Shown here piece by piece: positions 1 to 64,000 of a DNA stretch of 64,000 nucleotides. The translations under genes and the position numbers were made by a program. Every line of letters begins with the position of its first letter. The first letter of the stretch is position 1. Source of the DNA: Syntrophobacteraceae bacterium (lineage in GTDB: Bacteria > Desulfobacterota > Syntrophobacteria > Syntrophobacterales > Syntrophobacteraceae); contig JALOPI010000028.1 of NCBI GenBank assembly GCA_025453975.1, forward strand, positions 1 to 64,000. Reading direction: 5' to 3'. Below the pieces are notes generated by a model that was given only the letters and a program-made list of their open reading frames with translations, did not search any database and was not told the DNA's origin.

Positions 1-197
1 CGCGCCGCATGGTCTCCTAGCACGCTGCTCGCATGCACCTCCACCCCCGTCAGGTGTTTCGGAAGATTCACGAGCTCGGCCCGGGTGAGATAGGCCTCGC
101 ACGGTGACCAGGCCACCGTGCTGAATCCCGCGAAGAGCACAAGCCCCATCAGCCTTGTCCCGTAGCCACCAGACTTCATTCTGATCATCCTGATCAT
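1..197 (-). CDS. Exported protein of unknown function (3' part cut by window start)
   Basis: Reading leftwards from an ATG at 197 (others at 200, 188 and 179), the frame stays open to base 1. It begins with a basic n-region, then a hydrophobic stretch (LMGLVLFAGFSTVAW) and a likely signal-peptidase site after PCEA, followed by mature sequence starting YLTRAEL. An AAAGGAG ribosome site lies just upstream at about 204-210, which favours the start at 197. Only about 65 residues are visible and I recognise no family. It is divergent from the exopolysaccharide beta-barrel gene at 661, and the 460-bp region between them carries the paired regulatory motif at 424-464, so both may be controlled from there. 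Confidence 0.5.
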   Translation of the reverse strand, partial: MIRMIRMKSGGYGTRLMGLVLFAGFSTVAWSPCEAYLTRAELVNLPKHLTGVEVHASSVLGDHAA

Positions 198-660
198 CAT
201 TGCTCTCCTTTGTGTCGTTGACGCCTTGGACCAGAGCACCAGGGGGCGTCCGCTCCAGCACGCGGCGGCCCATGGGGCTCTCCAGCCCATAAGTGGTTTT
301 GCCCAGCCAAAAATACGTACTCTCGCCGCCGGACACCAGGAGAGAAAATCATGCCTTCGCCTACGGTCCCCTTTCGCGGCAAGCCTGACTCGAGCGGCGT
401 CGGGCCCCCGGAGCACCGCGAGCCTGTAACACACTTATCACACGAACGACATGGATCTGTAACGGGCGCCTTTCATCATTCGCCTACACCTGATGGGCGC
501 ATCGGGATGCATCGTGGCCCATGGGCGCTTGCCTGGCCGCTCCGCGAGCTGTTCCGCGGCGGGGGTGCTTCAGGCCATGGGTGCCCAGCACCGCACCGGG
601 GTCGAACAACGAGGACGGGCGTCCTGGAGAGCTTACGCTGATGAAAGGAAGATTTTGGCC
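198..660. other. Divergent intergenic region with paired regulatory motif
   Basis: No convincing gene. The open frames here have poor composition and no ribosome site. The stretch holds the paired GTAAC motif (424-464) and an ATG-initiated 17-codon frame at 641 (MKGRFWP...) whose stop overlaps the ATG at 691. That frame could be a short leader or a relic of an alternative start for the beta-barrel gene. Confidence 0.4.
424..464 (+). promoter_or_regulatory. Paired CTGTAAC elements upstream of the exopolysaccharide cluster
   Basis: CTGTAAC occurs at 424-430 and again at 457-463, the second inside the longer element CGACATGGATCTGTAACG (447-464). The same 18-bp block recurs at 7233 and 7895 (identical to each other) and, degenerate, on the minus strand at 32216-32233. 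It lies about 200 bp upstream of the beta-barrel gene start. Paired sites at this distance resemble an upstream activator site. PEP-CTERM/exopolysaccharide loci of other bacteria use the sigma-54 activator PrsR, but I could not identify a consistent -24/-12 promoter beside the copies. Confidence 0.5.
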
Positions 661-1899
661 TTGCACCTCACTGGCGCGATCCGGGGACTCATGATCTCAA
701 GCCTGGCATGGCTCCTCCTGCAGGGGGGGAGCGCGGGCGGCGCGGAATGGTACCTGACCCCCTCCATCACTCTCAGCGAGGAGTACAACAGCAACGTGCT
801 GTTCTCACGGAGCAACAAGCTCGACGACTTCATCACGCGGGTGAGTCCGGCTCTGGAAGGCCGACGCGACACCGAAACGAGCCGCATGGGGCTCGAGATG
901 GTCCTGAACGGGGAGAAATACGTCCTGAACCCGGAGCTTGACAGCATCGACGGCAGCGCCCGTGCCTCCTGGGCCCACTCGTGGACCCCGAGGCTCGAGA
1001 CCACCCTCAACACCCTGGTCGCGCGGGACCAGACGCTGGACACCGAGCTGGAGGAGACGGGGGTCTTTGCGGCGCGGAGGGAACGCAACCGGCTGGGTGC
1101 CGATGGGGCCGTGGGGTGGGCTCTCACCGAGCGGTGGTCCCTGGGGGCTTCCTTCCTGGCCCGCCACGACCACTATCCCGACGGCGGCGCCCTGGATCTC
1201 ACCGCTCTCACGGGCGGTATCAGCCCCTCCTGGCGGATCACGGAGCGGGATACGGGCGGGCTTGTGCTCTCCCTGTCCCGGGCGGACTACGAGAACAGCA
1301 CCCTGGACCGCACGGCATCGGCCGGCCTGAGCTGGGAGCGGAAGCTCTCGGAAGCGAACCGGCTCAGCGTCCAGGCCGGTTACCGTTACACCTTCCTGGA
1401 CCAGGACGTCCTGGCTCCGATCCTCTTCCAGGGGCCCGACGGGAGTCCGGGGATCCGGGTGGAGCGGCGCTCCGAGAGCCTGACGGACCAGGGCCTCACC
1501 TTCGGCGTGCGGCTGGAGAAGGACTGGGGCCCGAGGACTGCCACCTCCCTCTCCGCCGGTCGCGATCACGCCAGCACGGCCGACGCCACGTCCGTGGACC
1601 GCACCTACGTGCGCGCCACCACCCGGTTCAGGCTGACGGAGCGGACCTCCCTGAGGGCGGATCTCGGCTACGATCTCTCCACCGAGCTTGGGGGCATCGA
1701 GCGGGATACCCATTACATTCGAGGCGCTCCTTCCCTGAGCTATCAGGTCACTCCGCATCTGTCCGTGACCTTGGGGGCTGCCTACGAGCATGCCTACGAG
1801 GACCGGCCGGTGGATTCCTTCAGCCGGAACCGACTCAGGACCTGGATCTCCCTTTCATCCAGCTGGCCCAGGCTCTGGGGAAAGCTCGGAAGCTTGTAG
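661..1899 (+). CDS. Outer-membrane beta-barrel protein of exopolysaccharide/PEP-CTERM locus
   Basis: About 412 residues. After a signal peptide (h-region LMISSLAWLLLQ, cleavage near GSAGGA) the mature protein opens with WYLTPSITLSEEYNSNVLF, typical of the putative beta-barrel porin 2 family and the PEP-CTERM-associated outer membrane protein family. The rest is alternating amphipathic strands (TATSLSAGRD, TRFRLTERTSLRADLGY) ending at an aromatic/hydrophobic C-terminus. The start is uncertain. TTG 661 has AAGGAAG nine bases upstream and gives a proper basic n-region; ATG 691 has a weaker site. The Wzz-like gene follows after 18 bp, so the two are probably cotranscribed. The likely role is in outer-membrane passage or anchoring of the polysaccharide. 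Confidence 0.75.
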   Translation: MHLTGAIRGLMISSLAWLLLQGGSAGGAEWYLTPSITLSEEYNSNVLFSRSNKLDDFITRVSPALEGRRDTETSRMGLEMVLNGEKYVLNPELDSIDGSARASWAHSWTPRLETTLNTLVARDQTLDTELEETGVFAARRERNRLGADGAVGWALTERWSLGASFLARHDHYPDGGALDLTALTGGISPSWRITERDTGGLVLSLSRADYENSTLDRTASAGLSWERKLSEANRLSVQAGYRYTFLDQDVLAPILFQGPDGSPGIRVERRSESLTDQGLTFGVRLEKDWGPRTATSLSAGRDHASTADATSVDRTYVRATTRFRLTERTSLRADLGYDLSTELGGIERDTHYIRGAPSLSYQVTPHLSVTLGAAYEHAYEDRPVDSFSRNRLRTWISLSSSWPRLWGKLGSL

Positions 1900-1917
1900 G
1901 CGGGGACTGGAGGCAAG

Positions 1918-3663
1918 ATGGAATCCAACCAAGAGCTGACCAGGATCAAAAACATTGTGGTTCGCCGCCGCTGGTGGCTCATCGCTCCCCTGGCCGGCAC
2001 CGTTCTCCTGACGGCCGTCGTCGCCGTCCTGCTGCCCAACACGTACAAGTCCACCGCGACGATCCTCATCCAGAGCCAGCAGATCCCGTCGACCCTCGTC
2101 CCTTCGACGATCACGAGCTATGCTCAGCAGCGCATCCAGTCCATCTCCCAGGAAGTGACCTCGCGCTCCAAGCTGCTCACCCTCTCGGAAAAGTACAGCC
2201 TCCTTCCCGACAAGCGCGAGAAGCTCACCACCGAGGAGTTCGTCGAACGGATCCGCAAACGGATAGCTCTCCAGACCATCAACGCCGAGATCAACCCCGA
2301 GCGTGGGGGGCAGCCCATCCAGATGACCATCGCCTTCTCCTTGTCCTACGAGGATGAGAGCCCCAAGACCGCCCAGGCGGTGGCCAACGAGATTGCCTCC
2401 TTCTTCATGGAAAAGAACGTCGAGTCGCGCACCAAACATGCCCGGGGGACCACGGAGTTCCTGCAGGAGCAGCTGAAGCTCGAAAAGGAGAACATCGATA
2501 CGCTCCAGGGCAAACTGGCCTCCTACCGGCGGGCCCACCTGGAGGAGCTTCCGGAGTACGCCGCTCTCAACATGCAAAAGGTCGACAAGCTGAACACGAG
2601 CATCTCCGAGATCAACATGCAGATCCGCTCCCTCGAGGAGCAGCGGACGGCGCTCCGGGGCAATCTGGCCCTCCTGGACCCCCATTCGGGCGGAAGCCGG
2701 GTCATGAGCCCGTCGGACCGTCTGCAGCAGGCGCGCATCGAGCTGACCAATCTCCTCTCCAGGTACTCCGAGGTGCATCCCGCCGTTCTCGCCAAGCGCC
2801 AGGAGATCGGGCTGCTGGAGACCGAGGGAGGGGTGGCCTCGTCTTTCAGCACCGAGGCCGCCGCTCAGCTGGCCGATCTCGAAGGCAGGCTGGCGGAACA
2901 GCGGGCCAAGTACTCCGAGAAGCACCCGACGGTCCAGGCGACCCTGCGCGAGATCGATCGGATCCAGCGTGAAGCCGTCCGCGCACCCCGCGCCGCCCAG
3001 GAGAAACGAGGCTCGGCCGGCACACGCCCCAGCAACCCGGCCTACGTGGGGCTTCAGGCCGATCTCGACAAGGTCGCCGTGTCCGTGTCCTCCCTCAAGG
3101 CCGAGAAAAGCCGCCTCGAAGCACAGATGAAAGAGCTTTACCAGAAGCTCCACGCCATGCCCGAAGTGGCCAAGGGCTTCCAGGACCTGGACACGGAATA
3201 CCAGCTGGCCCGGACCCATTACGCCGAAATCCAGCAGAAGCTCCTCGCGGCCAGGGTCTCCCAGGGCATGGAGGAAGAGCAGCTGGGAGAGTCTTTTCAC
3301 GTCATCGAGCCGGCTTTTCTGCCGGAGAAGCCCTTCAAGCCCAACCGGGTGGCCATCCTCGTGGTCGGGGTCGTGGTGGGCTGTGGCTTCGCCCTGGGAG
3401 CCGCAGCCGCCCGGGAGCTCTCGGATCGCAGCATCCGCGACGCCGAGACCCTCGAGAGCCTCACCGGGCTCCGGGTCATTTCCACCATCTCGCCCATCGT
3501 GACGGAAGAGGATCTCCGGGCGCGCCGCCGCCGCCGGTGGATGACGGCGGCCACCAGCGCCTGCTGCGTCGTGGGGGCCGTCCTGGCGTTCCATTTCCTC
3601 GTCATGGACCTCGATGTGTTTTACGCCAAGCTCGAGCGGGCCATGATCCGGAAGATCCCGTAG
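1918..3663 (+). CDS. Polysaccharide chain-length determinant, Wzz/GNVR type (XrtA-associated)
   Basis: 581 residues. The N-terminal Wzz segment has a cytoplasmic start and TM1 at about 22-40, followed by the typical YKSTATILIQSQQIPSTLV (about 43-61). A long periplasmic coiled coil (about 165-450) follows, then the second TM at about 480-500 after the PFKPNR motif. This is the architecture of the exosortase-locus chain-length proteins (TIGR03007-like). Extra to plain Wzz is a cytoplasmic tail with a basic patch (RARRRRRW, about 534-541) and a third hydrophobic segment (about 545-563). It sits in the inner membrane, where it sets chain length and pairs with the tyrosine-kinase-like protein encoded downstream at 3822. 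Confidence 0.85.
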   Translation: MESNQELTRIKNIVVRRRWWLIAPLAGTVLLTAVVAVLLPNTYKSTATILIQSQQIPSTLVPSTITSYAQQRIQSISQEVTSRSKLLTLSEKYSLLPDKREKLTTEEFVERIRKRIALQTINAEINPERGGQPIQMTIAFSLSYEDESPKTAQAVANEIASFFMEKNVESRTKHARGTTEFLQEQLKLEKENIDTLQGKLASYRRAHLEELPEYAALNMQKVDKLNTSISEINMQIRSLEEQRTALRGNLALLDPHSGGSRVMSPSDRLQQARIELTNLLSRYSEVHPAVLAKRQEIGLLETEGGVASSFSTEAAAQLADLEGRLAEQRAKYSEKHPTVQATLREIDRIQREAVRAPRAAQEKRGSAGTRPSNPAYVGLQADLDKVAVSVSSLKAEKSRLEAQMKELYQKLHAMPEVAKGFQDLDTEYQLARTHYAEIQQKLLAARVSQGMEEEQLGESFHVIEPAFLPEKPFKPNRVAILVVGVVVGCGFALGAAAARELSDRSIRDAETLESLTGLRVISTISPIVTEEDLRARRRRRWMTAATSACCVVGAVLAFHFLVMDLDVFYAKLERAMIRKIP

Positions 3664-3756
3664 AGACCATCGGGGCTGGCGCGTGGCCCGGGCCGAAGGG
3701 CTGTCTTCCGGCCGGGGCCGACCAGGCCGGCACGGGGCTCGGCTCCATGGGTACAT

Positions 3757-3781
3757 GCCCCATCGGGGTTTTCGATGGGGC
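3757..3781 (+). other. Perfect 9-bp hairpin between wzz-like and kinase genes
   Basis: GCCCCATCG (3757-3765) and its exact complement CGATGGGGC (3773-3781) flank a 7-base loop GGGTTTT. No T-run follows, so it is not a standard intrinsic terminator. It may be an RNA processing or stability element separating the chain-length and kinase genes, or an operator. Confidence 0.5.
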
Positions 3782-3821
3782 TCAAACTGAAACCAAACCG
3801 TTCACAGGCTAACCATTAACC

Positions 3822-4688
3822 ATGACCGACAGAAACGTGCATGAGCGGCTCGCCTCCAGCGTCAAGGGCCCCATTCAGTGGATCCAGAAGACGATGGAGA
3901 GGATGAAGACCCTTCAGGCGCGCCGGAGCAATGGGGTCACCCCCCCCAACGAGAACAGCGGCGGGGTCCTGGACGCCAATGGCACGGACGGGCTGCATTT
4001 CACCCGGACCCGGGTGATGCCCGTCTCCAGGGAGATTTTCCGACGCAACCGCATTGTGGCCCTGGAGGAAATGAGCCCCGTGGCTGACCAGTTCAAACTT
4101 CTCAGAACCCAGATCTTTCACCGGACCCGACCCGGAGGGCTCAATACCATCCAGGTGTCGGGCTTCTCCAGCGAGGACGGCAAGAGCCTCGTGGCCGTGA
4201 ACCTGGCCATCAGCATCGCTCGCGACGCCCGTCAGACGACGCTTCTCGTGGACGTCGATTTCCGCCATCCCAGCCTGCACTTGCTTTTCGGCCTACATCC
4301 CGAGACCCCCGGCCTCAAGCAGCATTTCCTGGACGGGGCTCCCATCGAATCCCTGCTCGTCAGCCCGGGCATCGACAAGCTCACCCTGCTGCCGGCTGGC
4401 GGCAGAATCGCCCATTCCACGGAGCTCATCGGCTCTCCGGCCATGGAGGCGCTCATCGGAGAGCTCAAGGAGCGCTATTCGGACCGGTACGTCATCTTCG
4501 ACACGCCTCCCATTGCCGAATGCCCGGACCCTCTGGTGTTTTCCGAATACGTGGAGGCCATGATCCTGGTGGCGAGGGCGGACCACACCCGGTCCGGCGC
4601 CGTCAGGGCGGCCATGGACCGAGTGCCCCGTGGGAAGGTCCTCGGCATTGTCCTGAACGACATGAAGGCGGAAGGCGGAGGGCGTTAG
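3822..4688 (+). CDS. CpsD/CapB-like ATPase (exopolysaccharide tyrosine autokinase homologue)
   Basis: 288 residues of the MinD-like BY-kinase fold. Walker A is SGFSSEDGKS (113-122), Walker A' LLVDVDFRHP (141-150) and Walker B YVIFDTPP. About 85 N-terminal residues precede the ATPase domain, as in the XrtA-associated kinases. It is the cytoplasmic partner of the Wzz-like protein. The C-terminus (DMKAEGGGR) has no tyrosine cluster, which most BY-kinases use for autophosphorylation, and the usual Gly of GxGKS is Asp. It may act as an ATPase/assembly switch rather than a true autokinase. The start at 3822 lacks a strong ribosome site; the hairpin at 3757 lies just upstream. Confidence 0.8.
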   Translation: MTDRNVHERLASSVKGPIQWIQKTMERMKTLQARRSNGVTPPNENSGGVLDANGTDGLHFTRTRVMPVSREIFRRNRIVALEEMSPVADQFKLLRTQIFHRTRPGGLNTIQVSGFSSEDGKSLVAVNLAISIARDARQTTLLVDVDFRHPSLHLLFGLHPETPGLKQHFLDGAPIESLLVSPGIDKLTLLPAGGRIAHSTELIGSPAMEALIGELKERYSDRYVIFDTPPIAECPDPLVFSEYVEAMILVARADHTRSGAVRAAMDRVPRGKVLGIVLNDMKAEGGGR

Positions 4689-4746
4689 GCGCCTGAAGCC
4701 CGGACCCAGGGAACATTCAATCACGAGTGCGAAACGGAGGTTTTCC

Positions 4747-7143
4747 ATGATTTCACCCAGGGATCGAGCACCCGGCCGCTTGACCGCGGCACTGGCCGCC
4801 TGCATTCTGAGCCTCGTCGTGGCGGGATGCGGTACCAAGGAAGAGAAAGTCGCCAAATTCATCTCCAGGGGCGACGCGCTCCTCGAGGCCGGATCGCTGG
4901 ACAAGGCCATCCTGGAATACAAGAACGCCATCCAGATCGATCCCAAGGCCGCCGCCCCCCGTTTGTCCGTCGGCAAGGCGTACCTCGCCCAGAAGGACAT
5001 ACGCCAGGCCTACCAGTCCTTAACGGCGGCCGTGGAGCTGGATCCCTCCCTGGACGCCGCCCGCATCGAGCTGGCCTCCCTCCTGGCGACGGCGGCCATG
5101 GGGAAGGAGGCTCTGGACCACATCGCCAAACTGGTCAAGCCCGAGGCGCATCAGCCCAAGGTGGACCTCATCAAGGCCCGGGCCCTGGTATCCATGAAAA
5201 AGCACCCCGAGGCCATCGAGCTCCTTCGGGGCGTCAAGGATGGGAATTCCAGCCGGGACGTTCAGGCGCTCCTCACCATCGGCTTTCGGGAAGTGAAGGA
5301 TTTCCAGGCCATGGAGGGGGCGGCGCTCCGCTGGCGGAGCCTGGATCCCAGGTCGCCGGCCCCTTACCTGGTGCTGGCCCAGCACGCGGTTCAGCAGGGG
5401 GACAAGCAGCGAGCCGTTAAGGAGCTGGATGCTCTCGTGTCGGCCAACGAGCAGAGCCCCGTCATGGCCCTCCTCCGTGCCCAGACGCTGAGCGAGCTGG
5501 GGATGAAGGAAGAGGCGGACAAGGCTTTCGAAGCACTCCCCGCCGAGCCCGACCTCATCAAGGCCCGGGCGGACCATTACGTGAAGATGGGGAAAGCGGA
5601 CAAGGCCAGGGAGAGCCTGGTGGGGCTCCTGGCCTCCAATCCCGCGGACGCCGACGCCGCGGTGCGGCTTTCGCGGATCCTGGTGGCCGGGGGCCGGCTC
5701 GACGACGCCATCGGATGGCTCGACAAGTCCCTCGGGGTGGAGATGGAGAAGGCCGACCGCGAGAGGCTCATGCTGGCCAAGGCTTCCATCCTGGCGGACC
5801 AGCGAAAGGTGGACGAGGCCCTGCGCCTGGCCGACGAGGTGCTCAAGCAGAACCAGGGCAGCCTGGAAGGCCACTTCCTCGTCGGGAGCCTGCTCCTGGC
5901 CGCGGGCAAGGCGGAGGAGGCCGAGATCCATCTGAACCAGGTGGTCACGGGCCGCCCCGAGAACGTCACCGCTCACTCGCTCCTGGCCCGGAGCCAGTTC
6001 ATCAACAATAAGGAGGGCATGGCCCTGGAGACCCTCAAGAGCGGCGTCAAGGCCAATGCCGCCAGCGTCGAGCTGCGCCTGGACCTGGTGCGGGCCCTCC
6101 TTGCGGGCAAGGACACGGACCAGGCGGTTCGGGTGCTGAGCGATGGCCTGTCCATCAAGGCGGACGAGCCTCTGCTCCTCAGGGCCCGGGGCGAGATCTT
6201 CACGGCGGCCAGGGATTACTCCCGGGCGGAGACGGACTTCCGCAAGGTGGTGGAACTGCAGCCCGGCGATCCCGGGGGCTTCCTGGAGATGGGCCGTCTC
6301 ATGCTGGCCCAGGGCAAGTCGGACGACGCCATGGGGTGGTACCGCAAGGCCATGGAGAAGGAGGGTGGCTGGCAGCAGGCCCTTCCCATCCTTCTGAGCA
6401 TCCATCTCGAGAGGTCCGACGCCAAGGCCGCCCTGGCCCTGGCGGAAGAGCAGGTCAAAAAGCACCCCGACGCGGCCCTGGCTCACCATCTGCTGGGACA
6501 GATCCTGCTGCGGGGGGGAAACAGCGCCAGGGCCCAGGCAGCCTTCATCAAGGCGACAGAGCTGGCTCCGGACTGGCTCGAGCCCTACCGCGGACTCATC
6601 GAGGCTTACAAGAAGGATGACCGGGGCGACAAAGTCCTGGTGAAGCTGGAGGAGATCCATGGGAAACGGCCCTCGTCGGCCACGACCCTCGTGCTGGCCC
6701 AGCTCCTCGAGGAACGGCAAAAGTTCGATGAGGCCAACAGGCTCTACCAGGACCTCATCGAGAAATCGGGCCAGTCTCCCAGCGTCATGAACGACGTCGC
6801 CTTTCTCTTTGCCGAGCGCAGAACCAGCCCCAAGGACCTGGACCTGGCGGCGGACCTGGCGGCCAGGGCCTTGTCCATGCAGCCCGAAAACCCCGCCTAC
6901 CTGGACACGGTGGCCTGGATCGCCTTCAAGCAGGGCAAGGTCGAAGATGCCTGGCTCCACCTCCAGCAGGCTCTCCAGAAGAGCCCTGGCGCGGGGACGG
7001 TTCATTACCACGCCGCCGTGGTGGCCCATGCGCGGGGAGACCGCAAGTCGGCCATGGAATTCCTGGACAAGGCCCTCCAGCAGCCAATGGATCCCCTGAG
7101 CCTGGAGGCTGCCATGAAGCTGAAGAAGGAATGGGAAGGTTGA
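4747..7143 (+). CDS. prsT: TPR-repeat lipoprotein of the PEP-CTERM/exopolysaccharide system (PrsT-like)
   Basis: 798 residues. The signal peptide ends in a lipobox (LVVAGC, Cys about 28), so the mature protein is lipid-anchored. The rest is back-to-back TPR repeats, recognisable by A-I-x-x-Y-x-x-A-I-x-x-D-P patterns (first near residues 40-75, ILEYKNAIQIDPKAAAPRL). This matches the giant TPR lipoprotein found with exosortase systems (TIGR02917), slightly shorter than the roughly 900 residues I recall. ACGGAGG precedes the ATG by 8 bases. It probably scaffolds secretion or assembly of polysaccharide and PEP-CTERM proteins. Confidence 0.8.
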   Translation: MISPRDRAPGRLTAALAACILSLVVAGCGTKEEKVAKFISRGDALLEAGSLDKAILEYKNAIQIDPKAAAPRLSVGKAYLAQKDIRQAYQSLTAAVELDPSLDAARIELASLLATAAMGKEALDHIAKLVKPEAHQPKVDLIKARALVSMKKHPEAIELLRGVKDGNSSRDVQALLTIGFREVKDFQAMEGAALRWRSLDPRSPAPYLVLAQHAVQQGDKQRAVKELDALVSANEQSPVMALLRAQTLSELGMKEEADKAFEALPAEPDLIKARADHYVKMGKADKARESLVGLLASNPADADAAVRLSRILVAGGRLDDAIGWLDKSLGVEMEKADRERLMLAKASILADQRKVDEALRLADEVLKQNQGSLEGHFLVGSLLLAAGKAEEAEIHLNQVVTGRPENVTAHSLLARSQFINNKEGMALETLKSGVKANAASVELRLDLVRALLAGKDTDQAVRVLSDGLSIKADEPLLLRARGEIFTAARDYSRAETDFRKVVELQPGDPGGFLEMGRLMLAQGKSDDAMGWYRKAMEKEGGWQQALPILLSIHLERSDAKAALALAEEQVKKHPDAALAHHLLGQILLRGGNSARAQAAFIKATELAPDWLEPYRGLIEAYKKDDRGDKVLVKLEEIHGKRPSSATTLVLAQLLEERQKFDEANRLYQDLIEKSGQSPSVMNDVAFLFAERRTSPKDLDLAADLAARALSMQPENPAYLDTVAWIAFKQGKVEDAWLHLQQALQKSPGAGTVHYHAAVVAHARGDRKSAMEFLDKALQQPMDPLSLEAAMKLKKEWEG

Positions 7144-7232
7144 GATCCGCCCGTCAACCCGGGACCCTGGGCAGTGCCGCTGGAATGGGCTCATGGATCC
7201 GGGGGGGGGCGGGCTGAAACTTGAAACCTTTT

Positions 7233-7250
7233 CGACATGAAACCGTAACA
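7233..7250 (+). promoter_or_regulatory. 18-bp CGACATGAAACCGTAACA element, copy 2
   Basis: Identical over 18 bp to the copy at 7895-7912 and close to those at 447 and 32216 (minus). A partial unit CTGAAAC lies upstream at 7214-7220, echoing the paired arrangement at 424-464. It lies 83 bp before the small gene at 7333, a plausible activator-binding distance. Confidence 0.55.
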
Positions 7251-7332
7251 AGTCTCAGGCAACCTGGGCCTGGATGGATGGGTCGGGACTATCCCAGCCG
7301 GAGGGCGATGACAGCTGACGAGGCCACATGCG

Positions 7333-7590
7333 ATGAGTTACTCCGAAGACAACGAGACGCTCGAGACCTTGCTCGCGGAAGACGCGCCCAAGACCGGCGG
7401 GGGCCCTTCGGGCAAAACGGCCCGGCGGGTCGCGGCAGCCGAATCCAGGGAGAGCCACGACCGACTGGACAAGCTTTATCGCACCATCAGGACTCTGATG
7501 GATAGCAAGTTCACCGGCTACGTCAAGATGAACTTCACCCAGGGGACCCTGGGGCGCGTGGAGAAATTCGAGGAAATCCTGAAGAAGTAG
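7333..7590 (+). CDS. Small hypothetical protein (85 aa)
   Basis: The N-terminal half is polar and disordered-looking (Gly/Ala/Asp/Lys). The C-terminal half is compact: LDKLYRTIRTLMDSKFTG, then a strand-turn-strand (YVKMNFTQGTLGRVEKFEEIL). That pattern resembles the short DUF2292/YezD-type proteins, in which a helix precedes a beta-hairpin, but I cannot confirm the family. It is cytoplasmic, with no signal or TM. The repeated regulatory element at 7233 precedes it, suggesting it belongs to the same regulon as the exopolysaccharide genes. The ribosome site is weak (GAGG at about 7320). Confidence 0.65.
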   Translation: MSYSEDNETLETLLAEDAPKTGGGPSGKTARRVAAAESRESHDRLDKLYRTIRTLMDSKFTGYVKMNFTQGTLGRVEKFEEILKK

Positions 7591-7665
7591 CGTCCGTTTG
7601 CGCCTCGATGCCGCCGCTCCTTCTCGGCTCGGGTCATGGTGCGAACGGCTGCAAACTGGACTTTC

Positions 7666-7722
7666 CGTCATTTCGACCCAGGGGAGAAATCCCGGGACCC
7701 CTGAACTTCGTTCGGGATGACA
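7666..7722. repeat. Intergenic palindromic repeat (CGTCATTTCG...GGGATGACA type)
   Basis: The outer parts are imperfect inverted repeats: CGTCATTTCGACCCAGGGG on the left, and CCCCTGAACTTCGTTCGGG followed by ATGACA on the right. This is the layout of dispersed palindromic repeats seen between genes in many Desulfobacterota and other genomes (CATTTCGA...GAGAAATCC). Only one clear copy is in this window, so family membership rests on memory of the sequence type. Confidence 0.55.
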
Positions 7723-7894
7723 GGAGCAGGAATCCAAACCCTTCGCAGTGTCATGGGGTCGTTGCAACGGCCTTGAGCGAGGCTGGGACGATACGGTTGA
7801 GAATCCGTGATGCTTTCTCGGTAGAAGGGCTGCTCGGCGTAGGGCAACCATCGATGAGAGGATGGCGGCATGTATCACTGAAACGCTACGCTCC

Positions 7895-7912
7895 CGACAT
7901 GAAACCGTAACA
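7895..7912 (+). promoter_or_regulatory. 18-bp CGACATGAAACCGTAACA element, copy 3
   Basis: Exact duplicate of 7233-7250. The next bases GACGCC also match the GGCGCC following the copy at 447. A CTGAAAC unit lies upstream at 7878-7884. No protein gene follows within 600 bp, but a hairpin and a strong terminator do, so it may control a short untranslated transcript. Confidence 0.55.
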
Positions 7913-8114
7913 GACGCCCTTTATAAGGGCTCTCAAAGGCAACAGAGTGGAGAGGTCGCCGTGACCCTGCGGTGATTGGACTCCATCCTCGGGATCACTC
8001 CGGAACCATTTTCAGCCCACTGAAGACATTACCGGGTACTTCGCTGCCCTGAGGGAATTCAGGACACAGGAAGCCCAAATCGAGAGCTGGCCGGCGCTTG
8101 ATTTGGGCTTTTTT
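7913..8114 (+). ncRNA. Candidate small non-coding RNA bounded by element and terminator
   Basis: The interval runs from the regulatory element to an 11-bp stem terminator with a T-run and holds no open frame of note. It includes the hairpin GCCCTTTATAAGGGC (7916-7930). No known riboswitch consensus fits; in particular I do not find the GEMM c-di-GMP core. The transcription start is not determined. Confidence 0.3.
8071..8114 (+). terminator. Strong rho-independent terminator
   Basis: AAGCCCAAATC (8071-8081) pairs perfectly with GATTTGGGCTT (8100-8110) across an 18-base loop, followed by a T-run to 8114. The nearest upstream protein gene ends 480 bp away, so it probably terminates an untranslated transcript. 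Confidence 0.8.
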
Positions 8115-8535
8115 CATGGCCCCACGCCGAGCGCTCTCACCTCACGGACGAAAACCTGGACCCACCGCGAAGGGGCGAGGTCCGGCGAGCCGCTCGAGGG
8201 AGAGAAAGGAGGTGGAAGGGAGGCAGGGGGGAGTGTCCCGGGATGGGCTCTCTCTTCACGGTTCTCCGAGGGAGGACCGGAATTCGTGAAAGGGTTTTCA
8301 AGCTGGATGCCGCGTCGGTGTTCAGCTCAGCTTCAGATCAAGCCAAAGCCCGGGTGACCGGGTGACGGAAAGCCAACGGGTCCGATCGGGGCGCATCGCG
8401 GGAATGGAGGGGCACAAAGCTCCAGGTCGTGACGAGCCCGCGGGGATGCAGCCCACGCCATCGGACGGCCGGGTTGCCTGGAGTGAGGATCAACGTGAAG
8501 GAAAGAGCTTGATTTCACATTCAGGAGGAAAAGCA

Positions 8536-9282
8536 ATGAAGAAGCTCATCGCAAGCTTAGCAGTGGGCGCCATGATGCTCGTGGGCGCCGGCCAGGCCGC
8601 GGCCTATTTCGAGGAAGGCAAGCTGATCCGGGTGGTCTACGACAAGAACGGCGGCGGCGTTGAAGTCGCCACGGATTTGCTGGATATCAGCAGCTGGAAG
8701 AGCGCCGGTGTTTCTCCGACGAACGTTGTTGTGGGCGGCGGAGCGGCGGCCTGGAACGTTTCCATGTTTCCCGGAAAGTCCTTGAGCGATCTGGTGGTGG
8801 AGTATTATGCAAGCTTTTTCGAGCCTACCGATGCTTGGACCAGTGGACCTTTAACCGGCCAGCAGGCAGGCAACCGCAAATTCACGGGCTTCAATTCTGG
8901 GGCAGGCTCAAGCAGGACCTATTTCAGAACTCTCAACAACACCGGTGGTACCGTCATTGGCCAGGAAAGCAACCTGCAATCCCACTGGGTATCTTACACA
9001 CAGAGCGGGCTCGCTATCGGTAGCTTGAATGGCTTCATTCCCCTCAAGACCGCGGAAGAAAACTTGGGGCAATTGAGCGCTGGTGGATTCATCGACCAGG
9101 CCCTTTACTTCTACGATAATGCCAATGGAGCCAACCCCGTCGGGCTGAAGGTGGCGGTCATCCGGACCATGGCCGATGGAAGGACGATCATCAATCCCAG
9201 TGCCGTTCCCATCCCCGCCAGCGTTCTGCTGCTGGGCTCCGGTCTCCTGGGCCTCATCGGCATTCGGCGCAAGAACAGCTAG
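8536..9282 (+). CDS. Secreted protein with VPIP-type PEP-CTERM sorting signal
   Basis: 248 residues. Signal peptide MKKLIASLAVGAMMLVGAG with cleavage after AAA. The body is Gly/Ser/Asn-rich and of unknown function. It ends in PEP-CTERM-like sorting sequence: VPIPASVLLLGSGLLGL followed by IGIRRKNS, i.e. Pro motif, hydrophobic helix and basic tail, the exosortase recognition signal. It would be exported by Sec, then processed and released or anchored by an exosortase not encoded in this window. Start fixed by AGGAGG at 8523-8528. A longer upstream frame (from 8362) is rejected because the signal peptide begins here. Followed after 53 bp by the PstS-like gene. Confidence 0.85.
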   Translation: MKKLIASLAVGAMMLVGAGQAAAYFEEGKLIRVVYDKNGGGVEVATDLLDISSWKSAGVSPTNVVVGGGAAAWNVSMFPGKSLSDLVVEYYASFFEPTDAWTSGPLTGQQAGNRKFTGFNSGAGSSRTYFRTLNNTGGTVIGQESNLQSHWVSYTQSGLAIGSLNGFIPLKTAEENLGQLSAGGFIDQALYFYDNANGANPVGLKVAVIRTMADGRTIINPSAVPIPASVLLLGSGLLGLIGIRRKNS

Positions 9283-9335
9283 CTTTGGGAAAGAATTTGT
9301 ATTCTCGAGATTCAGTGAGCAAGAAAGGGATTGAA

Positions 9336-10604
9336 ATGAAGAATTTGCTCAAATCCACCCTCGTGGGCTTCTCCGTCCTGGCCCTTGCCGGAACGGCCTC
9401 GGCCCAGATCAATATCAACCTCTATGGCGCCTCGGCCCAGCACCTGTTCTGGAACGACGCCGCCGACGACTTCCTGATCAACAAGGGGTGCACGAATGTC
9501 GGTCGCGCCCAGTTCGACACCAAGAACGGCATCACCAGGGGCACATGTGGTGGTCAGCAGGTATACATCCGCTACTCGTCCAAGGCGTCCTTCGACGGCA
9601 TCCTGGCCCTCAAGGGGGATGACAGCATGGCCGGCAGTGCCGAGAAGTGTGTGTCCACATCCCTCGGTTTCCCCGGTTCTGGCCTCGCCCCTTACTATCG
9701 AATGATGGTGGATGAGTCCTCCTGCACGGCCTGGACCGGTGGGACGAGCTGCTCCCGTCTCAAGTGCCAGAGGATCACCCTCGGTGCCTCCGACGTGGCA
9801 GGCGAGTCTTTTGTCCAGTCGAGCAGTGGCCAGTTGAAGGGGCCGCTCGGTGGCGGCGCGGTCAGCAGGAGCTTTTCCGGCATCGATACCACTGGACTCG
9901 AAGCTTACAACCCCCTGGTCGTGCCCTTTGGCTTCTTCGTCAACAAGTCCGTCAAGAAGGATGGCCTTGAGCTCGACAACATCAGCCGGATGCAGGCGGT
10001 TCAGATTTTTTCGGGACAGGCCTTCTTCTGGACCGATTTCGGCACCAACTTCTCGGTCACCGGCAATCCTAGCGCGAACATCGTGGGCTGCTACCGTCAT
10101 GCCGGGTCCGGAACCCACGCCACGATGGACTTTGCAGTGATGAAGGGAAATGGCTGGGGCGCCTCGCTTCCACAGAATCAGGTAGTTGGTGGTCCTACGG
10201 TGTACTTCAACGACGGCTCTTCGGACATGATGAACTGCATCAATGGTTCGGGAACCTGGAACGGTCTCGGTGCCATTGGCTATGCCGACGCCGACCAGGC
10301 CCTTGCGCTGCCTGCCAATACCAAGGCCCTCAAGTACAACGGAGAAGCTGGCAGCCGTGTGAACGTCAGGAACGGCCTTTATGACTTCTGGTCCGTTCAG
10401 TGGCTTTACGAGGATCCTGCGGCGCCTGGCTACTCAAACACCCATCCTTTGGTGACAGAGCTCATGGCTTACGCTTCGGTTCCCGCCAACGTTCCCTCCA
10501 CCAAGGCTGCTTATTGGGCGGCCAAGGACGAGATGAATTTTCTTAAGGGTACCGACCAGGAATACCCCGCCTTCACGGGCTGCCAAGACTGCCAGAACCC
10601 ATAG
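9336..10604 (+). CDS. Secreted PstS-like substrate-binding protein
   Basis: 422 residues. Signal peptide MKNLLKSTLVGFSVLALAG, cleavage after ASA. The mature sequence opens with ININLYGASAQHLFWN and contains ISRMQAVQIFSGQAFFWTDF and CYRHAGSGTHATMD, the order of motifs of type II periplasmic binding proteins close to PstS (GAG/SGT ligand loops). No pstCAB genes are nearby, and there is no lipobox and no PEP-CTERM. Cys-rich patches (CTAWTGGTSCSRLKC; CQDCQ at the end) suggest disulfides outside the cytoplasm. Probably cotranscribed with the PEP-CTERM gene and possibly an extracellular-matrix phosphate binder. The upstream ATG-like starts are rejected in favour of the AAGAAAGGGA site. Confidence 0.7.
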   Translation: MKNLLKSTLVGFSVLALAGTASAQININLYGASAQHLFWNDAADDFLINKGCTNVGRAQFDTKNGITRGTCGGQQVYIRYSSKASFDGILALKGDDSMAGSAEKCVSTSLGFPGSGLAPYYRMMVDESSCTAWTGGTSCSRLKCQRITLGASDVAGESFVQSSSGQLKGPLGGGAVSRSFSGIDTTGLEAYNPLVVPFGFFVNKSVKKDGLELDNISRMQAVQIFSGQAFFWTDFGTNFSVTGNPSANIVGCYRHAGSGTHATMDFAVMKGNGWGASLPQNQVVGGPTVYFNDGSSDMMNCINGSGTWNGLGAIGYADADQALALPANTKALKYNGEAGSRVNVRNGLYDFWSVQWLYEDPAAPGYSNTHPLVTELMAYASVPANVPSTKAAYWAAKDEMNFLKGTDQEYPAFTGCQDCQNP

Positions 10605-10637
10605 TCGCTTCAAGCAGCTGAAACCTGCCTAAAACGG

Positions 10638-10659
10638 GGGCCTCCCACCAGGGGGGCCC
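10638..10659 (+). terminator. Probable terminator after the PstS-like gene
   Basis: GGGCCTCCC (10638-10646) pairs with GGGGGGCCC (10651-10659) over a 4-base loop with one G-T pair. The following TCATTCC is only modestly T-rich, so termination may be inefficient. Confidence 0.5.
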
Positions 10660-10749
10660 TCATTCCGTTGACGTCAAGCGCCGTTGCGCGAGTGAGTGCC
10701 GAGGCTACTGGACCGGCTCCGGTCGGCGCGAATCCGGGTCGAGGCCCGG

Positions 10750-11589
10750 ATGTTGAGGAAGGGAATCTTCGTGAATTGGATCGAAAGCTTCATGGTCATT
10801 CTCATTGGCTTCGCCTCGCTTTTTTGGGGGGTCACCGCCCCCGCCTTCTCAGGCAGCGAGGGTCTAATCCATTTAGGCGACCGGGTGGAGGTGGCGCTCA
10901 CCTGCCGGATTCCCTCGGGGGAATTGGCGGCGTCCACTTCGCTGTCGGAAGGCGGTGAGGCCGTCGCGAAGGCTTCCGTGTTCACTCCCCGGTCGACGAG
11001 CGAGCCTTTGGTCATCGCGGCCGGGCCCGGGGCGGGAGCACCGCCCGCCGGGCGGGAGCGAAGCTTCGAGGAGGAGATCCTGGAGAGGATCGGGGCCGAG
11101 ATCGTGGGGAAACCTTCCGGACAGCCGATGCGGCTGAGGCTGTTGGCGGGAAGGCAGCCTGAGCGGGGGGAGGCGGATTACGTCCTTGCCATGGCCCGAA
11201 TCCGCAAGCGACCCGCCCAAGCTCGCGTGACGGTCGACGCCTATCGGTCGCGCATGGGGAAGGCCCCGGCTGTGGGAGACACCTACACCACCGACCCGGC
11301 TTTGCCGGGGAGGGTGACCTCGGTGCAGGGCGACGAAGTGCTGATCGCTTTTTCGCCTCAAGATGGGCCGAGGGTTTCCACGCCACTCGGGGAAGCCGAG
11401 GTGCGAAATGTGGACGACGGTTATGAGCTTCACATAGACGCCAGGCCGGGGCAGCTGGTCCGCACCGGGCATCTCGTGGGGCGGATCATTCAGGTCACGG
11501 CCGACCAGATCCTCATCGACTACCGGGACCCTTTCGGTGGCGAGACCCTGGAGTGCGAGGTGGTGGCGAGGAAGTCCGCCTCCCGTTGA
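10750..11589 (+). CDS. Exported SlyD/FKBP-like protein
   Basis: About 279 residues. A hydrophobic N-terminal segment (FMVILIGFASLFWG) acts as signal or anchor. The N-terminal FKBP half begins LIHLGDRVEVALTCR; the C-terminal half ends LIDYRDPFGGETLECEVVA, equivalent to the closing strands of SlyD-type peptidyl-prolyl isomerases (hLAGxxLxFxVEV). The same two-part layout recurs in the FKBP-thioredoxin protein at 23212-24480, suggesting paralogy. Likely a periplasmic folding factor for secreted matrix proteins; prolyl isomerase activity is inferred only. ATG 10750 follows GAGG; a GTG at 10771 with GAGGAAGG upstream is an equally good start. Confidence 0.6.
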   Translation: MLRKGIFVNWIESFMVILIGFASLFWGVTAPAFSGSEGLIHLGDRVEVALTCRIPSGELAASTSLSEGGEAVAKASVFTPRSTSEPLVIAAGPGAGAPPAGRERSFEEEILERIGAEIVGKPSGQPMRLRLLAGRQPERGEADYVLAMARIRKRPAQARVTVDAYRSRMGKAPAVGDTYTTDPALPGRVTSVQGDEVLIAFSPQDGPRVSTPLGEAEVRNVDDGYELHIDARPGQLVRTGHLVGRIIQVTADQILIDYRDPFGGETLECEVVARKSASR

Positions 11590-11678
11590 CATTGGTATCA
11601 GCCGCATGCCCCTGGATCCTGGCGGGGGCTGGGCTTTCATGAATCTCAAGATGCAAGGTAAAGGAGGGAGTTGTGCAC

Positions 11679-12356
11679 ATGAAGGAAAGACTCACGGCAT
11701 TTCTGGCATGCCTCGCCGTGGTTGCCCTCTGGGCCGGCCCTTCAAGGGCGGCCCTGGTCGTGCTCTCGGACCTGAAGTCCGGTCTCACGCCCATCGAGAA
11801 CCATGCTCTCTCGCTGGCTCGGTTCGACCCCGCGCTGGGAACGCTCCAAAAAGCCACCTTCACGCTCATCGGGACCGTGAACAGTTCCCTGACGGTGTCT
11901 ACTAGCCAGAACCCGTCCCGGGTCACCTGGGAGAAGCTCGATTATGAATCCATCCTGGGGGCGGGGAATCGATATTTCATCGACATCAGCGGCCCTTCGT
12001 CCCTGAGGGCGGACGATGCTTTTGTCGGCAAGGCGGTGGACAACGTCACGCTGGCTGCCGGGCAAGCGGGGTTTTTCACGACGCCCGGGCTGTCGGCCTT
12101 TTCGGAGCTGGTGCTCACGGGAAGCGACCTGGCGCCTTTCATGGGATCGGGGTCGGTCCAATTCCTCCTCAACGCCAACAGCTTCGACTCGGTGTCGGTC
12201 ACCGGAGGCCGGTCCTTTTCCATCGCCACGAGCTACGAGGGCTCCGTCCGCGTGGCGTACGACTACGCCCCCGTGCCCATCCCCGGGGCCGCCTGGCTCC
12301 TGGGCTCCGGCGTGGCGGGCCTCGCGGGTCTGAGAAGGAAGCTCGGCTGGTCCTGA
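11679..12356 (+). CDS. PEP-CTERM protein, choice-of-anchor E-like
   Basis: 225 residues. Signal peptide MKERLTAFLACLAVVALWAG, cleavage near SRA. The body (LARFDPALGTLQKATFTLIG ... SVRVAYDYAP) fits the choice-of-anchor E pattern of PEP-CTERM surface proteins. The tail VPIPGAAWLLGSGVAGL followed by AGLRRKLGW is the sorting signal. AAGGAGGG at 11661 serves either GTG 11673 or ATG 11679; ATG is preferred. A weak sigma-54-like pair (TGGC at 11620, GC at 11633-11634) lies at a suitable distance upstream. No exosortase in the window. Confidence 0.8.
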   Translation: MKERLTAFLACLAVVALWAGPSRAALVVLSDLKSGLTPIENHALSLARFDPALGTLQKATFTLIGTVNSSLTVSTSQNPSRVTWEKLDYESILGAGNRYFIDISGPSSLRADDAFVGKAVDNVTLAAGQAGFFTTPGLSAFSELVLTGSDLAPFMGSGSVQFLLNANSFDSVSVTGGRSFSIATSYEGSVRVAYDYAPVPIPGAAWLLGSGVAGLAGLRRKLGWS

Positions 12357-12893
12357 GCACAAAGATAGCCTACACAGCACTCGCTTCATCATTCCGGCGG
12401 TCTCCCGACTTCGAACCTGCCGGGACAAGCTTTGGTCGGCATCCAGGAGAAGAACTGGATGCCGGCTTGAAAACCGCCGGCATGACGACTCAAATACTGG
12501 ATACTCAATGGTGTGGCCGTTCAATGAGCACACAGCCATGAGACTTTCCGTCTTTGCATAGGTTTGCAGCTGTTCCATCTCCCCCGCTGACTCCCTATCA
12601 CCATCCGCTCGATCCCTTTTCCCGCCTGCGGCGGTAGGGGGTTGTTGTTCCGCGGAATTAAACACACCTCCCTTGCGCCCCCTCAAGTTAAGATTTTGGA
12701 GAACAGTTGCTTCATTTCCCCGGAAGCAGAGGGGCCCGGTCAATGATCACCGCCAAGGCACGAGAACACCGTGGTTTTGTGGGCCGACGGCTCCGCATCG
12801 CCGGAGCTTACCCTGCTGAGCTGCAGGAGATTCATTAACCCGTGATATCGAAGCTAACGAGTGAGTGGTTCGCCCTTCTACTCAAGAGCGAGG
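12357..12893. other. Gene-free stretch with one palindromic repeat
   Basis: No frame with a ribosome site or protein-like composition. Apart from the repeat at 12437-12488 I see nothing identifiable. It separates the plus-strand PEP-CTERM gene from the toxin-antitoxin pair. Confidence 0.5.
12437..12488. repeat. Intergenic palindromic repeat (GGCATCCAG...CTGGATGCC)
   Basis: Two adjacent hairpins. GGCATCCAG (12438-12446) pairs with CTGGATGCC (12455-12463), and GCCGGC (12461-12466) with GCCGGC (12476-12481), then ATGACG. This resembles the dispersed 'GGATGCCGGC...GCCGGCATGACG' intergenic repeats of Desulfobacterota; one copy here. Confidence 0.55.
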
Positions 12894-12930
12894 TTGACTA
12901 TCGCTCTTCACGTGCAGTATGTATGATAAT
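12894..12930 (+). promoter_or_regulatory. Candidate promoter of the toxin-antitoxin pair
   Basis: TTGACT (12894-12899) followed after 18 bp by TATGTA (12918-12923), within an AT-rich, partly palindromic run (ATGTATGATAATATATACGAT) that would suit antitoxin autoregulation. It stands out from the GC-rich surroundings. Confidence 0.4.
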
Positions 12931-12974
12931 ATATACGATTTCATCGATTCATTGAAATGCGAAAGGGACGTCCC

Positions 12975-13204
12975 ATGACCGAACTGCTGAAAAAGGCTTT
13001 TGAAGCCATTTCAAAACTCCCGCCTGAGAGCCAGGATGTGAGAGCCAGGATGCCATTGCTGCTCGAATGCTCATGGAGCTGGAGGATGAGGCTCGCTGGG
13101 ACGAGGCTTTCGCCGGTTCCCAGGACAAGCTGGCTCGAATGGCGGATCAGGCCATAAAGGAATTCAAGGCCGGGAAAACAGTGCCGCTCGAAGATATCCT
13201 GTGA
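12975..13204 (+). pseudogene. Antitoxin gene frameshifted by a 14-bp tandem duplication
   Basis: The frame starts MTELLKKAFEAISKLPPESQD at ATG 12975 (GAAAGGGACG upstream). It then runs into GAGAGCCAGGATG at 13026-13038 repeated at 13040-13052 (period 14 bp), which shifts the frame and stops it near 13157. Removing one unit restores an uninterrupted 71-residue protein continuing AIAARMLMELEDEARWDEAF and ending KTVPLEDIL at 13204, with its stop overlapping the toxin GTG. That form looks like a normal small helical antitoxin. An internal ATG after the duplication could still give a C-terminal fragment. Confidence 0.8.
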
Positions 13205-13470
13205 TCTCTCGCGCGACCGGAGGCTTCTGGAAGGCTTACCGAGAACTGCCCGCCCCTGTGAGAGCAAAGGCGAGGAAGGTTTATGCTCTGTGGTTACATG
13301 ATCCATGGCATCCGTCGCTTCACTTCAAAACAGTGCATCCCAAGCGCCCCATCTACTCCGTGCGCGTCGGAAGTGAGTGGCGTGCCGTCTGCGTGAAGCA
13401 TGGAGACCATTTTATCTGGTTCTGGATCGGCTCCCACTCAGACTATGAGACCGTCCTTTCCCAAATCTAG
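13201..13470 (+). CDS. RelE/ParE-superfamily toxin-like protein
   Basis: 89 residues. Short alpha-alpha-beta fold: FWKAYRELPAPVRAKARKVY helices, then HPSLHFKTVH, YSVRVGSEWRAVCVKHGDHF and FWIGSHSDYETVL, the HigB/RelE-like 'KRL..G.YSVRVG..YRA' core with the final 'IGxHxDYE' motif. Predicted mRNA interferase or gyrase toxin; the exact subfamily is not certain. The GTG start overlaps the antitoxin stop (GTGA), indicating coupled translation. All core motifs are present and no frameshift is seen, although the partner antitoxin is broken. Confidence 0.7.
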   Translation: MISRATGGFWKAYRELPAPVRAKARKVYALWLHDPWHPSLHFKTVHPKRPIYSVRVGSEWRAVCVKHGDHFIWFWIGSHSDYETVLSQI

Positions 13471-13574
13471 GGTTTTTTCGACCCTTGCCTGATTGCGTCC
13501 TCAGGAAGTCTCCATACCATTGTCAAAGGCTTAACGAGCTCAGTCTGACCTGGCCTTCCCAGTGCTTTCCATCC

Positions 13575-16500
13575 TTACGAATCCTCCTCGGTAGGCGAGG
13601 GCTCGTCGACGTCGAAGCTCAGGACCTTCACCTCGAGCCACTTGGCCATGAAGCCTTCGGTTGCGGACTGGTCCATGCCGCCGCCGTTGCGGCCCGAGGC
13701 CACGGAGGCGGACTGCTGCACGTCCCGGACCCCCTCGGTGGCCGTGGCTGCCCCCGACAGGGCTCCAATGGATGCCCCCGCTTCGCCGGCCGCCGGCACG
13801 CCCACGGACCCCGCGCTGAAGGTGATGTTCTCCACGTTCAGGATCTGGGTCGCGCCCAGGAAGACATTGGTTCCCGCGATGCCCGCCTCGCCGGCGTCGA
13901 TGATGCCCTCGGGGGCGAAGAGGTAGATGTCTCCCGCGGGAGGCTCCACCAGGGGGCCCTCGACACCGTCGGGGTCGAAGGTCACCGCCCGAACCCCGCT
14001 GCCCACCGCCGGCGGATTGAAGACCAGGACCAGGGCGTCGCCGACGAAAGTCAGCCTGGGCGGCGTGGCGCTGACGGCGGTCTTGGAGCCCCGGCCCGCA
14101 TTGATGTCCCCACGGTCGCTCCAGAGGGTGATGTCACCGCCCCGGAAGGACATGACCCGCGATTCGTTGACGTTGATGTCTCCATGGGAAAAGATGTTGA
14201 TGGCGCCGCCCGCGGCGGTGTAAATGCCGGTGCCTTTCCGCTGCTGCTCGTCGCTGAAGAAGGTGCTCCTGCCGACGTTCAGGTCGCCGGCGGAGAGAAC
14301 GAAAATGTCATCCGGTCCCGAGGCCGTGCTGATCTGTGAAGTGGTCATGTTGATGCGGCCAGGCGAGGAGAGCTGTGTTGGGCCCAGGAGGGGCTGCATG
14401 AACTGGGTCCTCAGATCTTCGACGAGCTGCAGGGCTTCCTGGGATTTCCCCTGGAAGAGCAGATCGCTGTACTCCTTGCCCATCGTTTGCAGCTCACGGA
14501 AGAATCCGGCGACGGCATCGGTCCCCAGTCCGTTCATGAATCCCGCGGCCACGAAGACGTCGCTCCCCTTGTCTCCGAGAATGGCGTTGTAAGTGTTGCC
14601 CAGGGATTGGATTCCCCGTGTGGTCCCGAGGTCGATGGAGTCGCGTGCCTGAACCATCAGGGCACCGGGGCCCGCCATTTCGATACCCGTGTCCAGGCTC
14701 CCGGCCGAGGAAGAGCTGAAGAGCAGGCTGCCGCCGGCATAAACCGAGGTGATGTCCGTCGGCAGGACGTTCTGCCCGAAAAGGTAGATGTCTCGGATGT
14801 CGCCTCTGGCCGTGATCTCGGCGGCTTCGGGAAGGTACAGCTGAAGGTTCCTGATCTCGCCACCCGCCCGGATGCTCGAGTGCGTCGGGTCGCCGCCGTG
14901 GAGCGGCCAGGGCGCGTGAAGATACCGGTTGAAAAGGTCGGACACCCCAAAGCCTCTCCGGTATCCGTAGACGCCGGAGGGATCCATGTCGGACATGGCG
15001 ATGAGCGCCCTGGCCTCGGATCCCCCGGCCCTGATGTGGAAACCGTCGATGTCCCGGCCCGCCACCAGGTCCAGGCTGCCCAAGGGAGAGGGGGCCAGGG
15101 CCAGCTCGCTGCGAAGGAGAATGTCGCGGCCCGCGGTGACTTCCAGGGTGGGAGGCAGAACCTTTTCGAGGCGCGCGAAGGAAGAGGAGATATCGTGATA
15201 GGGGCTGTCCCCCCGCAGGGTCACATCGCCCAGGGCGGCCTGGATCCTGACCGCGGAATCCTCCGTGTACCCGAGCGTCCACTCGGTTCCGGTGAAGGGG
15301 GATCGCGCTATGGTGGGGCTCACGATGGCCGCGATGTCCGCATGGCCCAGAGCGGCCGCCGTGATGCGCGCATCGAAGCCTTCCAGGACCACTCCCATGG
15401 GTCCCCGGCCGATATTCGACGCGGCCCGGATGTCGGCTTCACCGTCCTTGACCAGGAAGCGGCCGTCGACGCTGCCACCCGCGAAAAGGACGAAGTCCCC
15501 TTTGCCGAACGTCCCCGCCTGAGTCAAGAAATCGCCGCCCACCAGCGTCCGGATGCTGCCGCCGCCTAGGGTGGCGATGCCCTCCGTCGCATCCCTGCCC
15601 TGGTAGCTCGCTCCCCACGTTCTGGGGACCCTGAGGCCGTAAGCGAAGTCCCATGCGTTGAGGTTGGCGTCGGCACCCTGGTTGACGCCTCCCTTGACGG
15701 ATCCCTCGACCTTGAGGCGTATGTCCCCTCCACCCGCATATTCCCAGTACCTTGCCATGCCGGAGACTCCGTTGGGCGATTCGCCGAAGGTCCTGACGGA
15801 TCCGAGCGACCTGAACATGTCGAGAGAGGTTCCAAAGTCCCGGACGTTCTCGAGGACCAGGTCCCGTCCCACCTGCACGTCGATGTCACCCAAGGCGGTC
15901 TGGATGGCGCCGCCGCTGATCTTGAGATCCCGCCCCGCCCGGCCGCTCACAATGCCGGTGTAAGAGCCCACGCTGCCGCGAATGGAGGAGCTGATCATGT
16001 AACCCGTCGCGGCACCCGGCCCGATGACCATGTCCCGGGCCGATGCCAGGCGGATGCCGCCGCTCTCGGTGTAAACCTGCCGCCCAGCCTGGATGGTGAG
16101 ATCCCAGGCGCCGTTTCCGATGGTGGCGACATCCGCCCCGGAGAGATCGGCCCCGGCCACCAGGTTGAAATACCACGAGTGCAAGGCTGTCGAGCTGAAG
16201 AGGTTTCCCACCGGAGTCGGATGATCCACAAGGTCCGCCTGGAGGCTCAGGTGCCCCCCGGCGCGCAGGGTCAGAGCCCCGGGCTTGCCGCCGAAGCGCC
16301 AGGTCGTGAGGTCCCATTGGGTCCCCAGGGTCATGTTGCCGGTACTTCGCAGCTCGAGGCCAGGAAGCAGCTGCAGGGCTTCACCTTCCCAGCCGTCCCT
16401 CTCCAAGGCGGAAAGGAGCCTCGACTCGATGGCCGAGGCGTTGGCCATGTAGAGAGCCGTATCGGTCTGCAGAGCCGTAAAATCGGCTGCACCGAGGGTC

Positions 16501-19500
16501 TTAGCTCCCGTATACGCATGGATGCCGAACGCTTCGGCCAGGATCCCGGAAGCCCCGGAAACCTTCCCCTCCAGGTTCATGCGGACGTCGCTCTCCTGCC
16601 GCTGGGCCCTGAGGTGCAGCACCCCGCCGCGGCCGCCGGCCTCCCCCGAGACGTCGACGGTCGAGCCCTCGAGAAGGTTCAGGAAACCCGAGGCAGAGGA
16701 AAGCTTCACCTCTCCTCCGTTAGCCCAGGCTCCGATTCCCGAAGCCCTCAGAAAACTCCCAGCATGAAGCGTCACGTCCCCGCCCGCGACCAAGGCGATG
16801 GTCCCGCCGCCCGACGCGTCGATGCGGCCCAGGACGTCGAGGCTGCCCGCGTCGGCGCCCAGGGAAACGTGATGAGCCGCCACGGCGTCGCCGGCGCCCA
16901 TGACGACGTCGCCGGTCCTGGCCCGCAGAGCGAGGGAGTGGTTGAAGCCGCCGGCCGAAAGGGCGGCATTGAGAGCGGAGAAATGATCCAGGGAAAGGGT
17001 TTCCATAGCGAAGGATCCACCGATTCCGCCTTTGGCATGCCCGAGGATCGTCCCGGCCAGGGTGACGGGCGCAAGGGGAGATGCGATGGAAAGGGAGCCC
17101 GCGTCTCCCTGGGTGCCGCCCGAGACGTCGATGCGTGAGCCCGCTTCCAGGCGGACACCGCCACCGACCGCACTCAGGGACACCGTGCCCCCCGGCCCCA
17201 GCTCAGTGCCGGCGGCCGTGATCACCGAGCCGCCGCGTAGTGTGACACCGTCGATCTCCCTCGTCCCCGTCGCGGCCAGTGCCACCATGCCGGAGCGCAG
17301 GTCGATGACGCCGCCCTGCTCGATGGAGCGCGCGGTGACGGAGACCTTCCCGCCGGGCGTCGCTCCGACGCCGGCGGCCCCGCCCGAGTGCCCCAGGGAA
17401 AACTGGCCCGTCAGGGCCAGCATTCGGTATTCGGTGGCTGTAAAGGGAGTGGAAGCGTCGGAGTAAAGGGAGCCGGTGATGCGGGCCGCCAGGATGTCCA
17501 GGTCGCCGCCCGCCGACAGCGAGCCCTTCCCCTTGAGGGTCAGGTCGCCCCGAACGTCGAAGACGGTTGTCCCGAAGCCGTCCAGCAGCACATCTCCCTT
17601 GGCCAGGACCAGCTCAGCGGCAGTCAGTCGCAGTTTGCCCTCGTGTGGAAGCGACGACCGGGCGGAAGTGGTCCCGGAGGTGTTGAGCACATCGATGCGC
17701 CCGGCACGCAGCGTGACGTCGGAAGCGCCGTCGCCCGAGGAGTCTTCCCCCGCGATGCGCGCGCTGTCCAGGGTGAGGAGACCGGGCACCGAGAGGTCGA
17801 AGTCGCCGGAGAAGAGGATGTCCTTCGAGCTTTTGAGGCTGATGTTCTGGAAGCTCCCGAACCGGCTCCAGAGCCGATCCGTTACGAAAAGGCCACTCCC
17901 GCCGGCGGAAGAGCCCTCCGGGAGAAAGGTGATTCTCTCGCCAATGAGGTTGAGGGAGCTGTTGTCCACCAGCAGGTCGCCCAGGAAGCTCATGGTGCTC
18001 ATTTCGAGGTTGATGCCGCGGGTGGCATGGATCAGGGAGCCGGCTTCGAGACTGATGTTTCCCCGGGGCGAATACAGGCCGACTTGGCCCACCCCCTGCT
18101 CCGACAGGGCCAGGACCCGCGCTCCCGACTGGACCAGGATCTCGCGGGAGGCGTGGAGGTCGACGACGGCGGCCTCCAGGCTGCTCCCCGGCGTCAGGGT
18201 GACGGTTTCCGTGGCGGCGTCACCCAGGACGATGCGGCCCAGACCGCCTCCGGAGAGCGAAGACCCGCTCACGAAGAGACTGCCCCGAAGCTCTGCCGGG
18301 ACGGGCGTGCCTGAATCGAAGTCGGGTGGAAGCTTGACCCCGAGGTCCTGGACGTGGATGTTCCTGGCGCTCAAGGCCACGGAGCCTCCCTCGAAGCCGT
18401 CCAGCGCCCTGGCCTGGAAGGCTCCGGCAAATAGCGTCGTGGAGGCCTGCAGGGACAGGCGGCCCCCATCTCCCGCCGTGAAGCTGGCCATGGTGAAGCT
18501 GCCTTCCTTGAGCACGTTCTCGGCGGGCCTCAACGAAAAAGCCTTCATGGGTCCCGAATCGGCCGACGTCCCGGGTAGGGCCATGCGCCCCATGACGAGC
18601 CGGTATCCCTCTTCCGTCCAGGCGTTGCCGCCTCGCGACGCATTCAGACCCAGGTCCGTGACGACCAGCGCTCCCGGAAGGAACGCAAACTCCTCGGGAA
18701 GCAGCGTGTAAGGGCCTTCCTTGATCAGATCGGAGGCCGGGAGGTGAACCACTTCCCCGGGAATGGCCATGGGATCATCGGGGAGGATCACGAAGCGTCC
18801 GGCTTTGCGCAAGGGGTTCAAGGAGCCGTCAATGCCGGGCTGGAATTGATAGGAGAAAACCTCCCCTCCTCCCGAGGTATCCACCCGGGAGCCCTCGCGG
18901 GCGATGATTTCAGCAGCTTGCAGAGTGATCGATTTCTCCGGCGCCCCATCGACTTCCACGGCGCGAAGCGTTTTCTTGTCTGGCAGTGTCCAGAACAGGT
19001 TGTCAAGGGACCCATAATTCACGGCTGGACCGCCGACCGTGCTGAGAAGGCTCGACCCGCCAAGGTAGACTCTCCCATCGTTACCCGACCCCACCAGTGC
19101 GACGGAGCCCATGGGGGCCGCCAGAACCCCCTGGTGGTCGATGAGGGGCGCCGCAAGTGTCAGGGAGCCTCCGGCCGAATAGACGGGTCGAGTGAGGTCC
19201 CGGGCGGTTCCACGCGTCTCGATCCACCCCGTCGCTTCGACTCGAAACTGGGAATGGGTGGTGGGGTAAATGCGCTCGGCCGTGAGCGTCAAACCGCCCG
19301 ACGCCGCGAGGTTCCCGCTCCAGACCGAGCCCAGGCCCTCGAGGCTGTATAGCCTGTCGCTGAACCGGATGTCCCTGGCTGCCGTGAGGGCCGCCGCCTC
19401 GAAACCGGAGAGCACCACTCGGCCTTGGACATCGAGCCAGTCGCCGGAGAGGTTCAACCGTCCCTGGCTGGGTGATCCGCCCGCGGTGTCGGGCCAGTAG

Positions 19501-22500
19501 GTGTTGATCAGCCGAATCCAGGGTGAGGCGAGACTCACTGTTTTGTCGCTATCACCCAGGATCCTGGGAGCATCGAGGGTCAGGCTTCTCGCAACGCGGG
19601 CATCGATGGAACCGTCGAACTGAAGGCCGTAACGGCTCGAGAAGGTCAGGGCGTCGAACCCGTCAGCCCCATACCGCGCCAGCCGGGAACTGTCCACGAC
19701 GAGGGGATTCTGGGTGTCCCTGCCGCTCACGGTCAGGGTGCCTCCGCGCAGGCTGGTTGAGCGTCCATGGCCCGTCAGGGTTCCGTCGGCAACCAGTTCG
19801 TCGAGGAATGTCAGGCTGATGGCGCCTGGATCGCCTCCGAGCACTGAAACGGAGGGGAGCCCCGACGCCGATTTGAATATCACCGGGACCGGCTCCGAAC
19901 CGGACACATCCAGAAGACTTCCCTGCTGGAGGATCAGGCTGCCGGTGGTGGCTTGCAGGGCAATCTCTCCCGCCGTCTGGGGCGTGAATCCAAGAGGCGC
20001 CAGGCGGTTCGCCGGCCTGCCGTCGGGCTTGTTGTAGCCTGGGGCGGACAGTATGCCGCCGGTTTGGACCTCGATGTCGTTTCGGCTCGCCCTGAGGCTG
20101 ATCTTTCCAGAGGGGGCGTCCAGTCGGCCCGCCATCTCTACACTGGGCCCCTCCAGGCTGATCTGACTGCCGGGACTCACGGACAGCGACGCTCCCTTCC
20201 CCACGGCGGCCTGTGCGGTATCGTTGGCCACCTGATCGATGCCGGGGATGAATCGCAGAACACCGGCCGAAGCCTTGAGGGAGCTCTTGCCGAGCAGATC
20301 GAGCGGGGTGTCGATCTGCCGAAGTCCGAGCCCCGGGGACTGGGCTCCGCCGCCCTTGGAGCTTCCCGACATCAGCAGGCCGGGTACGGTCGCGGCGTGG
20401 AGCGGTTCTTCGTACTTGACGGTGGATGGCCTCAGGGTCGCGCCGGCTTCCACATTCAGATCGTTGACGCTCTTGAGCTCGATCTGACTGAAACCGGTTC
20501 CGTCCAGCAGACCCTGAGCCAGGTGGAATCCGACGCCGCTCCCGAGGGAGGCCGAGGCTTCCCCGCCCGAATGCCGAGCCGCGGAGGGGGGGCTTGCGCT
20601 CACGCGCACCTCGTCCGCATGGGCCGCGAAGGTGCCTCCCTGGCTCCCCACAACGGAAAACCCCCGCAGGGTGGCATCGACGCCGATATAGGAGCCCATC
20701 AGCTCGAGCGTTCCCGCGTTACCCGAAGACAGCTTGCCGGACTCGCTGATGCCGTAGCCGCCGCTGACATCCACCAGAGCTTCCCGAGCCATGAAGAGCC
20801 CGTTTCCACTCCGGGTGCTGTCCGAGAGGGAAACCGAGCCTCCCTTGAGGTGCGCAAACGCCAGGCTCTCCCTCTTTCCTCCCCCCCCGGCGGGGCTGGC
20901 GTCGACGACCCTGCCGGAGACATCGAGAACGGAGTGAGGGCCGATCGTGACCAGGGAGTCCATCGCCACGTAGCGTTCATTAGGCTCCCCCAGGATGGAT
21001 GCCAGGGCGGTCAGATTGTCCCGCGCGGCGAGAGACACCGTTCCCGATGGGATGCTGACAGCTCCGTCGTGCTCGATGCTTCTGGCCATGGCCGAAAAGG
21101 TGCTTCCCGGGAGGAGGGCGATCCTGGCATCCTCATCCATGACATAGGACGTGTTGGCGTAGAGGCTGATCTGTCCCAGGCCGGCTCCGTTCAAGATGGC
21201 AGTGGACAGGACGGTCTCCCGCGGATCGACGGGGTCGCAGGGCTGGTCAGCGGGTCCAAGGTTCCGGCTCAGGGCAGGCGTCGCCGAGGACAACCGGACG
21301 GCATGGGTGATGAAATCGATGAGCTCGGCACTGGTCTTGGTGGGAGGGTCGCCGATGACGAGGGTCCCTCCCGCTGGCTCCCGCCATCCCATGGCGGTGA
21401 GATAGCCGAATTCGTCCAAGGGATCGCCCGATTTGGACTGGTAGAACCCGCGCGTCGCCGAGCCGTCCAGGACGCCGTCCAGGAGCACGTGGCGCGCGGC
21501 GATCCGCAGCATGCCCGCGTCGGCTCCCTGCGCCAGGGCGTCGACACGCTGGTGCAGAGGCACCGCTCCACCGGTGAACAGCCCCTTGTAGTCCTCCTTG
21601 ATGCCGAACCGCTTGTGGATGACGGACTGGGCATTGAGCATGCCGTCGTAGGTCAGCCATTGGGGAGCCGATGCGATGTCATAAAACCTGCGCCCGGAGA
21701 TGAGCGTGGTGGTGTCGAGCGCCCCCGCATCGTAGCGCGTCCCTCCTCCCTTGAAGAAGGCAGCGGCGCCGGGCTTCATCACCAAGTCCCCGTCGGAGGA
21801 CGTGATGAAGATGCTGCCGCCCTCGGTGCTGCGATCCATGGCCGTGAGCTCCCGGGACCTGAGGGAGCCCTGGATGTCCCCGATGGCCGTGCCCCCATGC
21901 ATCTCCAATTGGACCGTCTTCCCCTTGAGGGCGCCCTCCTTCTGGCCGTAATCATCCTTGAGGTTGACGCTGTTGAGCTGAGCTTCCACGATTCGGGCTG
22001 AGGCCGGCTTGCGCACCCATGCGCCGCTCACGTCGACGAGGCTCCCGGTCTCCAGGAAGACACGCTCGATGGCTTCGAGGCTGATTTCTCCGGATGGTGC
22101 CGAGAGTCCCCCCCGGTGCTCGATGCGCTTCACGCCTGCCTGCGGAAAGCTGGGGGACAGGGGATCGAGGCCTGAAAAGCGGATGCGTCCAGCCTGGTAG
22201 ACAAATGACTCGTGTGCCGTTTCGTCGGAATCGGCGACAGGGGACTCGGTGGTGCTTCCCACGCCCGTGGAGATGAGGTCCGTGGCAAAGAGCTCAACCT
22301 GGCCGCTTTTCTTGATGGCCGTGACCGCCCGGATCACTCCGTCCTGAAAGATTTCCCGGCCATACATGCCGACAAATCCGGTATCCGAAGCCAGGCGGCC
22401 CGTCGGGGCGTTGACCGCCTGGCCGGGCTCCCCGGAAACCTTCACCATTCGGGCGGCCCGGTTGCCGCTCGTGTCCGCCAGGAGCTCCACCTCGGAGCCC

Positions 22501-23165
22501 GCGGCCAGGCCGATCTGGCCCACGGGGGCGTCGATGGAGCCCTCGTTCACCACCGACTGGCCCATCAGGAAGACCGATCCCAGCTGGTCCACGGTGATGG
22601 CGCCCTGGCTCGCCACCGACGGACTCGGGTGTGCCTGGGAGCCGGCTCCCATGTAATCCTGGTATTTGAATCGGTTGATTCCGGCGAGGAAATCCTCGTC
22701 CACGGCATTGAGGGTCGCGGCGTTGAGGGAGTGAACGTTCACCTTGGAGCCGGGACCGAAAAGGATCCCGTTCTGATTGATGAGGTAGATCCGGCCGTCG
22801 GCGGTGAGCTTGCCCATGATGCGGCTGGGATTCAAGTCGTGGATGCGGTTGAGGGCCGCCCAGTCCTTGTTCCCCTTCTGATCGAAGTGTGTCCAGGCCT
22901 GCTCTCCGATATCGAAGGACTTCCAGTTGATGACGGCCCTGGGCTCGTCCTGCTGGATGGTCAGCTTCCTGGCCACGTCGTCCAGTTGGAACGAGGAGAC
23001 ACCCCGAAGGTTGATGCTCGTCGGAACCGGGAGGGAGTCGGCGGGGAGTGGCACCGCGGCGGGCATGCTCCCACGGAGACCGGGAACCGTGGGTCCGGCC
23101 AGGGTCGATGTCGGCGAAATGATCATTCCCGTGATGAGGAACATTACGAGGGTATCGCGCAGCAT
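13575..23165 (-). CDS. Giant TpsA exoprotein (filamentous haemagglutinin family)
   Basis: 3196 residues. Signal peptide at residues 1-24 (MLRDTLVMFLITGMIISPTS, cleavage near LAG). The TPS secretion domain (about 48-250) has NPSRIMGKL (112-120), NQNGI (130-134) and VNVHSLNAATLN (142-153). A very long series of short beta-helix rungs follows (GSxxDVSG, GxxSLxA patterns). Near the C-terminus are GDINAGRGSKTAVSATPPRL and GIIDAGEAGIAGTNVFLGAT, typical of the DUF3739 module. The end is acidic (PSPTEEDS), with no VENN motif, CDI toxin or membrane anchor. Start fixed by AAGGAG eight bases upstream. Substrate of the TpsB at 26401; probably a surface adhesin or matrix fibre. Confidence 0.85.
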   Translation of the reverse strand: MLRDTLVMFLITGMIISPTSTLAGPTVPGLRGSMPAAVPLPADSLPVPTSINLRGVSSFQLDDVARKLTIQQDEPRAVINWKSFDIGEQAWTHFDQKGNKDWAALNRIHDLNPSRIMGKLTADGRIYLINQNGILFGPGSKVNVHSLNAATLNAVDEDFLAGINRFKYQDYMGAGSQAHPSPSVASQGAITVDQLGSVFLMGQSVVNEGSIDAPVGQIGLAAGSEVELLADTSGNRAARMVKVSGEPGQAVNAPTGRLASDTGFVGMYGREIFQDGVIRAVTAIKKSGQVELFATDLISTGVGSTTESPVADSDETAHESFVYQAGRIRFSGLDPLSPSFPQAGVKRIEHRGGLSAPSGEISLEAIERVFLETGSLVDVSGAWVRKPASARIVEAQLNSVNLKDDYGQKEGALKGKTVQLEMHGGTAIGDIQGSLRSRELTAMDRSTEGGSIFITSSDGDLVMKPGAAAFFKGGGTRYDAGALDTTTLISGRRFYDIASAPQWLTYDGMLNAQSVIHKRFGIKEDYKGLFTGGAVPLHQRVDALAQGADAGMLRIAARHVLLDGVLDGSATRGFYQSKSGDPLDEFGYLTAMGWREPAGGTLVIGDPPTKTSAELIDFITHAVRLSSATPALSRNLGPADQPCDPVDPRETVLSTAILNGAGLGQISLYANTSYVMDEDARIALLPGSTFSAMARSIEHDGAVSIPSGTVSLAARDNLTALASILGEPNERYVAMDSLVTIGPHSVLDVSGRVVDASPAGGGGKRESLAFAHLKGGSVSLSDSTRSGNGLFMAREALVDVSGGYGISESGKLSSGNAGTLELMGSYIGVDATLRGFSVVGSQGGTFAAHADEVRVSASPPSAARHSGGEASASLGSGVGFHLAQGLLDGTGFSQIELKSVNDLNVEAGATLRPSTVKYEEPLHAATVPGLLMSGSSKGGGAQSPGLGLRQIDTPLDLLGKSSLKASAGVLRFIPGIDQVANDTAQAAVGKGASLSVSPGSQISLEGPSVEMAGRLDAPSGKISLRASRNDIEVQTGGILSAPGYNKPDGRPANRLAPLGFTPQTAGEIALQATTGSLILQQGSLLDVSGSEPVPVIFKSASGLPSVSVLGGDPGAISLTFLDELVADGTLTGHGRSTSLRGGTLTVSGRDTQNPLVVDSSRLARYGADGFDALTFSSRYGLQFDGSIDARVARSLTLDAPRILGDSDKTVSLASPWIRLINTYWPDTAGGSPSQGRLNLSGDWLDVQGRVVLSGFEAAALTAARDIRFSDRLYSLEGLGSVWSGNLAASGGLTLTAERIYPTTHSQFRVEATGWIETRGTARDLTRPVYSAGGSLTLAAPLIDHQGVLAAPMGSVALVGSGNDGRVYLGGSSLLSTVGGPAVNYGSLDNLFWTLPDKKTLRAVEVDGAPEKSITLQAAEIIAREGSRVDTSGGGEVFSYQFQPGIDGSLNPLRKAGRFVILPDDPMAIPGEVVHLPASDLIKEGPYTLLPEEFAFLPGALVVTDLGLNASRGGNAWTEEGYRLVMGRMALPGTSADSGPMKAFSLRPAENVLKEGSFTMASFTAGDGGRLSLQASTTLFAGAFQARALDGFEGGSVALSARNIHVQDLGVKLPPDFDSGTPVPAELRGSLFVSGSSLSGGGLGRIVLGDAATETVTLTPGSSLEAAVVDLHASREILVQSGARVLALSEQGVGQVGLYSPRGNISLEAGSLIHATRGINLEMSTMSFLGDLLVDNSSLNLIGERITFLPEGSSAGGSGLFVTDRLWSRFGSFQNISLKSSKDILFSGDFDLSVPGLLTLDSARIAGEDSSGDGASDVTLRAGRIDVLNTSGTTSARSSLPHEGKLRLTAAELVLAKGDVLLDGFGTTVFDVRGDLTLKGKGSLSAGGDLDILAARITGSLYSDASTPFTATEYRMLALTGQFSLGHSGGAAGVGATPGGKVSVTARSIEQGGVIDLRSGMVALAATGTREIDGVTLRGGSVITAAGTELGPGGTVSLSAVGGGVRLEAGSRIDVSGGTQGDAGSLSIASPLAPVTLAGTILGHAKGGIGGSFAMETLSLDHFSALNAALSAGGFNHSLALRARTGDVVMGAGDAVAAHHVSLGADAGSLDVLGRIDASGGGTIALVAGGDVTLHAGSFLRASGIGAWANGGEVKLSSASGFLNLLEGSTVDVSGEAGGRGGVLHLRAQRQESDVRMNLEGKVSGASGILAEAFGIHAYTGAKTLGAADFTALQTDTALYMANASAIESRLLSALERDGWEGEALQLLPGLELRSTGNMTLGTQWDLTTWRFGGKPGALTLRAGGHLSLQADLVDHPTPVGNLFSSTALHSWYFNLVAGADLSGADVATIGNGAWDLTIQAGRQVYTESGGIRLASARDMVIGPGAATGYMISSSIRGSVGSYTGIVSGRAGRDLKISGGAIQTALGDIDVQVGRDLVLENVRDFGTSLDMFRSLGSVRTFGESPNGVSGMARYWEYAGGGDIRLKVEGSVKGGVNQGADANLNAWDFAYGLRVPRTWGASYQGRDATEGIATLGGGSIRTLVGGDFLTQAGTFGKGDFVLFAGGSVDGRFLVKDGEADIRAASNIGRGPMGVVLEGFDARITAAALGHADIAAIVSPTIARSPFTGTEWTLGYTEDSAVRIQAALGDVTLRGDSPYHDISSSFARLEKVLPPTLEVTAGRDILLRSELALAPSPLGSLDLVAGRDIDGFHIRAGGSEARALIAMSDMDPSGVYGYRRGFGVSDLFNRYLHAPWPLHGGDPTHSSIRAGGEIRNLQLYLPEAAEITARGDIRDIYLFGQNVLPTDITSVYAGGSLLFSSSSAGSLDTGIEMAGPGALMVQARDSIDLGTTRGIQSLGNTYNAILGDKGSDVFVAAGFMNGLGTDAVAGFFRELQTMGKEYSDLLFQGKSQEALQLVEDLRTQFMQPLLGPTQLSSPGRINMTTSQISTASGPDDIFVLSAGDLNVGRSTFFSDEQQRKGTGIYTAAGGAINIFSHGDINVNESRVMSFRGGDITLWSDRGDINAGRGSKTAVSATPPRLTFVGDALVLVFNPPAVGSGVRAVTFDPDGVEGPLVEPPAGDIYLFAPEGIIDAGEAGIAGTNVFLGATQILNVENITFSAGSVGVPAAGEAGASIGALSGAATATEGVRDVQQSASVASGRNGGGMDQSATEGFMAKWLEVKVLSFDVDEPSPTEEDS

Positions 23166-23211
23166 GATGCAGGCTCCTTCAAAATGGAATCGATGTTCAC
23201 GCCGGTCGGAT

Positions 23212-24480
23212 TCAAATGGCGGAGCCCAGGGCGGCCAGCTCCTTGCGGAGCGCGGAGGCATCCTTGAACCCATCGATTTTACGGGCTATTCCACCCTGCC
23301 TGTCAAACAGGATGACGAGGGGGAACCCGTTCTGCTGGTATAGCTCGTGGTACTGTTTTTCCCGGTCCGAATTGACCCGCACCCAGATGTAATCGTCGCG
23401 CAGGGCCTTGATGCGGGGATCGGCGAAGGTCTCCTCGAAGAGCTTTTTACAGTAGCCGCACCAGTCGGCGTAGAGGACGAGGACGGCGGGCTTTCCCTGG
23501 CTCCTGCCCCGGGCCAGTCCCTCGTCGTGATCCTCCGTCCAGGATAATTCCTTGTCCTTGAGCGACGAGGCCTTCACGATGGAGACAACCTCCACGTCCA
23601 GGACGACGCTCCTGCCGGCCAGGGGCGGGTTGAAGTCCACCGTGAAGGATCGGCCGTCGGTGGAGACGATCCTCCCCTGCCGATCCTTCAGGGTGAACGA
23701 AGCTCCCAGGCGCGGCGTCAGGGTGATGGTCGCCATCTCTCCCGCAACCTTGATCTCCGCCGCGCCGAGCTCTTCCTCGACGCGCTCGCCGTCTCTGGCC
23801 AGGAGCTCCAGCCCGACATCCGCGTCGGTGACCTCCACGGTTCGAGCCTTGAAATACGGCACCCAATCCACCTCCCGACCCAGCTGAGGAAAGGTCTTGT
23901 AGCGGGAAGTGTACTCGTGCGCCGACAGGCGCACCTTCCGCGGCATGGTCCTCGCGCAGGGGAAATCCAGCTTCTTCGCGGGATCTGAAACGCCGAAGGC
24001 TTTCTCGGGGGGGATGTTCGCCCTCTTCCTCTGCCCTGCCTCCATGCCGAGGATGACCTCGCCCAGGAATAAGGGAACGGTCCCGGCACCTCCCACCACT
24101 GGCTCGGGGCCCCACTCACGGCGATCCTGGTATCCGTCCGCTTTGGCCACCGCCTTGTCCATGGCGATTTCCCGGCGGGTGGTCCTGGCGACTTTGCCGT
24201 CCTCGTCCCAGGCGGTAAAATGGACTTGCACCAGGTCGCCTTTCTGAGCCCGGGTGGATTCCTCCTTGAATTCCAGGTCCACGTCGATGTGGACGGGATT
24301 TCCTCCGTCTTGCGCTTGCCGGAAAGCGCTCTCGAGGGTCTTTCGGGCCGTCTCGGCCCCCTTGGGTCCTGGCGGAGGGATCGTCTGCCAGTCGGCCAAG
24401 GAGGGCGCGGGAAGGCAAAGCATGAGCCCGACGAAGATGGCCGAAAAGAGTCGGCGTGGGTAAATCGCTCCGATTCTCAT
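23212..24480 (-). CDS. Periplasmic FKBP-like / thioredoxin fusion protein
   Basis: About 422 residues. Signal peptide (FSAIFVGLMLCLPAPSLA). The FKBP-like region (about 65-305) includes KGDLVQVHFTAWDEDGKV, FLGEVILGMEAGQRKRANIP with AFG (the SlyD/FKBP 'GMxxGExxxxxxPxxAYG' pattern) and a closing FTVDFNPPLAGRSVVLDVEV. A thioredoxin fold follows (about 320-422) with active site WCGYC (Cys 341 and 344) and cis-Pro GFPLV. One chain thus combines prolyl isomerase-like and thiol-redox folds. It lies directly upstream of TpsA, ending 46 bp before it, so it probably maintains the exoprotein or its porin/TpsB in transit. Start at 24480 chosen for the signal peptide; ATG 24507 possible. Confidence 0.75.
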   Translation of the reverse strand: MRIGAIYPRRLFSAIFVGLMLCLPAPSLADWQTIPPPGPKGAETARKTLESAFRQAQDGGNPVHIDVDLEFKEESTRAQKGDLVQVHFTAWDEDGKVARTTRREIAMDKAVAKADGYQDRREWGPEPVVGGAGTVPLFLGEVILGMEAGQRKRANIPPEKAFGVSDPAKKLDFPCARTMPRKVRLSAHEYTSRYKTFPQLGREVDWVPYFKARTVEVTDADVGLELLARDGERVEEELGAAEIKVAGEMATITLTPRLGASFTLKDRQGRIVSTDGRSFTVDFNPPLAGRSVVLDVEVVSIVKASSLKDKELSWTEDHDEGLARGRSQGKPAVLVLYADWCGYCKKLFEETFADPRIKALRDDYIWVRVNSDREKQYHELYQQNGFPLVILFDRQGGIARKIDGFKDASALRKELAALGSAI

Positions 24481-24596
24481 GGATGGTGGTTTTCCTTTCG
24501 GGACCATCGACTCATCCTGGCCCGTGTCATCTACGCGACCGAACCTGCCTCCGCTCCTTGGGAGAGTCCCCCCCGGGACCGACGGCGTCCCGTTGG

Positions 24597-26249
24597 TTAA
24601 AAGCCCGCGTTGACGTCGAACTGGAAGATGTCGATGGCAAGGGGGGGGCCGGAGATCTCATTGCTGGTGAGCCATTTGGCCGTGAGCCAGACATTCTTGT
24701 AGAGACCCAGCTCGGCGCCGAGGATCCAGCCCTCTGCATTGGTGCCGCCCCCATGGAAGTCCGAGTCGGTGAAAGCATCCATGACGGCGTCGGCCTCGAG
24801 GTGCTTGTAATAAAGGTACGCGTTCCATGCCATGAAGCTCCGGGCCTTGGGGTGCCCCACCTGGAGCCCGAGCTGATAGCCCTCCACCTCCTCCGGGATG
24901 CTGCGAATGCTCGTCCGTCGCGCCACGTCGGTCTTGTCGAACCCCAGGTTGCGCACGTAGTCGCCCACGAGAATCACGTGGACGGGCTTCCAATAGCCGA
25001 TGTCCAGCTGGCCGGTGACGTTGAGCTCCCGAAATTCCGAAGCCAGCGCCACCCGTATGCCCTGGGGCTCGATGTTGAAGAGTGTGTTGCCTTTCTGTAC
25101 AAAGAGAGGCGCGGTGTGGTCGTTCTCGTCGGGACGCTGAATGGTGTTGGCCTTGCCCACGGTGTTGACGTAGTCATAATAGGCTACCCCCACCTTGGCG
25201 GTGACATCCGGGTCGGGGCGGGCCTCGGCCCCCACCTGGACCCCGTAGAGCCACTTGTCGCGCTCGGTGAATTCCAGTTCCTGGAGCGGGAATGCCCCTG
25301 CCGTTGCAAACAGCTTCCACCGGTCGGAGAGCTCGTGGGTGTAGCTGCCGGCGACGCCCTCGAAGTTGAGATCGTGATCCCACACGAGGTCCGTGTGGAA
25401 GAACGGGCTCGGGTGGCGGCCTCCCCAGAAATTCAGGCTTTCCAGGGGCTTCCAGTGCAGATAGGCCTGGTCCAGGACGATGCCGTCCTTGTTGAAGTAG
25501 TCTCCCAGGGTCTCGTTGGTGGAGACGGGATCGTCCTCGTTGCCCGTGGAGATGCGCATGTTGGCCGACAGGGTCTCGTGGATCCTGGCCGAGGCGCTCA
25601 AGCGGGCGCGGATGCGAAAGCGGTTGCGGTCCTGGGTTGTGTTGAGCAGGTCGCCGGAAACTGTGCCGTTCTTTCCGACCTTCAGAAAAGCCGCGTTGTC
25701 CTTGTCATAGAATTCTCCCTGGTAGCGGAGTCGAATGTCCCCGCCGAATCGAACGCGCTGGGCCCAGTCGGAGGAAGAGGAAGCCAGCCTGGCGTCCTTG
25801 GCCTTCTCCTCCTGGATCTCCGCCTTCACGCGCTCCTGGACATCCTGCCTGACTTCGCGGGCCACCTTCCTGGAGATTTCGCGAACCACCTCCTCTTCCC
25901 GGGATGCTGGAACCAGGGCCACCCCCACCTCTCCGGACGGTGCGCGCCCATGGCGGGCCAGGAACTGGTCGGCCTCCTCGGGGCTGATGACGCCTTTTTG
26001 CGTCAGAAGCTCGATGACCGCGCTCATGTCACGGCCCGTCCGGGCCCCCGGGGATCCTTCCAGGATGGATGCAGCCTCCTGGGCGCTGATGACCCCTTTC
26101 ATTTTCAACAGCTCGATCATCCCCTCCATGGGGTCGGCCGAGGGCGATCCCACAGCAGGAGCCCTCCCCTGGGTCTGGGCCGACGGCATCCCGATCCATG
26201 CGAAAAGAAGCACCACTGTTGCCGCTATCCCTGCCATCAACTTGTTCAT
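24597..26249 (-). CDS. Putative outer-membrane porin
   Basis: 550 residues. Signal peptide MNKLMAGIAATVVLLFAW. Two near-repeats, MIELLKMKGVISAQEAASIL and VIELLTQKGVISPEEADQFL, are the short helical motif common at porin N-termini. A charged coiled coil (EEEVVREISRKVAREV) follows, then a beta-barrel starting VRFGGDIRLRYQGEFYD and ending in Phe (FQFDVNAGF), the BAM signal. It fits the 'putative porin' family. GGGGGAGAGGG ribosome site upstream of 26249. Its constant place in this operon suggests an accessory channel for, or partner of, the secretion system; a substrate is not evident. Confidence 0.75.
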   Translation of the reverse strand: MNKLMAGIAATVVLLFAWIGMPSAQTQGRAPAVGSPSADPMEGMIELLKMKGVISAQEAASILEGSPGARTGRDMSAVIELLTQKGVISPEEADQFLARHGRAPSGEVGVALVPASREEEVVREISRKVAREVRQDVQERVKAEIQEEKAKDARLASSSSDWAQRVRFGGDIRLRYQGEFYDKDNAAFLKVGKNGTVSGDLLNTTQDRNRFRIRARLSASARIHETLSANMRISTGNEDDPVSTNETLGDYFNKDGIVLDQAYLHWKPLESLNFWGGRHPSPFFHTDLVWDHDLNFEGVAGSYTHELSDRWKLFATAGAFPLQELEFTERDKWLYGVQVGAEARPDPDVTAKVGVAYYDYVNTVGKANTIQRPDENDHTAPLFVQKGNTLFNIEPQGIRVALASEFRELNVTGQLDIGYWKPVHVILVGDYVRNLGFDKTDVARRTSIRSIPEEVEGYQLGLQVGHPKARSFMAWNAYLYYKHLEADAVMDAFTDSDFHGGGTNAEGWILGAELGLYKNVWLTAKWLTSNEISGPPLAIDIFQFDVNAGF

Positions 26250-26400
26250 GACGCCCTCTCCCCCCGCAGCGACCGGCCGATGTCGAGCCATCCAAAGATA
26301 CGAACAAAAACAATCCTGTTCATCGCGCACCCTGGATTCCATGGCAGCTCGCCCGCCTGAGGAATCCCAGCTCTTGCGAGCCATCTCTCATGCGACCCCG

Positions 26401-28161
26401 TCAGAATCTGAGCTTCACGCGGAAATGAAGGCGATTCTCGCCCGCTTCGGTGTGATCCTGCTCCGAAAGGGCGATGGCCCAGCACAAGTCGTAGTCGAAA
26501 TACCGTGTAACGCTCCCGCGAATGCCGATCCCGACCCCGTTCAGGAAATGCTCGTCTTCCTGCGCCGGGAGCGCATCCTGGATCCAGAGGCTGCCCTGAT
26601 CGTAAAATGCATAGGGGACTCCCCGCAGCTTGTCCTCCAGCTGAAGAAGCCGGGCCAGGTCCGGAGCACTCAGCTCCACCGTGACGTGGACGGCGTCGTC
26701 CCCCAGGACCTCGCTCTCGAGATAACCGCGAACGCTCTCCATGCCTCCCGCCGCGTATTGCTCGTTGGAGATGAGCGGCTGGTCCGCCATCTGGCCGTCA
26801 GCCTTGAGGTAAAGGCTCCATTGGGCGGGCAGCTTCTGGACGCGCTCGATGCCCGCGGTGGCTAGGAGATAGTTCCCCCGGGCCTTGAAACGCTTGTTCG
26901 CAAACTCCTCGGCATCGGTCACCAGACCTCGAAAGGTCCCGTTGATGCCACCGCTGAACTGGGTGACACCCCATTCATCAGGAAGGGATGCGTTGTAAGC
27001 CGCGGAGAACGGCATGTACTGGATGGGAGTACTGTCCGAGGCCGCGGTGGAGCCGAAATCCAGAGTGTCCTCAAAGTCCTTGTAGTCTGCTCCGAGAGTC
27101 ACGCTTTGGCTGTAACTCTTGTACGAAGGGAGCGGCAGAACGTACCGTCCCCCCACCATCATCCCCTTCCCCACGGTGTTGAAGCCGTCGCCGAAGGCCG
27201 TGGCGCTGTCGGTCCAGAGGGCGTAAAGCGCCACGGAGTGCCGTTCGTTCCATGGCGGTGGCATGACGTAGGAAGTGGCGATGACCTGCACCTCCTCCGG
27301 GTCCAGGGGGGAAGTCTGGTATTGAAAGGAGGCCGAATGGTCCAGCTGCCAGAGGTTGTCGAAGCTGACGAGCCCGTTGAGGCGAAGCTCCGTCGTGTCG
27401 GGACTGAAGCGGTTGCTCAGCTCCAGATGCCCATGAAGGGGGAAGGAGTCTTTCACCTGCAGCTCCACGTCCACCGTGCCGGGCTCTTCCCCCGGGCCGA
27501 TGGATGGGGTGATTTTGAGACTTGGAGTACTGTTGGCCCGGTTGAGCTCCTCATTGAGCCTCGGTACCCAGAGGATCTCGCCCGGCGTGAAGGAGGGGAC
27601 GCGCTTCATGACCCTCTCGGCCCTGTAGTAACGGTTGCCCGTGACCCTCACCCTGCCCACCGTGGTCTCCTGGACCTCGAGGGTGACGGTCCCCTGCTCG
27701 ACGAGCTGCTGAGGGACGCTGACCATGACCGTGGGATAGCCGGCCTCATGGTAAAAGTTTTCAAGGGTGCTGCGTGCCTGCTCCACGTCCTCGGCCGTTT
27801 GCGCGGGTCCGCCATAAGGGGCGAGGATCTCTGCGAGCCGCTCCTCGGAAAACAGGCTGTTTCCCACCACCACGAAGGCTCGGATGGGAAAGGTGGGCCC
27901 GTCTTCGGGGGGTTTTTGACGGGAGTCCGCCGGATCGGCCGGCATCTCGGCGTGGCTCAAATCCTCCATCATGCTCTCGATGGATGGAGGGGGTGGTCCA
28001 TCCTGAGCATGGGCGGTCGTGCACAGGAGAGCCAGGCAGGCCGCCAGGACCGCCCGAGCCCACGGCTTTCGGGAAGGAATGCGCGCTGGCCGAGCTTCAG
28101 TGGCCTGAACGATCAAAGAGTACGGTCGCATGAGGAGGATCTTCTTGAGGATGGCTGTCAA
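26401..28161 (-). CDS. TpsB transporter, ShlB/FhaC/HecB family
   Basis: 586 residues. Signal-like segment (VLAACLALLCTTAHA), a Pro-rich stretch, two POTRA domains (about 90-245: FPIRAFVVVGNSLFSEERL; VGRVRVTGNRYYRAERVM), then a 16-strand-type barrel with RGYLESEVLGDDA corresponding to the conserved RGY/VRGY tip loop, ending FRVKLRF. The barrel would export the TpsA across the outer membrane. The start is TTG 28161, overlapping the upstream stop (TTGA) with AGAAGG seven bases before; ATG 28131 is an alternative. Located in the TonB-ExbBD operon rather than alone with TpsA, which is unusual. Confidence 0.88.
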   Translation of the reverse strand: MTAILKKILLMRPYSLIVQATEARPARIPSRKPWARAVLAACLALLCTTAHAQDGPPPPSIESMMEDLSHAEMPADPADSRQKPPEDGPTFPIRAFVVVGNSLFSEERLAEILAPYGGPAQTAEDVEQARSTLENFYHEAGYPTVMVSVPQQLVEQGTVTLEVQETTVGRVRVTGNRYYRAERVMKRVPSFTPGEILWVPRLNEELNRANSTPSLKITPSIGPGEEPGTVDVELQVKDSFPLHGHLELSNRFSPDTTELRLNGLVSFDNLWQLDHSASFQYQTSPLDPEEVQVIATSYVMPPPWNERHSVALYALWTDSATAFGDGFNTVGKGMMVGGRYVLPLPSYKSYSQSVTLGADYKDFEDTLDFGSTAASDSTPIQYMPFSAAYNASLPDEWGVTQFSGGINGTFRGLVTDAEEFANKRFKARGNYLLATAGIERVQKLPAQWSLYLKADGQMADQPLISNEQYAAGGMESVRGYLESEVLGDDAVHVTVELSAPDLARLLQLEDKLRGVPYAFYDQGSLWIQDALPAQEDEHFLNGVGIGIRGSVTRYFDYDLCWAIALSEQDHTEAGENRLHFRVKLRF

Positions 28162-28865
28162 CGAGGTGCCTTCTGGGGCTGGCCCGCTTGGAGCTGCTTG
28201 ACCTTGAGCTTTTCTTTCTCGATCTTGTCACGGTACTCCGCCGCGAGGTTCTCGATCTCCACCTTCTTGACCTGTGTGAATGGCTCGTTCTGGAACATGC
28301 TCGTCACGAGGCCCTTCTTTTCGTACTTTTCCACCAGCTCCGTCCCGAGAAGGGCGAGCCGGGCATTGTGGGACTCACACTGCTCCAGCTTGGCTTCGGT
28401 TCCCTTGAGCTGGGAGTCGATCCCCTGATTCTCGCCTCGGAGCTTCTTGATCTCGTCGCCCCGTTCCCGGGCCACCGTGGCGATCTCCGCGGCCTTGTCC
28501 TCCAGAGCCCTGTACGCCCCCCTGGCCTGATTCAGGGCCTCCTGGGCCTCCTTTCCGCCAGCCTCGAGCTCGGCCACCCTGGCCTCCAGCTTCTTGGCCA
28601 CATCCACGATCTGGCCGCCGGCCTGGCGCAGCTTCTCCAGCTCGGCCGCGGCGGCGCGCTTCTGGCTCTCGCACGTGGCCTTCTGGTCCCGCTCCTCGGT
28701 GTACTTCTTCTGGATGGCCGCCACCTTCTTGTTCAGCCCGGCGACTGCTTCCTCATGCTCCCTGCGCTCGATGCCCAGGAGATGCTTGCCGTATCCGTAT
28801 CCGGCTCCGACTCCCGCACCGAGCATCACCAGTCCCAGAAGTACTTTCAAAATGGTTCGCTTCAT
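28158..28865 (-). CDS. Single-TM coiled-coil protein of the secretion operon
   Basis: 235 residues. One N-terminal TM (LKVLLGLVMLGAGVGAGYGYG, about 6-26) anchors a long Glu/Lys/Ala-rich coiled coil (about 32-185) that should extend into the periplasm. The tail is basic and Gln-rich (KVKQLQAGQPQKAPR). No family recognised; the layout resembles periplasm-spanning spacer proteins. Ribosome site GAGGTGA before the ATG. Its stop overlaps the TpsB start, implying coupled expression, so it may bridge the inner-membrane energiser and TpsB. Confidence 0.7.
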   Translation of the reverse strand: MKRTILKVLLGLVMLGAGVGAGYGYGKHLLGIERREHEEAVAGLNKKVAAIQKKYTEERDQKATCESQKRAAAAELEKLRQAGGQIVDVAKKLEARVAELEAGGKEAQEALNQARGAYRALEDKAAEIATVARERGDEIKKLRGENQGIDSQLKGTEAKLEQCESHNARLALLGTELVEKYEKKGLVTSMFQNEPFTQVKKVEIENLAAEYRDKIEKEKLKVKQLQAGQPQKAPR

Positions 28866-29004
28866 GCGTCACCTCGAATCGGTTGTGGACATTGTCCGCC
28901 GCGCGCATCGCAAAGCTTGCTCCCACACGATGCATCCCTCTCCTAGCCGAGCCTTGCGGAGTCACGGAAGTCTCGGTTGGGCCCGAAAGCCGGGGAACCG
29001 GGGC

Positions 29005-29694
29005 TCACCCCTGGGAAGAGATGCGAATGTTCACGCGCCTGGGCATTCCCTCTGGGGGCGGCTGGCTGATGGAGGAGCCCCCCAGGGCATCCCGCAGCGC
29101 CTGATCCATCCTGGAATCCCCGGAAGAGGCCAGGATCTGGTAATGAACGACGGTCCCCCTCTGATCCAGTTGGATCTTCACGGTGGCCTGGAGCTTTCCC
29201 CTGGGGATGCCCCCATTCCGCTCCATGACCTCCTGGACCCGCTTGCGCAGCTCGTCCTGAACGACCTTGAGATACCCGGCGTACTGCCGCATGAGCTCGG
29301 CGCCTCCCCCACCGACGAGTGACCGGCCCCCCTTGTTGCCCACCAGCCCGAAGCCGTCCGATCCCGCGCCGCCTTCGGCGTCCACGCCCAGGTTCTTCCC
29401 CGCCGGCTTATCGTCTCGGCTTTCGTCCGCGGCCTGCTTCCTCTCGGGCTGGACAACTTCCTCCTTCTTCTTCATCTCCGGCTCGGGAGGCTTTTCCACC
29501 TTGGGGGGAGGGGGCGGCGGGACTCGAAGCAGTGTCACCATCTGGGCCCGCTTCTTACGACTCTCGCCGTCGTCGTTCATGACGAGCCTCACGATGGCAA
29601 GAGCACTGATCAGGAGGATGCCCAGGACGAAAGCACCCGAAGCGATCCAGATCCATCTGGAGGACGAGCTGCCTGCGCTGCCGTTTTCTTCCAT
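29005..29694 (-). CDS. TonB-family energy transducer
   Basis: 229 residues. Cytoplasmic N-terminus with one TM (WIWIASGAFVLGILLISAL, about 14-35), a Pro/Lys-Glu periplasmic linker (PPPPPPKVEKPPEPE, then KKKEEVV), a Gly-rich segment, and a C-terminal alpha-beta TonB/TolA-like domain (GKLQATVKIQLDQRGTVVHY; SGDSRMDQALRDAL). It would couple the ExbB-ExbD proton channel to an outer-membrane partner. No TonB-dependent receptor gene is adjacent; the outer-membrane proteins in this operon are TpsB and a porin. Confidence 0.82.
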   Translation of the reverse strand: MEENGSAGSSSSRWIWIASGAFVLGILLISALAIVRLVMNDDGESRKKRAQMVTLLRVPPPPPPKVEKPPEPEMKKKEEVVQPERKQAADESRDDKPAGKNLGVDAEGGAGSDGFGLVGNKGGRSLVGGGGAELMRQYAGYLKVVQDELRKRVQEVMERNGGIPRGKLQATVKIQLDQRGTVVHYQILASSGDSRMDQALRDALGGSSISQPPPEGMPRRVNIRISSQG

Positions 29695-29795
29695 CTCGCG
29701 TCTCCGCCTTTGAAGCGTCCTCAGGCCCGGCTTTCATCTTCCGTTCTCCAGCCTGGGGCCGGTCCTGCCCCTGGCCCTCCGGCACCGCGCCTTGC

Positions 29796-30206
29796 CTATT
29801 TGACCAGTTTCTGTGTCACCAGCCCCAGCTGGCTGATCTCGAGGCGCGCCAGGATATCCAGGACCTCGATGACACTCCGGTAGAAGACTTTTTCATCGCC
29901 CTTGATGACCACCGGGAAATTGGGATCCGCCGCCTTGAACTGGCGCAGGCGATCTTCCAATTCCTGGAGTGTCACCGGATAGGTGTCCAGGAAGATGCGG
30001 CCCTCGGCGGCGATGGTGATGGCCTTGGTCGTGGGCTTCACCTCGCTGGCCGCCGCACTGGCCTTGGGAAGGTTCACCTTGATGCCCTGAACCGCCGCCG
30101 TGACCGTGATGATGAACACGACGAGCAGTGTCCAGGCGAGGTCCAGGAGTGGCGTGACATTGATCTCGTCGAAAGCCTTCACTTCTTCGCGAATGCGTTG
30201 CCTCAT
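29796..30206 (-). CDS. exbD: ExbD/TolR-family proton-channel subunit
   Basis: 136 residues. Cytoplasmic N-terminus EINVTPLLDLAWTLLVVFII with the channel Asp at residue 22 in the single TM, then a periplasmic ExbD domain (ITIAAEGRIFLDTYPVTLQE ... VVIKGDEKVFYRSVIEVLDI). Its ATG overlaps the stop of the upstream ExbB fusion (ATGA), so the two are translationally coupled. Works in the inner membrane with ExbB and the TonB-like protein. Confidence 0.9.
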   Translation of the reverse strand: MRQRIREEVKAFDEINVTPLLDLAWTLLVVFIITVTAAVQGIKVNLPKASAAASEVKPTTKAITIAAEGRIFLDTYPVTLQELEDRLRQFKAADPNFPVVIKGDEKVFYRSVIEVLDILARLEISQLGLVTQKLVK

Positions 30207-32035
30207 CCCCTCCTCCCGTAGGTCATCTCCACCTTCATGGAGAATTCGTCCACGAACGTGTTGAGATCCAGCGTCAGGCCCTTGATCTTGGTCACCAGGT
30301 AGTTGTAGGCGAAGAGGGCCGGAATGGCGACGATGAGGCCGAACACCGTGGTGGCCAGGGCCGAGGCGACGCCCGGGGCAATGGCCGCCAGGTTGGCCTC
30401 ACCGGCTTCGGCCATGGCGGCGAACGTGTTCATCACGCCCCACACGGTGCCCAGAAGGCCAAGGAACGGCCCGCCCGCGATGGCCATGGTGAGGAAGATG
30501 AGCCATGAATTCATGTCCTTGTTCTGAAGCGCGAAGGCGCGGTCCAAGGCGGCATTGAAGGCTCGCAGGCCTCGATCGCCGAGCACCTTGGACCCCGGGT
30601 TCTCCGAAACGGACGCCTTGGCCTCGAATTCATGGCATCCGGCGGCGTAGACCTGATAAAGGCACGATCCTGGATACTTCATGCCCTGGCCGGCCACGGC
30701 CAGGGGGTCGGGATCCTGGACGAAAGCCCTGGAGAACACGGTGTTCTGCTTCTCCATGACCCAGAAGGTCAGGGTTTTCCTGAGAAAGACCACCCAGGTG
30801 GCGGCGGCGAAAAGTGCCAGAAACCCGCAGATGACCCAGCCGTCGAGACTCAGGTTCTTGATGATGGTCTTGAAGTAGAAGACCGGCAGACCTCCTGCCT
30901 CTCCGCTCTCCTCCTCGGCCGGCTTGACAAGTCCCTCGGTGGGGCCCTGGCTGATGTAGGCCGCCCTAGCCCATGCGGCGGAGCGCGCGCCACGGGCGAC
31001 TTGGACCTCGTCCAGCTCCGCCGCCATGGCGTTTTGCCCCTTCAAGGAAGCGCCGATGGCGATTTCCGTCGGCGGGTTGGGAAGGCCCCCCGGGATGTCG
31101 ACGGAAGCCGTCAGGACCCCGTCCAGGTAGATGGAGATCTTTTTGGCCGGCTCCGCCGTCACCGCCACGAAATGCCAGGTGTCGGGCGCGAGGGTGGTCG
31201 TCTTTTCGGTGGCGGCGCTCCATCCCTCGCTGGAGGATGCCTTGACGTAGAGGCTCAGCTGGTCGATGGCCACGATGAAGCGCTCCGGTTGTGCCAGCGA
31301 CTGCTGAACCGGCTTGGCCAGCTGCTCCGGTGCATCGCCCTCCCAGGAGAATAAGCGCGCATCCTGCTGAGCCTGGGGGACTTTGAGCCAGGTGGAGAAG
31401 GTGAAGCCCTTGGAGAGGTCCAAGGATGAGGACTTGGGAAGGACAAGCTTTTCCCCCGCGCCGCTGAGGGAGATGCCCTGGCCGATGATGGAGGGCACCC
31501 CGCCCTGGCCTGTGAATTCGGCGGCGTGGTTGTTGTAAGCCGTCTGGTCCCTGGGCGGACCTTCAGGCTCGCCCATGTGATAGACCAGGAGGGCGTTGAC
31601 ATCGTAAACTCCTCCCTTGTCCTGGGCGGCGGGGGCGGCCTTGTTTCCGTAATACATCCAGAGGGTCTGATGGCTTCTGCCGCCGGCGAGTCTGGGAATG
31701 CGAACCCACACCAGGGCCATTTCATCCACAGGCTGATAGGATTCGATATGATACTTGAGGGGCTCCTTGTCGTCGGCATTGATGAAGCGAATGTCCGAGC
31801 CGTCCTCCTGGGCACTGGCGAAGTTGAAGTTGCCCGTGTGCAAACGGATGAGCAGGGGGAATTCAGAAACGCTGCCCTTGAGCTCCGCCCCGGTTTCCGA
31901 TGTGTCCACCGTGATTTTCTTGCGATGCTGCCACTTCTCATCCCACCAGGCCATGGCTGAGGACGCGTGGGCCAGAAGAACGAGGAGAATGGTCATGGCC
32001 AGCCACCGAGGGGTCTTGTCCTGCCTTGCGATCAC
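30203..32035 (-). CDS. DUF2341-LamG-ExbB fusion (proton-channel protein with periplasmic carbohydrate-binding-like head)
   Basis: 610 residues. Cleavable signal peptide (1-29, ends SSAMA). DUF2341 about 31-125 (WWDEKWQHRKKITVDT; LIRLHTGNFNFASAQEDGSD; LWMYYGN). LamG/concanavalin-like domain about 145-360 (FTFSTWLKVP; TWHFVAVT; ISIYLDG; ELDEVQVARGARS). TM about 405-425, then a MotA/TolQ/ExbB domain with two TMs (about 510-585; GPFLGLLGTVWGVMNTF; VASALATTVFGLIVAIPALF). The proton channel thus carries a large periplasmic sensor or binding head. GTG start with AGGAGGT seven bases upstream. First gene of the secretion operon; the regulatory element at 32216-32233 lies about 180 bp upstream. Confidence 0.85.
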   Translation of the reverse strand: MIARQDKTPRWLAMTILLVLLAHASSAMAWWDEKWQHRKKITVDTSETGAELKGSVSEFPLLIRLHTGNFNFASAQEDGSDIRFINADDKEPLKYHIESYQPVDEMALVWVRIPRLAGGRSHQTLWMYYGNKAAPAAQDKGGVYDVNALLVYHMGEPEGPPRDQTAYNNHAAEFTGQGGVPSIIGQGISLSGAGEKLVLPKSSSLDLSKGFTFSTWLKVPQAQQDARLFSWEGDAPEQLAKPVQQSLAQPERFIVAIDQLSLYVKASSSEGWSAATEKTTTLAPDTWHFVAVTAEPAKKISIYLDGVLTASVDIPGGLPNPPTEIAIGASLKGQNAMAAELDEVQVARGARSAAWARAAYISQGPTEGLVKPAEEESGEAGGLPVFYFKTIIKNLSLDGWVICGFLALFAAATWVVFLRKTLTFWVMEKQNTVFSRAFVQDPDPLAVAGQGMKYPGSCLYQVYAAGCHEFEAKASVSENPGSKVLGDRGLRAFNAALDRAFALQNKDMNSWLIFLTMAIAGGPFLGLLGTVWGVMNTFAAMAEAGEANLAAIAPGVASALATTVFGLIVAIPALFAYNYLVTKIKGLTLDLNTFVDEFSMKVEMTYGRRG

Positions 32036-32087
32036 GCCGTGTACCTCCTGACTGTCTTACACGAATGACAACGAGCCGAGACCGAAA

Positions 32088-32106
32088 TACCCGGGACGCC
32101 CGGGTA
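32088..32106. promoter_or_regulatory. Inverted repeat TACCCGGG-ACG-CCCGGGTA
   Basis: Perfect 8-bp arms around 3 bases, 53 bp upstream of the ExbB-fusion GTG. It could be an operator or a leader hairpin of the secretion operon transcript. Confidence 0.4.
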
Positions 32107-32215
32107 TGCCGGGAGCGGGGGCTCCGCTTGGGCTGATCTCGGGCAAGACCGCAGCGAGCCCGCTTTGGTTGGGCGAGCTCACGCTCCAGCCACGCGATGC
32201 AGGGTAGGAGGGGTT

Positions 32216-32233
32216 TGTTACAGTTCAGTGACG
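32216..32233 (-). promoter_or_regulatory. Regulatory element copy 4 (minus), CGTCACTGAACTGTAACA
   Basis: Read on the minus strand it matches the 7233/7895 copies at 13 of 18 positions and the 447 copy at 13 of 18. The ACTGTAACA end is best kept. It lies about 180 bp upstream of the ExbB-fusion start, in the same orientation and at a similar distance as the copy before the beta-barrel gene. Confidence 0.4.
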
Positions 32234-32490
32234 GGGCAGTCGGGGTCTTGCATGCAATACCTCAGACCCTCGGAGCTGTCGGGCCGACCTCGACGCAAGC
32301 CCCGGGCTGCCGCTTGCCAAAATGGGCTGAAGCGCTGGCTCCATCGCGCGGCCGCCGTCTCCGGCTATGGACACTCTCCTCCCAAGCTTATAAGATGACT
32401 GCGGGTCGTCACCTGGGGCAGCAGCGGAGCGGCGCCGGGGAGGCTTCTGCCGGTCCCGGAGGCTCCGCCAAAAAACAAGGTTGGGATGTG

Positions 32491-33462
32491 ATGACGGCAT
32501 CACCGGTTCCCCGCAAAGGGTATCTATTCGTGGCACTGGCCGCCATTCTGTGGGCGGTCTCGGGGTCGTCGGCCAAGTACCTGTTTCTGGGCGGCATGAC
32601 GCCGCTCCAGCTGACCCAGGCCAGGGTGACCCTTTCGGGGCTCCTGCTCCTGATCTGGCTGGTGCTGCGCAACCGCTCCCTCCTCGTCATTCCCCCGCGT
32701 CAGGTCCCGTATTTCGCCGCGCTGGGGATTGCCGGGCTCGCCATGGTGAACTTCACCTACCTCATCACCATCAGCAAGCTCAACGTGGCCGCAGCCATCC
32801 TGCTGCAGTACCTGGCTCCCGTGCTCATCGCCCTGCACTCCGTCGTGCTCCTGAGGGAGCGTCTGAGCGCCGCCACCCTGGTCGCCGTCGTGGGAGCCAC
32901 CGCCGGCTGCTACCTGGTGGTGGGAGGCTACAACCTGGACCTCCTGGCCCTGAACCGCCAGGGGGTCCTGTGGGGGCTCACGGCGGCCGTCTCCTTCGCG
33001 GGCTACTCCATCTGCAGCGAGAAGGGGATGCGCCGGTACAGCCCCTGGACCGTCCTGTTCCATTCCATCCTCTTCGCCGCCCTCTTCTGGAACACCCTGG
33101 GGCTGGTCTGGAAGGGAGCCCCCCCGCCCGTGGACCTCTTCCGGCAAACCTATGAGCCGCTCCAGTGGGCCCTGATCCTCTATGTCGCCATCCTGGGGAC
33201 CCTCGTCCCCTTCGGGCTGTACTTCGAGGGCATCAGCCTCATCCGCTCCACCCGGGCCAGCATCACGGCCACGCTGGAGCCCATCAGCGCCGGGGTGATC
33301 TCTTTTTTCATGCTGGGTGAAGTCCTGGAGCCCCTTCAGATGGTGGGGGGAGGGCTGGTGATCGGGGCCATCATTTTGCTCCAGCTTCGAAAGGAGTACG
33401 ATGACGCCACCCCCGACCTCCTCCGCCGACGGCACCAGGCCCGGGAGATCCACGGTGCCTGA
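32491..33462 (+). CDS. EamA-family (DMT) transporter
   Basis: 323 residues with ten predicted TMs in two EamA halves. The first is GYLFVALAAILWAVSGSSAK with PLQLTQARVTLSGLLLLIWL; the second is LWGLTAAVSFAGYSICSEKG ending FMLGEVLEPLQMVGGGLVIG. Drug/metabolite transporter superfamily, inner membrane; likely an exporter of amino acids or metabolites, substrate unknown. ATG 32491 chosen because the protein-like sequence begins there; the long upstream extension is rejected. Its last 62 bases overlap the SAM-hydrolase gene, so the two are coupled. Confidence 0.85.
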   Translation: MTASPVPRKGYLFVALAAILWAVSGSSAKYLFLGGMTPLQLTQARVTLSGLLLLIWLVLRNRSLLVIPPRQVPYFAALGIAGLAMVNFTYLITISKLNVAAAILLQYLAPVLIALHSVVLLRERLSAATLVAVVGATAGCYLVVGGYNLDLLALNRQGVLWGLTAAVSFAGYSICSEKGMRRYSPWTVLFHSILFAALFWNTLGLVWKGAPPPVDLFRQTYEPLQWALILYVAILGTLVPFGLYFEGISLIRSTRASITATLEPISAGVISFFMLGEVLEPLQMVGGGLVIGAIILLQLRKEYDDATPDLLRRRHQAREIHGA

Positions 33463-34288
33463 GGGCGGACACACTCCCATCATCACCCTGCTCACCGATT
33501 TTGGCCTTGTGGATGGTTATGTGGCCAGCATGAAGGGCGTCATACTCTCCCGATGTCCGGGAGCCTGCATCGTGGACGTCACCCACCAGGTGGCTCCCTT
33601 CGACATCCGGTCGGGAAGCTACGTGCTCAAGTCGATCCTGGGCGCATTCCCGCCCGGCACCATCCATGTGGCCGTCGTCGACCCGGGAGTCGGCACGAGC
33701 CGGAAAGCTCTGGCCGCCAGGCTGGCGTGCGGCTCCATCGTCCTCGGTCCCGACAACGGGCTGCTGTCCTGGGCTCTGGCCATGGAAGCCCGCTGGGAGG
33801 CGCGCTCCCTCGAAAACCCGGAGACCTGGCGGCCCACGGTGAGCCACACGTTCCACGGCCGCGACCTGTTCGCTCCCGTGGCCGCGCACCTCGCCCTCGG
33901 CTTCCCCTTCGAAGGCCTCGGTCCGAGCTGCAGCCCCGTTCTGGCTTCCTGGGTCCGTGCCGAGAGGCGCGACGACGGGCTCCTGGGGCAGGTGGTGCAC
34001 GTCGACCATTTCGGTAATCTGGTCACCAACGTCACGGAGGCGGACCTTGGCCGGAAGGAGGGACTGGCTGCCTGGGCGGTGAAGCTTCCCGGCATGGCAT
34101 CCCTGCCGGGCATCGCGAGGACTTACGGCGACGTGCCTCCGGGAGCGACGGTGGCCATCATGGGGAGCAGCGGCCACCTCGAAATCGCCGTCCACCAGGG
34201 GAATGCGGCCCGGATCCTTTCGGCGGGCACGGGCACCGAGGTGGCCGTTTTCTCGGGGAGAGCGGACGCCGGCTCGATGGATGATTAA
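33401..34288 (+). CDS. S-adenosyl-L-methionine hydroxide adenosyltransferase (DUF62 family)
   Basis: 295 residues. Family motifs are in order: ITLLTDFGLVDGYVASMKG, VDVTHQVAPFDIRSG, VVDPGVGTSRKALA, GPDNGLLSWA, FHGRDLFAPVAAHLA and VVHVDHFGNLVTNV. The last supplies the Asp/His/Asn set of the fluorinase-like fold. These enzymes hydrolyse SAM to adenosine and methionine. The ATG lies inside the EamA gene with AAGGAG four bases before it. The EamA partner may move a related metabolite, which is inference. Confidence 0.88.
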   Translation: MTPPPTSSADGTRPGRSTVPEGGHTPIITLLTDFGLVDGYVASMKGVILSRCPGACIVDVTHQVAPFDIRSGSYVLKSILGAFPPGTIHVAVVDPGVGTSRKALAARLACGSIVLGPDNGLLSWALAMEARWEARSLENPETWRPTVSHTFHGRDLFAPVAAHLALGFPFEGLGPSCSPVLASWVRAERRDDGLLGQVVHVDHFGNLVTNVTEADLGRKEGLAAWAVKLPGMASLPGIARTYGDVPPGATVAIMGSSGHLEIAVHQGNAARILSAGTGTEVAVFSGRADAGSMDD

Positions 34289-34402
34289 TTTAGAGGATCA
34301 TGAGCTGGAAGGATTCAATGAGCTGGATCCCGTGGCATTTCGTGAATGCCGGATCCTGACGCGCACCGGCAGCCCAAACCAAGAAAGGAGCTCCTCCCCC
34401 CC

Positions 34403-34624
34403 ATGGAAGAAGCCAAATGCCCCGTTTGTGCCTCGCGGAAGTTTTTCGTCAAGGATGAGGAGGATGAGTTTGAAGTCCATGACTTCGAGATCGTCGGAGG
34501 TGAAGTCGTGTTCCAGGAATCGGGCGACCCCGCGGAAGCTCCTCGGCTCGAGGACGGCACCGAAGCCTACTGCGGACGCTGCTCGTGGCACGGCGCCATG
34601 GAGAGGCTGACGAAAGGCCAATAA
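34403..34624 (+). CDS. Small zinc-ribbon protein (73 aa)
   Basis: Two Cys pairs, CPVC (about 6-9) and CGRC (about 57-60), bracket an acidic middle (KDEEDEFEVHDFEIVGGEVV), a zinc-ribbon layout. AAAGGAGC precedes the ATG. Function unknown; followed 53 bp later by another cysteine-paired small protein. Confidence 0.65.
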   Translation: MEEAKCPVCASRKFFVKDEEDEFEVHDFEIVGGEVVFQESGDPAEAPRLEDGTEAYCGRCSWHGAMERLTKGQ

Positions 34625-34677
34625 CCGGCTGGGCTTGCCATTGCTGAAGCCAACGCGAATATCAGAAAGGACGAAAG

Positions 34678-34866
34678 ATGGCCAAGGAGCACATTGGAGC
34701 GGGAACCGAGGTACAGGCCGGCACCTACCGTTGCAACGCCTGCGCTAACGAGCACGTCTGCGAGGAGGACGGGAAGAAGCTCCCCCTTTGCTGCATCTGC
34801 GACAGCGCCTCCTGGCGGTCCTCCCGCTCCGGATCCGCCAAGCCCCAGGACCAGAAGAAGGCCTGA
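34678..34866 (+). CDS. Small rubredoxin/zinc-ribbon-like protein (62 aa)
   Basis: Cys pairs in TYRCNACANEHVCEEDG and LPLCCICDSASW (C-x2-C ... C-x2-C) suggest one metal site. The tail is basic (SAKPQDQKKA). GAAAGGACG ribosome site before the ATG. Resembles zinc-ribbon-containing proteins with a 'G.Y.C..CG......G..LP.C..C' pattern; role unknown. Confidence 0.65.
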   Translation: MAKEHIGAGTEVQAGTYRCNACANEHVCEEDGKKLPLCCICDSASWRSSRSGSAKPQDQKKA

Positions 34867-35022
34867 CCTCCGGGAAAGGGCGCCCGACCTCACATGAAGC
34901 GTCGTTGGGGGAATGAGCGTCGTTGAGCCGCCTCCCTCTCCGGCGGTTTCACCAAGCACGCTGGAGCCGCCGGGGGAGGCTGAGGACATGCGCCCAGACC
35001 GCAATGGTGCTGACTTAAGGCT

Positions 35023-35049
35023 CCCTCTCCCCTCAGGGAGTGGAGAGGG
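35023..35049. repeat. Inverted repeat CCCTCTCC...GGAGAGGG
   Basis: Perfect 8-bp arms with an 11-base loop between the zinc-ribbon gene and rsmI, which converge. The flanking 34932-34980 also forms an imperfect GGCGG/CCGCC hairpin. It probably serves as a bidirectional terminator or an intergenic palindrome. Confidence 0.4.
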
Positions 35050-35107
35050 GGATGTGGACCGTTTGGAGTCGGCAACATGGACCGCCGGCCCGGGCGGGCC
35101 GCCCTGG

Positions 35108-35962
35108 TCACTCCGGAGGAAGCGTTTCGCTCCTTGCGAGGGCTTCTTGGTACACTTTCCCGCGCGGAATGCGGAAGCGAACCGCGACGGCCTCCACGGC
35201 GTCCCGGGTGGTTGTGGAGGGCTGCCGCAGAAGCCTCTGAAGCTCCTCCTTCCAGGCACTGTGGTCCGCCTCGGAGGCTGGAGCCCCCGCCTCGGCTCCC
35301 TCCACCACCAGGGTCACCTCGCCCCTGACGCCCTGGGCGAAGTGCTTCCGGGCTTCGGAGACGGTGCCGCGGAACACCTCCTCGTGGATCTTCGTGAGCT
35401 CCCTCGCCACGGCGATCCGTCGATCTCCCCAGAAGGCCTCCATGTCGGCGAGTGCTCTTCCGAGCCTTTTGGCTGATTCATACAGGATGAGCGTCATGGG
35501 AAGGACTGCGGCCTGGGTGAAGAAGCGCTGGCGGGAGCCACCGCGCGGGGGCGGAAATCCCAGGAACGCGAAGGGATGCGTGGGAAGCCCGGAGACGACG
35601 AGGGCCGCCACGGAAGCGGTGGGGCCGGGAATCACCATAACCTGGATCCCGAGGGCCACCGCCTGCTGGATCAGGCGAGTGCCGGGATCGGAAATGCCGG
35701 GAGTGCCGGCATCCGTCACCAGGGCGATGTCCTCCCCCCCCTCCAGCCGGGCCATGATGGCCGGGCCTCGCTCCTCCATGTTGTGGCTGTGGTAGCTCAC
35801 GAGAGGCTTGCGGATCTGGTAGTGGGTGAGGAGCTTCAGGGTGTGACGGGTGTCCTCGGCGGCCACGCACTGCACGGCCCGGAGCACCTCGATGGCCCGG
35901 AAGGTCATGTCCGAGAGGTTGCCGATGGGAGTCGCCACCACGTAAAGGGTTCCCGCGGGCAT
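35108..35962 (-). CDS. rsmI: 16S rRNA (cytidine-1402-2'-O)-methyltransferase RsmI
   Basis: 284 residues. Tetrapyrrole-methylase fold with LYVVATPIGNLSDMTFRAIE, AAEDTRHTLKLLTHY, LVTDAGTPGISDPGTRLI and VIPGPTASVAALV, all diagnostic of RsmI. Modifies C1402 of 16S rRNA with SAM. The start lies 12 bp after the yraN stop; last gene of the ffh-to-rsmI run. Full length with a normal C-terminal helical extension. Confidence 0.95.
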   Translation of the reverse strand: MPAGTLYVVATPIGNLSDMTFRAIEVLRAVQCVAAEDTRHTLKLLTHYQIRKPLVSYHSHNMEERGPAIMARLEGGEDIALVTDAGTPGISDPGTRLIQQAVALGIQVMVIPGPTASVAALVVSGLPTHPFAFLGFPPPRGGSRQRFFTQAAVLPMTLILYESAKRLGRALADMEAFWGDRRIAVARELTKIHEEVFRGTVSEARKHFAQGVRGEVTLVVEGAEAGAPASEADHSAWKEELQRLLRQPSTTTRDAVEAVAVRFRIPRGKVYQEALARSETLPPE

Positions 35963-35974
35963 GGGAGCTTCCCC

Positions 35975-36343
35975 TCATTCGGAAGCCGGGAAGGCGTTGG
36001 CGATCCAGGTCACCACGGGCTCGCCCGCCACCCACTGGATGGCCACCACGTCGAAACGCGCAGGCTGCCTCAGGAGCTGATGCTTCTTCAGGTACCACTG
36101 GGCCAGCCGGGTCAGGCGCTTCTGCTTGGTCTCGGAGACCATGTCCTGGGGGGTGCCGAATCTCCGGCTGAACCGGGACTTGACCTCGACGAACACCACG
36201 GTCCTGCCGTGGCGGGCCACCAGGTCGATCTCACCCAGCATGCACCGGAAGTTTCGCGTGACGATCTCCATCCCCTGCCCGGCCAGGAACCTTGCCGCAA
36301 GGTCTTCCGCCTCCCGGCCCTTCTGCTGACGGCTGGTGCTCAC
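35975..36343 (-). CDS. yraN: YraN family protein (UPF0102)
   Basis: 122 residues. Restriction-endonuclease-like fold: GREAEDLAARFLAGQGMEIV, NFRCMLGEIDLVARHG and VVFVEVKSR, i.e. the GEIDLI...VEVK nuclease-like motif. The physiological role is unsettled. GTG start overlapping the rnhB stop (GTGA), a common pair in bacteria. Confidence 0.92.
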   Translation of the reverse strand: MSTSRQQKGREAEDLAARFLAGQGMEIVTRNFRCMLGEIDLVARHGRTVVFVEVKSRFSRRFGTPQDMVSETKQKRLTRLAQWYLKKHQLLRQPARFDVVAIQWVAGEPVVTWIANAFPASE

Positions 36344-36990
36344 CTTTTCAGGCCTTCTCCCTCGGACCCGCCCCTCTCAACCCCCATGAAGCTCCTGCGG
36401 TGCAGCGGGCAGGGCCCCCAGCGCCGCAGAGCTTCCCGGTGCTGGGCCGTGCCGTAGCCCCGGTTGCGGTCGAAGCCATAGGCGGGGTACATGTCGTGAT
36501 AACGATCCATGAGCCCATCGCGGTGGACCTTGGCCACGATGGAGGCCGCGGCGATGGAAACACTCCTCCGGTCCCCCCCGGGAATGCCCAGCTGGGGCGT
36601 TGGCAGGGGAAGCCTGTACGGACCATCGATGAGGAGTAGGTCGGGAGCGGGCTGGAGATGGCGGAGTGCCAGCTCCATGGCCAGAAAGGTGGCCTGGAGG
36701 ATGTTGATGGAATCGATGACCGGGGCCTCGACGCAGCCGATGCCCACCGCCGTGGCCCGGCCGAGGATTTCGACCAGGAGGGATTCCCTGCGGCGAGGGG
36801 AAAGGGCCTTGGAATCCCGCGCGGGCGGCGGATCCGCGTCGGGGGGGAAGAGGACGGCGGCGGCCACCACGGGACCCGCCAGGGGACCCCTGCCGGCCTC
36901 GTCGATTCCCGAAACCCACAAAAAACCCCTGCGGTGGGCATCGTTTTCGAACTGCTGCAAGTCCACGGCAGGGGCTTCGATTGTCTTCAA
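36340..36990 (-). CDS. rnhB: Ribonuclease HII
   Basis: 216 residues. Catalytic motifs: GIDEAGRGPLAGPVVAAAV (Asp-Glu), LLIDGP (Asp) and SIAAASIVAKVHRD (final Asp). GYGTAQHREAL near the C-terminus is also typical. Removes RNA from DNA-RNA hybrids and misinserted ribonucleotides. Five bases downstream of rplS in transcription order. Confidence 0.95.
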   Translation of the reverse strand: MKTIEAPAVDLQQFENDAHRRGFLWVSGIDEAGRGPLAGPVVAAAVLFPPDADPPPARDSKALSPRRRESLLVEILGRATAVGIGCVEAPVIDSINILQATFLAMELALRHLQPAPDLLLIDGPYRLPLPTPQLGIPGGDRRSVSIAAASIVAKVHRDGLMDRYHDMYPAYGFDRNRGYGTAQHREALRRWGPCPLHRRSFMGVERGGSEGEGLKR

Positions 36991-36995
36991 CGTCG

Positions 36996-37343
36996 CTAAC
37001 GCTTCTCTTGAATTCTGGCAGCCTTGCCCACGCGCTGACGCAGGTAGTACAGGCGTGCCCGGCGGATGCGACCCCGCCTCAGAATCTCGATGCGGTCGAT
37101 CTGCGGGGAGTGCACCGGGAAGATGCGCTCGACGCCGACGCCGTAGGAAACCTTCCGCACCGTGAAGGTGGCGCTCAGCCGACCCTTGTGGTGACGGATG
37201 ACAACGCCCTCGAATACCTGGATACGCTCTTTCTCGCCTTCACGGATCTTCACGTGGACCTTGATCGTATCACCGATTCGAAAAGGCGGGATATCCTCCC
37301 GCATCTGCTCGCGCTCCAGAACCTCAACCACTCCCATGCCCAT
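36996..37343 (-). CDS. rplS: Ribosomal protein bL19
   Basis: 115 residues from ATG 37343, with GGAGG seven bases upstream; the longer upstream frame is rejected. Motifs [49 protein letters not shown] and [14 protein letters not shown] are standard. Located at the 30S-50S interface. Downstream of trmD, as in most bacteria. Confidence 0.96.
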
Positions 37344-37405
37344 GGCACAACCTCCGTCAACTCTTATCTGCAATGAGGGACCCATGAATCGGATCCCATC
37401 TCAAT

Positions 37406-38023
37406 TCACGACCCGTCGTCCTTCCTGTCATCCGGACCGAAACCGCTTCCTCTGGCCTCCGTCACCCGTTCCTCGCCCAGGAGTCGGTCCAGCAGGATGG
37501 CCGCCGCGCACCGCACCGAAAGGTGATTGTAGTCGTCGACCCCGCGGATCGGCTCCAGCACGGCGTCCGCTTCCTCGAGAACCGTTCCGGAGAGCCCCCA
37601 GGCCGTCCCGAACAGCATGAGCACGGGACCTTCCGTCCCCTTCAAGATCCTCCGGGCAAGACCGTGGGCCAGCGCCCCCCGGATCTCCCGTGCCGACGTG
37701 GCCCAAACCAGGGGATAGCGGCCGGATCGTGCAAGGATCTCCTCCCGTGCCGCCTCGAGGCTCTCCACAATCCTCAGTCGCCTCAGGGCGTTCCCGCGCT
37801 CGGGGTGGAGCCTGAATCCCACCCCCTCGCACCAGTGCCGGATCAAGTCTCCGGCCAGCTCCTGCTGGTCCTTGAGGGGCGTCACGATGTAGCAGGCCGC
37901 GGCGTTGAAGGTGCGCGCGGCTCGTGCCAGATCGTGAAGGTCCAGGTTCGTGACGGCCGAGGCCACGATCTCGCCCCTGCGGTTGACCACCGGATAATGG
38001 ACCAGGGCCAGGTGAAGCTCCAT
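37406..38023 (-). CDS. SAM-dependent RNA methyltransferase (Methyltrn_RNA_4, SPOUT-like)
   Basis: 205 residues from ATG 38023, five bases after the trmD stop, with GGGGGAGAC upstream. LALVHYPVVNRRGEIVASAV, LDLHDLARAARTF, and a SPOUT-knot region (LMLFGTAWGLSGTVLEEAD ... RGVDDYNHLSVRCAAAILLD). This family is encoded next to, or fused with, TrmD in several lineages. Predicted to methylate tRNA or rRNA; target not established from sequence. Confidence 0.82.
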   Translation of the reverse strand: MELHLALVHYPVVNRRGEIVASAVTNLDLHDLARAARTFNAAACYIVTPLKDQQELAGDLIRHWCEGVGFRLHPERGNALRRLRIVESLEAAREEILARSGRYPLVWATSAREIRGALAHGLARRILKGTEGPVLMLFGTAWGLSGTVLEEADAVLEPIRGVDDYNHLSVRCAAAILLDRLLGEERVTEARGSGFGPDDRKDDGS

Positions 38024-38028
38024 GGCGG

Positions 38029-38796
38029 CTAAATGTCTCCCCCGGCATCGGCATGCCGGCCCTCGGCCGCCACTTCCTCCTCGGCGCCTCCCAGACAATC
38101 CCGGTCTTCCACCGTCAGCTCCAGCCGTGCGAAAAGGTCCGGGCGCCTCTGCCTCGTCCTCAGGAGGGCATGTCCCCGGCGCCATTTGCGGATGGCCGCA
38201 TGATGGCCCGACAGGAGGATTTCGGGGACCCGGAATCCGCGAAACTCCTGAGGCCGGGTGTATTGAGGATGCTCCAGGATGAGCTCCTCGAAGGATTCCG
38301 CCACGGCGGAGGACTCGTTGCCCAGCACTCCTGGAATCAGACGGGTCACGGCGTCCACGATGACCATGGCCGCCAGCTCTCCCCCCGTGAGCACGTAGTC
38401 GCCGATGGAGATTTCTTCATTCACGAAGTGGCGCGCCACCCGCTCGTCCACGCCCTCGTATCGACCGCAGATCAGAACGAGGCGGGGGAGCCCGCTCCAC
38501 CTTCTGGCCGTACCCTGATGGAACAATCGGCCCTGAGGGCTGAGCAGCACCACGTGGGGAGTCGGCTCGCGGCCCATGGCCTCCAGGGCTCTCACGATGG
38601 GCTCGGGCTTCATGACCATGCCCTCGCCACCCCCGAAAGGCCGGTCGTCGGTCATCTGGTGCCTGTCAAGGGCGAAATCACGGATGTTTTGGATGCGAAG
38701 GGTGATCAGCCCGCGATCCACGGCTTTCCCAAGGATGCTTTCGCTCAATGGCGAGGCGAACATTCCCGGGAAGAGACTCAGGATGTCAAAGATCAT
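38029..38796 (-). CDS. trmD: tRNA (guanine-37-N1)-methyltransferase
   Basis: 255 residues. [54 protein letters not shown] and [16 protein letters not shown] are the trefoil-knot SAM-binding and tRNA motifs. Methylates G37 to prevent frameshifting. Begins immediately after the rimM stop with no gap. Confidence 0.96.
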
Positions 38797-39318
38797 CTAT
38801 TCCAGCAAACCTTCCGGTGGATCGATGACCATCCGGCGCCCCGCGAGATCCACCTCCCGGATGACGTCATCGATGGCGGGGACCAGAACCTCCCGCTCCC
38901 CGTCCCTGATGACATACACGTCGTGACTGCCGGTCTCGATGATGCCCGCGACGGCTCCCACCCGGTTCCCATCCATCGTTTCGACGGATAGCCCGACAAG
39001 CTGATAATGATAGTACTCGCCATCCTCCAGGGGAGGCAGCATGAGCTCGGGCAGCAGGATCTCCCTGCCGGCCATGGCACGGGCGGACTCCCGGTCGTGG
39101 ATCTCCCTGAAGCGCACGAGCCATGTCCTGCCGTGGGGCTGGATCGCTTCGAGGGTCAGCTCCCGGACCTGATCCCCCGCGCCTTCGGGCTTCCAGTAAA
39201 CCTTATCCCCTGGCTCCAGGGTCCCAAAGCTCTCCCCCTGGGCGAGAATCTTCAACGCTCCATGGACTCCATGGGCTGCACCCACCTTACCCACCACTAC
39301 CAGGCAAGGGTCCTCCAT
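38797..39318 (-). CDS. rimM: Ribosome maturation factor RimM
   Basis: 173 residues. N-terminal RimM domain (VVVGKVGAAHGVHGALKILA) and a PRC-barrel C-terminal half (YYHYQLVGLSVETMDGNRVG; VLVPAIDDVIREVDL). 30S assembly factor acting on the head. Three bases after khpA; directly abuts trmD. Confidence 0.94.
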   Translation of the reverse strand: MEDPCLVVVGKVGAAHGVHGALKILAQGESFGTLEPGDKVYWKPEGAGDQVRELTLEAIQPHGRTWLVRFREIHDRESARAMAGREILLPELMLPPLEDGEYYHYQLVGLSVETMDGNRVGAVAGIIETGSHDVYVIRDGEREVLVPAIDDVIREVDLAGRRMVIDPPEGLLE

Positions 39319-39321
39319 GGT

Positions 39322-39555
39322 CTATTCGATGATCTCCAAAACCGCCCGTTTTCGGATCTTCGTGGATGCGGCGCTCAGGATGGTTCGCATGGCGCGGGCC
39401 GTGCGGCCCTGCTTGCCGATGACCTTGCCCAGGTCCTCCTTGGCCACGCGCAGTTCGATGACGGAGGTCTGCTCACCCTCGATCTCGGAGACTTTCACTT
39501 TTTCTGGATTGTCCACCAAAGCTCGTGCCATGAACTCGATCAGTTGCTTCAACAT
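39322..39555 (-). CDS. khpA: KH-domain RNA-binding protein KhpA
   Basis: 77 residues. Single KH domain with [19 protein letters not shown]; the GxxG loop is GKQG (47-50). YlqC/KhpA family, conserved between rpsP and rimM. A dimer partner of KhpB in organisms where studied. Confidence 0.93.
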
Positions 39556-39605
39556 GCTGACCTCCGGATTCTCATGCGCCGCAATGGCCTCTGCCTCTGA
39601 GAAGC

Positions 39606-39857
39606 CTAACTTCCAGCCCCGACCCCGTGCTTCCGTATCAGGCCGCGTACCGTGTCCGAGGGTTTTGCACCGTTGTCCATCCAGTACTTGAGCCGCTCGG
39701 CGTTCACCCGCACCTCGGCTGTTTCGGGCAGCGGATTATAAATGCCGATCTTCTCGATGAAACGGCCGTCCCGCGGCGACTCCGAATCGGCCACGACGAT
39801 CTGGTAAAACGGTCTCTTCTTCCTTCCGCGACGAGCTAATCGAATGCGTACCGCCAT
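39606..39857 (-). CDS. rpsP: Ribosomal protein bS16
   Basis: 83 residues from ATG 39857 (GGGGAGGT upstream); an upstream 54-codon extension is rejected. [32 protein letters not shown]-like ([19 protein letters not shown]) and [15 protein letters not shown] are diagnostic. A 30S assembly protein. Confidence 0.96.
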
Positions 39858-40052
39858 AAGCTGTGGTCTACCTCCCCATACGGAATTCCGTTCGCTGCAG
39901 CGCCCCGAAGGGCATCCACTCTCGGTCCAGAATGCAAAAAAAACCCTTTCGACTGTGGAGCCCCGGAACGGCATCACCGCTCGACCCCCCTCAGCGATCC
40001 GAGTGAAAACAAGGCTCACGTAAAAGATCTCATATAGACCAATACGTTTAGA

Positions 40053-41399
40053 TTAAAAAGGAAAAAATGCCTTTTTCTTTTTCCCCTTCTTCTTCTTGGT
40101 CGTCCCTCCGCCCATCACCTGTCGCATCATGCGCCTGGCCTCATCGTAGCTCTTCATGAGCCGGTTCACCTCGGGGACGCTGGTTCCGCTTCCCGCCGCG
40201 ATCCTGCGCCTGCGGCTGCCATTCAAGATCTCGGCGTTCCGGCGCTCCTCCCGGGTCATGGAGTTGATGATGGCCTCCATGCGGACAAACTCCTTTTCGT
40301 CCACCTGAACGTTCTTCAGATCCTTCAACATCCCCATGCCGGGAAGCAGATTCATGATCTGCTGGATCGACCCCAGCTTCTTGACCTGGCGCAGCTGGTC
40401 GCGGAAATCCTCCAGACTGAAGGTATCTTCCTTGAACTTCCGGGCCAGCTCGACGGCTTCCTTCTCGTCGAAAGCCTCCTGGGCTTTCTCGATGATGGAG
40501 AGGACATCCCCCATGCCCAGGATCCTGGAGCTCATGCGATCCGGGTGGAAAACCTCCAGCGCGTCCAGCTTCTCACCCACACCGATGAATTTGATGGGGC
40601 AGCCCGTGACCGAGCGGATGCTGAGGGCGGCGCCGCCCCGGGCATCGCCGTCCAATTTCGAGAGGATGACGCCCGTGAGCTGAATGGCTTCGTGGAAAGC
40701 CGCCGCCACCTGGACGGCATCCTGGCCCGTCATGGCGTCGGCCACCAGGAGGATCTCCGACGGGGTGAGGATCGCCTTGACCCGGGTCAGCTCGTCCATG
40801 AGCTCCCCATCGACGTGCAGTCGCCCGGCGGTGTCCACCAGCAGGGTGTCGCAATTCTGCTGACGGGCGAATTCCATGGACTGCCTCACGATGTCTTCGG
40901 GACGCTGCTCTGTCGACGACGGATAGACGGGCAGCCGCAGCTGCTGGGCCAGCGTCGTCAGCTGCTGGATGGCCGCGGGCCGGTAGATGTCGGCGGGTAC
41001 CAGGCAAGGCCTGCGCTTGTCGCTGACGAGCCTGCGGGCGAGCTTGGCGGTGGTGGTGGTTTTTCCCGATCCCTGGAGCCCCACCAGCAGGATCCCGACG
41101 GGGGGCTTGCCGATGAGGTTGAGGGGTGCGGCCTGCCCCCCCATGAGATCCGTCAGCCCTTCGTTGACGATCTTGACGACCTGCTGGCCCGGGGTGAGGC
41201 TGTCCATCACCTCCTGGCCCACGGCCCGCTCCGCGATGGACGCCACGAAATCCTTGGCCACCCTGTAATGCACGTCGGCTTCCAGCAGGGCCATGCGCAC
41301 TTCGCGGAGAGCCTCCCGGATGTTGGCCTCGGTGAGCTTACCCTGGCCCCGGAGATGCTTGAATACCTTCTGCAGCTTGTCGGAAAGATTGTCGAACAT
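40053..41399 (-). CDS. ffh: Signal recognition particle protein Ffh
   Basis: 448 residues. N domain, G domain with GLQGSGKTTTTAKLA (P-loop), DTAGRLHVD and SKLDGDARGG, and an M domain (GMGMLKDLKNVQVDEKEFVR; GSRRRRIAAGSGTSVPEVNR). Ends in a Lys-rich tail (KKKKGKKKKAFFPF). Targets nascent membrane proteins with 4.5S RNA. First gene of the ribosomal/tRNA-modification run; about 195 bp precede rpsP. Confidence 0.96.
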   Translation of the reverse strand: MFDNLSDKLQKVFKHLRGQGKLTEANIREALREVRMALLEADVHYRVAKDFVASIAERAVGQEVMDSLTPGQQVVKIVNEGLTDLMGGQAAPLNLIGKPPVGILLVGLQGSGKTTTTAKLARRLVSDKRRPCLVPADIYRPAAIQQLTTLAQQLRLPVYPSSTEQRPEDIVRQSMEFARQQNCDTLLVDTAGRLHVDGELMDELTRVKAILTPSEILLVADAMTGQDAVQVAAAFHEAIQLTGVILSKLDGDARGGAALSIRSVTGCPIKFIGVGEKLDALEVFHPDRMSSRILGMGDVLSIIEKAQEAFDEKEAVELARKFKEDTFSLEDFRDQLRQVKKLGSIQQIMNLLPGMGMLKDLKNVQVDEKEFVRMEAIINSMTREERRNAEILNGSRRRRIAAGSGTSVPEVNRLMKSYDEARRMMRQVMGGGTTKKKKGKKKKAFFPF

Positions 41400-41503
41400 G
41401 ATTTAAACACCACCGTTGAGTCAGCTCGGTGAGCATCCGTCTCCTGGCACAGCGCGATCGTCACTCCCCCATCTAGCTGCAAAGGGGTCGGGATGTCAAC
41501 GGC

Positions 41504-43999
41504 TTAGACCTGTCTGCCCTCCCCCAGCAGTGCCTCCGCCAATCGCTCGGCGACACCCTGGTGCTTGCCCAAGAACGTCCTGGCTCTCCACAAGGTCTCG
41601 CCGCGCAGAACCGGATCCGTCAAACAGGCGCGCAAAAACCCGTGAAGCTCCGATTCAGACGCCACGCGCCGATATCCTCCCAAGCCCAGGAGCTCCGATT
41701 CCATCTCCCTGAAATTGAACAGGTGAGGTCCCCAGCATGCCGGCTTTCCCTGCGCCGCGGCCTCCAGAGGGTTGTGGCCCCCCAGGGGGACCCAGCTTCC
41801 GCCTATGAACGCGACGTCGGCCGCCGCATAGAACCGGCCCAGCTCTCCGAGACTGTCCAGAATGAGCACGTCCGCCTCGCGGCTGGTCTCGCCCCGTGAC
41901 CGCAGAGCGCTCTTGAGGCCCCTCCGCCGGCAGAGGTCCGCGACCTCGCCAGCCCGGGCCGGCTGCCTGGGAGCCAGGATGAGGAAAAGGTCCGGGAGAT
42001 CCCGCCGCAGATGTGCATGGACTCTCAGGAGCGCCTCTTCCTCGCCCTGGTGGGTGCTCCCAGCAATCCAGACCGGCCGGCTCCCCGGCAGGCCGATGGA
42101 ATCGCGCAGATTCGACACCTCCCCAGGCGGAAGCCCGGCCGGCGCCGCATCGAACTTGAGGTTTCCCGAAACATGGATGCGGTGAGGCTCGACTCCCAGG
42201 AGCATGTATCGGTCCCGGTCCGCCTCCGATTGGGCGAAAACGGCCTGGAATGCTGTGAGAAGAGGCCCCCAGAGCCCTTTCATCCGCATCATTCCCCGGA
42301 AGGATCTGGGCGATAGGCGACCGTTCACCAGGGCCGATGGGATCCCATGGCGGTGGAGCGCGCACAGCAGGCTGGGCCAGAGATCCGTTTCGACCTGGAT
42401 GAACCACCGGGGCTGGATCCTCCGGGCCAGTCCTTCCGTCAGCCAGGGCAGGTCATGGGGCATGTAAAAAAAAGTCCGGACCCAGGGGGAGAGGGTCTTT
42501 CGAGCCAGTCTCTGCCCCGTTTCCGTGGCCGTGGAAAAGACAATGTCGACCTCGGGCCACCTCTCCTTGAGTGCCCTCACCAGGGGTGCCGACGAGAGGG
42601 TCTCTCCCACCGAAAGGGCGTGGACCCACAAGGGGAAGCTGGCAGGGCGCACCGCGGGAAAATGAAGCCCCAGGCGGGCCGGGCCGCTTTCGGCGTACTT
42701 GCCGTCGGTCCATGACCTGAGCCGATAATAGAGCAGGGCATGAGGCCAGATCAGGCTCCAGCCGAGACCATAGATCCCTCGGATCCAGGCTGGCAGAATC
42801 TCCCTTCCAGGATTGGACCGCCTGCCGCGGGGGGGCCGTGACGCCGTAGCCGCCAACCGCTTCAGAACCAGATCCGCCGTCCGGTCCACCGCTCCCGGCT
42901 TTCCCAATATTTCCCGGACACCGGCCAGATCCCGGCGCTGCCGCTCCAGTCGCCCCGGGCTGTCCAGGAAGTCCAGGGCTTCACGGGCCAGCCCCTCCGG
43001 CGTGGCATCGTCCTGCAGAAGCTCGGGAGCGATCATCCTGCCGGCGATGAGGTTGGGCAGTCCCGCCCGATCCACCCGGATGAGACGCCTTCCCACCCGG
43101 TAGCTCAGAGGGGACACCTTGTAGGTGATGATCATGGGTGTCCCCAGAATGGCGGCTTCCAGGGTCACCGTGCCCGATACCGCGAGGATCAGGTCGCACG
43201 CGCGGATGACGCCGTGGGTGTCACCCTGGACCACGCTCACCGCGGCCGCTGCAGGCCGGGCCAGGCCGCCCGGCAGCTCCGGGCTGACATCGGGTGCCAG
43301 GGGAAGGATGAAGTCCACGTCCGGCCGCCGCGCCGCCATGAGCTCCGCCGCTCCCATGAGGACGGGGAGCATGGCGGCGATCTCTCCCCGCCGGCTTCCA
43401 GGCAGGAGCCCCACCAGGCGCCGGTTCTCACCCCGCCGATAGCGCCGGGCAGCCTCCTCCCGGGATGGCGCCGCCTCCAGGATGTCGAGGAGGGGATGCC
43501 CCACGTAATGAACCTTCATCCCATGAGAGCGATAGAAATCCACCTCGAAAGGCAGAATCACCGCCAGGTCGTCCGCCATCCTTTTGAGTGCCCGGACACG
43601 GCCGCGTCGCCAGGCCCAGACCTGGGGGCTGATGAAGTAGAATACCGGGATCCCCAGCCTCCGGGCCAGTCGCATGAGAAGAAAATTGAAGTCGGGAAAA
43701 TCGATGAGGATGACCAGATCGGGGCGCACTTGGCAGAGGTAGCGCCGGATGGTCCTCCAGCCGTCCGTGATGGCGCGGGCGTGCTTCAGAACCTCGACCA
43801 GCCCCACCACGGCCAGGTCCCGGTTGCTCACCAGCACGTTCGCTCCCGCCCGGGCCAGGGCGGGTCCCCCCAGGCAGGTGAATCGCGTGGACGGCAGCGC
43901 AGCCTTGAGCCGGCGGGTCAGGGCTGATGCGTGGAGGTCCCCCGAGGCCTCGCCGGCGCTCAGGAATATTTCGAGAGCCCTGGGTTGGAGGCCATCCAT
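41504..43999 (-). CDS. lpxB-waaA: LpxB-WaaA fusion (lipid-A-disaccharide synthase + Kdo transferase)
   Basis: 831 residues in one frame. The LpxB half (about 8-385) has LEIFLSAGEASGDLHASALT, VILIDFPDFNFLL, YFISPQVWAWRRGR and LLPGSRRGEIAAMLPVL. The linker (about 386-410, RPPRGRRSNPGRE) leads to the WaaA/KdtA half with its membrane-anchor helix (GIYGLGWSLIWPHALLYYRL), WVHALSVGETLSSAPLVRAL, FFYMPHDLPW, VFAQSEADRDRYMLLG and FIGGSWVPLGGHNPLEAAAQ. The chain would form the lipid A disaccharide and then add Kdo after LpxK acts elsewhere. ATG 43999 lies inside the end of the lpxI-gfo gene (40-bp overlap). Confidence 0.9.
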   Translation of the reverse strand: MDGLQPRALEIFLSAGEASGDLHASALTRRLKAALPSTRFTCLGGPALARAGANVLVSNRDLAVVGLVEVLKHARAITDGWRTIRRYLCQVRPDLVILIDFPDFNFLLMRLARRLGIPVFYFISPQVWAWRRGRVRALKRMADDLAVILPFEVDFYRSHGMKVHYVGHPLLDILEAAPSREEAARRYRRGENRRLVGLLPGSRRGEIAAMLPVLMGAAELMAARRPDVDFILPLAPDVSPELPGGLARPAAAAVSVVQGDTHGVIRACDLILAVSGTVTLEAAILGTPMIITYKVSPLSYRVGRRLIRVDRAGLPNLIAGRMIAPELLQDDATPEGLAREALDFLDSPGRLERQRRDLAGVREILGKPGAVDRTADLVLKRLAATASRPPRGRRSNPGREILPAWIRGIYGLGWSLIWPHALLYYRLRSWTDGKYAESGPARLGLHFPAVRPASFPLWVHALSVGETLSSAPLVRALKERWPEVDIVFSTATETGQRLARKTLSPWVRTFFYMPHDLPWLTEGLARRIQPRWFIQVETDLWPSLLCALHRHGIPSALVNGRLSPRSFRGMMRMKGLWGPLLTAFQAVFAQSEADRDRYMLLGVEPHRIHVSGNLKFDAAPAGLPPGEVSNLRDSIGLPGSRPVWIAGSTHQGEEEALLRVHAHLRRDLPDLFLILAPRQPARAGEVADLCRRRGLKSALRSRGETSREADVLILDSLGELGRFYAAADVAFIGGSWVPLGGHNPLEAAAQGKPACWGPHLFNFREMESELLGLGGYRRVASESELHGFLRACLTDPVLRGETLWRARTFLGKHQGVAERLAEALLGEGRQV

Positions 44000-45909
44000 C
44001 GGCTGTCCAGTTTTTCCTTGATCTGGCTGGAAACGTCCAGCGCCACGGCCAGGGCATCGCGTCCCTGGATCCCATCCACCACGGGCGAGCCACCCCGATG
44101 GATGCAATGGAGAAACGAGGCGATCTCTTCCTCGAGGGCATCCATTTCCTCGATTTCCAGCTCCTCGATGGAAATCTCGGGGTAGCCGGCCTCGTCGGAG
44201 GTCGTCTCCTTGAACACCGCATAGGCCCGCTTGTTGCCGTAGTCCGCGGAAAAATAGCAGTTTTCCTGGAAAATCCTCAGCTTCCGCATGTTCTTGATGG
44301 AGATGCGGCTGGCCGTCAAGTTGGCGGTGGCGCCGTTTTCGAACTCCAGCCGTGCGTTGGCGATGTCGGGAAGCTGGGTCAGGACGGCAACGCCGGCGGC
44401 GCTGATCCTCTTGAGGGGGGACTTGACGACGTGGAGCACGATGTCGATGTCGTGGATCATCAGGTCCAGGATGACGTCCACCTCGAGGCCACGCTCATTG
44501 AACAGGGCCAGGCGGTCGGCGGTCAGAAACATGGGGGATCTCAGCCGGGGATAGATGGCTCGAAAGGCGGAATTGAAGCGCTCCAGGTGCCCGACCTGCA
44601 GTACGAGACCCTTTGCGGCGGCCAGGCGGTTGAGCTCGTCGGCCTCCTGGAGGGTCTGGGTCATGGGCTTCTCCACCAGGACGTGGACACCGGCCTCCAG
44701 GAAGTCCCGGGCGATGGCGTGGTGGTGCACCGTGGGAGTCACGATGCTCACGGCGTCCACCAGGCCGAGGAGCCCCCGGTAGTCCACGATTGCCTTGGCT
44801 TCGACTTCCCTGGCCACTTGCCTGGCCTGGTCCCCGTTGACGTCCACAACCCCCACCAGCTCAGCGTCGGGCAGTCGTGCGTACTTGTGGGCATGAAACC
44901 GCCCGAGGTACCCGACGCCCACCACACCCACGCGCACCGCATCCGGGGCGGCCTGTCGCACGAGAGCCGCCGCCGCGGGAGGACTGCCGCTCCCGGCGCG
45001 ATGGTCCACGGGTCTCAAGGGATCGGGCGAGGCGAGATCGATCAGTTTCTCGGCCTCGGAGAGGTCCCGGGTGTCCTTCATGGCGAGAATCGTGATTCGG
45101 GCAGCATTGGCGGCGTCGATCATCTTCTCGCGGTCAAACATGAGTGTCCTGCCGGCCTCCACCACCAGCACCTTCGCCTCCACCCGCTTCATGGTCTCGA
45201 TGGTGTCATAGCCCACGGCGGGGACATCGAAGCGCAGGTCCTGGTCGGGCTTGCTGACCTTCACGACCACGGCACCCTGGCGGCACAGATTCCCTCCCCT
45301 CAGGATGGTGGCGTCGGTCCCGTCGATCCCTTCGAGGGCCAGCACGGCCTGGTTCTTCAGGACCAGGCACTGTCCCACGTCCAGGTATCCCATGGCCTTG
45401 GCCGTCTGCCAGCCGAAGGCGATGTCCAGCTGCTCCCGGCGGTTGGGCTTCCTGCGGGTGAGGATGCCCTCGGGGGCGAGGAGATCCGGCAGGAACATGG
45501 TGGATGGCTCGATGTGTATTCCCTCGGACTCCAGCTCCTCCGCCAGGGCGCGAAGCAGGAAGTCGTCCTTCTTGTGGCGCAGGCGATTGAGGAATTTCAC
45601 AGCCCGCCAGTCGGGTCGGATGCGGGTGTAGAGCTTGGTCTTGTTGATGGCTCCCGCCATGGCCGCCCGGGATATGCCGGCGTCCTTGAAGGTTCGGATG
45701 AGGGCGTTGAGCTTGCCCAGCTTCAGCATGTGGAATTCGCTGACATACTTGGCCAGGGTCGGGTCTGTCTCTCCCTGGAATCCGACGGCGAGCACCTCGA
45801 CTCCCGACTGCCTGGCCGCATGGGCGAAAAGGAGCGGAAACTGCCCGCCCCCCGCGATCAGTCCCACCCGTGCCGTGGGGTCGTGATGCTTGAATGCCTG
45901 ATCCATCAT
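43960..45909 (-). CDS. lpxI: LpxI-Gfo/Idh/MocA fusion (UDP-diacylglucosamine pyrophosphatase + oxidoreductase)
   Basis: 649 residues. LpxI half (about 14-285): VGLIAGGGQFPLLFAHAA, GAINKTKLYTRIRPDWRA, GIDGTDATILRGG and RFDVPAVGYDTIE. Linker rich in Pro/Ala/Ser (about 290-320). Gfo/Idh/MocA half (about 322-645): Rossmann start VRVGVVGVGYLGRFHAHKYA, VLVEKPMTQT and VGHLERFN. LpxI hydrolyses UDP-diacylglucosamine; the oxidoreductase may make or modify a nucleotide sugar for LPS. ATG overlaps the lpxA stop (ATGA). The two are usually neighbouring separate genes; here no stop intervenes. Confidence 0.88.
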   Translation of the reverse strand: MMDQAFKHHDPTARVGLIAGGGQFPLLFAHAARQSGVEVLAVGFQGETDPTLAKYVSEFHMLKLGKLNALIRTFKDAGISRAAMAGAINKTKLYTRIRPDWRAVKFLNRLRHKKDDFLLRALAEELESEGIHIEPSTMFLPDLLAPEGILTRRKPNRREQLDIAFGWQTAKAMGYLDVGQCLVLKNQAVLALEGIDGTDATILRGGNLCRQGAVVVKVSKPDQDLRFDVPAVGYDTIETMKRVEAKVLVVEAGRTLMFDREKMIDAANAARITILAMKDTRDLSEAEKLIDLASPDPLRPVDHRAGSGSPPAAAALVRQAAPDAVRVGVVGVGYLGRFHAHKYARLPDAELVGVVDVNGDQARQVAREVEAKAIVDYRGLLGLVDAVSIVTPTVHHHAIARDFLEAGVHVLVEKPMTQTLQEADELNRLAAAKGLVLQVGHLERFNSAFRAIYPRLRSPMFLTADRLALFNERGLEVDVILDLMIHDIDIVLHVVKSPLKRISAAGVAVLTQLPDIANARLEFENGATANLTASRISIKNMRKLRIFQENCYFSADYGNKRAYAVFKETTSDEAGYPEISIEELEIEEMDALEEEIASFLHCIHRGGSPVVDGIQGRDALAVALDVSSQIKEKLDSRWMASNPGLSKYS

Positions 45910-46694
45910 GAAGCCTGCCTGGTTACTCCCCGTTTGGAATGATCGATCATGAACTGGGCGAGGATTTTCACTTCCGGACAGGGCTCGACCTCCTGGCTCA
46001 CCTTTTCCAGGGCTTCCTCGAGGTTCAGCGTCGACCGGAAGATGATCTTGTAAGCCCGCTTGAGGGCGAGAATCGTTTCAGACGAGAGGCCATAACGCTT
46101 GAGGCCGACGGTGTTGGGGCCGTACAGCCTGGCGGGTGCGCCGGCGCCGAGCATGTAGGGGGGCATGTCCATCCGCAGTCCGGACATGCCTCCCAGGAAG
46201 GCGTGCACTCCGACCCTGACGAACTGGTGGATGGCCACGAGACCGCCCAGGCTCGCGTGGTCGTCGATCTGGACGTGGCCGCCCAGGGTGGCCCCATTAG
46301 CCATGATCACGTGGTCCCCCAGCAGGCAGTCGTGAGCCACGTGGGTGGCCACCATCAGGTAGCAGTGATGGCCGATGCGAGTTTTGCCCCTGCCTCGGGC
46401 CGTTCCCCGGTGGATCGTGACATGCTCCCGGAAGGTGTTGTCGTCCCCGATGGACACCTCGGTGTCTTCCCCCGCGTAGCTGAAATCCTGGGGAGGCCCC
46501 CCAATGGAAACGAAAGGACCGATCTGGTTGCGAGCGCCGATGGTGGTCCGTCCGTCGATGACGGCGTGGGGACCGATGATGCATCCGGCTCCGATGCACA
46601 CCTCGGGGCCGATGACGGTGCCGGCTCGAATGACGGTGTCATCGGCGATCCGAGCCTCTGGGGCCACGACGGCACTGGGATGGATCTCCGCCAA
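45906..46694 (-). CDS. lpxA: UDP-N-acetylglucosamine O-acyltransferase LpxA
   Basis: 262 residues. Left-handed beta-helix of hexapeptide repeats from IHPSAVVAPEARIADDTVIR; ATHVAHDCLLGDHVIMANGA holds the catalytic His. The C-terminal helical domain follows PYMLGAGAPARLYGPNTVGL. First step of lipid A synthesis. 38 bp after fabZ. Confidence 0.95.
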   Translation of the reverse strand: MAEIHPSAVVAPEARIADDTVIRAGTVIGPEVCIGAGCIIGPHAVIDGRTTIGARNQIGPFVSIGGPPQDFSYAGEDTEVSIGDDNTFREHVTIHRGTARGRGKTRIGHHCYLMVATHVAHDCLLGDHVIMANGATLGGHVQIDDHASLGGLVAIHQFVRVGVHAFLGGMSGLRMDMPPYMLGAGAPARLYGPNTVGLKRYGLSSETILALKRAYKIIFRSTLNLEEALEKVSQEVEPCPEVKILAQFMIDHSKRGVTRQAS

Positions 46695-46732
46695 TGTCTT
46701 CGCTCTCCTGCGTTCAGGGCATCGCGGTCTTA

Positions 46733-47182
46733 TCAGCTGCTGGAATCCGGGCCACCGGGATCCGTGGTGGCCATCAGCTCGCCTTCGGCCACCAGCTGAC
46801 CGTCCACGAAGGCCTCGCCCCTCATCTTGAAAATCGAGCCCCTCTGCTTGATGAGCTTGATCTTGAGGATGAGCTGGTCCCCCGGGCGCACGGGCTTTCG
46901 AAAGCGCGCCTTGTCCACGCCCATGAAGTAAACGTTGTTGCCTGCCGTATCCGGCGCCAGGGCGAAAGCCAGCAAGCCGCCCGCCTGGGCCAGGGCCTCG
47001 ATGATGAGGACCGCCGGCATGATGGGGTGGCCCGGGAAATGCCCCTGGAAGAAGGGCTCGTTGATGGTCACGTTCTTGAGCCCGACGATTTCCTGGGGAC
47101 CGGCCTCCAGGATCCGGTCCAGCAGGATGAAGGGGTATCGGTGGGGCAGCTTTTCGAGGATTTTCTGGATGTCGAGCATCAT
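46733..47182 (-). CDS. fabZ: 3-hydroxyacyl-ACP dehydratase FabZ
   Basis: 149 residues. Hot-dog fold: DIQKILEKLPHRYPFILLDR, FFQGHFPGHPIMPAVLIIEALAQ (catalytic His and Glu), FMGVDKARFRKPVRPGDQLI. Type II fatty acid elongation, clustered with lpxD and lpxA that compete for the same hydroxyacyl-ACP. Its ATG overlaps the lpxD stop. Confidence 0.95.
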   Translation of the reverse strand: MMLDIQKILEKLPHRYPFILLDRILEAGPQEIVGLKNVTINEPFFQGHFPGHPIMPAVLIIEALAQAGGLLAFALAPDTAGNNVYFMGVDKARFRKPVRPGDQLILKIKLIKQRGSIFKMRGEAFVDGQLVAEGELMATTDPGGPDSSS

Positions 47183-48252
47183 CGATCTTCCCTGTTCAAT
47201 CTGGCTTCAAGCTCCTGGACCCTCCTTCGCAGCTCCCTGACCTCGTCCCGATACTGGGGCAGTCTCTGAAAGTGCACCAGGTTCTTGAACCACTGCTTCT
47301 GAGGCATGGCCGGTATGCCGATCATATCCTGGCCCGCCTTGATGGAATGTGCCACGCCTGATTTGGCGCCGATCCTCGTTCCGTCACCGATCTCCACGTG
47401 GTCGGCCAGACCGACCTGGCCCGCCAGAATGACATATCGGCCCAGTCGCGTGCTCCCCGAAATCCCCACCTGGCCCACAAGGATGCAGTGCTCTCCGATG
47501 ACCACGTTGTGGGCGATCTGGACCAGATTGTCGATCTTGGTCCCTTTCTGGATCCAGGTCCGATCGAAAGTGGCGCGGTCGATGCCGCAGTTGGAGCCGA
47601 TCTCCACGTCGTCATCGATCTGAACAATGCCCGTCTGGGGGATCTTGAAATGAGATCCGGCCTCGTCCAGGGTGTATCCGAAGCCGTCACTGCCGATGAC
47701 CGTCCCGCTATGGATGATCACCCGGTCGCCCATCACGCAGCGGTCCAGAACCGTGGCTCCGGGATGAAGCAGGCATTGCGAGCCGATTCGAACATCCGAT
47801 CCGACGTAGGCCGTTCCACAGATGGAAGAGCCCGCGCCGATGCGACTGCCTGGGCCCACGTGAGCCAGGGGGCCGATGCGCACTCCCGGACCGATCTCAG
47901 CCTCCTCCGAAACATGCGCCGTGGGGTGAATCCCTTCGTTGAGCCGGAGTGGCTCCTGAAACAGCCCCGCGATGCGCGCGAAGAGCAGGTATGGGTTGGA
48001 GTGGACGAGGAGTGGGAAGCTCAGGTCCTCCAGGGATGGGGGCGCCACCAGGGCCGAAGCCTCGCTGGCCGAAGCCTCGCCTCGATGCCTGGGCCCCGTG
48101 ACGAAGCTCAGCTGCCCGGTGCGTGCCCCCGCCAGGGACTCGACCCCGGCGATCGGGACCTCGGGATCGCCTTTGATCGTCGCACCGAATCGCCTGGCCA
48201 GCTCTCCCAGAGTAAAAACCGCTTGAGATCGGCTCCCTTTCTTGACACTCAT
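47179..48252 (-). CDS. lpxD: UDP-3-O-acylglucosamine N-acyltransferase LpxD
   Basis: 357 residues from ATG 48252; an upstream frame of 66 codons is rejected. N-terminal uridine-binding domain (FTLGELARRFGATIKGDPEV), then hexapeptide beta-helix (GPGVRIGPLAHVGPGSRIGA), GSDGFGYTLDEAGSHFKIPQ and NLVQIAHNVVIGEHCILVGQ with the active His. Second acyl transfer of lipid A. 257 bp of sequence with no gene separate it from ompH. Confidence 0.94.
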   Translation of the reverse strand: MSVKKGSRSQAVFTLGELARRFGATIKGDPEVPIAGVESLAGARTGQLSFVTGPRHRGEASASEASALVAPPSLEDLSFPLLVHSNPYLLFARIAGLFQEPLRLNEGIHPTAHVSEEAEIGPGVRIGPLAHVGPGSRIGAGSSICGTAYVGSDVRIGSQCLLHPGATVLDRCVMGDRVIIHSGTVIGSDGFGYTLDEAGSHFKIPQTGIVQIDDDVEIGSNCGIDRATFDRTWIQKGTKIDNLVQIAHNVVIGEHCILVGQVGISGSTRLGRYVILAGQVGLADHVEIGDGTRIGAKSGVAHSIKAGQDMIGIPAMPQKQWFKNLVHFQRLPQYRDEVRELRRRVQELEARLNREDR

Positions 48253-48509
48253 GGGTCCTGCTTCCCAGATTCTCCCCTGGAGCCGCTGCAAGCCGGCCGG
48301 GAGATCACAGCTCAAAATCGATGGGCGCTGGATGCAGCCCCCGGGACACTTGCCCCGGATGCACCCGCGCCCGGCACACCCTGCCCCTCCAGTGGACGAA
48401 GAGGCCCGAGGAGCCGTCGGTCGGAGCTTGGGATACCCCGCCGCACCCATGGCTCGGGCCAGGAAGCAGGAGGCGCGCCGAGGTCCGGCCGACAGGCCAC
48501 AAGCTCAGC

Positions 48510-49043
48510 CTATTTCTTGCTCGGAATGGGGGACCTGTCGAGCTCCTGGAGGACCTTCTTCGTCAGGTCGTCCTTCTCCGTGGCCCAGACGATGCCACCC
48601 TTGCCCACTTCGAAGATGTAGTCGTACTTCTCGCTCTTCCCCATCGTCCGCACGATCTCGAGGGTCTTGTCCACGATGGGCGACATGAGATCGTTGGAAA
48701 GCTTGTTCAGCTTGCCCTGGGACTCCATGGCGTACTTCTCGGCTTCCATCTGCAGCTCGGCCATCTTCTTGTTCTTGGCCGATTCGTCCATGGCGGACTT
48801 CTTCTTGTCCAGGTCATCCTTGGCGCTCTTGAGCTGCCTGCCCTTTTCTTCCATCTCCACCTTCAGGCGCTCTTTCTCCCGCTTGAAGTCCTCCTTGGCG
48901 GTCTGCCCGGCCTTGGACTGGTCCAGAATGGTCTGGAGGTCGAAGTACCCGATTTTCGGTGACGCCGCGGCCGCGCTGGCTCCCGCGAGGACAAAGACCA
49001 TGAAAAACGCTAACCAAGCCATCGAACGCTTCACTGTGATCAT
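48510..49043 (-). CDS. skp: Periplasmic OMP chaperone OmpH/Skp
   Basis: About 177 residues. Signal peptide (MAWLAFFMVFVLAGASAAAA), then KIGYFDLQTILDQSKAGQTA, a long Lys/Glu coiled coil (about 55-130) and the C-terminal small barrel piece (YDYIFEVGKGGIVWATEKDDLT). Holds unfolded outer-membrane proteins between Sec and BAM. ATG 49043 sits immediately after AAAAGG; GTG 49034 has that site at better spacing and may be the real start. Ten bases after bamA. Confidence 0.88.
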   Translation of the reverse strand: MITVKRSMAWLAFFMVFVLAGASAAAASPKIGYFDLQTILDQSKAGQTAKEDFKREKERLKVEMEEKGRQLKSAKDDLDKKKSAMDESAKNKKMAELQMEAEKYAMESQGKLNKLSNDLMSPIVDKTLEIVRTMGKSEKYDYIFEVGKGGIVWATEKDDLTKKVLQELDRSPIPSKK

Positions 49044-49053
49044 CCTTTTCTCT

Positions 49054-51690
49054 TTAGAAAAACGCACCTGCTGAAAATTGCCACTGGTAGGGGTCTTCAC
49101 CTTCCCTGCGGTCCAGGTTGTAGCCCCATTCCAGTCGCAGAGGCCCGAGGGGTGAATTCCAGCGGAGCCCCACACCTGCATCGTAACGCCAATCGATATC
49201 CCAACCGCTTTCCGCCGCGTTGCCCACATCGAAGAACACCACACCGCGCACACCCATCTGCTCATACACCGGGAAAAGCAGCTCGGCGTTGGCTTCCACG
49301 TACTGCAGACCTCCCACGACGCTGTTGCCTTTCTTCGGTCCCACATCCCCCCATTTGAAGCCGCGCAGCGAGTTGATGCCTCCCAGGAAGAAGCGCTCGT
49401 AAATGGGCACCGCCGAGTCGTCCGGCCGACCTTCCAGCTCCCAGATCTGGCCCACCTCACCCCGGACGTAGCCCACGAACTTCCAGATAATGGGGAAGAA
49501 CCATCCGGAATGGAGCTCTGTCCGGACGAAATCGCTTTCACTGCCCAGGAAGGCGGCCGAGAGCTCCGTCGTGAGGCTGGTCACCCCGCCCCGCGTGGGC
49601 AAAAACGGGTGGTCCGTGCTGTCCCGCTCGACGCCCAGGGTGATGCTGCTCTTGAGGAACTCTCCCTCCTGGCTCTGAAGGTATGCGGAAGAGCCCGACT
49701 GAATGTCCGTCACCTCCGCGTTCTCCAGCGTGTAGTACAAGGTGAGCTTGCTGTAGTTTCCGAAGAGAAATCCAGAGCGGATACGTCCGCCCACGGCATC
49801 CTTGTCGAAATCCGTGTACTCGCGCGCCCAGTTGTACAGGTCGACTCCCAGGCTGATGGGCCTGTCGAAAATCCAGGGCTCCGTGAAGCTCCCCACGAAC
49901 CGGCTCGATTCCTGCCCCAGGTGACCCTTGAACGCCAGGTACTGACCGCGCCCCTGAAAGTTGCGCTGGGTGATCTCGCCGCTGGCAAAAAAACCGTCAT
50001 CGGACGAATAGCCGCCGCCCACGCTGATGGTGCCCGTGAACTTCTCCTTGACCTTCACCAGGAGGTTCATGATCCCCTTCTGCTCGCTCTCCGTGGGAAC
50101 GATCTCCACCTGCTCGAAGAAGTCCAGCTTCTTGAGCCGAGTGAGACTCTTCTCGAGCTTGGTCGAGCTGAAGGTATCGCCTTCGTTGAGCTGCATCTCC
50201 CGACGGATCACCTTGTCACGCGTCCTGGTGTTGCCCGTGACGGTGATGGTTCCGATGCGCGTCTTCTCTCCGCGTCGAACGGAGTAATCCACCTCCGCGG
50301 ACTTCTGGGCAGGATCCCTCTGCACCTTGGGATCCACTTCGGTGTAGGCGTACCCTTCATCCATGTAGGCCCTGGAGATGAAGTCCACATCCTTTCTCAA
50401 GCCCTCCCGACTGAAATAGCCCGAGGACTCCAGCTCGAGCTTCCCGGCCAGCTCCTGTTCTCCCTCGTAGCTGTCGCCGCTGATGTTGACGGTCTTGACC
50501 TTGTACCGCTCCCCTTCCTGAATGGGCACCTCGATGTGAAACCCGTCGTCCTGGCGAGTGACTTCCGGCGTGCCCACCTTGGCGTCCATGAAGCCCTTGT
50601 CATGGTAAAATACGGTGATGCGATCCACATCACTTTCGAGGATATCCCGCTGCAGGACTCCCCGCTCGGTGAACATGGAAAAGATCCAGTCCTTCTGCTT
50701 GGTCTGCATGACGCCTCTCAGCTTCCTGGCCGAAATGTTCTTGTTTCCCGTGAAGCTGATCTTGCTGATGTAGACTTTCTTGTTCTCGTCGATCTGGAAT
50801 GCGACGAGGGCCTTGCGCGGGTCCTGGGGGAACGTGATGCTGCTCTTGACTTCCGCCGCGAAGTAGCCCTTCTGCTGGTAAAGCTTGAGGATCTTCTGAA
50901 CGTCGTCGTTGACCTGGCTGCGGGAAAGCAGCGCGAAGGGCTTGGTGCTGATGGCCGCCAGGAGATCCTTGTCCTTGAGCTTTTTATTGCCGGACAGCTT
51001 GACCTCGGAAACCGTCGGATTTTCCTGGACCACGAAGGTGAGCACCTTGCCCGTCGGGCCATCGGTCACCTGAGCATCCACGTTCTCGAAGTAGCCCATC
51101 TTGAAAATGGTCTTGATGTCCTCGCTCAGCACGTCGGGGCGGAGGACCTCCCCTGGCTTGCTCTTGATGTTGAGCTTGATGGCCTCGGCCTCGATGCGGT
51201 CGTTGCCGCGCACCTGGATCTCGCCGATGACTCCCTTGGCCATCACATGCACCGACATCTGCTGGACGAGGCTCTTGGTCGCCGAGGCGAGATTCTCCGC
51301 TCCCGTCTCCTCGACGAAAAGGCTCTGCGTGCGCCTGGCCCCCAGGACGTCCACCAGTTTGGCGTCCAGGCTGATGGTGCTTCCGATCTGGTTATAGCTT
51401 CCCAAAAGGGCATACTGGGCGTTCAGCCTCCCCGCGACGGATCGGGCCTGCCCCTCGGATTGCACGGGCGACGAGCGGAGCCCCCGATCGATGGAGGCGG
51501 AATCCACGACCCGGATGCCTTCATCATTCATCTGGGCGGTCAACAGATCCTGAATGGCATTCTGGACGCCGGCCCGGTTCTCCGCAGTGTTGACAAGGAA
51601 CGGCAGAACAGCCACTTTCGGAGCCTGCTCCTGGGCCCACGCCCCGGAGACCATGACCAACAAGCACAGCATCCAAGCCCACTTACGCAT
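49054..51690 (-). CDS. bamA: Outer membrane assembly factor BamA with extra N-terminal FlgO/TolB-like domain
   Basis: About 878 residues. Signal peptide (WAWMLCLLVMVSGAWA). The extra domain (about 25-150) begins PKVAVLPFLVNTAENRAGVQ with DLLTAQMNDEGIRVVDS and YALLGSYNQIGSTISLDAKL, like FlgO/CsgG/TolB-N folds. Five POTRA domains follow (IGEIQVRGNDRIEAEAIKLN onward), then the 16-strand Omp85 barrel (GGGYSSDDGFFASGEITQRN; FFLGGINSLRGFKWGDVGP with the VRGF/LRGF tip) ending in Phe. Start fixed by GGGGAGTGAGTTC before ATG 51690. Inserts beta-barrels, including the porin and TpsB here. Confidence 0.93.
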   Translation of the reverse strand: MRKWAWMLCLLVMVSGAWAQEQAPKVAVLPFLVNTAENRAGVQNAIQDLLTAQMNDEGIRVVDSASIDRGLRSSPVQSEGQARSVAGRLNAQYALLGSYNQIGSTISLDAKLVDVLGARRTQSLFVEETGAENLASATKSLVQQMSVHVMAKGVIGEIQVRGNDRIEAEAIKLNIKSKPGEVLRPDVLSEDIKTIFKMGYFENVDAQVTDGPTGKVLTFVVQENPTVSEVKLSGNKKLKDKDLLAAISTKPFALLSRSQVNDDVQKILKLYQQKGYFAAEVKSSITFPQDPRKALVAFQIDENKKVYISKISFTGNKNISARKLRGVMQTKQKDWIFSMFTERGVLQRDILESDVDRITVFYHDKGFMDAKVGTPEVTRQDDGFHIEVPIQEGERYKVKTVNISGDSYEGEQELAGKLELESSGYFSREGLRKDVDFISRAYMDEGYAYTEVDPKVQRDPAQKSAEVDYSVRRGEKTRIGTITVTGNTRTRDKVIRREMQLNEGDTFSSTKLEKSLTRLKKLDFFEQVEIVPTESEQKGIMNLLVKVKEKFTGTISVGGGYSSDDGFFASGEITQRNFQGRGQYLAFKGHLGQESSRFVGSFTEPWIFDRPISLGVDLYNWAREYTDFDKDAVGGRIRSGFLFGNYSKLTLYYTLENAEVTDIQSGSSAYLQSQEGEFLKSSITLGVERDSTDHPFLPTRGGVTSLTTELSAAFLGSESDFVRTELHSGWFFPIIWKFVGYVRGEVGQIWELEGRPDDSAVPIYERFFLGGINSLRGFKWGDVGPKKGNSVVGGLQYVEANAELLFPVYEQMGVRGVVFFDVGNAAESGWDIDWRYDAGVGLRWNSPLGPLRLEWGYNLDRREGEDPYQWQFSAGAFF

Positions 51691-51803
51691 GAACTCACTC
51701 CCCATCACTCGCTGCCTGTCCATGGTTGATTCCGCCCCTTCATCAACGATCGATTGAATCCGCCCGCGCTGCAGATGCATGGCGCCGGCCGGGAAGCTGC
51801 CTC

Positions 51804-52541
51804 TCAAGATGCCGCTGCCGTACCTGGCCCGGCGTCCGGGTCTCGGTGGATCTCCTCCCGAAGCTGACCGTCCACCAGCCGGAGGGTGCGGTGCATCATG
51901 GAGGCGAGCTCATGGTTGTGAGTCACGATCACCATGGTCAGCTCGAGCTCCTCGTTCAAGCTCACCAGAAGCTCATGGAGCTTTCTCCCGGTCCGGGTAT
52001 CCAGGTTGCCGCTGGGCTCGTCCGCCAGGAACAGGCTCGGACGCAGCGAAAGGGCGCGCGCCACCGCCACGCGCTGCTGCTCCCCTCCCGAAAGCTCGCC
52101 GATGCGGTGGTGGACCCGGTTGGTCAGCCCCAGTCGCTCCAGAAGGTGCAGCGCGCCGTCCTTCACCTCCCTGTGCGGCTCACCCGCGATGAGCCCCGGC
52201 ATCATCACATTCTCCAGGGCATCGAACTCCGGAAGGAGATAGTGGAACTGGAACACGAAGCCAATGCGGCGATTCCTGAAGCTGGCGAGCTCCTTTTCCT
52301 CCCAGAGAAATACATCGCGGCCCCCGTAAAGCACTTTCCCGGATGTGGGGCGCTCGAGAGTTCCCAGAATGTTCAGCAGGGTCGTCTTCCCCGCTCCCGA
52401 AGCCCCCACGATGGCCACCCGCTCTCCCCCCCGGATCAGGAGGTCCAGGTCCTTGAAGAGCTCGATGGGCTGAGGCCCGCTGCCGAAAACCTTCGCCAGG
52501 CCCAGGGTCTGGACTTCGACGCGATGGCTCCCGTCACTCAT
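51804..52541 (-). CDS. lolD: Lipoprotein-releasing system ATPase LolD
   Basis: 245 residues. ABC ATPase: Walker [17 protein letters not shown]-loop [18 protein letters not shown], signature [15 protein letters not shown], Walker [13 protein letters not shown], switch VTHNHELA. The ATG overlaps the end of lolC by 8 bases. Drives lipoprotein release to LolA. Confidence 0.95.
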
Positions 52542-53784
52542 ATCGAAGCGCTTCCGCAGGGTCCAGCTTCGCCGCCTGCCTCGAGGGGTAAATGGTTGCC
52601 AGGAGACTGATGAAAATGGCTGCCAGGGCAATGAGCCAGACATCCACCGCATTCACCTGAACCGGAAGCGTGGGGATGTAGTATACCTCAGGGGGCAGCT
52701 CGATGAACTTATACTTTTTCAGGAGAGCACACAGGGAAAACCCGCCGAAAAGCCCGAGAACGGTCCCCGAAACCCCGATCATCAAACCTTCCAGCACGAA
52801 AATCTTTCGAATCCTTGCCGTGGTGGCACCCATGGCCTTGAGGATGGCGATATCCCTCGTCTTCTCCATGACCATCATGATGAGCGAGCTCACGATGTTG
52901 AATGCCGCCACGAGGATGATCAAGGTCAGAATGATGAACATCACCACCTTTTCCAGCTTCAAGGCCGAAAAAAGACTGTGATTCATCTGCATCCAGTCCC
53001 GGACGTAAAAAGGATAAGCCAGCTGGGCCCGCAGCTTGTCCCCCACCTTCTGGGCATCGTAGATGTCGGTGAGCTTCATCTCGACGCCCGTCACCACATC
53101 GCCAAGCCCCAGGAACTGCTGTGCCGTGGCGAGGTCCACGTAGGCCAGCGTGTTGTCGAATTCATACATGCCGGACTGAAAGATCCCCACCACCTGGAAT
53201 AGCTTGCTCTTGGGCACCTGCCCCATGGGCGTCACCCGACCCACGGGGGAGATGATGGTCAGCCATTCCCCCTGGCGCACGCCCAGGTGATTGGAGAGCT
53301 CCTGGCCCAGGATGATGCCTGGATGGACTTCCGAATCGCCCTCCTGCCCGGGAGAGGGTTTTCGAATCAGGTCCTCCACGTTGCCGCGCTTCATGTTCTT
53401 CTGCAGATTCAGCACGCTGGAAGCGGTCTCGGGGTCGATCCCCCGGAGCACGGCCCCGGAGAAGCTCTTTCCCGAGCTGATCATCACCTGAGTGTAGATG
53501 AAAGGAGTGGCCGCCAAAACCCCTTCGGTCCCGCGGGCTTTCTCGGCAGCCTCCCGGTAATCGGCAATGGTTCCTCCAAAGCTGCCAATGACCATGTGCG
53601 AGGTGATGCCCAGGATCCGGCTCCGAAGGTCCTCCTGGAAACCATTCATGACCGCCAGAACCACGATGAGCGCCATGACGCCCACGGCCACCCCGGCAAT
53701 GGATATGAAAGTGATGAGCGAGATGAACGTCTGACGTCGCTTGGCCAGAAGGTATCTCAGGCTGACGAAAAGCTCGAAATTCAT
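52534..53784 (-). CDS. lolC: Lipoprotein-releasing system permease LolC/LolE
   Basis: 416 residues. MacB-like periplasmic domain between TM1 (TFISLITFISIAGVAVGVMALIVV) and three C-terminal TMs (MFIILTLIILVAAFNIVSSL; GLMIGVSGTVLGLFGGF; VWLIALAAIFISLLATIYPS). VVLAVMNGFQEDLRSRILGI and the ending PAEALRYE are typical. Only one permease gene is present, so it may form homodimers (LolF-like). Five bases after lysS. Confidence 0.93.
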   Translation of the reverse strand: MNFELFVSLRYLLAKRRQTFISLITFISIAGVAVGVMALIVVLAVMNGFQEDLRSRILGITSHMVIGSFGGTIADYREAAEKARGTEGVLAATPFIYTQVMISSGKSFSGAVLRGIDPETASSVLNLQKNMKRGNVEDLIRKPSPGQEGDSEVHPGIILGQELSNHLGVRQGEWLTIISPVGRVTPMGQVPKSKLFQVVGIFQSGMYEFDNTLAYVDLATAQQFLGLGDVVTGVEMKLTDIYDAQKVGDKLRAQLAYPFYVRDWMQMNHSLFSALKLEKVVMFIILTLIILVAAFNIVSSLIMMVMEKTRDIAILKAMGATTARIRKIFVLEGLMIGVSGTVLGLFGGFSLCALLKKYKFIELPPEVYYIPTLPVQVNAVDVWLIALAAIFISLLATIYPSRQAAKLDPAEALRYE

Positions 53785-53789
53785 GGGGG

Positions 53790-55280
53790 TCAGATCTTTT
53801 TCTCCGGCCGCTGGTGCGGAAACGGGATCACCTCCCGGATGGAAGAGGCGTCCGTGAACAGCATCACCACTCGATCGATCCCGATGCCCTCTCCGGCCGC
53901 CGGGGGCATGCCATATTCCAATGCACGGATGTAATCCTCGTCCATGAAATGAGCTTCCTCGTCGCCGGCCTGCCTGGCTTCGATCTGATGCTGAAAGCGG
54001 TCCCGCTGATCCCGGGGATCGTTCAGCTCCGAGAAAGCGTTGGCCATTTCCCGCCCCGCGATGAAAAGCTCAAACCGGTCCGTCACCGTGGGGTCGGCCT
54101 CGCACCGGCGCGACAGCGGCGAAACCTCAAGAGGATAGTGGCTGATGAAGGTGGGCTGGATGAGCTTGGGCTCAACCAGGTGGTCGAATACCTTGGTCAG
54201 AAGCTTCCCGTGGCCCTCGAACCTTTCCGCCCCCAGGCCCAGTGACCTGGCGATCTGGATCGTCTGCTCCGGGTCCGTCAGGGCAGCCATGGGGAGTCCT
54301 CCCACCTCGACCAGCGAGTCGATGAGCCGGTACCTCTGCCAGGGAGGCGCCAGGCTGATGCGGTGCCCCTGATACTCGACTTCCAGACTGCCACCGTTCA
54401 CGGCCATGGCGAGCTCGCCGAAAAGCTCCTCGGTCAGCGCCATGAGATCCTCGTAAGTGGCATAGGCCTGGTAAAATTCCAGCATGGTGAACTCGGGGTT
54501 GTGCTGCGTCGAAATGCCCTCGTTCCGGAAATTCCGGTTCAGCTCGAAGACCCGCTCGAAGCCCCCCACCAGCAGCCGCTTGAGGTAAAGCTCGGGAGCG
54601 ATCCGCAGGTAAAGGTCGATCCCCAGGGCATTGTGAAAGGTTTTGAAGGGCTTGGCCGTGGCGCCCCCGGGAATGGGCTGCATCATGGGCGTTTCCACCT
54701 CGAGGAACCCCTTCCTCGCGAGAAACTCCCGAATGGCCTGGATGATCCGTGCCCTTTTCCTGAAAATCTCCCGAACGGGCTCGTTGACGATCAGGTCCAC
54801 GTAGCGCTGCCGGAGTCGGATCTCAACATCCTTCAGGCCGTGATATTTTTCGGGAAGAGGCCTGAGGCTCTTGGTGAGGAGATAAAACTCCTTCACCTGC
54901 AGAGTGAGCTCATCGGTCTTGGTTCGAAACAGGGCTCCCGAAACGGAGAGGATGTCCCCGATGTCCAGCTTTTTGGCCAGCGCGTAGCGGTCCTTGCCCA
55001 CTTCGTTCTGCTGGAGGTAGATCTGCAGCTTTCCGCCCGAGTCCAGAAGGTGCATGAACGTGGACTTGCCAAAAGAACGGACGGCCATGATCCGCCCGGC
55101 GATGGTGAACGATCTGGGCTCGGCCTGCAGCTCCTCCGACGACTTGAGCCCGTATTCCTGGATGAGGTCGCCGATGTGGTGAGGAATGGAGAAGCCATTG
55201 GGGTAAAGCGGTGTGCCGTCCCGCTCGAGCTGTTCTGCCTTCTGCAGGCGCTCGCGCAGGACGAGGTTGAGATCTTCCAT
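53790..55280 (-). CDS. lysS: Lysyl-tRNA synthetase, class II
   Basis: 496 residues. OB-fold anticodon-binding domain (about 60-150), then class II motifs: motif 1 near FLEVETPMMQPIPGGATAKP, motif 2 FELNRNFRNEGISTQHNPEF with FTMLEFYQAYA, motif 3 GIGIDRVVMLFTD. Heads the Lol/Bam/Lpx run, as commonly seen in Desulfobacterota. No clear promoter read in the 250 bp upstream. Confidence 0.96.
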   Translation of the reverse strand: MEDLNLVLRERLQKAEQLERDGTPLYPNGFSIPHHIGDLIQEYGLKSSEELQAEPRSFTIAGRIMAVRSFGKSTFMHLLDSGGKLQIYLQQNEVGKDRYALAKKLDIGDILSVSGALFRTKTDELTLQVKEFYLLTKSLRPLPEKYHGLKDVEIRLRQRYVDLIVNEPVREIFRKRARIIQAIREFLARKGFLEVETPMMQPIPGGATAKPFKTFHNALGIDLYLRIAPELYLKRLLVGGFERVFELNRNFRNEGISTQHNPEFTMLEFYQAYATYEDLMALTEELFGELAMAVNGGSLEVEYQGHRISLAPPWQRYRLIDSLVEVGGLPMAALTDPEQTIQIARSLGLGAERFEGHGKLLTKVFDHLVEPKLIQPTFISHYPLEVSPLSRRCEADPTVTDRFELFIAGREMANAFSELNDPRDQRDRFQHQIEARQAGDEEAHFMDEDYIRALEYGMPPAAGEGIGIDRVVMLFTDASSIREVIPFPHQRPEKKI

Positions 55281-55528
55281 GCCGGGATGAATCCTCTCGT
55301 GAAACTGCTGTATTCCTGGGTAAAATGGTCAAAATCCCAAGTTGGAGAACGTTAGTTGATTTGCCTGGCAACGTCAAGATCATTCACCCCGTTCGGCAGG
55401 TGGTGTCGCGGGGCAGGGATGGCGCGTCCCTCAACCTGGCTCATGGGCTATCGGCCTGGCTGCGGGAGCCCATCCCCGTCACGCCGGCCAACCCCGGCCC
55501 CATACGCTCCGGGGCTCGATCCGCCAGT

Positions 55529-55693
55529 CTACTCCTTCTGCCTGCTCTTTGACATGCTGGTAAGGGTGAAGGCGATGATCAGGGCGGCCAGGACCAGGAG
55601 AACCCACTCACCGACCATGTATAGCTTGGCGATTCCGACGAGGAGAAGACAGATCCCCGCGACGAGACTCAACCACTGGGTGGAGCGACTCAT
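55529..55693 (-). CDS. Small two-TM membrane protein (54 aa)
   Basis: From ATG 55693 (GGGAGGGT upstream): two hydrophobic helices, WLSLVAGICLLLVGIAKLYM and WVLLVLAALIIAFTLTSM, with a basic C-terminus (KSRQKE). Function unknown. Located in the quiet stretch between lysS and the tRNA. Nothing else is identifiable in 55281-55528. Confidence 0.6.
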   Translation of the reverse strand: MSRSTQWLSLVAGICLLLVGIAKLYMVGEWVLLVLAALIIAFTLTSMSKSRQKE

Positions 55694-55906
55694 AACCATA
55701 CCCTCCCTGAAGAAGACGACGCAGTCAGACAACGGCTGCCGACGGAGGTCATCTCTATCGAGCTTTCGAGGAAAAGGCAAAGACAAACGCGCCCGGGCCA
55801 CGCCAAAAGGCTGGCCACATGGCTATTGACAACACGGAATGAAAGCGTCTATCTAATCGACGTTTCCCGTCCGAACGAGGCGGCCAAGGCCGCCTACACC
55901 TTCCGC

Positions 55907-55983
55907 GCGCCTGTAGCTCAGTTGGATAGAGCAACGGACTTCTAATCCGTGGGTCAGGGGTTCGAATCCCTTCAGGCGCGCCA
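55907..55983 (+). tRNA. tRNA-Arg (anticodon TCT)
   Basis: 77 nt with encoded CCA. Acceptor GCGCCTG pairs with CAGGCGC, D arm TAGCTCAGTTGGATAGAGC, anticodon stem ACGGA/TCCGT with loop CTTCTAA (anticodon TCT at 55941-55943), T arm AGGGG-TTCGAAT-CCCTT, discriminator G. All stems pair. Reads AGA/AGG codons, rare in this GC-rich genome. Confidence 0.97.
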
Positions 55984-55991
55984 ATAAATCC

Positions 55992-56029
55992 AATGGGTTA
56001 CGAGGATACCTTATGACCCATTTTCTTTT
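55992..56029 (+). terminator. Terminator of the tRNA-Arg transcript
   Basis: AATGGGTTA and TGACCCATT form the base of a near-perfect 14-bp stem (55992-56022, one mismatch, G-T pairs, ATA loop), followed by TTCTTTT. It lies 8 bp after the CCA. Confidence 0.85.
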
Positions 56030-56368
56030 GACGCACGCATTACGTGCGCGCGTTGGAATTCTACTCCGTACGTTTCCATCAAAAAAGACCACAATCTTTG
56101 CTGGCCATACATTCGCCCCTCCAAGGCAAAACGGACGCCAAGGCGTCCGTTTAATGCTAAAGACAGGACTCAGAGTTAATCATGGTTCCATGATCGCTTC
56201 GAGCAGCTCCTGGCTGATAAACTGACGAGTGTGAGTGACTCCCTGTGCTGCCATCGTTTCCCGCTGGGATGACTGACTTTCTGAAGAACAGATGGTGCCC
56301 CAAAGCATGAAATCTCACGAGACAGGGTGCCAAGGCTTTTTGAAATGGGATTCCGAGGGAAAGGTGGA
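56030..56368. other. Intergenic stretch after the tRNA; lower GC, hairpin only
   Basis: 340 bp with no supported gene. A short minus-strand frame (about 56255 down to 56184: MAAQGVTHTRQFISQELLEA, then IMEP, stop) looks protein-like but is only 24 codons and may be the relic of a lost gene. Confidence 0.35.
56129..56152. terminator. Perfect 11-bp hairpin, possible bidirectional terminator
   Basis: AAACGGACGCC (56129-56139) and GGCGTCCGTTT (56142-56152) with a 2-base AA loop, ending in TTT on one strand and AAA on the other. A terminator for reads in either direction, or a recombination relic near the tRNA. Confidence 0.5.
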
Positions 56369-57631
56369 ATGAAGCCAAAGATCTTCGATGTGATCATCGT
56401 CGGAGCCGGCCTTGCGGGCTTGAGCTGTGCTCAGCGGCTGGAGGCCTCAGGGGTCGATTTTCTCATTTTGGAGGCATCCGGCCGCATTGGCGGCCGCGTC
56501 AAGACCGACGAATTCGACGGCTTTCTCTTGAATCATGGCTTTCAGGTTCTGCAAACGGCCTATCCGGAGGCTCAGCGCATTCTGGACTATTCAGCGTTGG
56601 ACTTGAGAGCATTTCGTCCCGGTGCGGTATTCCGCATTGGGGGCCGCTTCCACACGGTGGCGGATCCCCTGCGTGCCCCCCGGCATTTCTTCCAGACCCT
56701 CGCCGCACCCATCGGGACATGGGGCGACCGCCTGCGCATGGCAAACCTGGCCCGGCGGCTCAATAAAATGAGCTCAGAGGAGATTTTTGCGGGACCCGAT
56801 ATCCCGACTCCGGCCTATCTCCGGGCGGAAGGCTTCTCTGATCGGATGATCGAGCACTTCTTCATACCATTCTTCAGCGGTGTATGCCTGGATCCGAAGA
56901 TAGGGGCTTCAAACCACGTCTTTCAATACATCTTCAAGATGTTTGCAGCGGGAGATGTCAGCATTCCCGCACGCGGTATGGAAGTGATCCCAAGGCAGAT
57001 GGCTGGCCGCATCCAACCCGGGGGGGTTCGCACCGGAGCCCGAGTCCAGGCTGTTGAAAAGGGCAGGGTGAGTCTGGAATCCGGCGAGGATTTGATGTGC
57101 CGCAAGATAGTTCTGGCCGTTGAGGCGCCTGAAATCGAGCGGTTGCTGGGCCTTCCGCAGCTGACAGCATCCTACGGCGAGCGCTGTCTCTATTTTTCAG
57201 CCGGCCGGCCCCCGATTCGAGAGCCTTTCCTGGTGATCAATGCCGAAGGGAGGGGGCCTGTCAACAATCTCTGCGTGCCCAGTCTGGCTGCTTCAGATTA
57301 TGCCCCACGTGGGCGTTCACTGATCTCCGTCACCGTCATCGGCGAGCAGGCTGCATCGGATTCGGTTCTGGAAAAGACCGTCAGAGACCAGCTCACCCAG
57401 TGGTATGGAAGAGCGGTGTATCACTGGGACCTGCTGAAGATCTATTCGATTCGCCATGCCCTGCCGGCCCAGCCGCCCCCCGCTGCAAACCCTGCCATTG
57501 CCGCCGGCGAGCTGCGCCCGGGAATCTTTGTCTGTGGAGAATACGGAAGCCTTCCCTCGATTCAGTGGGCTTTGATGTCGGGGCGCCTGGCAGCGGATGC
57601 GGTTTTGGCATCTAAGCCAGCCCATTCATGA
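56369..57631 (+). CDS. FAD-dependent oxidoreductase (amine oxidase/phytoene desaturase-like)
   Basis: 420 residues. Rossmann dinucleotide motif [20 protein letters not shown] (about 8-27) followed by [16 protein letters not shown], the FAD GG-doublet region. A C-terminal FAD motif is at [28 protein letters not shown] precedes ATG 56369. Substrate unknown; relatives occur with SDR, DUF1365/Cfa and lipocalin genes in stress-linked clusters, some of which (SDR, DUF2878, lipocalin) survive in pieces nearby. Its 3' end converges on and overlaps the SDR fragment. Confidence 0.8.
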
Positions 57632-57833
57632 CCTCCGGCAGCCCCTCCAGGCGGCTCTGCGGCTCTCTCACATCGATGCCCACATGGCGCACTCTCTCGA
57701 AACCGGTCAGCCGATCATTGGTCCGCGACCCCACGTAAATTTCATGATTCTGTTCCATGAGCCTGCCGACGATCTCAAAACCGATTCCTGAACCGCCACC
57801 AACGACGAGATGAGTCCCAGCATCCAACTTCAA
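57612..57833 (-). pseudogene. Short-chain dehydrogenase fragment (N-terminal third only)
   Basis: 73 codons beginning at TTG 57833: THLVVGGGSGIGFEIVGRLM is the SDR NAD(P)-binding motif, followed by IYVGSRTND and VRHVGIDVREP. It stops at PEVMNGLA, where SDRs of this kind continue with the Tyr-x3-Lys catalytic half. The missing part is not found downstream, where the convergent FAD oxidoreductase lies. Probably a truncated remnant left by a deletion at about 57612-57631. Confidence 0.65.
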
Positions 57834-57920
57834 CTCTCCCCGAGCAGTGCTTCCATGCTGCTCTCGAAATTGAGCCCTTCCGACTGGATCGTCTTTGTCT
57901 TTCAGATCTGCGGAAAGACA

Positions 57921-58409
57921 TCAAGAGCCCTGACCCTCGTGACGCATTTCATCCTGGCGCATGGGCATGGAATCGATCAAGCGGAAGATCTCCTCCAGCC
58001 CGTTGAAATCACTTCTCCTGAGCTTTACGCCGCCGTCTTTGCCAACCAGAATCAGAGCAAAAGACCTTGGAGAAGCATCAAACCTCTTTCGAAGGGAATC
58101 GGCTGTCCGTGGGTCCAGCTCAGCGCCGTTCGTTCTGGATGCTCCGACCTCCAAAATCTCAAAGATCACCAAGTCCCGATCCTCCACCTCATTCCTCCGA
58201 GTCGAAATCTCACGCTGAAGAGCCGCAAACAAAGGATCGTCGCTCTGCGCGGCAAAGACAAGAAGCAACCGTTTCTTCCACTTGAACTGTTCAAAGTCCA
58301 TTTCCGATGGCTGGGCTGCACCGAGGGTCGCAATGGAGAACGCTCCGACCAAGGCGATGACCATGCAAGTGGCCGTCTTCAGGTCTGAAGACCCAAGCAA
58401 TGTATGCAC
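57921..58409 (-). CDS. DUF4174-domain exported protein
   Basis: 162 residues. Signal-like N-terminus (CMVIALVGAFSIATLGA) then the DUF4174 core: FKWKKRLLLVFAAQSDDPLF, DRDLVIFEIL, FALILVGKDGGVKLRRSDF and LIDSMPMRQDEM. A thioredoxin-like fold lacking CxxC. GTG start with AAAGGAG six bases before. Function unknown; usually found with oxidoreductases of this cluster type. Confidence 0.75.
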   Translation of the reverse strand: MHTLLGSSDLKTATCMVIALVGAFSIATLGAAQPSEMDFEQFKWKKRLLLVFAAQSDDPLFAALQREISTRRNEVEDRDLVIFEILEVGASRTNGAELDPRTADSLRKRFDASPRSFALILVGKDGGVKLRRSDFNGLEEIFRLIDSMPMRQDEMRHEGQGS

Positions 58410-58529
58410 TTCACACTCCTTTGCCGACTTGACTCAAATGAAGCGAGGCTGAGCTTGAAGCCTGCTCAGCGGGAGATTGGACGCCGTATGACCGGCCTCG
58501 AAGCGAGACGGGCAAAAAGGTTTCCGGGC

Positions 58530-59618
58530 TCAAGACGCACAGGCTTCGAGCTCTGGAGGCGGATACAGCAGGCCGCTGAGCCACCGCTCGGGGAAGGCTT
58601 CCATGCCGTTATTGGCACCGAGAAGCGCACCCAGGACAGCCCCTCGATAGGCATTGTCCCCTCCCAGGTTGGTGTTGACGATGAGCCCCTGTTCTGGATT
58701 CTTGTGGTATTTGAGTGCCAGATAGATCACCGCCGGCACTGAATCGTCCACGTAGCAGGCCGGGCTCAACCGCCTCCCGATGACCATCTCATCCGGTGCT
58801 TCGAGCCACTTCAGGAAGGGATGCCCCCAATAAGGGCTGTCCTGACTTTCGATGCCCTGCAGCAAGACGTCCTTCAGCAACTTTCCTCCGAGCACTTCGA
58901 GGAGAACATGGACCAACAGGGAAGCAGCGGCTTCCATTTTCGCACCCGGGTGGGTGAGAGACAGATGCTCGAGAGCTGCCTGCTCCGCCAAGTCGGGCTG
59001 GTCGCGATAAAAAGCGGCAATGGGGATGATCCCGACCAGGCCTCCAATGTGCTTTTCTTCGGTGCCGCACCGGCGCAAAGGCACACCGCGGGCGTAGCGG
59101 CTGAAGAAGTTACGATGACACTCCTCGATGTAAGTGTCTCGATGCCTGCCGGGGGTGGTCATGAAATCGACATATCTTTCCAGGTAGTCATCGGGGTCGT
59201 AGCGCCCTCGATCATTCAGGGAATCGATGAGGAGAGCACACAGGCGGAGGTTCAGGGTGTTCTCACCTGCCCTGAGGAACTGGTGGTAGTGAACCCCGGG
59301 GCGTCCCCAGTATTGAGCCTGCTCATGGAGGATATCCCCCTTTTCGTTTGGCGGGTGATGGGAGGATCGCCAAAGAATGCTGTCCGGGTGAGGAATCCGA
59401 GGGTCGAGATAGTCCTTCACAACTCCATAGTCCCGCATCAAAGCGGATCTGTCGTAATACCAATGGACAGGCATTGAGAGGGCGTCGCCGATGAAAAGCC
59501 CATGGAGGGCTCCACGGCATTTTGAAGCAGGCGAGGCATCCACTGAGTGGATAGAGGGCTTATCCGGATGCTGTTCAACAGGTCTCATCATGTCCCCAAT
59601 CTCAGCCATGGCGTTCAT
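58530..59618 (-). CDS. ADP-ribosylglycohydrolase family protein
   Basis: 362 residues (starts at 59618, 59609 or 59591 possible). GALHGLFIGDALSMPVHWYY is the N-terminal GD-A motif; VNTNLGGDNAYRGAVLGALL the C-terminal metal-binding motif, in the GGDN...RG variant; ACYVDDSVPAVIYLAL lies between. Would remove ADP-ribose from protein or other acceptors using Mg. No DraT or ART gene is nearby. Upstream of DUF4174 and the SDR fragment in the same direction. Confidence 0.82.
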   Translation of the reverse strand: MNAMAEIGDMMRPVEQHPDKPSIHSVDASPASKCRGALHGLFIGDALSMPVHWYYDRSALMRDYGVVKDYLDPRIPHPDSILWRSSHHPPNEKGDILHEQAQYWGRPGVHYHQFLRAGENTLNLRLCALLIDSLNDRGRYDPDDYLERYVDFMTTPGRHRDTYIEECHRNFFSRYARGVPLRRCGTEEKHIGGLVGIIPIAAFYRDQPDLAEQAALEHLSLTHPGAKMEAAASLLVHVLLEVLGGKLLKDVLLQGIESQDSPYWGHPFLKWLEAPDEMVIGRRLSPACYVDDSVPAVIYLALKYHKNPEQGLIVNTNLGGDNAYRGAVLGALLGANNGMEAFPERWLSGLLYPPPELEACAS

Positions 59619-59719
59619 TGCATTACAATCGGCCCACCTGGTTCTTCATGGGCATCCTATTCTTACCCAAAATTCTCCCGCGGGGAACATTCCAGCCAAG
59701 ACAGGTCAACAATCTCCAC

Positions 59720-59881
59720 ATGTATGTCGAAGAGCTTGAGAACAGAATGGCAAGGTTGAGGAACGAGTGCCCCGCAGACTGGAAGTCCGACCAGATTGAA
59801 ATGGAAAGCAAGTTCCATCATCTGAAAGGCAAAGGGCACGATGTCTACGCGAATTTTTCATCCGGCGACATAGGCGGGTAA
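59720..59881 (+). CDS. Small hypothetical protein (53 aa), doubtful
   Basis: MYVEELENRMARLRNECPAD, then WKSDQIEMESKFHHLKGKGH and VYANFSSGDIGG. Charged, helix-forming and protein-like in composition, but the ribosome site is poor and the frame continues upstream to 59618. Divergent from the ADP-ribosylglycohydrolase gene. No family recognised. Confidence 0.35.
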   Translation: MYVEELENRMARLRNECPADWKSDQIEMESKFHHLKGKGHDVYANFSSGDIGG

Positions 59882-59963
59882 GCTGACAGAAAAGAGGACC
59901 GTAAGGCAGGGATGGAACGCATAGTTCCTTCCCTTTATGGTCATTTTGAGGGTGTCAGCATTT

Positions 59964-60517
59964 TTAACTGGCATCCTGCGGCATATTCCCCCTGACCGCA
60001 CATACGCGTGCCAGCCAGAGCAGCAGCGGCGTCATCACTCCCCACGCGACCGACAGCACCAGCATTCCGTTCAGGGATAGCGGCGCTTCAGGGATAGCGG
60101 CGCTTCGGTCGCCCCCAACTCTGCCCCACTATAGTAGGCCAAGGGGCCGCCGATGGCGCCGAAGACCGTGGCCAGCGGGTAACGCCTCCGCAGCCAGACC
60201 AAGGATACATTAAGTGTGGCGGCGAAGCTCATCCAGAGGCCGACCATCCAAGGGGGGCTGAAGGGACGAGGCACCAGGTGTTGGATTGGGGAGAAAACCC
60301 CGGCATTCACCAGTGCGGTATCGCAGAGGAACCCGAGCAGACCGGCAGCCAGGAGCAGCTTTTGCTCTCCCTGTCGATCGTCCGTTAAGGACATGTGGAC
60401 TGCCAGCACCGGCACTAAAACCAACGGACCGAGCCACGCCGCCTCTTTAGCCGCCCCCAGCACCGCCGCGAACCAGGAAATCTGAAAAAGCGTGAAGTTG
60501 ATGATTTTCTTCATCAT
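59964..60517 (-). pseudogene. DUF2878 membrane protein truncated by a 17-bp tandem duplication
   Basis: The frame from ATG 60517 encodes several TM helices (WLGPLVLVPVLAVHMSL; LLLAAGLLGFLCDTALVNAG; AYYSGAELGATEAPLSL), typical of DUF2878. The 17-bp unit CAGGGATAGCGGCGCTT occurs twice in tandem (60072-60088, 60089-60105 on the plus strand), throwing the frame to a stop at 60071. Removing one unit continues LSLNGMLVLSVAWGVMTPLL as the missing last TM to a stop at 59964. The truncated form (148 codons) might still insert in the membrane. Confidence 0.75.
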
Positions 60518-60582
60518 CGCCGCTGCATTATCATCTCAAGGCCAAAGTCCCCGCCCCGAATCGGTCGGCACGCTCCCCACCC

Positions 60583-61116
60583 TCATGTCTTCTGCTCCGG
60601 CCAGCGCTGGGGCACCTTCCGCAGCTTCGTCACGTCGTATCCCTGAGCGGCCAGCTGGGCCACGATCCTCTCATAATCAGCCTCCGGAATCCGCGGGGTA
60701 CGGGCCATGATCCAGACGTAGTCACGCTTGTTGCGGCCGATGACGGTCTGACTGTAATCGTCACTCAGGTGGGTGATCAGGTATTCGGCCTTGATGGGCC
60801 AGATGAACTGCATCCCCCATGTGGCATTGGAATTGGTATCGACGATGAAGCCTCGGGGATTGTAGATTTTGATCGGCCCGTCGAAGGCCCCTTTGCGGAA
60901 GGTGAACGTGGTGTCGACGGTGCCGTCGGCATCAAGTTGGTACGATTCGACGGCGTTGAAAGCGTCAGTCTCGATGAATGTTGGGATGGCGGCGATGACA
61001 TACCATGTGCCCATGAAGCGCTCGAGGTCGACCCGCTCAACGGTCCTGAGCGGCGGCAGGGATGCAGTGCAGCCGACAATCAGGGATAGTGCAAGGATTG
61101 TGGCGGGAATTTTCAT
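60583..61116 (-). CDS. blc: Bacterial lipocalin Blc, outer-membrane lipoprotein
   Basis: 177 residues from ATG 61116 (GGAGG upstream). Lipobox LSLIVGC, then the lipocalin GxW motif in LERFMGTWYVIAAIPTFIE, KIYNPRGFIVDTNSNATWGM and the C-terminal DYVWIMARTPRIPEADYERI. Binds lipids or lysophospholipids at the outer membrane. Often linked with DUF2878 and Cfa genes. Confidence 0.92.
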   Translation of the reverse strand: MKIPATILALSLIVGCTASLPPLRTVERVDLERFMGTWYVIAAIPTFIETDAFNAVESYQLDADGTVDTTFTFRKGAFDGPIKIYNPRGFIVDTNSNATWGMQFIWPIKAEYLITHLSDDYSQTVIGRNKRDYVWIMARTPRIPEADYERIVAQLAAQGYDVTKLRKVPQRWPEQKT

Positions 61117-61285
61117 GGAGGTCCTCCGTGTGACCATGTCCTGTCCAAAAAAAGCTTGCTCTCATTCCGACAACTTATTTTCCACGAAGAAATCAGGCCC
61201 GGCCCTTGAGAGAGTGCGAGGACCTCATGGCCGCGGGCTTGTCGGGCAGCCTCCATGGCTCCATCTTCATGGATGCCTCACTCAC

Positions 61286-62656
61286 CTAATCGACCCCGTA
61301 AGCATCAAGCTTCCTCCTGAGGGTGCTGAGCCCGATCTGGAGTCTCTTGGCGGTCTGGGCCTTGTTCCCTCCCGAAGCTTCGTAGACCGAGAGAATGCAA
61401 GCCCTTTCCGCCTCGGCAAGAGTTGCGGGGGGGTCCTCGTGTATCTGCGCGGATCGTTTCGGTTCAGGCTTCCTCGCCTGGATGTAGGTCGGCAGAAAGT
61501 CCATGGTGATGGGTGCCCCTTGAGCCATGTTGGCGGCGGATTCGATGATGGACCGCAGCTCGCGGATGTTCCCCGGATAATCATAGGTGAGCAGGAATCT
61601 CAACGCGTCCTCGGCGATGGATTCCACCCTTCGCTCGGACCGCAGCGCGCCGACGAACCGGTGGATGAGGACCGGGATGTCATCAGGCCGATCCCTGAGG
61701 GGTGGAAGATGGATCCACGCGCCTCGCAATCGGTAGAAGAGGTCCTTTCGAAACTCCCCTTTCGCCTGGAGCTTCACCAAATCCTGATTCGTCGCGGCGA
61801 CGAAGCGGACATCGACCTTGATCGGTTTGCTCGATCCAATCTTGATGACTTCACCTTCCTGCAGTACTCGCAGCAGCTTGGCTTGGTGGGCCATGGGAAG
61901 ATTGCCGATTTCATCGAGAAAAAGGGTTCCCTTGTGAGCGCTCTCCAGATACCCGGAGCGCTCACGCTCCGCACCGGTGAAAGCCCCCTTGGTGTGGCCG
62001 AAGAACTCGGCCTCGAACAGCGTGCCAGACGATGCCGGCATGTTGATGGCAATGAAAGGAAACCTCTCCCGCGGGCTGGCTCGATGGATCGCTCGGGCCA
62101 GAAGCTCCTTTCCCGTGCCACTCTCCCCTGTGATGAGTACAGGCAGGTCGCTCGCGGCGTGCAATTCGGCTTCCTTCAGGAGCTTGCGCACCGACGGTGA
62201 TATCGTGCAGATATCTCGAAAGGCTTCAGGGTGATTCAGTGATTGAGGAGATGGACAGCTCTTCAGCTCCAGGAGATCCAGGAACCGCTTTCTCTCCAGC
62301 ACCCGTTCGATCCTGAGGATGAGCTCTTCCAGCAGGAAGGGCTTGACCATATAGTCCACGGCCCCCTTCTGCATGCACTGAACGGCAGCCCCGACCTCGT
62401 TGATGGCGGTGACCATGATGCATTCGGTGTGGGGGCTGCGCTCCTTGATTCTATCCAGGAGCTCGATGCCATCCATTCCTGGCATCGTGATGTCGAGCAA
62501 AGCGATATCGAAGCTGTCACCACCCTCCACCAGGCGTAACGCCTCCACCGGGTCGCTGAGGAGCTTGAGATGCCTGTATCCGGAAATCAGGAGGCCCCGC
62601 TTCACCGTTTCGAGGAAATCCCTCTCGTCATCGACCACCAGAATGGTGTTGCTCAT
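61286..62656 (-). CDS. Sigma-54-dependent response regulator (NtrC family)
   Basis: 456 residues. Receiver domain with acidic pocket DDE (9-11) and phosphoacceptor Asp55 in IALLDITMPG. AAA+ domain with Walker A GESGTGKE, GAFTGA loop (KGAFTGAERERSGYLE) and LFLDEIGNLP. Fis-type HTH at the end (SGGNKAQTAKRLQIGLSTLRRKL). Activates sigma-54 promoters after phosphorylation by the adjacent kinase. 71 bp follow the kinase stop. Targets unknown. Confidence 0.93.
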   Translation of the reverse strand: MSNTILVVDDERDFLETVKRGLLISGYRHLKLLSDPVEALRLVEGGDSFDIALLDITMPGMDGIELLDRIKERSPHTECIMVTAINEVGAAVQCMQKGAVDYMVKPFLLEELILRIERVLERKRFLDLLELKSCPSPQSLNHPEAFRDICTISPSVRKLLKEAELHAASDLPVLITGESGTGKELLARAIHRASPRERFPFIAINMPASSGTLFEAEFFGHTKGAFTGAERERSGYLESAHKGTLFLDEIGNLPMAHQAKLLRVLQEGEVIKIGSSKPIKVDVRFVAATNQDLVKLQAKGEFRKDLFYRLRGAWIHLPPLRDRPDDIPVLIHRFVGALRSERRVESIAEDALRFLLTYDYPGNIRELRSIIESAANMAQGAPITMDFLPTYIQARKPEPKRSAQIHEDPPATLAEAERACILSVYEASGGNKAQTAKRLQIGLSTLRRKLDAYGVD

Positions 62657-62727
62657 GGGGCCTCCTCAATCGCCAAGGTATGGAAAGGGCCATCCAAATT
62701 CAGATTCCGCATCCGGCTCGAAGGCTC

Positions 62728-64000
62728 TCACGGCTGCTCAAGCTGTGGTAGCCATACGCGAAAAGTGGAGCCCGAACCGACGCGACTTTCGATCTCAATG
62801 GTGCCCCCCAAAGATTCCACATGATGATGACAGATGTAAAGACCCAAGCCCGTTCCCATGGAGGCTGGCTTAGTCGTGAAGAACGGGTCGAAGACCTTGC
62901 TCAGAAGCGCCTCTTCGATTCCTGACCCGTTATCGGAAATCTCGATGATGAACCCTGTTGGGTGAGCCCCGAGTCCGACCTTCAAACTGATCTGCGAATC
63001 TTCCTTGTCGCATGCATGGACAGCGTTGATGAGCAGGTTCAACAAGACCTGCTCGAGAGCTTCAGGGTCTGAGCGGAGAGGGGGGAGGTCTTCGGGAATC
63101 TGAATGCTGAAGGATTTGACCCGTCGCCTGATTTCGGCATGACAGAACATCACGACTTTTTCAATCAACTGCCTCCAATGGATGGTCTGCAGCTCCCCGG
63201 TGCCCCTGTTCTTGACGAAGCTCCTGAGCATCCCGACAATGTTGTTGATTCTCTGGGATCCGTGCTCCATGTTCTCGATCAGCTTGAAGATATCCTCTCT
63301 CCACTCATCGTAGGCCATGTGAAGGACTTCGAATTCGGGGTGAAGGGCGGCATGAGTGTCCAGGATGGGCATCAGCTCCTGGAGGTAGCGTTTCAGGATG
63401 GGCAGGTTGAAGTGGATGAACGTGTTGGGATTGTTGATCTCATGAGCGATACCGGAGGTTACCAGACCGAGAGCAGCCAGTTTCTCGTTCTGTATGATCT
63501 GGCGCTCCAGGATCTTTGCCTGGGTGATGTCGCTGATTCTGACGATGGCTGCCTCCCGTCCTCCGTGCTCGCCGGGAACGGGATAGACCGTCACGTGCTC
63601 TATTCTCGCCGAGTCCCAGATTCCGCCTCTTTCAAAGCTCGCGGTCCGCGCACCTGCTGAAAGGAAGGGGTAGTCGCACTCCGGGCACGGTGCTTCTCTT
63701 CTCCTCAGCCCCTGAAAGCAGGGCTTGCCGTAAAGATCCATACCATCACCCACGCCATAGTAATCCATGGCGGCCTTATTGACCATGGTCACCAGTCCGG
63801 CGCCATCCAGCATGATGAGCGGATCCGTGATTCCATCGAAAACCGTCTGAAGCAGGCCGATGTTTCGACGGAGCATCTCCTCCGAGCTCTTCAATGCCGC
63901 CGCAAGCCCCCGAAGCTCGGTGTTCGTGCTCGCGAGCTCGGATGTTCTGGCCGTGACCCGCATCTCCAGCTCGTCCCGGGAACGCTCAAGCTCGGCCAGA
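62728..64000 (-). CDS. PAS-domain sensor histidine kinase (5' end beyond window)
   Basis: Open to base 64000; about 424 visible codons. Coiled segment ([20 protein letters not shown]), PAS domain (about 40-165) with a Cys cluster [20 protein letters not shown], HisKA box [20 protein letters not shown] with the phosphoacceptor His, and HATPase_c with [41 protein letters not shown]. Phosphorylates the response regulator downstream. The Cys cluster could bind metal, haem or sense redox. Confidence 0.9.

Follow-up and report, generated by a model that had tools for sequence, protein, structure and literature searches.

A DUF2341-LamG-headed ExbB/TolQ channel subunit pairs with DUF3739-type two-partner secretion exoproteins, probably as part of a dedicated motor

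The 64,000-nucleotide stretch of Syntrophobacteraceae DNA analysed here (the window) encodes an ExbB/TolQ-type channel subunit fused to a secreted DUF2341-LamG head, and across genomes this fusion is found nearly one to one with two-partner secretion (TPS) exoproteins of the DUF3739 type. This pairing across phyla is what appears to be new and undescribed; the novelty is limited to it because both the fusion architecture and a similar Pseudomonas aeruginosa locus are already in the literature. We consider it probable that the fusion belongs to a dedicated, Tol/Ton-type proton-driven motor for DUF3739-type TPS, its head forming a periplasmic docking crown. By genomics the dedicated-motor reading is well supported, and the job of the motor for the TpsA exoprotein is one that we infer. 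The genes follow one another on the same strand in this order:

30203..32035, minus strand: DUF2341-LamG-ExbB/TolQ fusion, 610 aa, GTG start; signal peptide 1-29, DUF2341 about 30-150, LamG about 151-375, TM1 397-440, TM2 512-544, TM3 549-606
29796..30206, minus strand: ExbD/TolR-type partner, 136 aa (PF02472, 7.4e-28), with an NVTPLLD motif containing the transmembrane Asp
29005..29694, minus strand: TonB/TolA-type energy transducer, 229 aa (PF13103, 6.7e-12; TIGR01352 above cut-off)
28158..28865, minus strand: membrane-anchored long coiled-coil protein, 235 aa, assigned from its sequence (Pfam gives coiled-coil noise only)
26401..28161, minus strand: TpsB transporter of the ShlB/FhaC type (Omp85 superfamily), 586 aa (PF03865, 2e-17; POTRA_2 PF08479, 3e-16)
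24597..26384, minus strand: Porin_5 outer-membrane barrel (PF16930, 3.8e-138)
23212..24507, minus strand: secreted protein with FKBP-type PPIase and thioredoxin domains, 431 aa (Pfam)
13575..23273, minus strand: giant TpsA exoprotein, 3232 aa; TPS domain 104-281 (PF05860, 6.9e-20), DUF3739 3045-3161 (PF12545, 1.4e-31)

The initial annotation read 30203-32035 as a single gene joining a signal peptide, DUF2341, LamG and an ExbB/TolQ core, and Pfam, AlphaFold and Foldseek all bear this out on the minus strand (translation of the plus strand is interrupted by internal stops). The Pfam matches lie well above cut-off for DUF2341 (PF10102, residues 78-145, 5.8e-18), Laminin_G_3 (PF13385, 194-354, 2.5e-18) and MotA_ExbB (PF01618, 491-590, 1.4e-27; 96.4 bits for a curated cut-off of 22.9). 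In the AlphaFold model (mean pLDDT 88; 28 sequences), a helix at 8-24 is followed by an all-beta head at about 37-377, a short low-confidence stretch at 380-385 separates the head from TM1, and further helices (458-474 and 487-509) lie between TM1 and TM2. Foldseek relates the head to concanavalin-like domains and the C-terminal third to TolQ/ExbB structures, where TM-scores calculated over the target reach 0.87. At the N-terminus a signal peptide ending ...SSAMA-WW can be read, and the homologues inspected have an equal layout, a hydrophobic leader followed by a W-W...W..R motif. As to a head translated separately, reading of the fusion sequence found no methionine just before TM1. The end of the fusion gene, with its stop codon, shares 4 bp with the beginning of ExbD (30203-30206), and an upstream scan for promoters and terminators found nothing. 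A chance fusion or assembly artefact is ruled out, since the fusion is intact in unrelated genomes, full-length homologues with the same partners occurring in many of them. The architecture is neither unique nor new, DUF2341 appendages on such channel subunits being mentioned in PMC12505986 (2025). A likeness of the LamG domain to clostridial neurotoxin binding domains fell below the Pfam cut-off and was read as the common concanavalin-like fold, not as functional kinship.

The sequence supports a channel-competent ExbB/TolQ protein behind this secreted head, as the initial annotation had it: the conserved pore-lining Thr, Pro and Gly of TM2 and TM3 are present and align with TolQ, P523, G526, G529, T530 and T563, among others, being invariant in 28 sequences. 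T530 lies in LLGTVWG and T563 in ALATTVFGL, aligned with LFGTVWG and ALIATAIGL of TolQ. Among PDB sequences the fusion-family profile scores best against TolQ, and by TIGR scores the motor core is nearer TolQ/TolR than ExbB/ExbD, the fusion falling short of both the TolQ equivalog (TIGR02796, 128.9 for a cut-off of 221) and the ExbB equivalog (TIGR02797, 95.3 for a cut-off of 206.2). In a tree of ExbB/TolQ cores, all 37 sampled fusions form one clade (support 99/99) in which no headless member was seen, the four unlabelled rows being the same fusion genes fetched twice. The tree also holds a second clade of long ExbB-type proteins (391-627 aa; L106-L135, G644), each with a second ExbB nearby, for example L135 (627 aa), L119, L134 and L126; this clade is possibly of the DUF3450 type.

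The partner genes are those of a motor and of a secretion system. The window ExbD scores 85.3 bits against the tolR model TIGR02801, under cut-off; the pattern for its transmembrane Asp motif is found in 33 of 41 ExbD proteins, and PMLD or SMLD can be read in 7 of the 8 others. The TonB protein is laid out as an N-terminal transmembrane segment, a Pro-rich stretch and a TonB_2 C-terminal domain, and the coiled-coil protein presumably spans much of the periplasm. A TPS domain in TpsA and POTRA-ShlB domains in TpsB identify two-partner (type Vb) secretion; a classical Ton system is not what the cluster encodes, its outer-membrane proteins being ShlB and Porin_5 with no TonB-dependent receptor. 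No TonB box was recognised in TpsB N-termini. A conserved strand, [LI]xVEV[LI]GFG, lies at or near the end of DUF3739-type TpsA proteins, in many of them two residues short of it; of 36 aligned pieces 31 show the pattern, and the window TpsA has LEVKVLSF (13575-13700, minus strand). The FKBP-thioredoxin protein is also found near TpsB in three relatives from the window's phylum, and several proteobacterial clusters have a PpiC-type PPIase. Elsewhere in the window, a c-di-GMP-I riboswitch match (8332-8481, plus strand; 42.6 bits, E 5.7e-05) lies just upstream of a PEP-CTERM surface-protein gene whose start is within the reading frame 8362-9282. An exopolysaccharide/exosortase-like locus (493-7143, plus strand), with genes recognised by sequence for an outer-membrane barrel, a chain-length determinant, a tyrosine kinase and a TPR lipoprotein, is also near the TPS-motor operon.

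In a sample of 395 genomes from the window's phylum, six encode a full-length fusion: the window's own and those of five other genera, one of which belongs to the same family. So do 22 of the 369 genomes sampled from the GTDB class that contains Pollutimonas, and 11 records of plasmids or megaplasmids, among them some from Klebsiella, Burkholderia, Methylosinus and Methylomagnum; the search scored the top three candidates per genome, so that the genome counts are strong and not exact. Outside the window's phylum, the homologues are in alpha-, beta- and gammaproteobacteria. Using profiles derived from the window and from annotated plasmid clusters, we characterised the gene content of 42 neighbourhoods, 33 of which have more than 12 kb on each side of the fusion. 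ExbD directly follows the fusion in 41 of the 42 and in all 33 with long flanks, and the same counts hold for a TonB after the fusion. Near the fusion, the 33 long-flank neighbourhoods contain Porin_5 in 29 cases, the coiled coil in 28, TpsB in 29 and TpsA in 27; in two genomes (G431 and G531) the stretch analysed gave no TpsB match, but the contig carries a TpsB at a distance of 26-28 kb. As a control, the headless ExbB/TolQ/MotA genes of 26 fusion-bearing genomes were inspected by eye, and among the matches listed one lay less than 20 kb from a TpsB, a headless ExbB (G395:C31:602964-603571) directly beside a different TpsB.

Three second-copy loci consist of fusion, ExbD and TonB and have no porin; V-type ATPase genes adjoin two of these loci and type II secretion genes the third, so that a strict tie of the motor to TPS does not hold. 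The V-type ATPase neighbours, seen by eye, belong to copies with neither porin nor TpsB (L091/L092 in G531, L097/L098 in G545), and in the core tree the second copies of G531 and G545 form a branch of their own with G514b. At L099/L100 (G514), L023 and L026 the motor or TPS cluster has type II secretion genes as neighbours, as hxc lies beside pdt in P. aeruginosa, and a short protein of G514 combines a TPS domain with a PEP-CTERM-like end.

The genome-wide match with DUF3739 is close to perfect in two independent samples. In the 369 genomes the fusion is present in 22, DUF3739 in 23 and both in 21 (Fisher p 6e-31, a value that ignores the shared ancestry of genomes and physical linkage), and in the window's phylum (395 genomes) DUF3739 and the fusion occur in exactly the same six. 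Fragmentation of the assemblies could account for the three mismatches: in G499 the fusion lies 434 bp from a contig start, in G595 and G496 DUF3739 lies at a contig end, and in G496 the C-terminus of a fusion occupies the first bases of another contig. TPS in general was rejected as the correlate, the TPS domain being found in 122 of the 369 genomes, 102 of them with no fusion. Neighbourhoods and co-occurrence together tie the headed channel genetically to a TPS exoprotein, far more tightly than the window alone could show. The co-occurrence partly reflects physical linkage and co-inheritance. In G395, several DUF3739 TpsA genes lie on contigs with no TpsB among the matches listed (C25 twice, C30) and a single fusion-TpsB cluster is on C33, which fits one motor-linked TpsB serving several TpsA; PUMA3-type clusters of R. 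palustris and Janthinobacterium are reported to have one TpsB for several TpsA (PMC2729926). Within the literature searched, we found no mention of DUF3739 and nothing relevant on a link between TPS and a motor.

The conservation of the head bears on what it may contact. The mean pairwise identity is 0.63 for TM2-TM3, 0.47 for DUF2341, 0.32 for LamG and 0.29 for the cytoplasmic part, and DUF2341 has 14 invariant residues compared with 6 in LamG; judged from these alignments, the DUF2341 module is under stronger constraint than the lectin-like LamG module. Because the conservation sits in DUF2341 and not in LamG, DUF2341 would more likely serve to dock a protein than to recognise a sugar. The suggestion that exopolysaccharide gates the channel through the head is in turn unlikely: LamG is weakly conserved, and the predicted topology places the head in the periplasm, so that contact with extracellular polysaccharide is not expected. 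There is a precedent in Serratia, where a periplasmic extension of the HasB-linked ExbB can bind a TonB-type C-terminal domain and affect function (PMC9008036).

In the dedicated motor that we favour, the fusion would be the channel (A) subunit, assembled with the ExbD and TonB encoded directly after it. By analogy with TolQ/ExbB, five copies would surround two ExbD helices, and their five DUF2341-LamG modules would thus make up a crown facing the periplasm. This crown, mainly through DUF2341, may dock the TonB C-terminal domain and the coiled coil and steer them toward outer-membrane partners, where the motor would do mechanical work; the candidate partners are the stalked porin, TpsB and the C-terminus of TpsA on the periplasmic side. 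The likeliest task of the motor would concern the export of a very long TpsA and its anchoring at the surface, which it would drive, complete or hold. Whether DUF3739-type TPS is a proton-powered type V subtype, the motor energising export, or the holding or moving, of a 3000-4600-residue TpsA, is a further claim that we regard as possible and somewhat doubtful. According to PMC5422565, type V secretion is powered neither by a hydrolysable energy source nor by a gradient, and transport is possible in vitro with no added energy, which counts against the motor reading.

The porin offers a different partner for the same motor. In most clusters its gene comes directly after TonB. The model of the window Porin_5 (pLDDT 77.7, with low values over the first third of the chain) has a barrel, a helical N-terminal region and a 44-residue periplasmic stalk helix at 115-158; its nearest solved fold is OmpM1, an outer-membrane attachment porin of Veillonella (Foldseek top hits 8byt/8bym/8bys), to which its identity is low (about 16%); unlike OmpM1, it shows no identified SLH domain. 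Helix-hairpin motifs (LVxQGVLT) were noted in the N-terminus of the window porin (24597-26384, minus strand) and its relatives. In most relatives a VRVPYVPE segment precedes the stalk helix, and by sequence this segment or the TpsA terminal strand could be a TonB contact. The motor might then energise Porin_5 for uptake or envelope tethering, with the TPS pair merely a co-regulated neighbour, for example in phosphate starvation, and the corresponding P. aeruginosa operon is indeed phosphate-regulated (PMC7035377, PMC4971064). We nonetheless consider this unlikely: a plugless porin is not a TonB-dependent transporter, VRVPYVPE cannot be made out in the porin of the window itself, and co-regulation alone hardly explains a genome-wide match to DUF3739 TpsA across phyla.

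Motors are also at work in gliding, as Agl-Glt and GldLM. A Tol-like load-bearing or moving device, in which the motor pulls the stalked porin or a TpsA anchor to hold or move an adhesin on the surface, would suit both the TolQ/TolR-like core and the joint presence of a coiled coil, an OmpM-like stalked porin and a giant filamentous exoprotein. Yet no gliding-specific genes were identified, and the likeness to the gliding motors is one of layout only; this makes such a device quite improbable in our judgement. That head and motor instead report the status of TpsA or the envelope to a VreA/FecR/ECF-sigma circuit is hardly credible, for although STN, FecR and ECF genes are near the cluster in 8-9 neighbourhoods and PUMA3/VreI regulates the P. 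aeruginosa locus (PMC2729926), such genes are absent from most clusters and from the window, where a search for VreA/VreI/VreR-like genes gave no STN, ECF or FecR match.

Should the dedicated-motor reading be true, DUF2341 heads, DUF3739 and the exbB2-exbD2-tonB4 operon would gain a shared function. Because this motor set is found near one to one with one subtype of TpsA in distant phyla and P. aeruginosa has a counterpart, the question of power in TPS becomes directly testable. That counterpart looks like the pdtB-exbB2-exbD2-tonB4 operon, described as uncharacterised, within a locus of the PUMA3/VreI regulon (pdtA/pdtB-exbB2-exbD2-tonB4-PA0696-PA0697-PA0698-PA0699; PMC7035377, PMC2729926). 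Mutants in PA0695 (the tonB homologue) and tps showed no loss of virulence in zebrafish, in a study that did not address secretion (PMC2729926). By gene list (PMC7035377), the two loci share TpsA/TpsB, ExbB, ExbD, TonB and a putative porin; the window differs in its gene order, in having the FKBP-thioredoxin protein and in lacking YbjN, PpiC and ECF/FecR/STN. The P. aeruginosa gene list matches, in order, the cluster on a Klebsiella quasipneumoniae plasmid.

Other known systems share single features with the fusion. DUF2341 and DUF3450 are reported, in the passages seen of PMC12505986 (mBio, 2025), as N-terminal appendages on non-flagellar A subunits; these 'generic ion transporters' carry the same DUF2341 appendage, for which those passages give no function, context or TPS link. 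The long, HasB-linked ExbB of Serratia marcescens likewise has a signal peptide and a periplasmic N-terminal extension, but one of about 50 residues that is Ala/Pro-rich and disordered and not DUF2341-LamG (PMC9008036). TolQ of Tol-Pal and ExbB of Ton are alike to the fusion in fold, in the TM2-TM3 core motif and in a partner gene with a transmembrane Asp, whereas the fusion forms a clade of its own and carries a folded head of about 350 residues where TolQ and ExbB have none.
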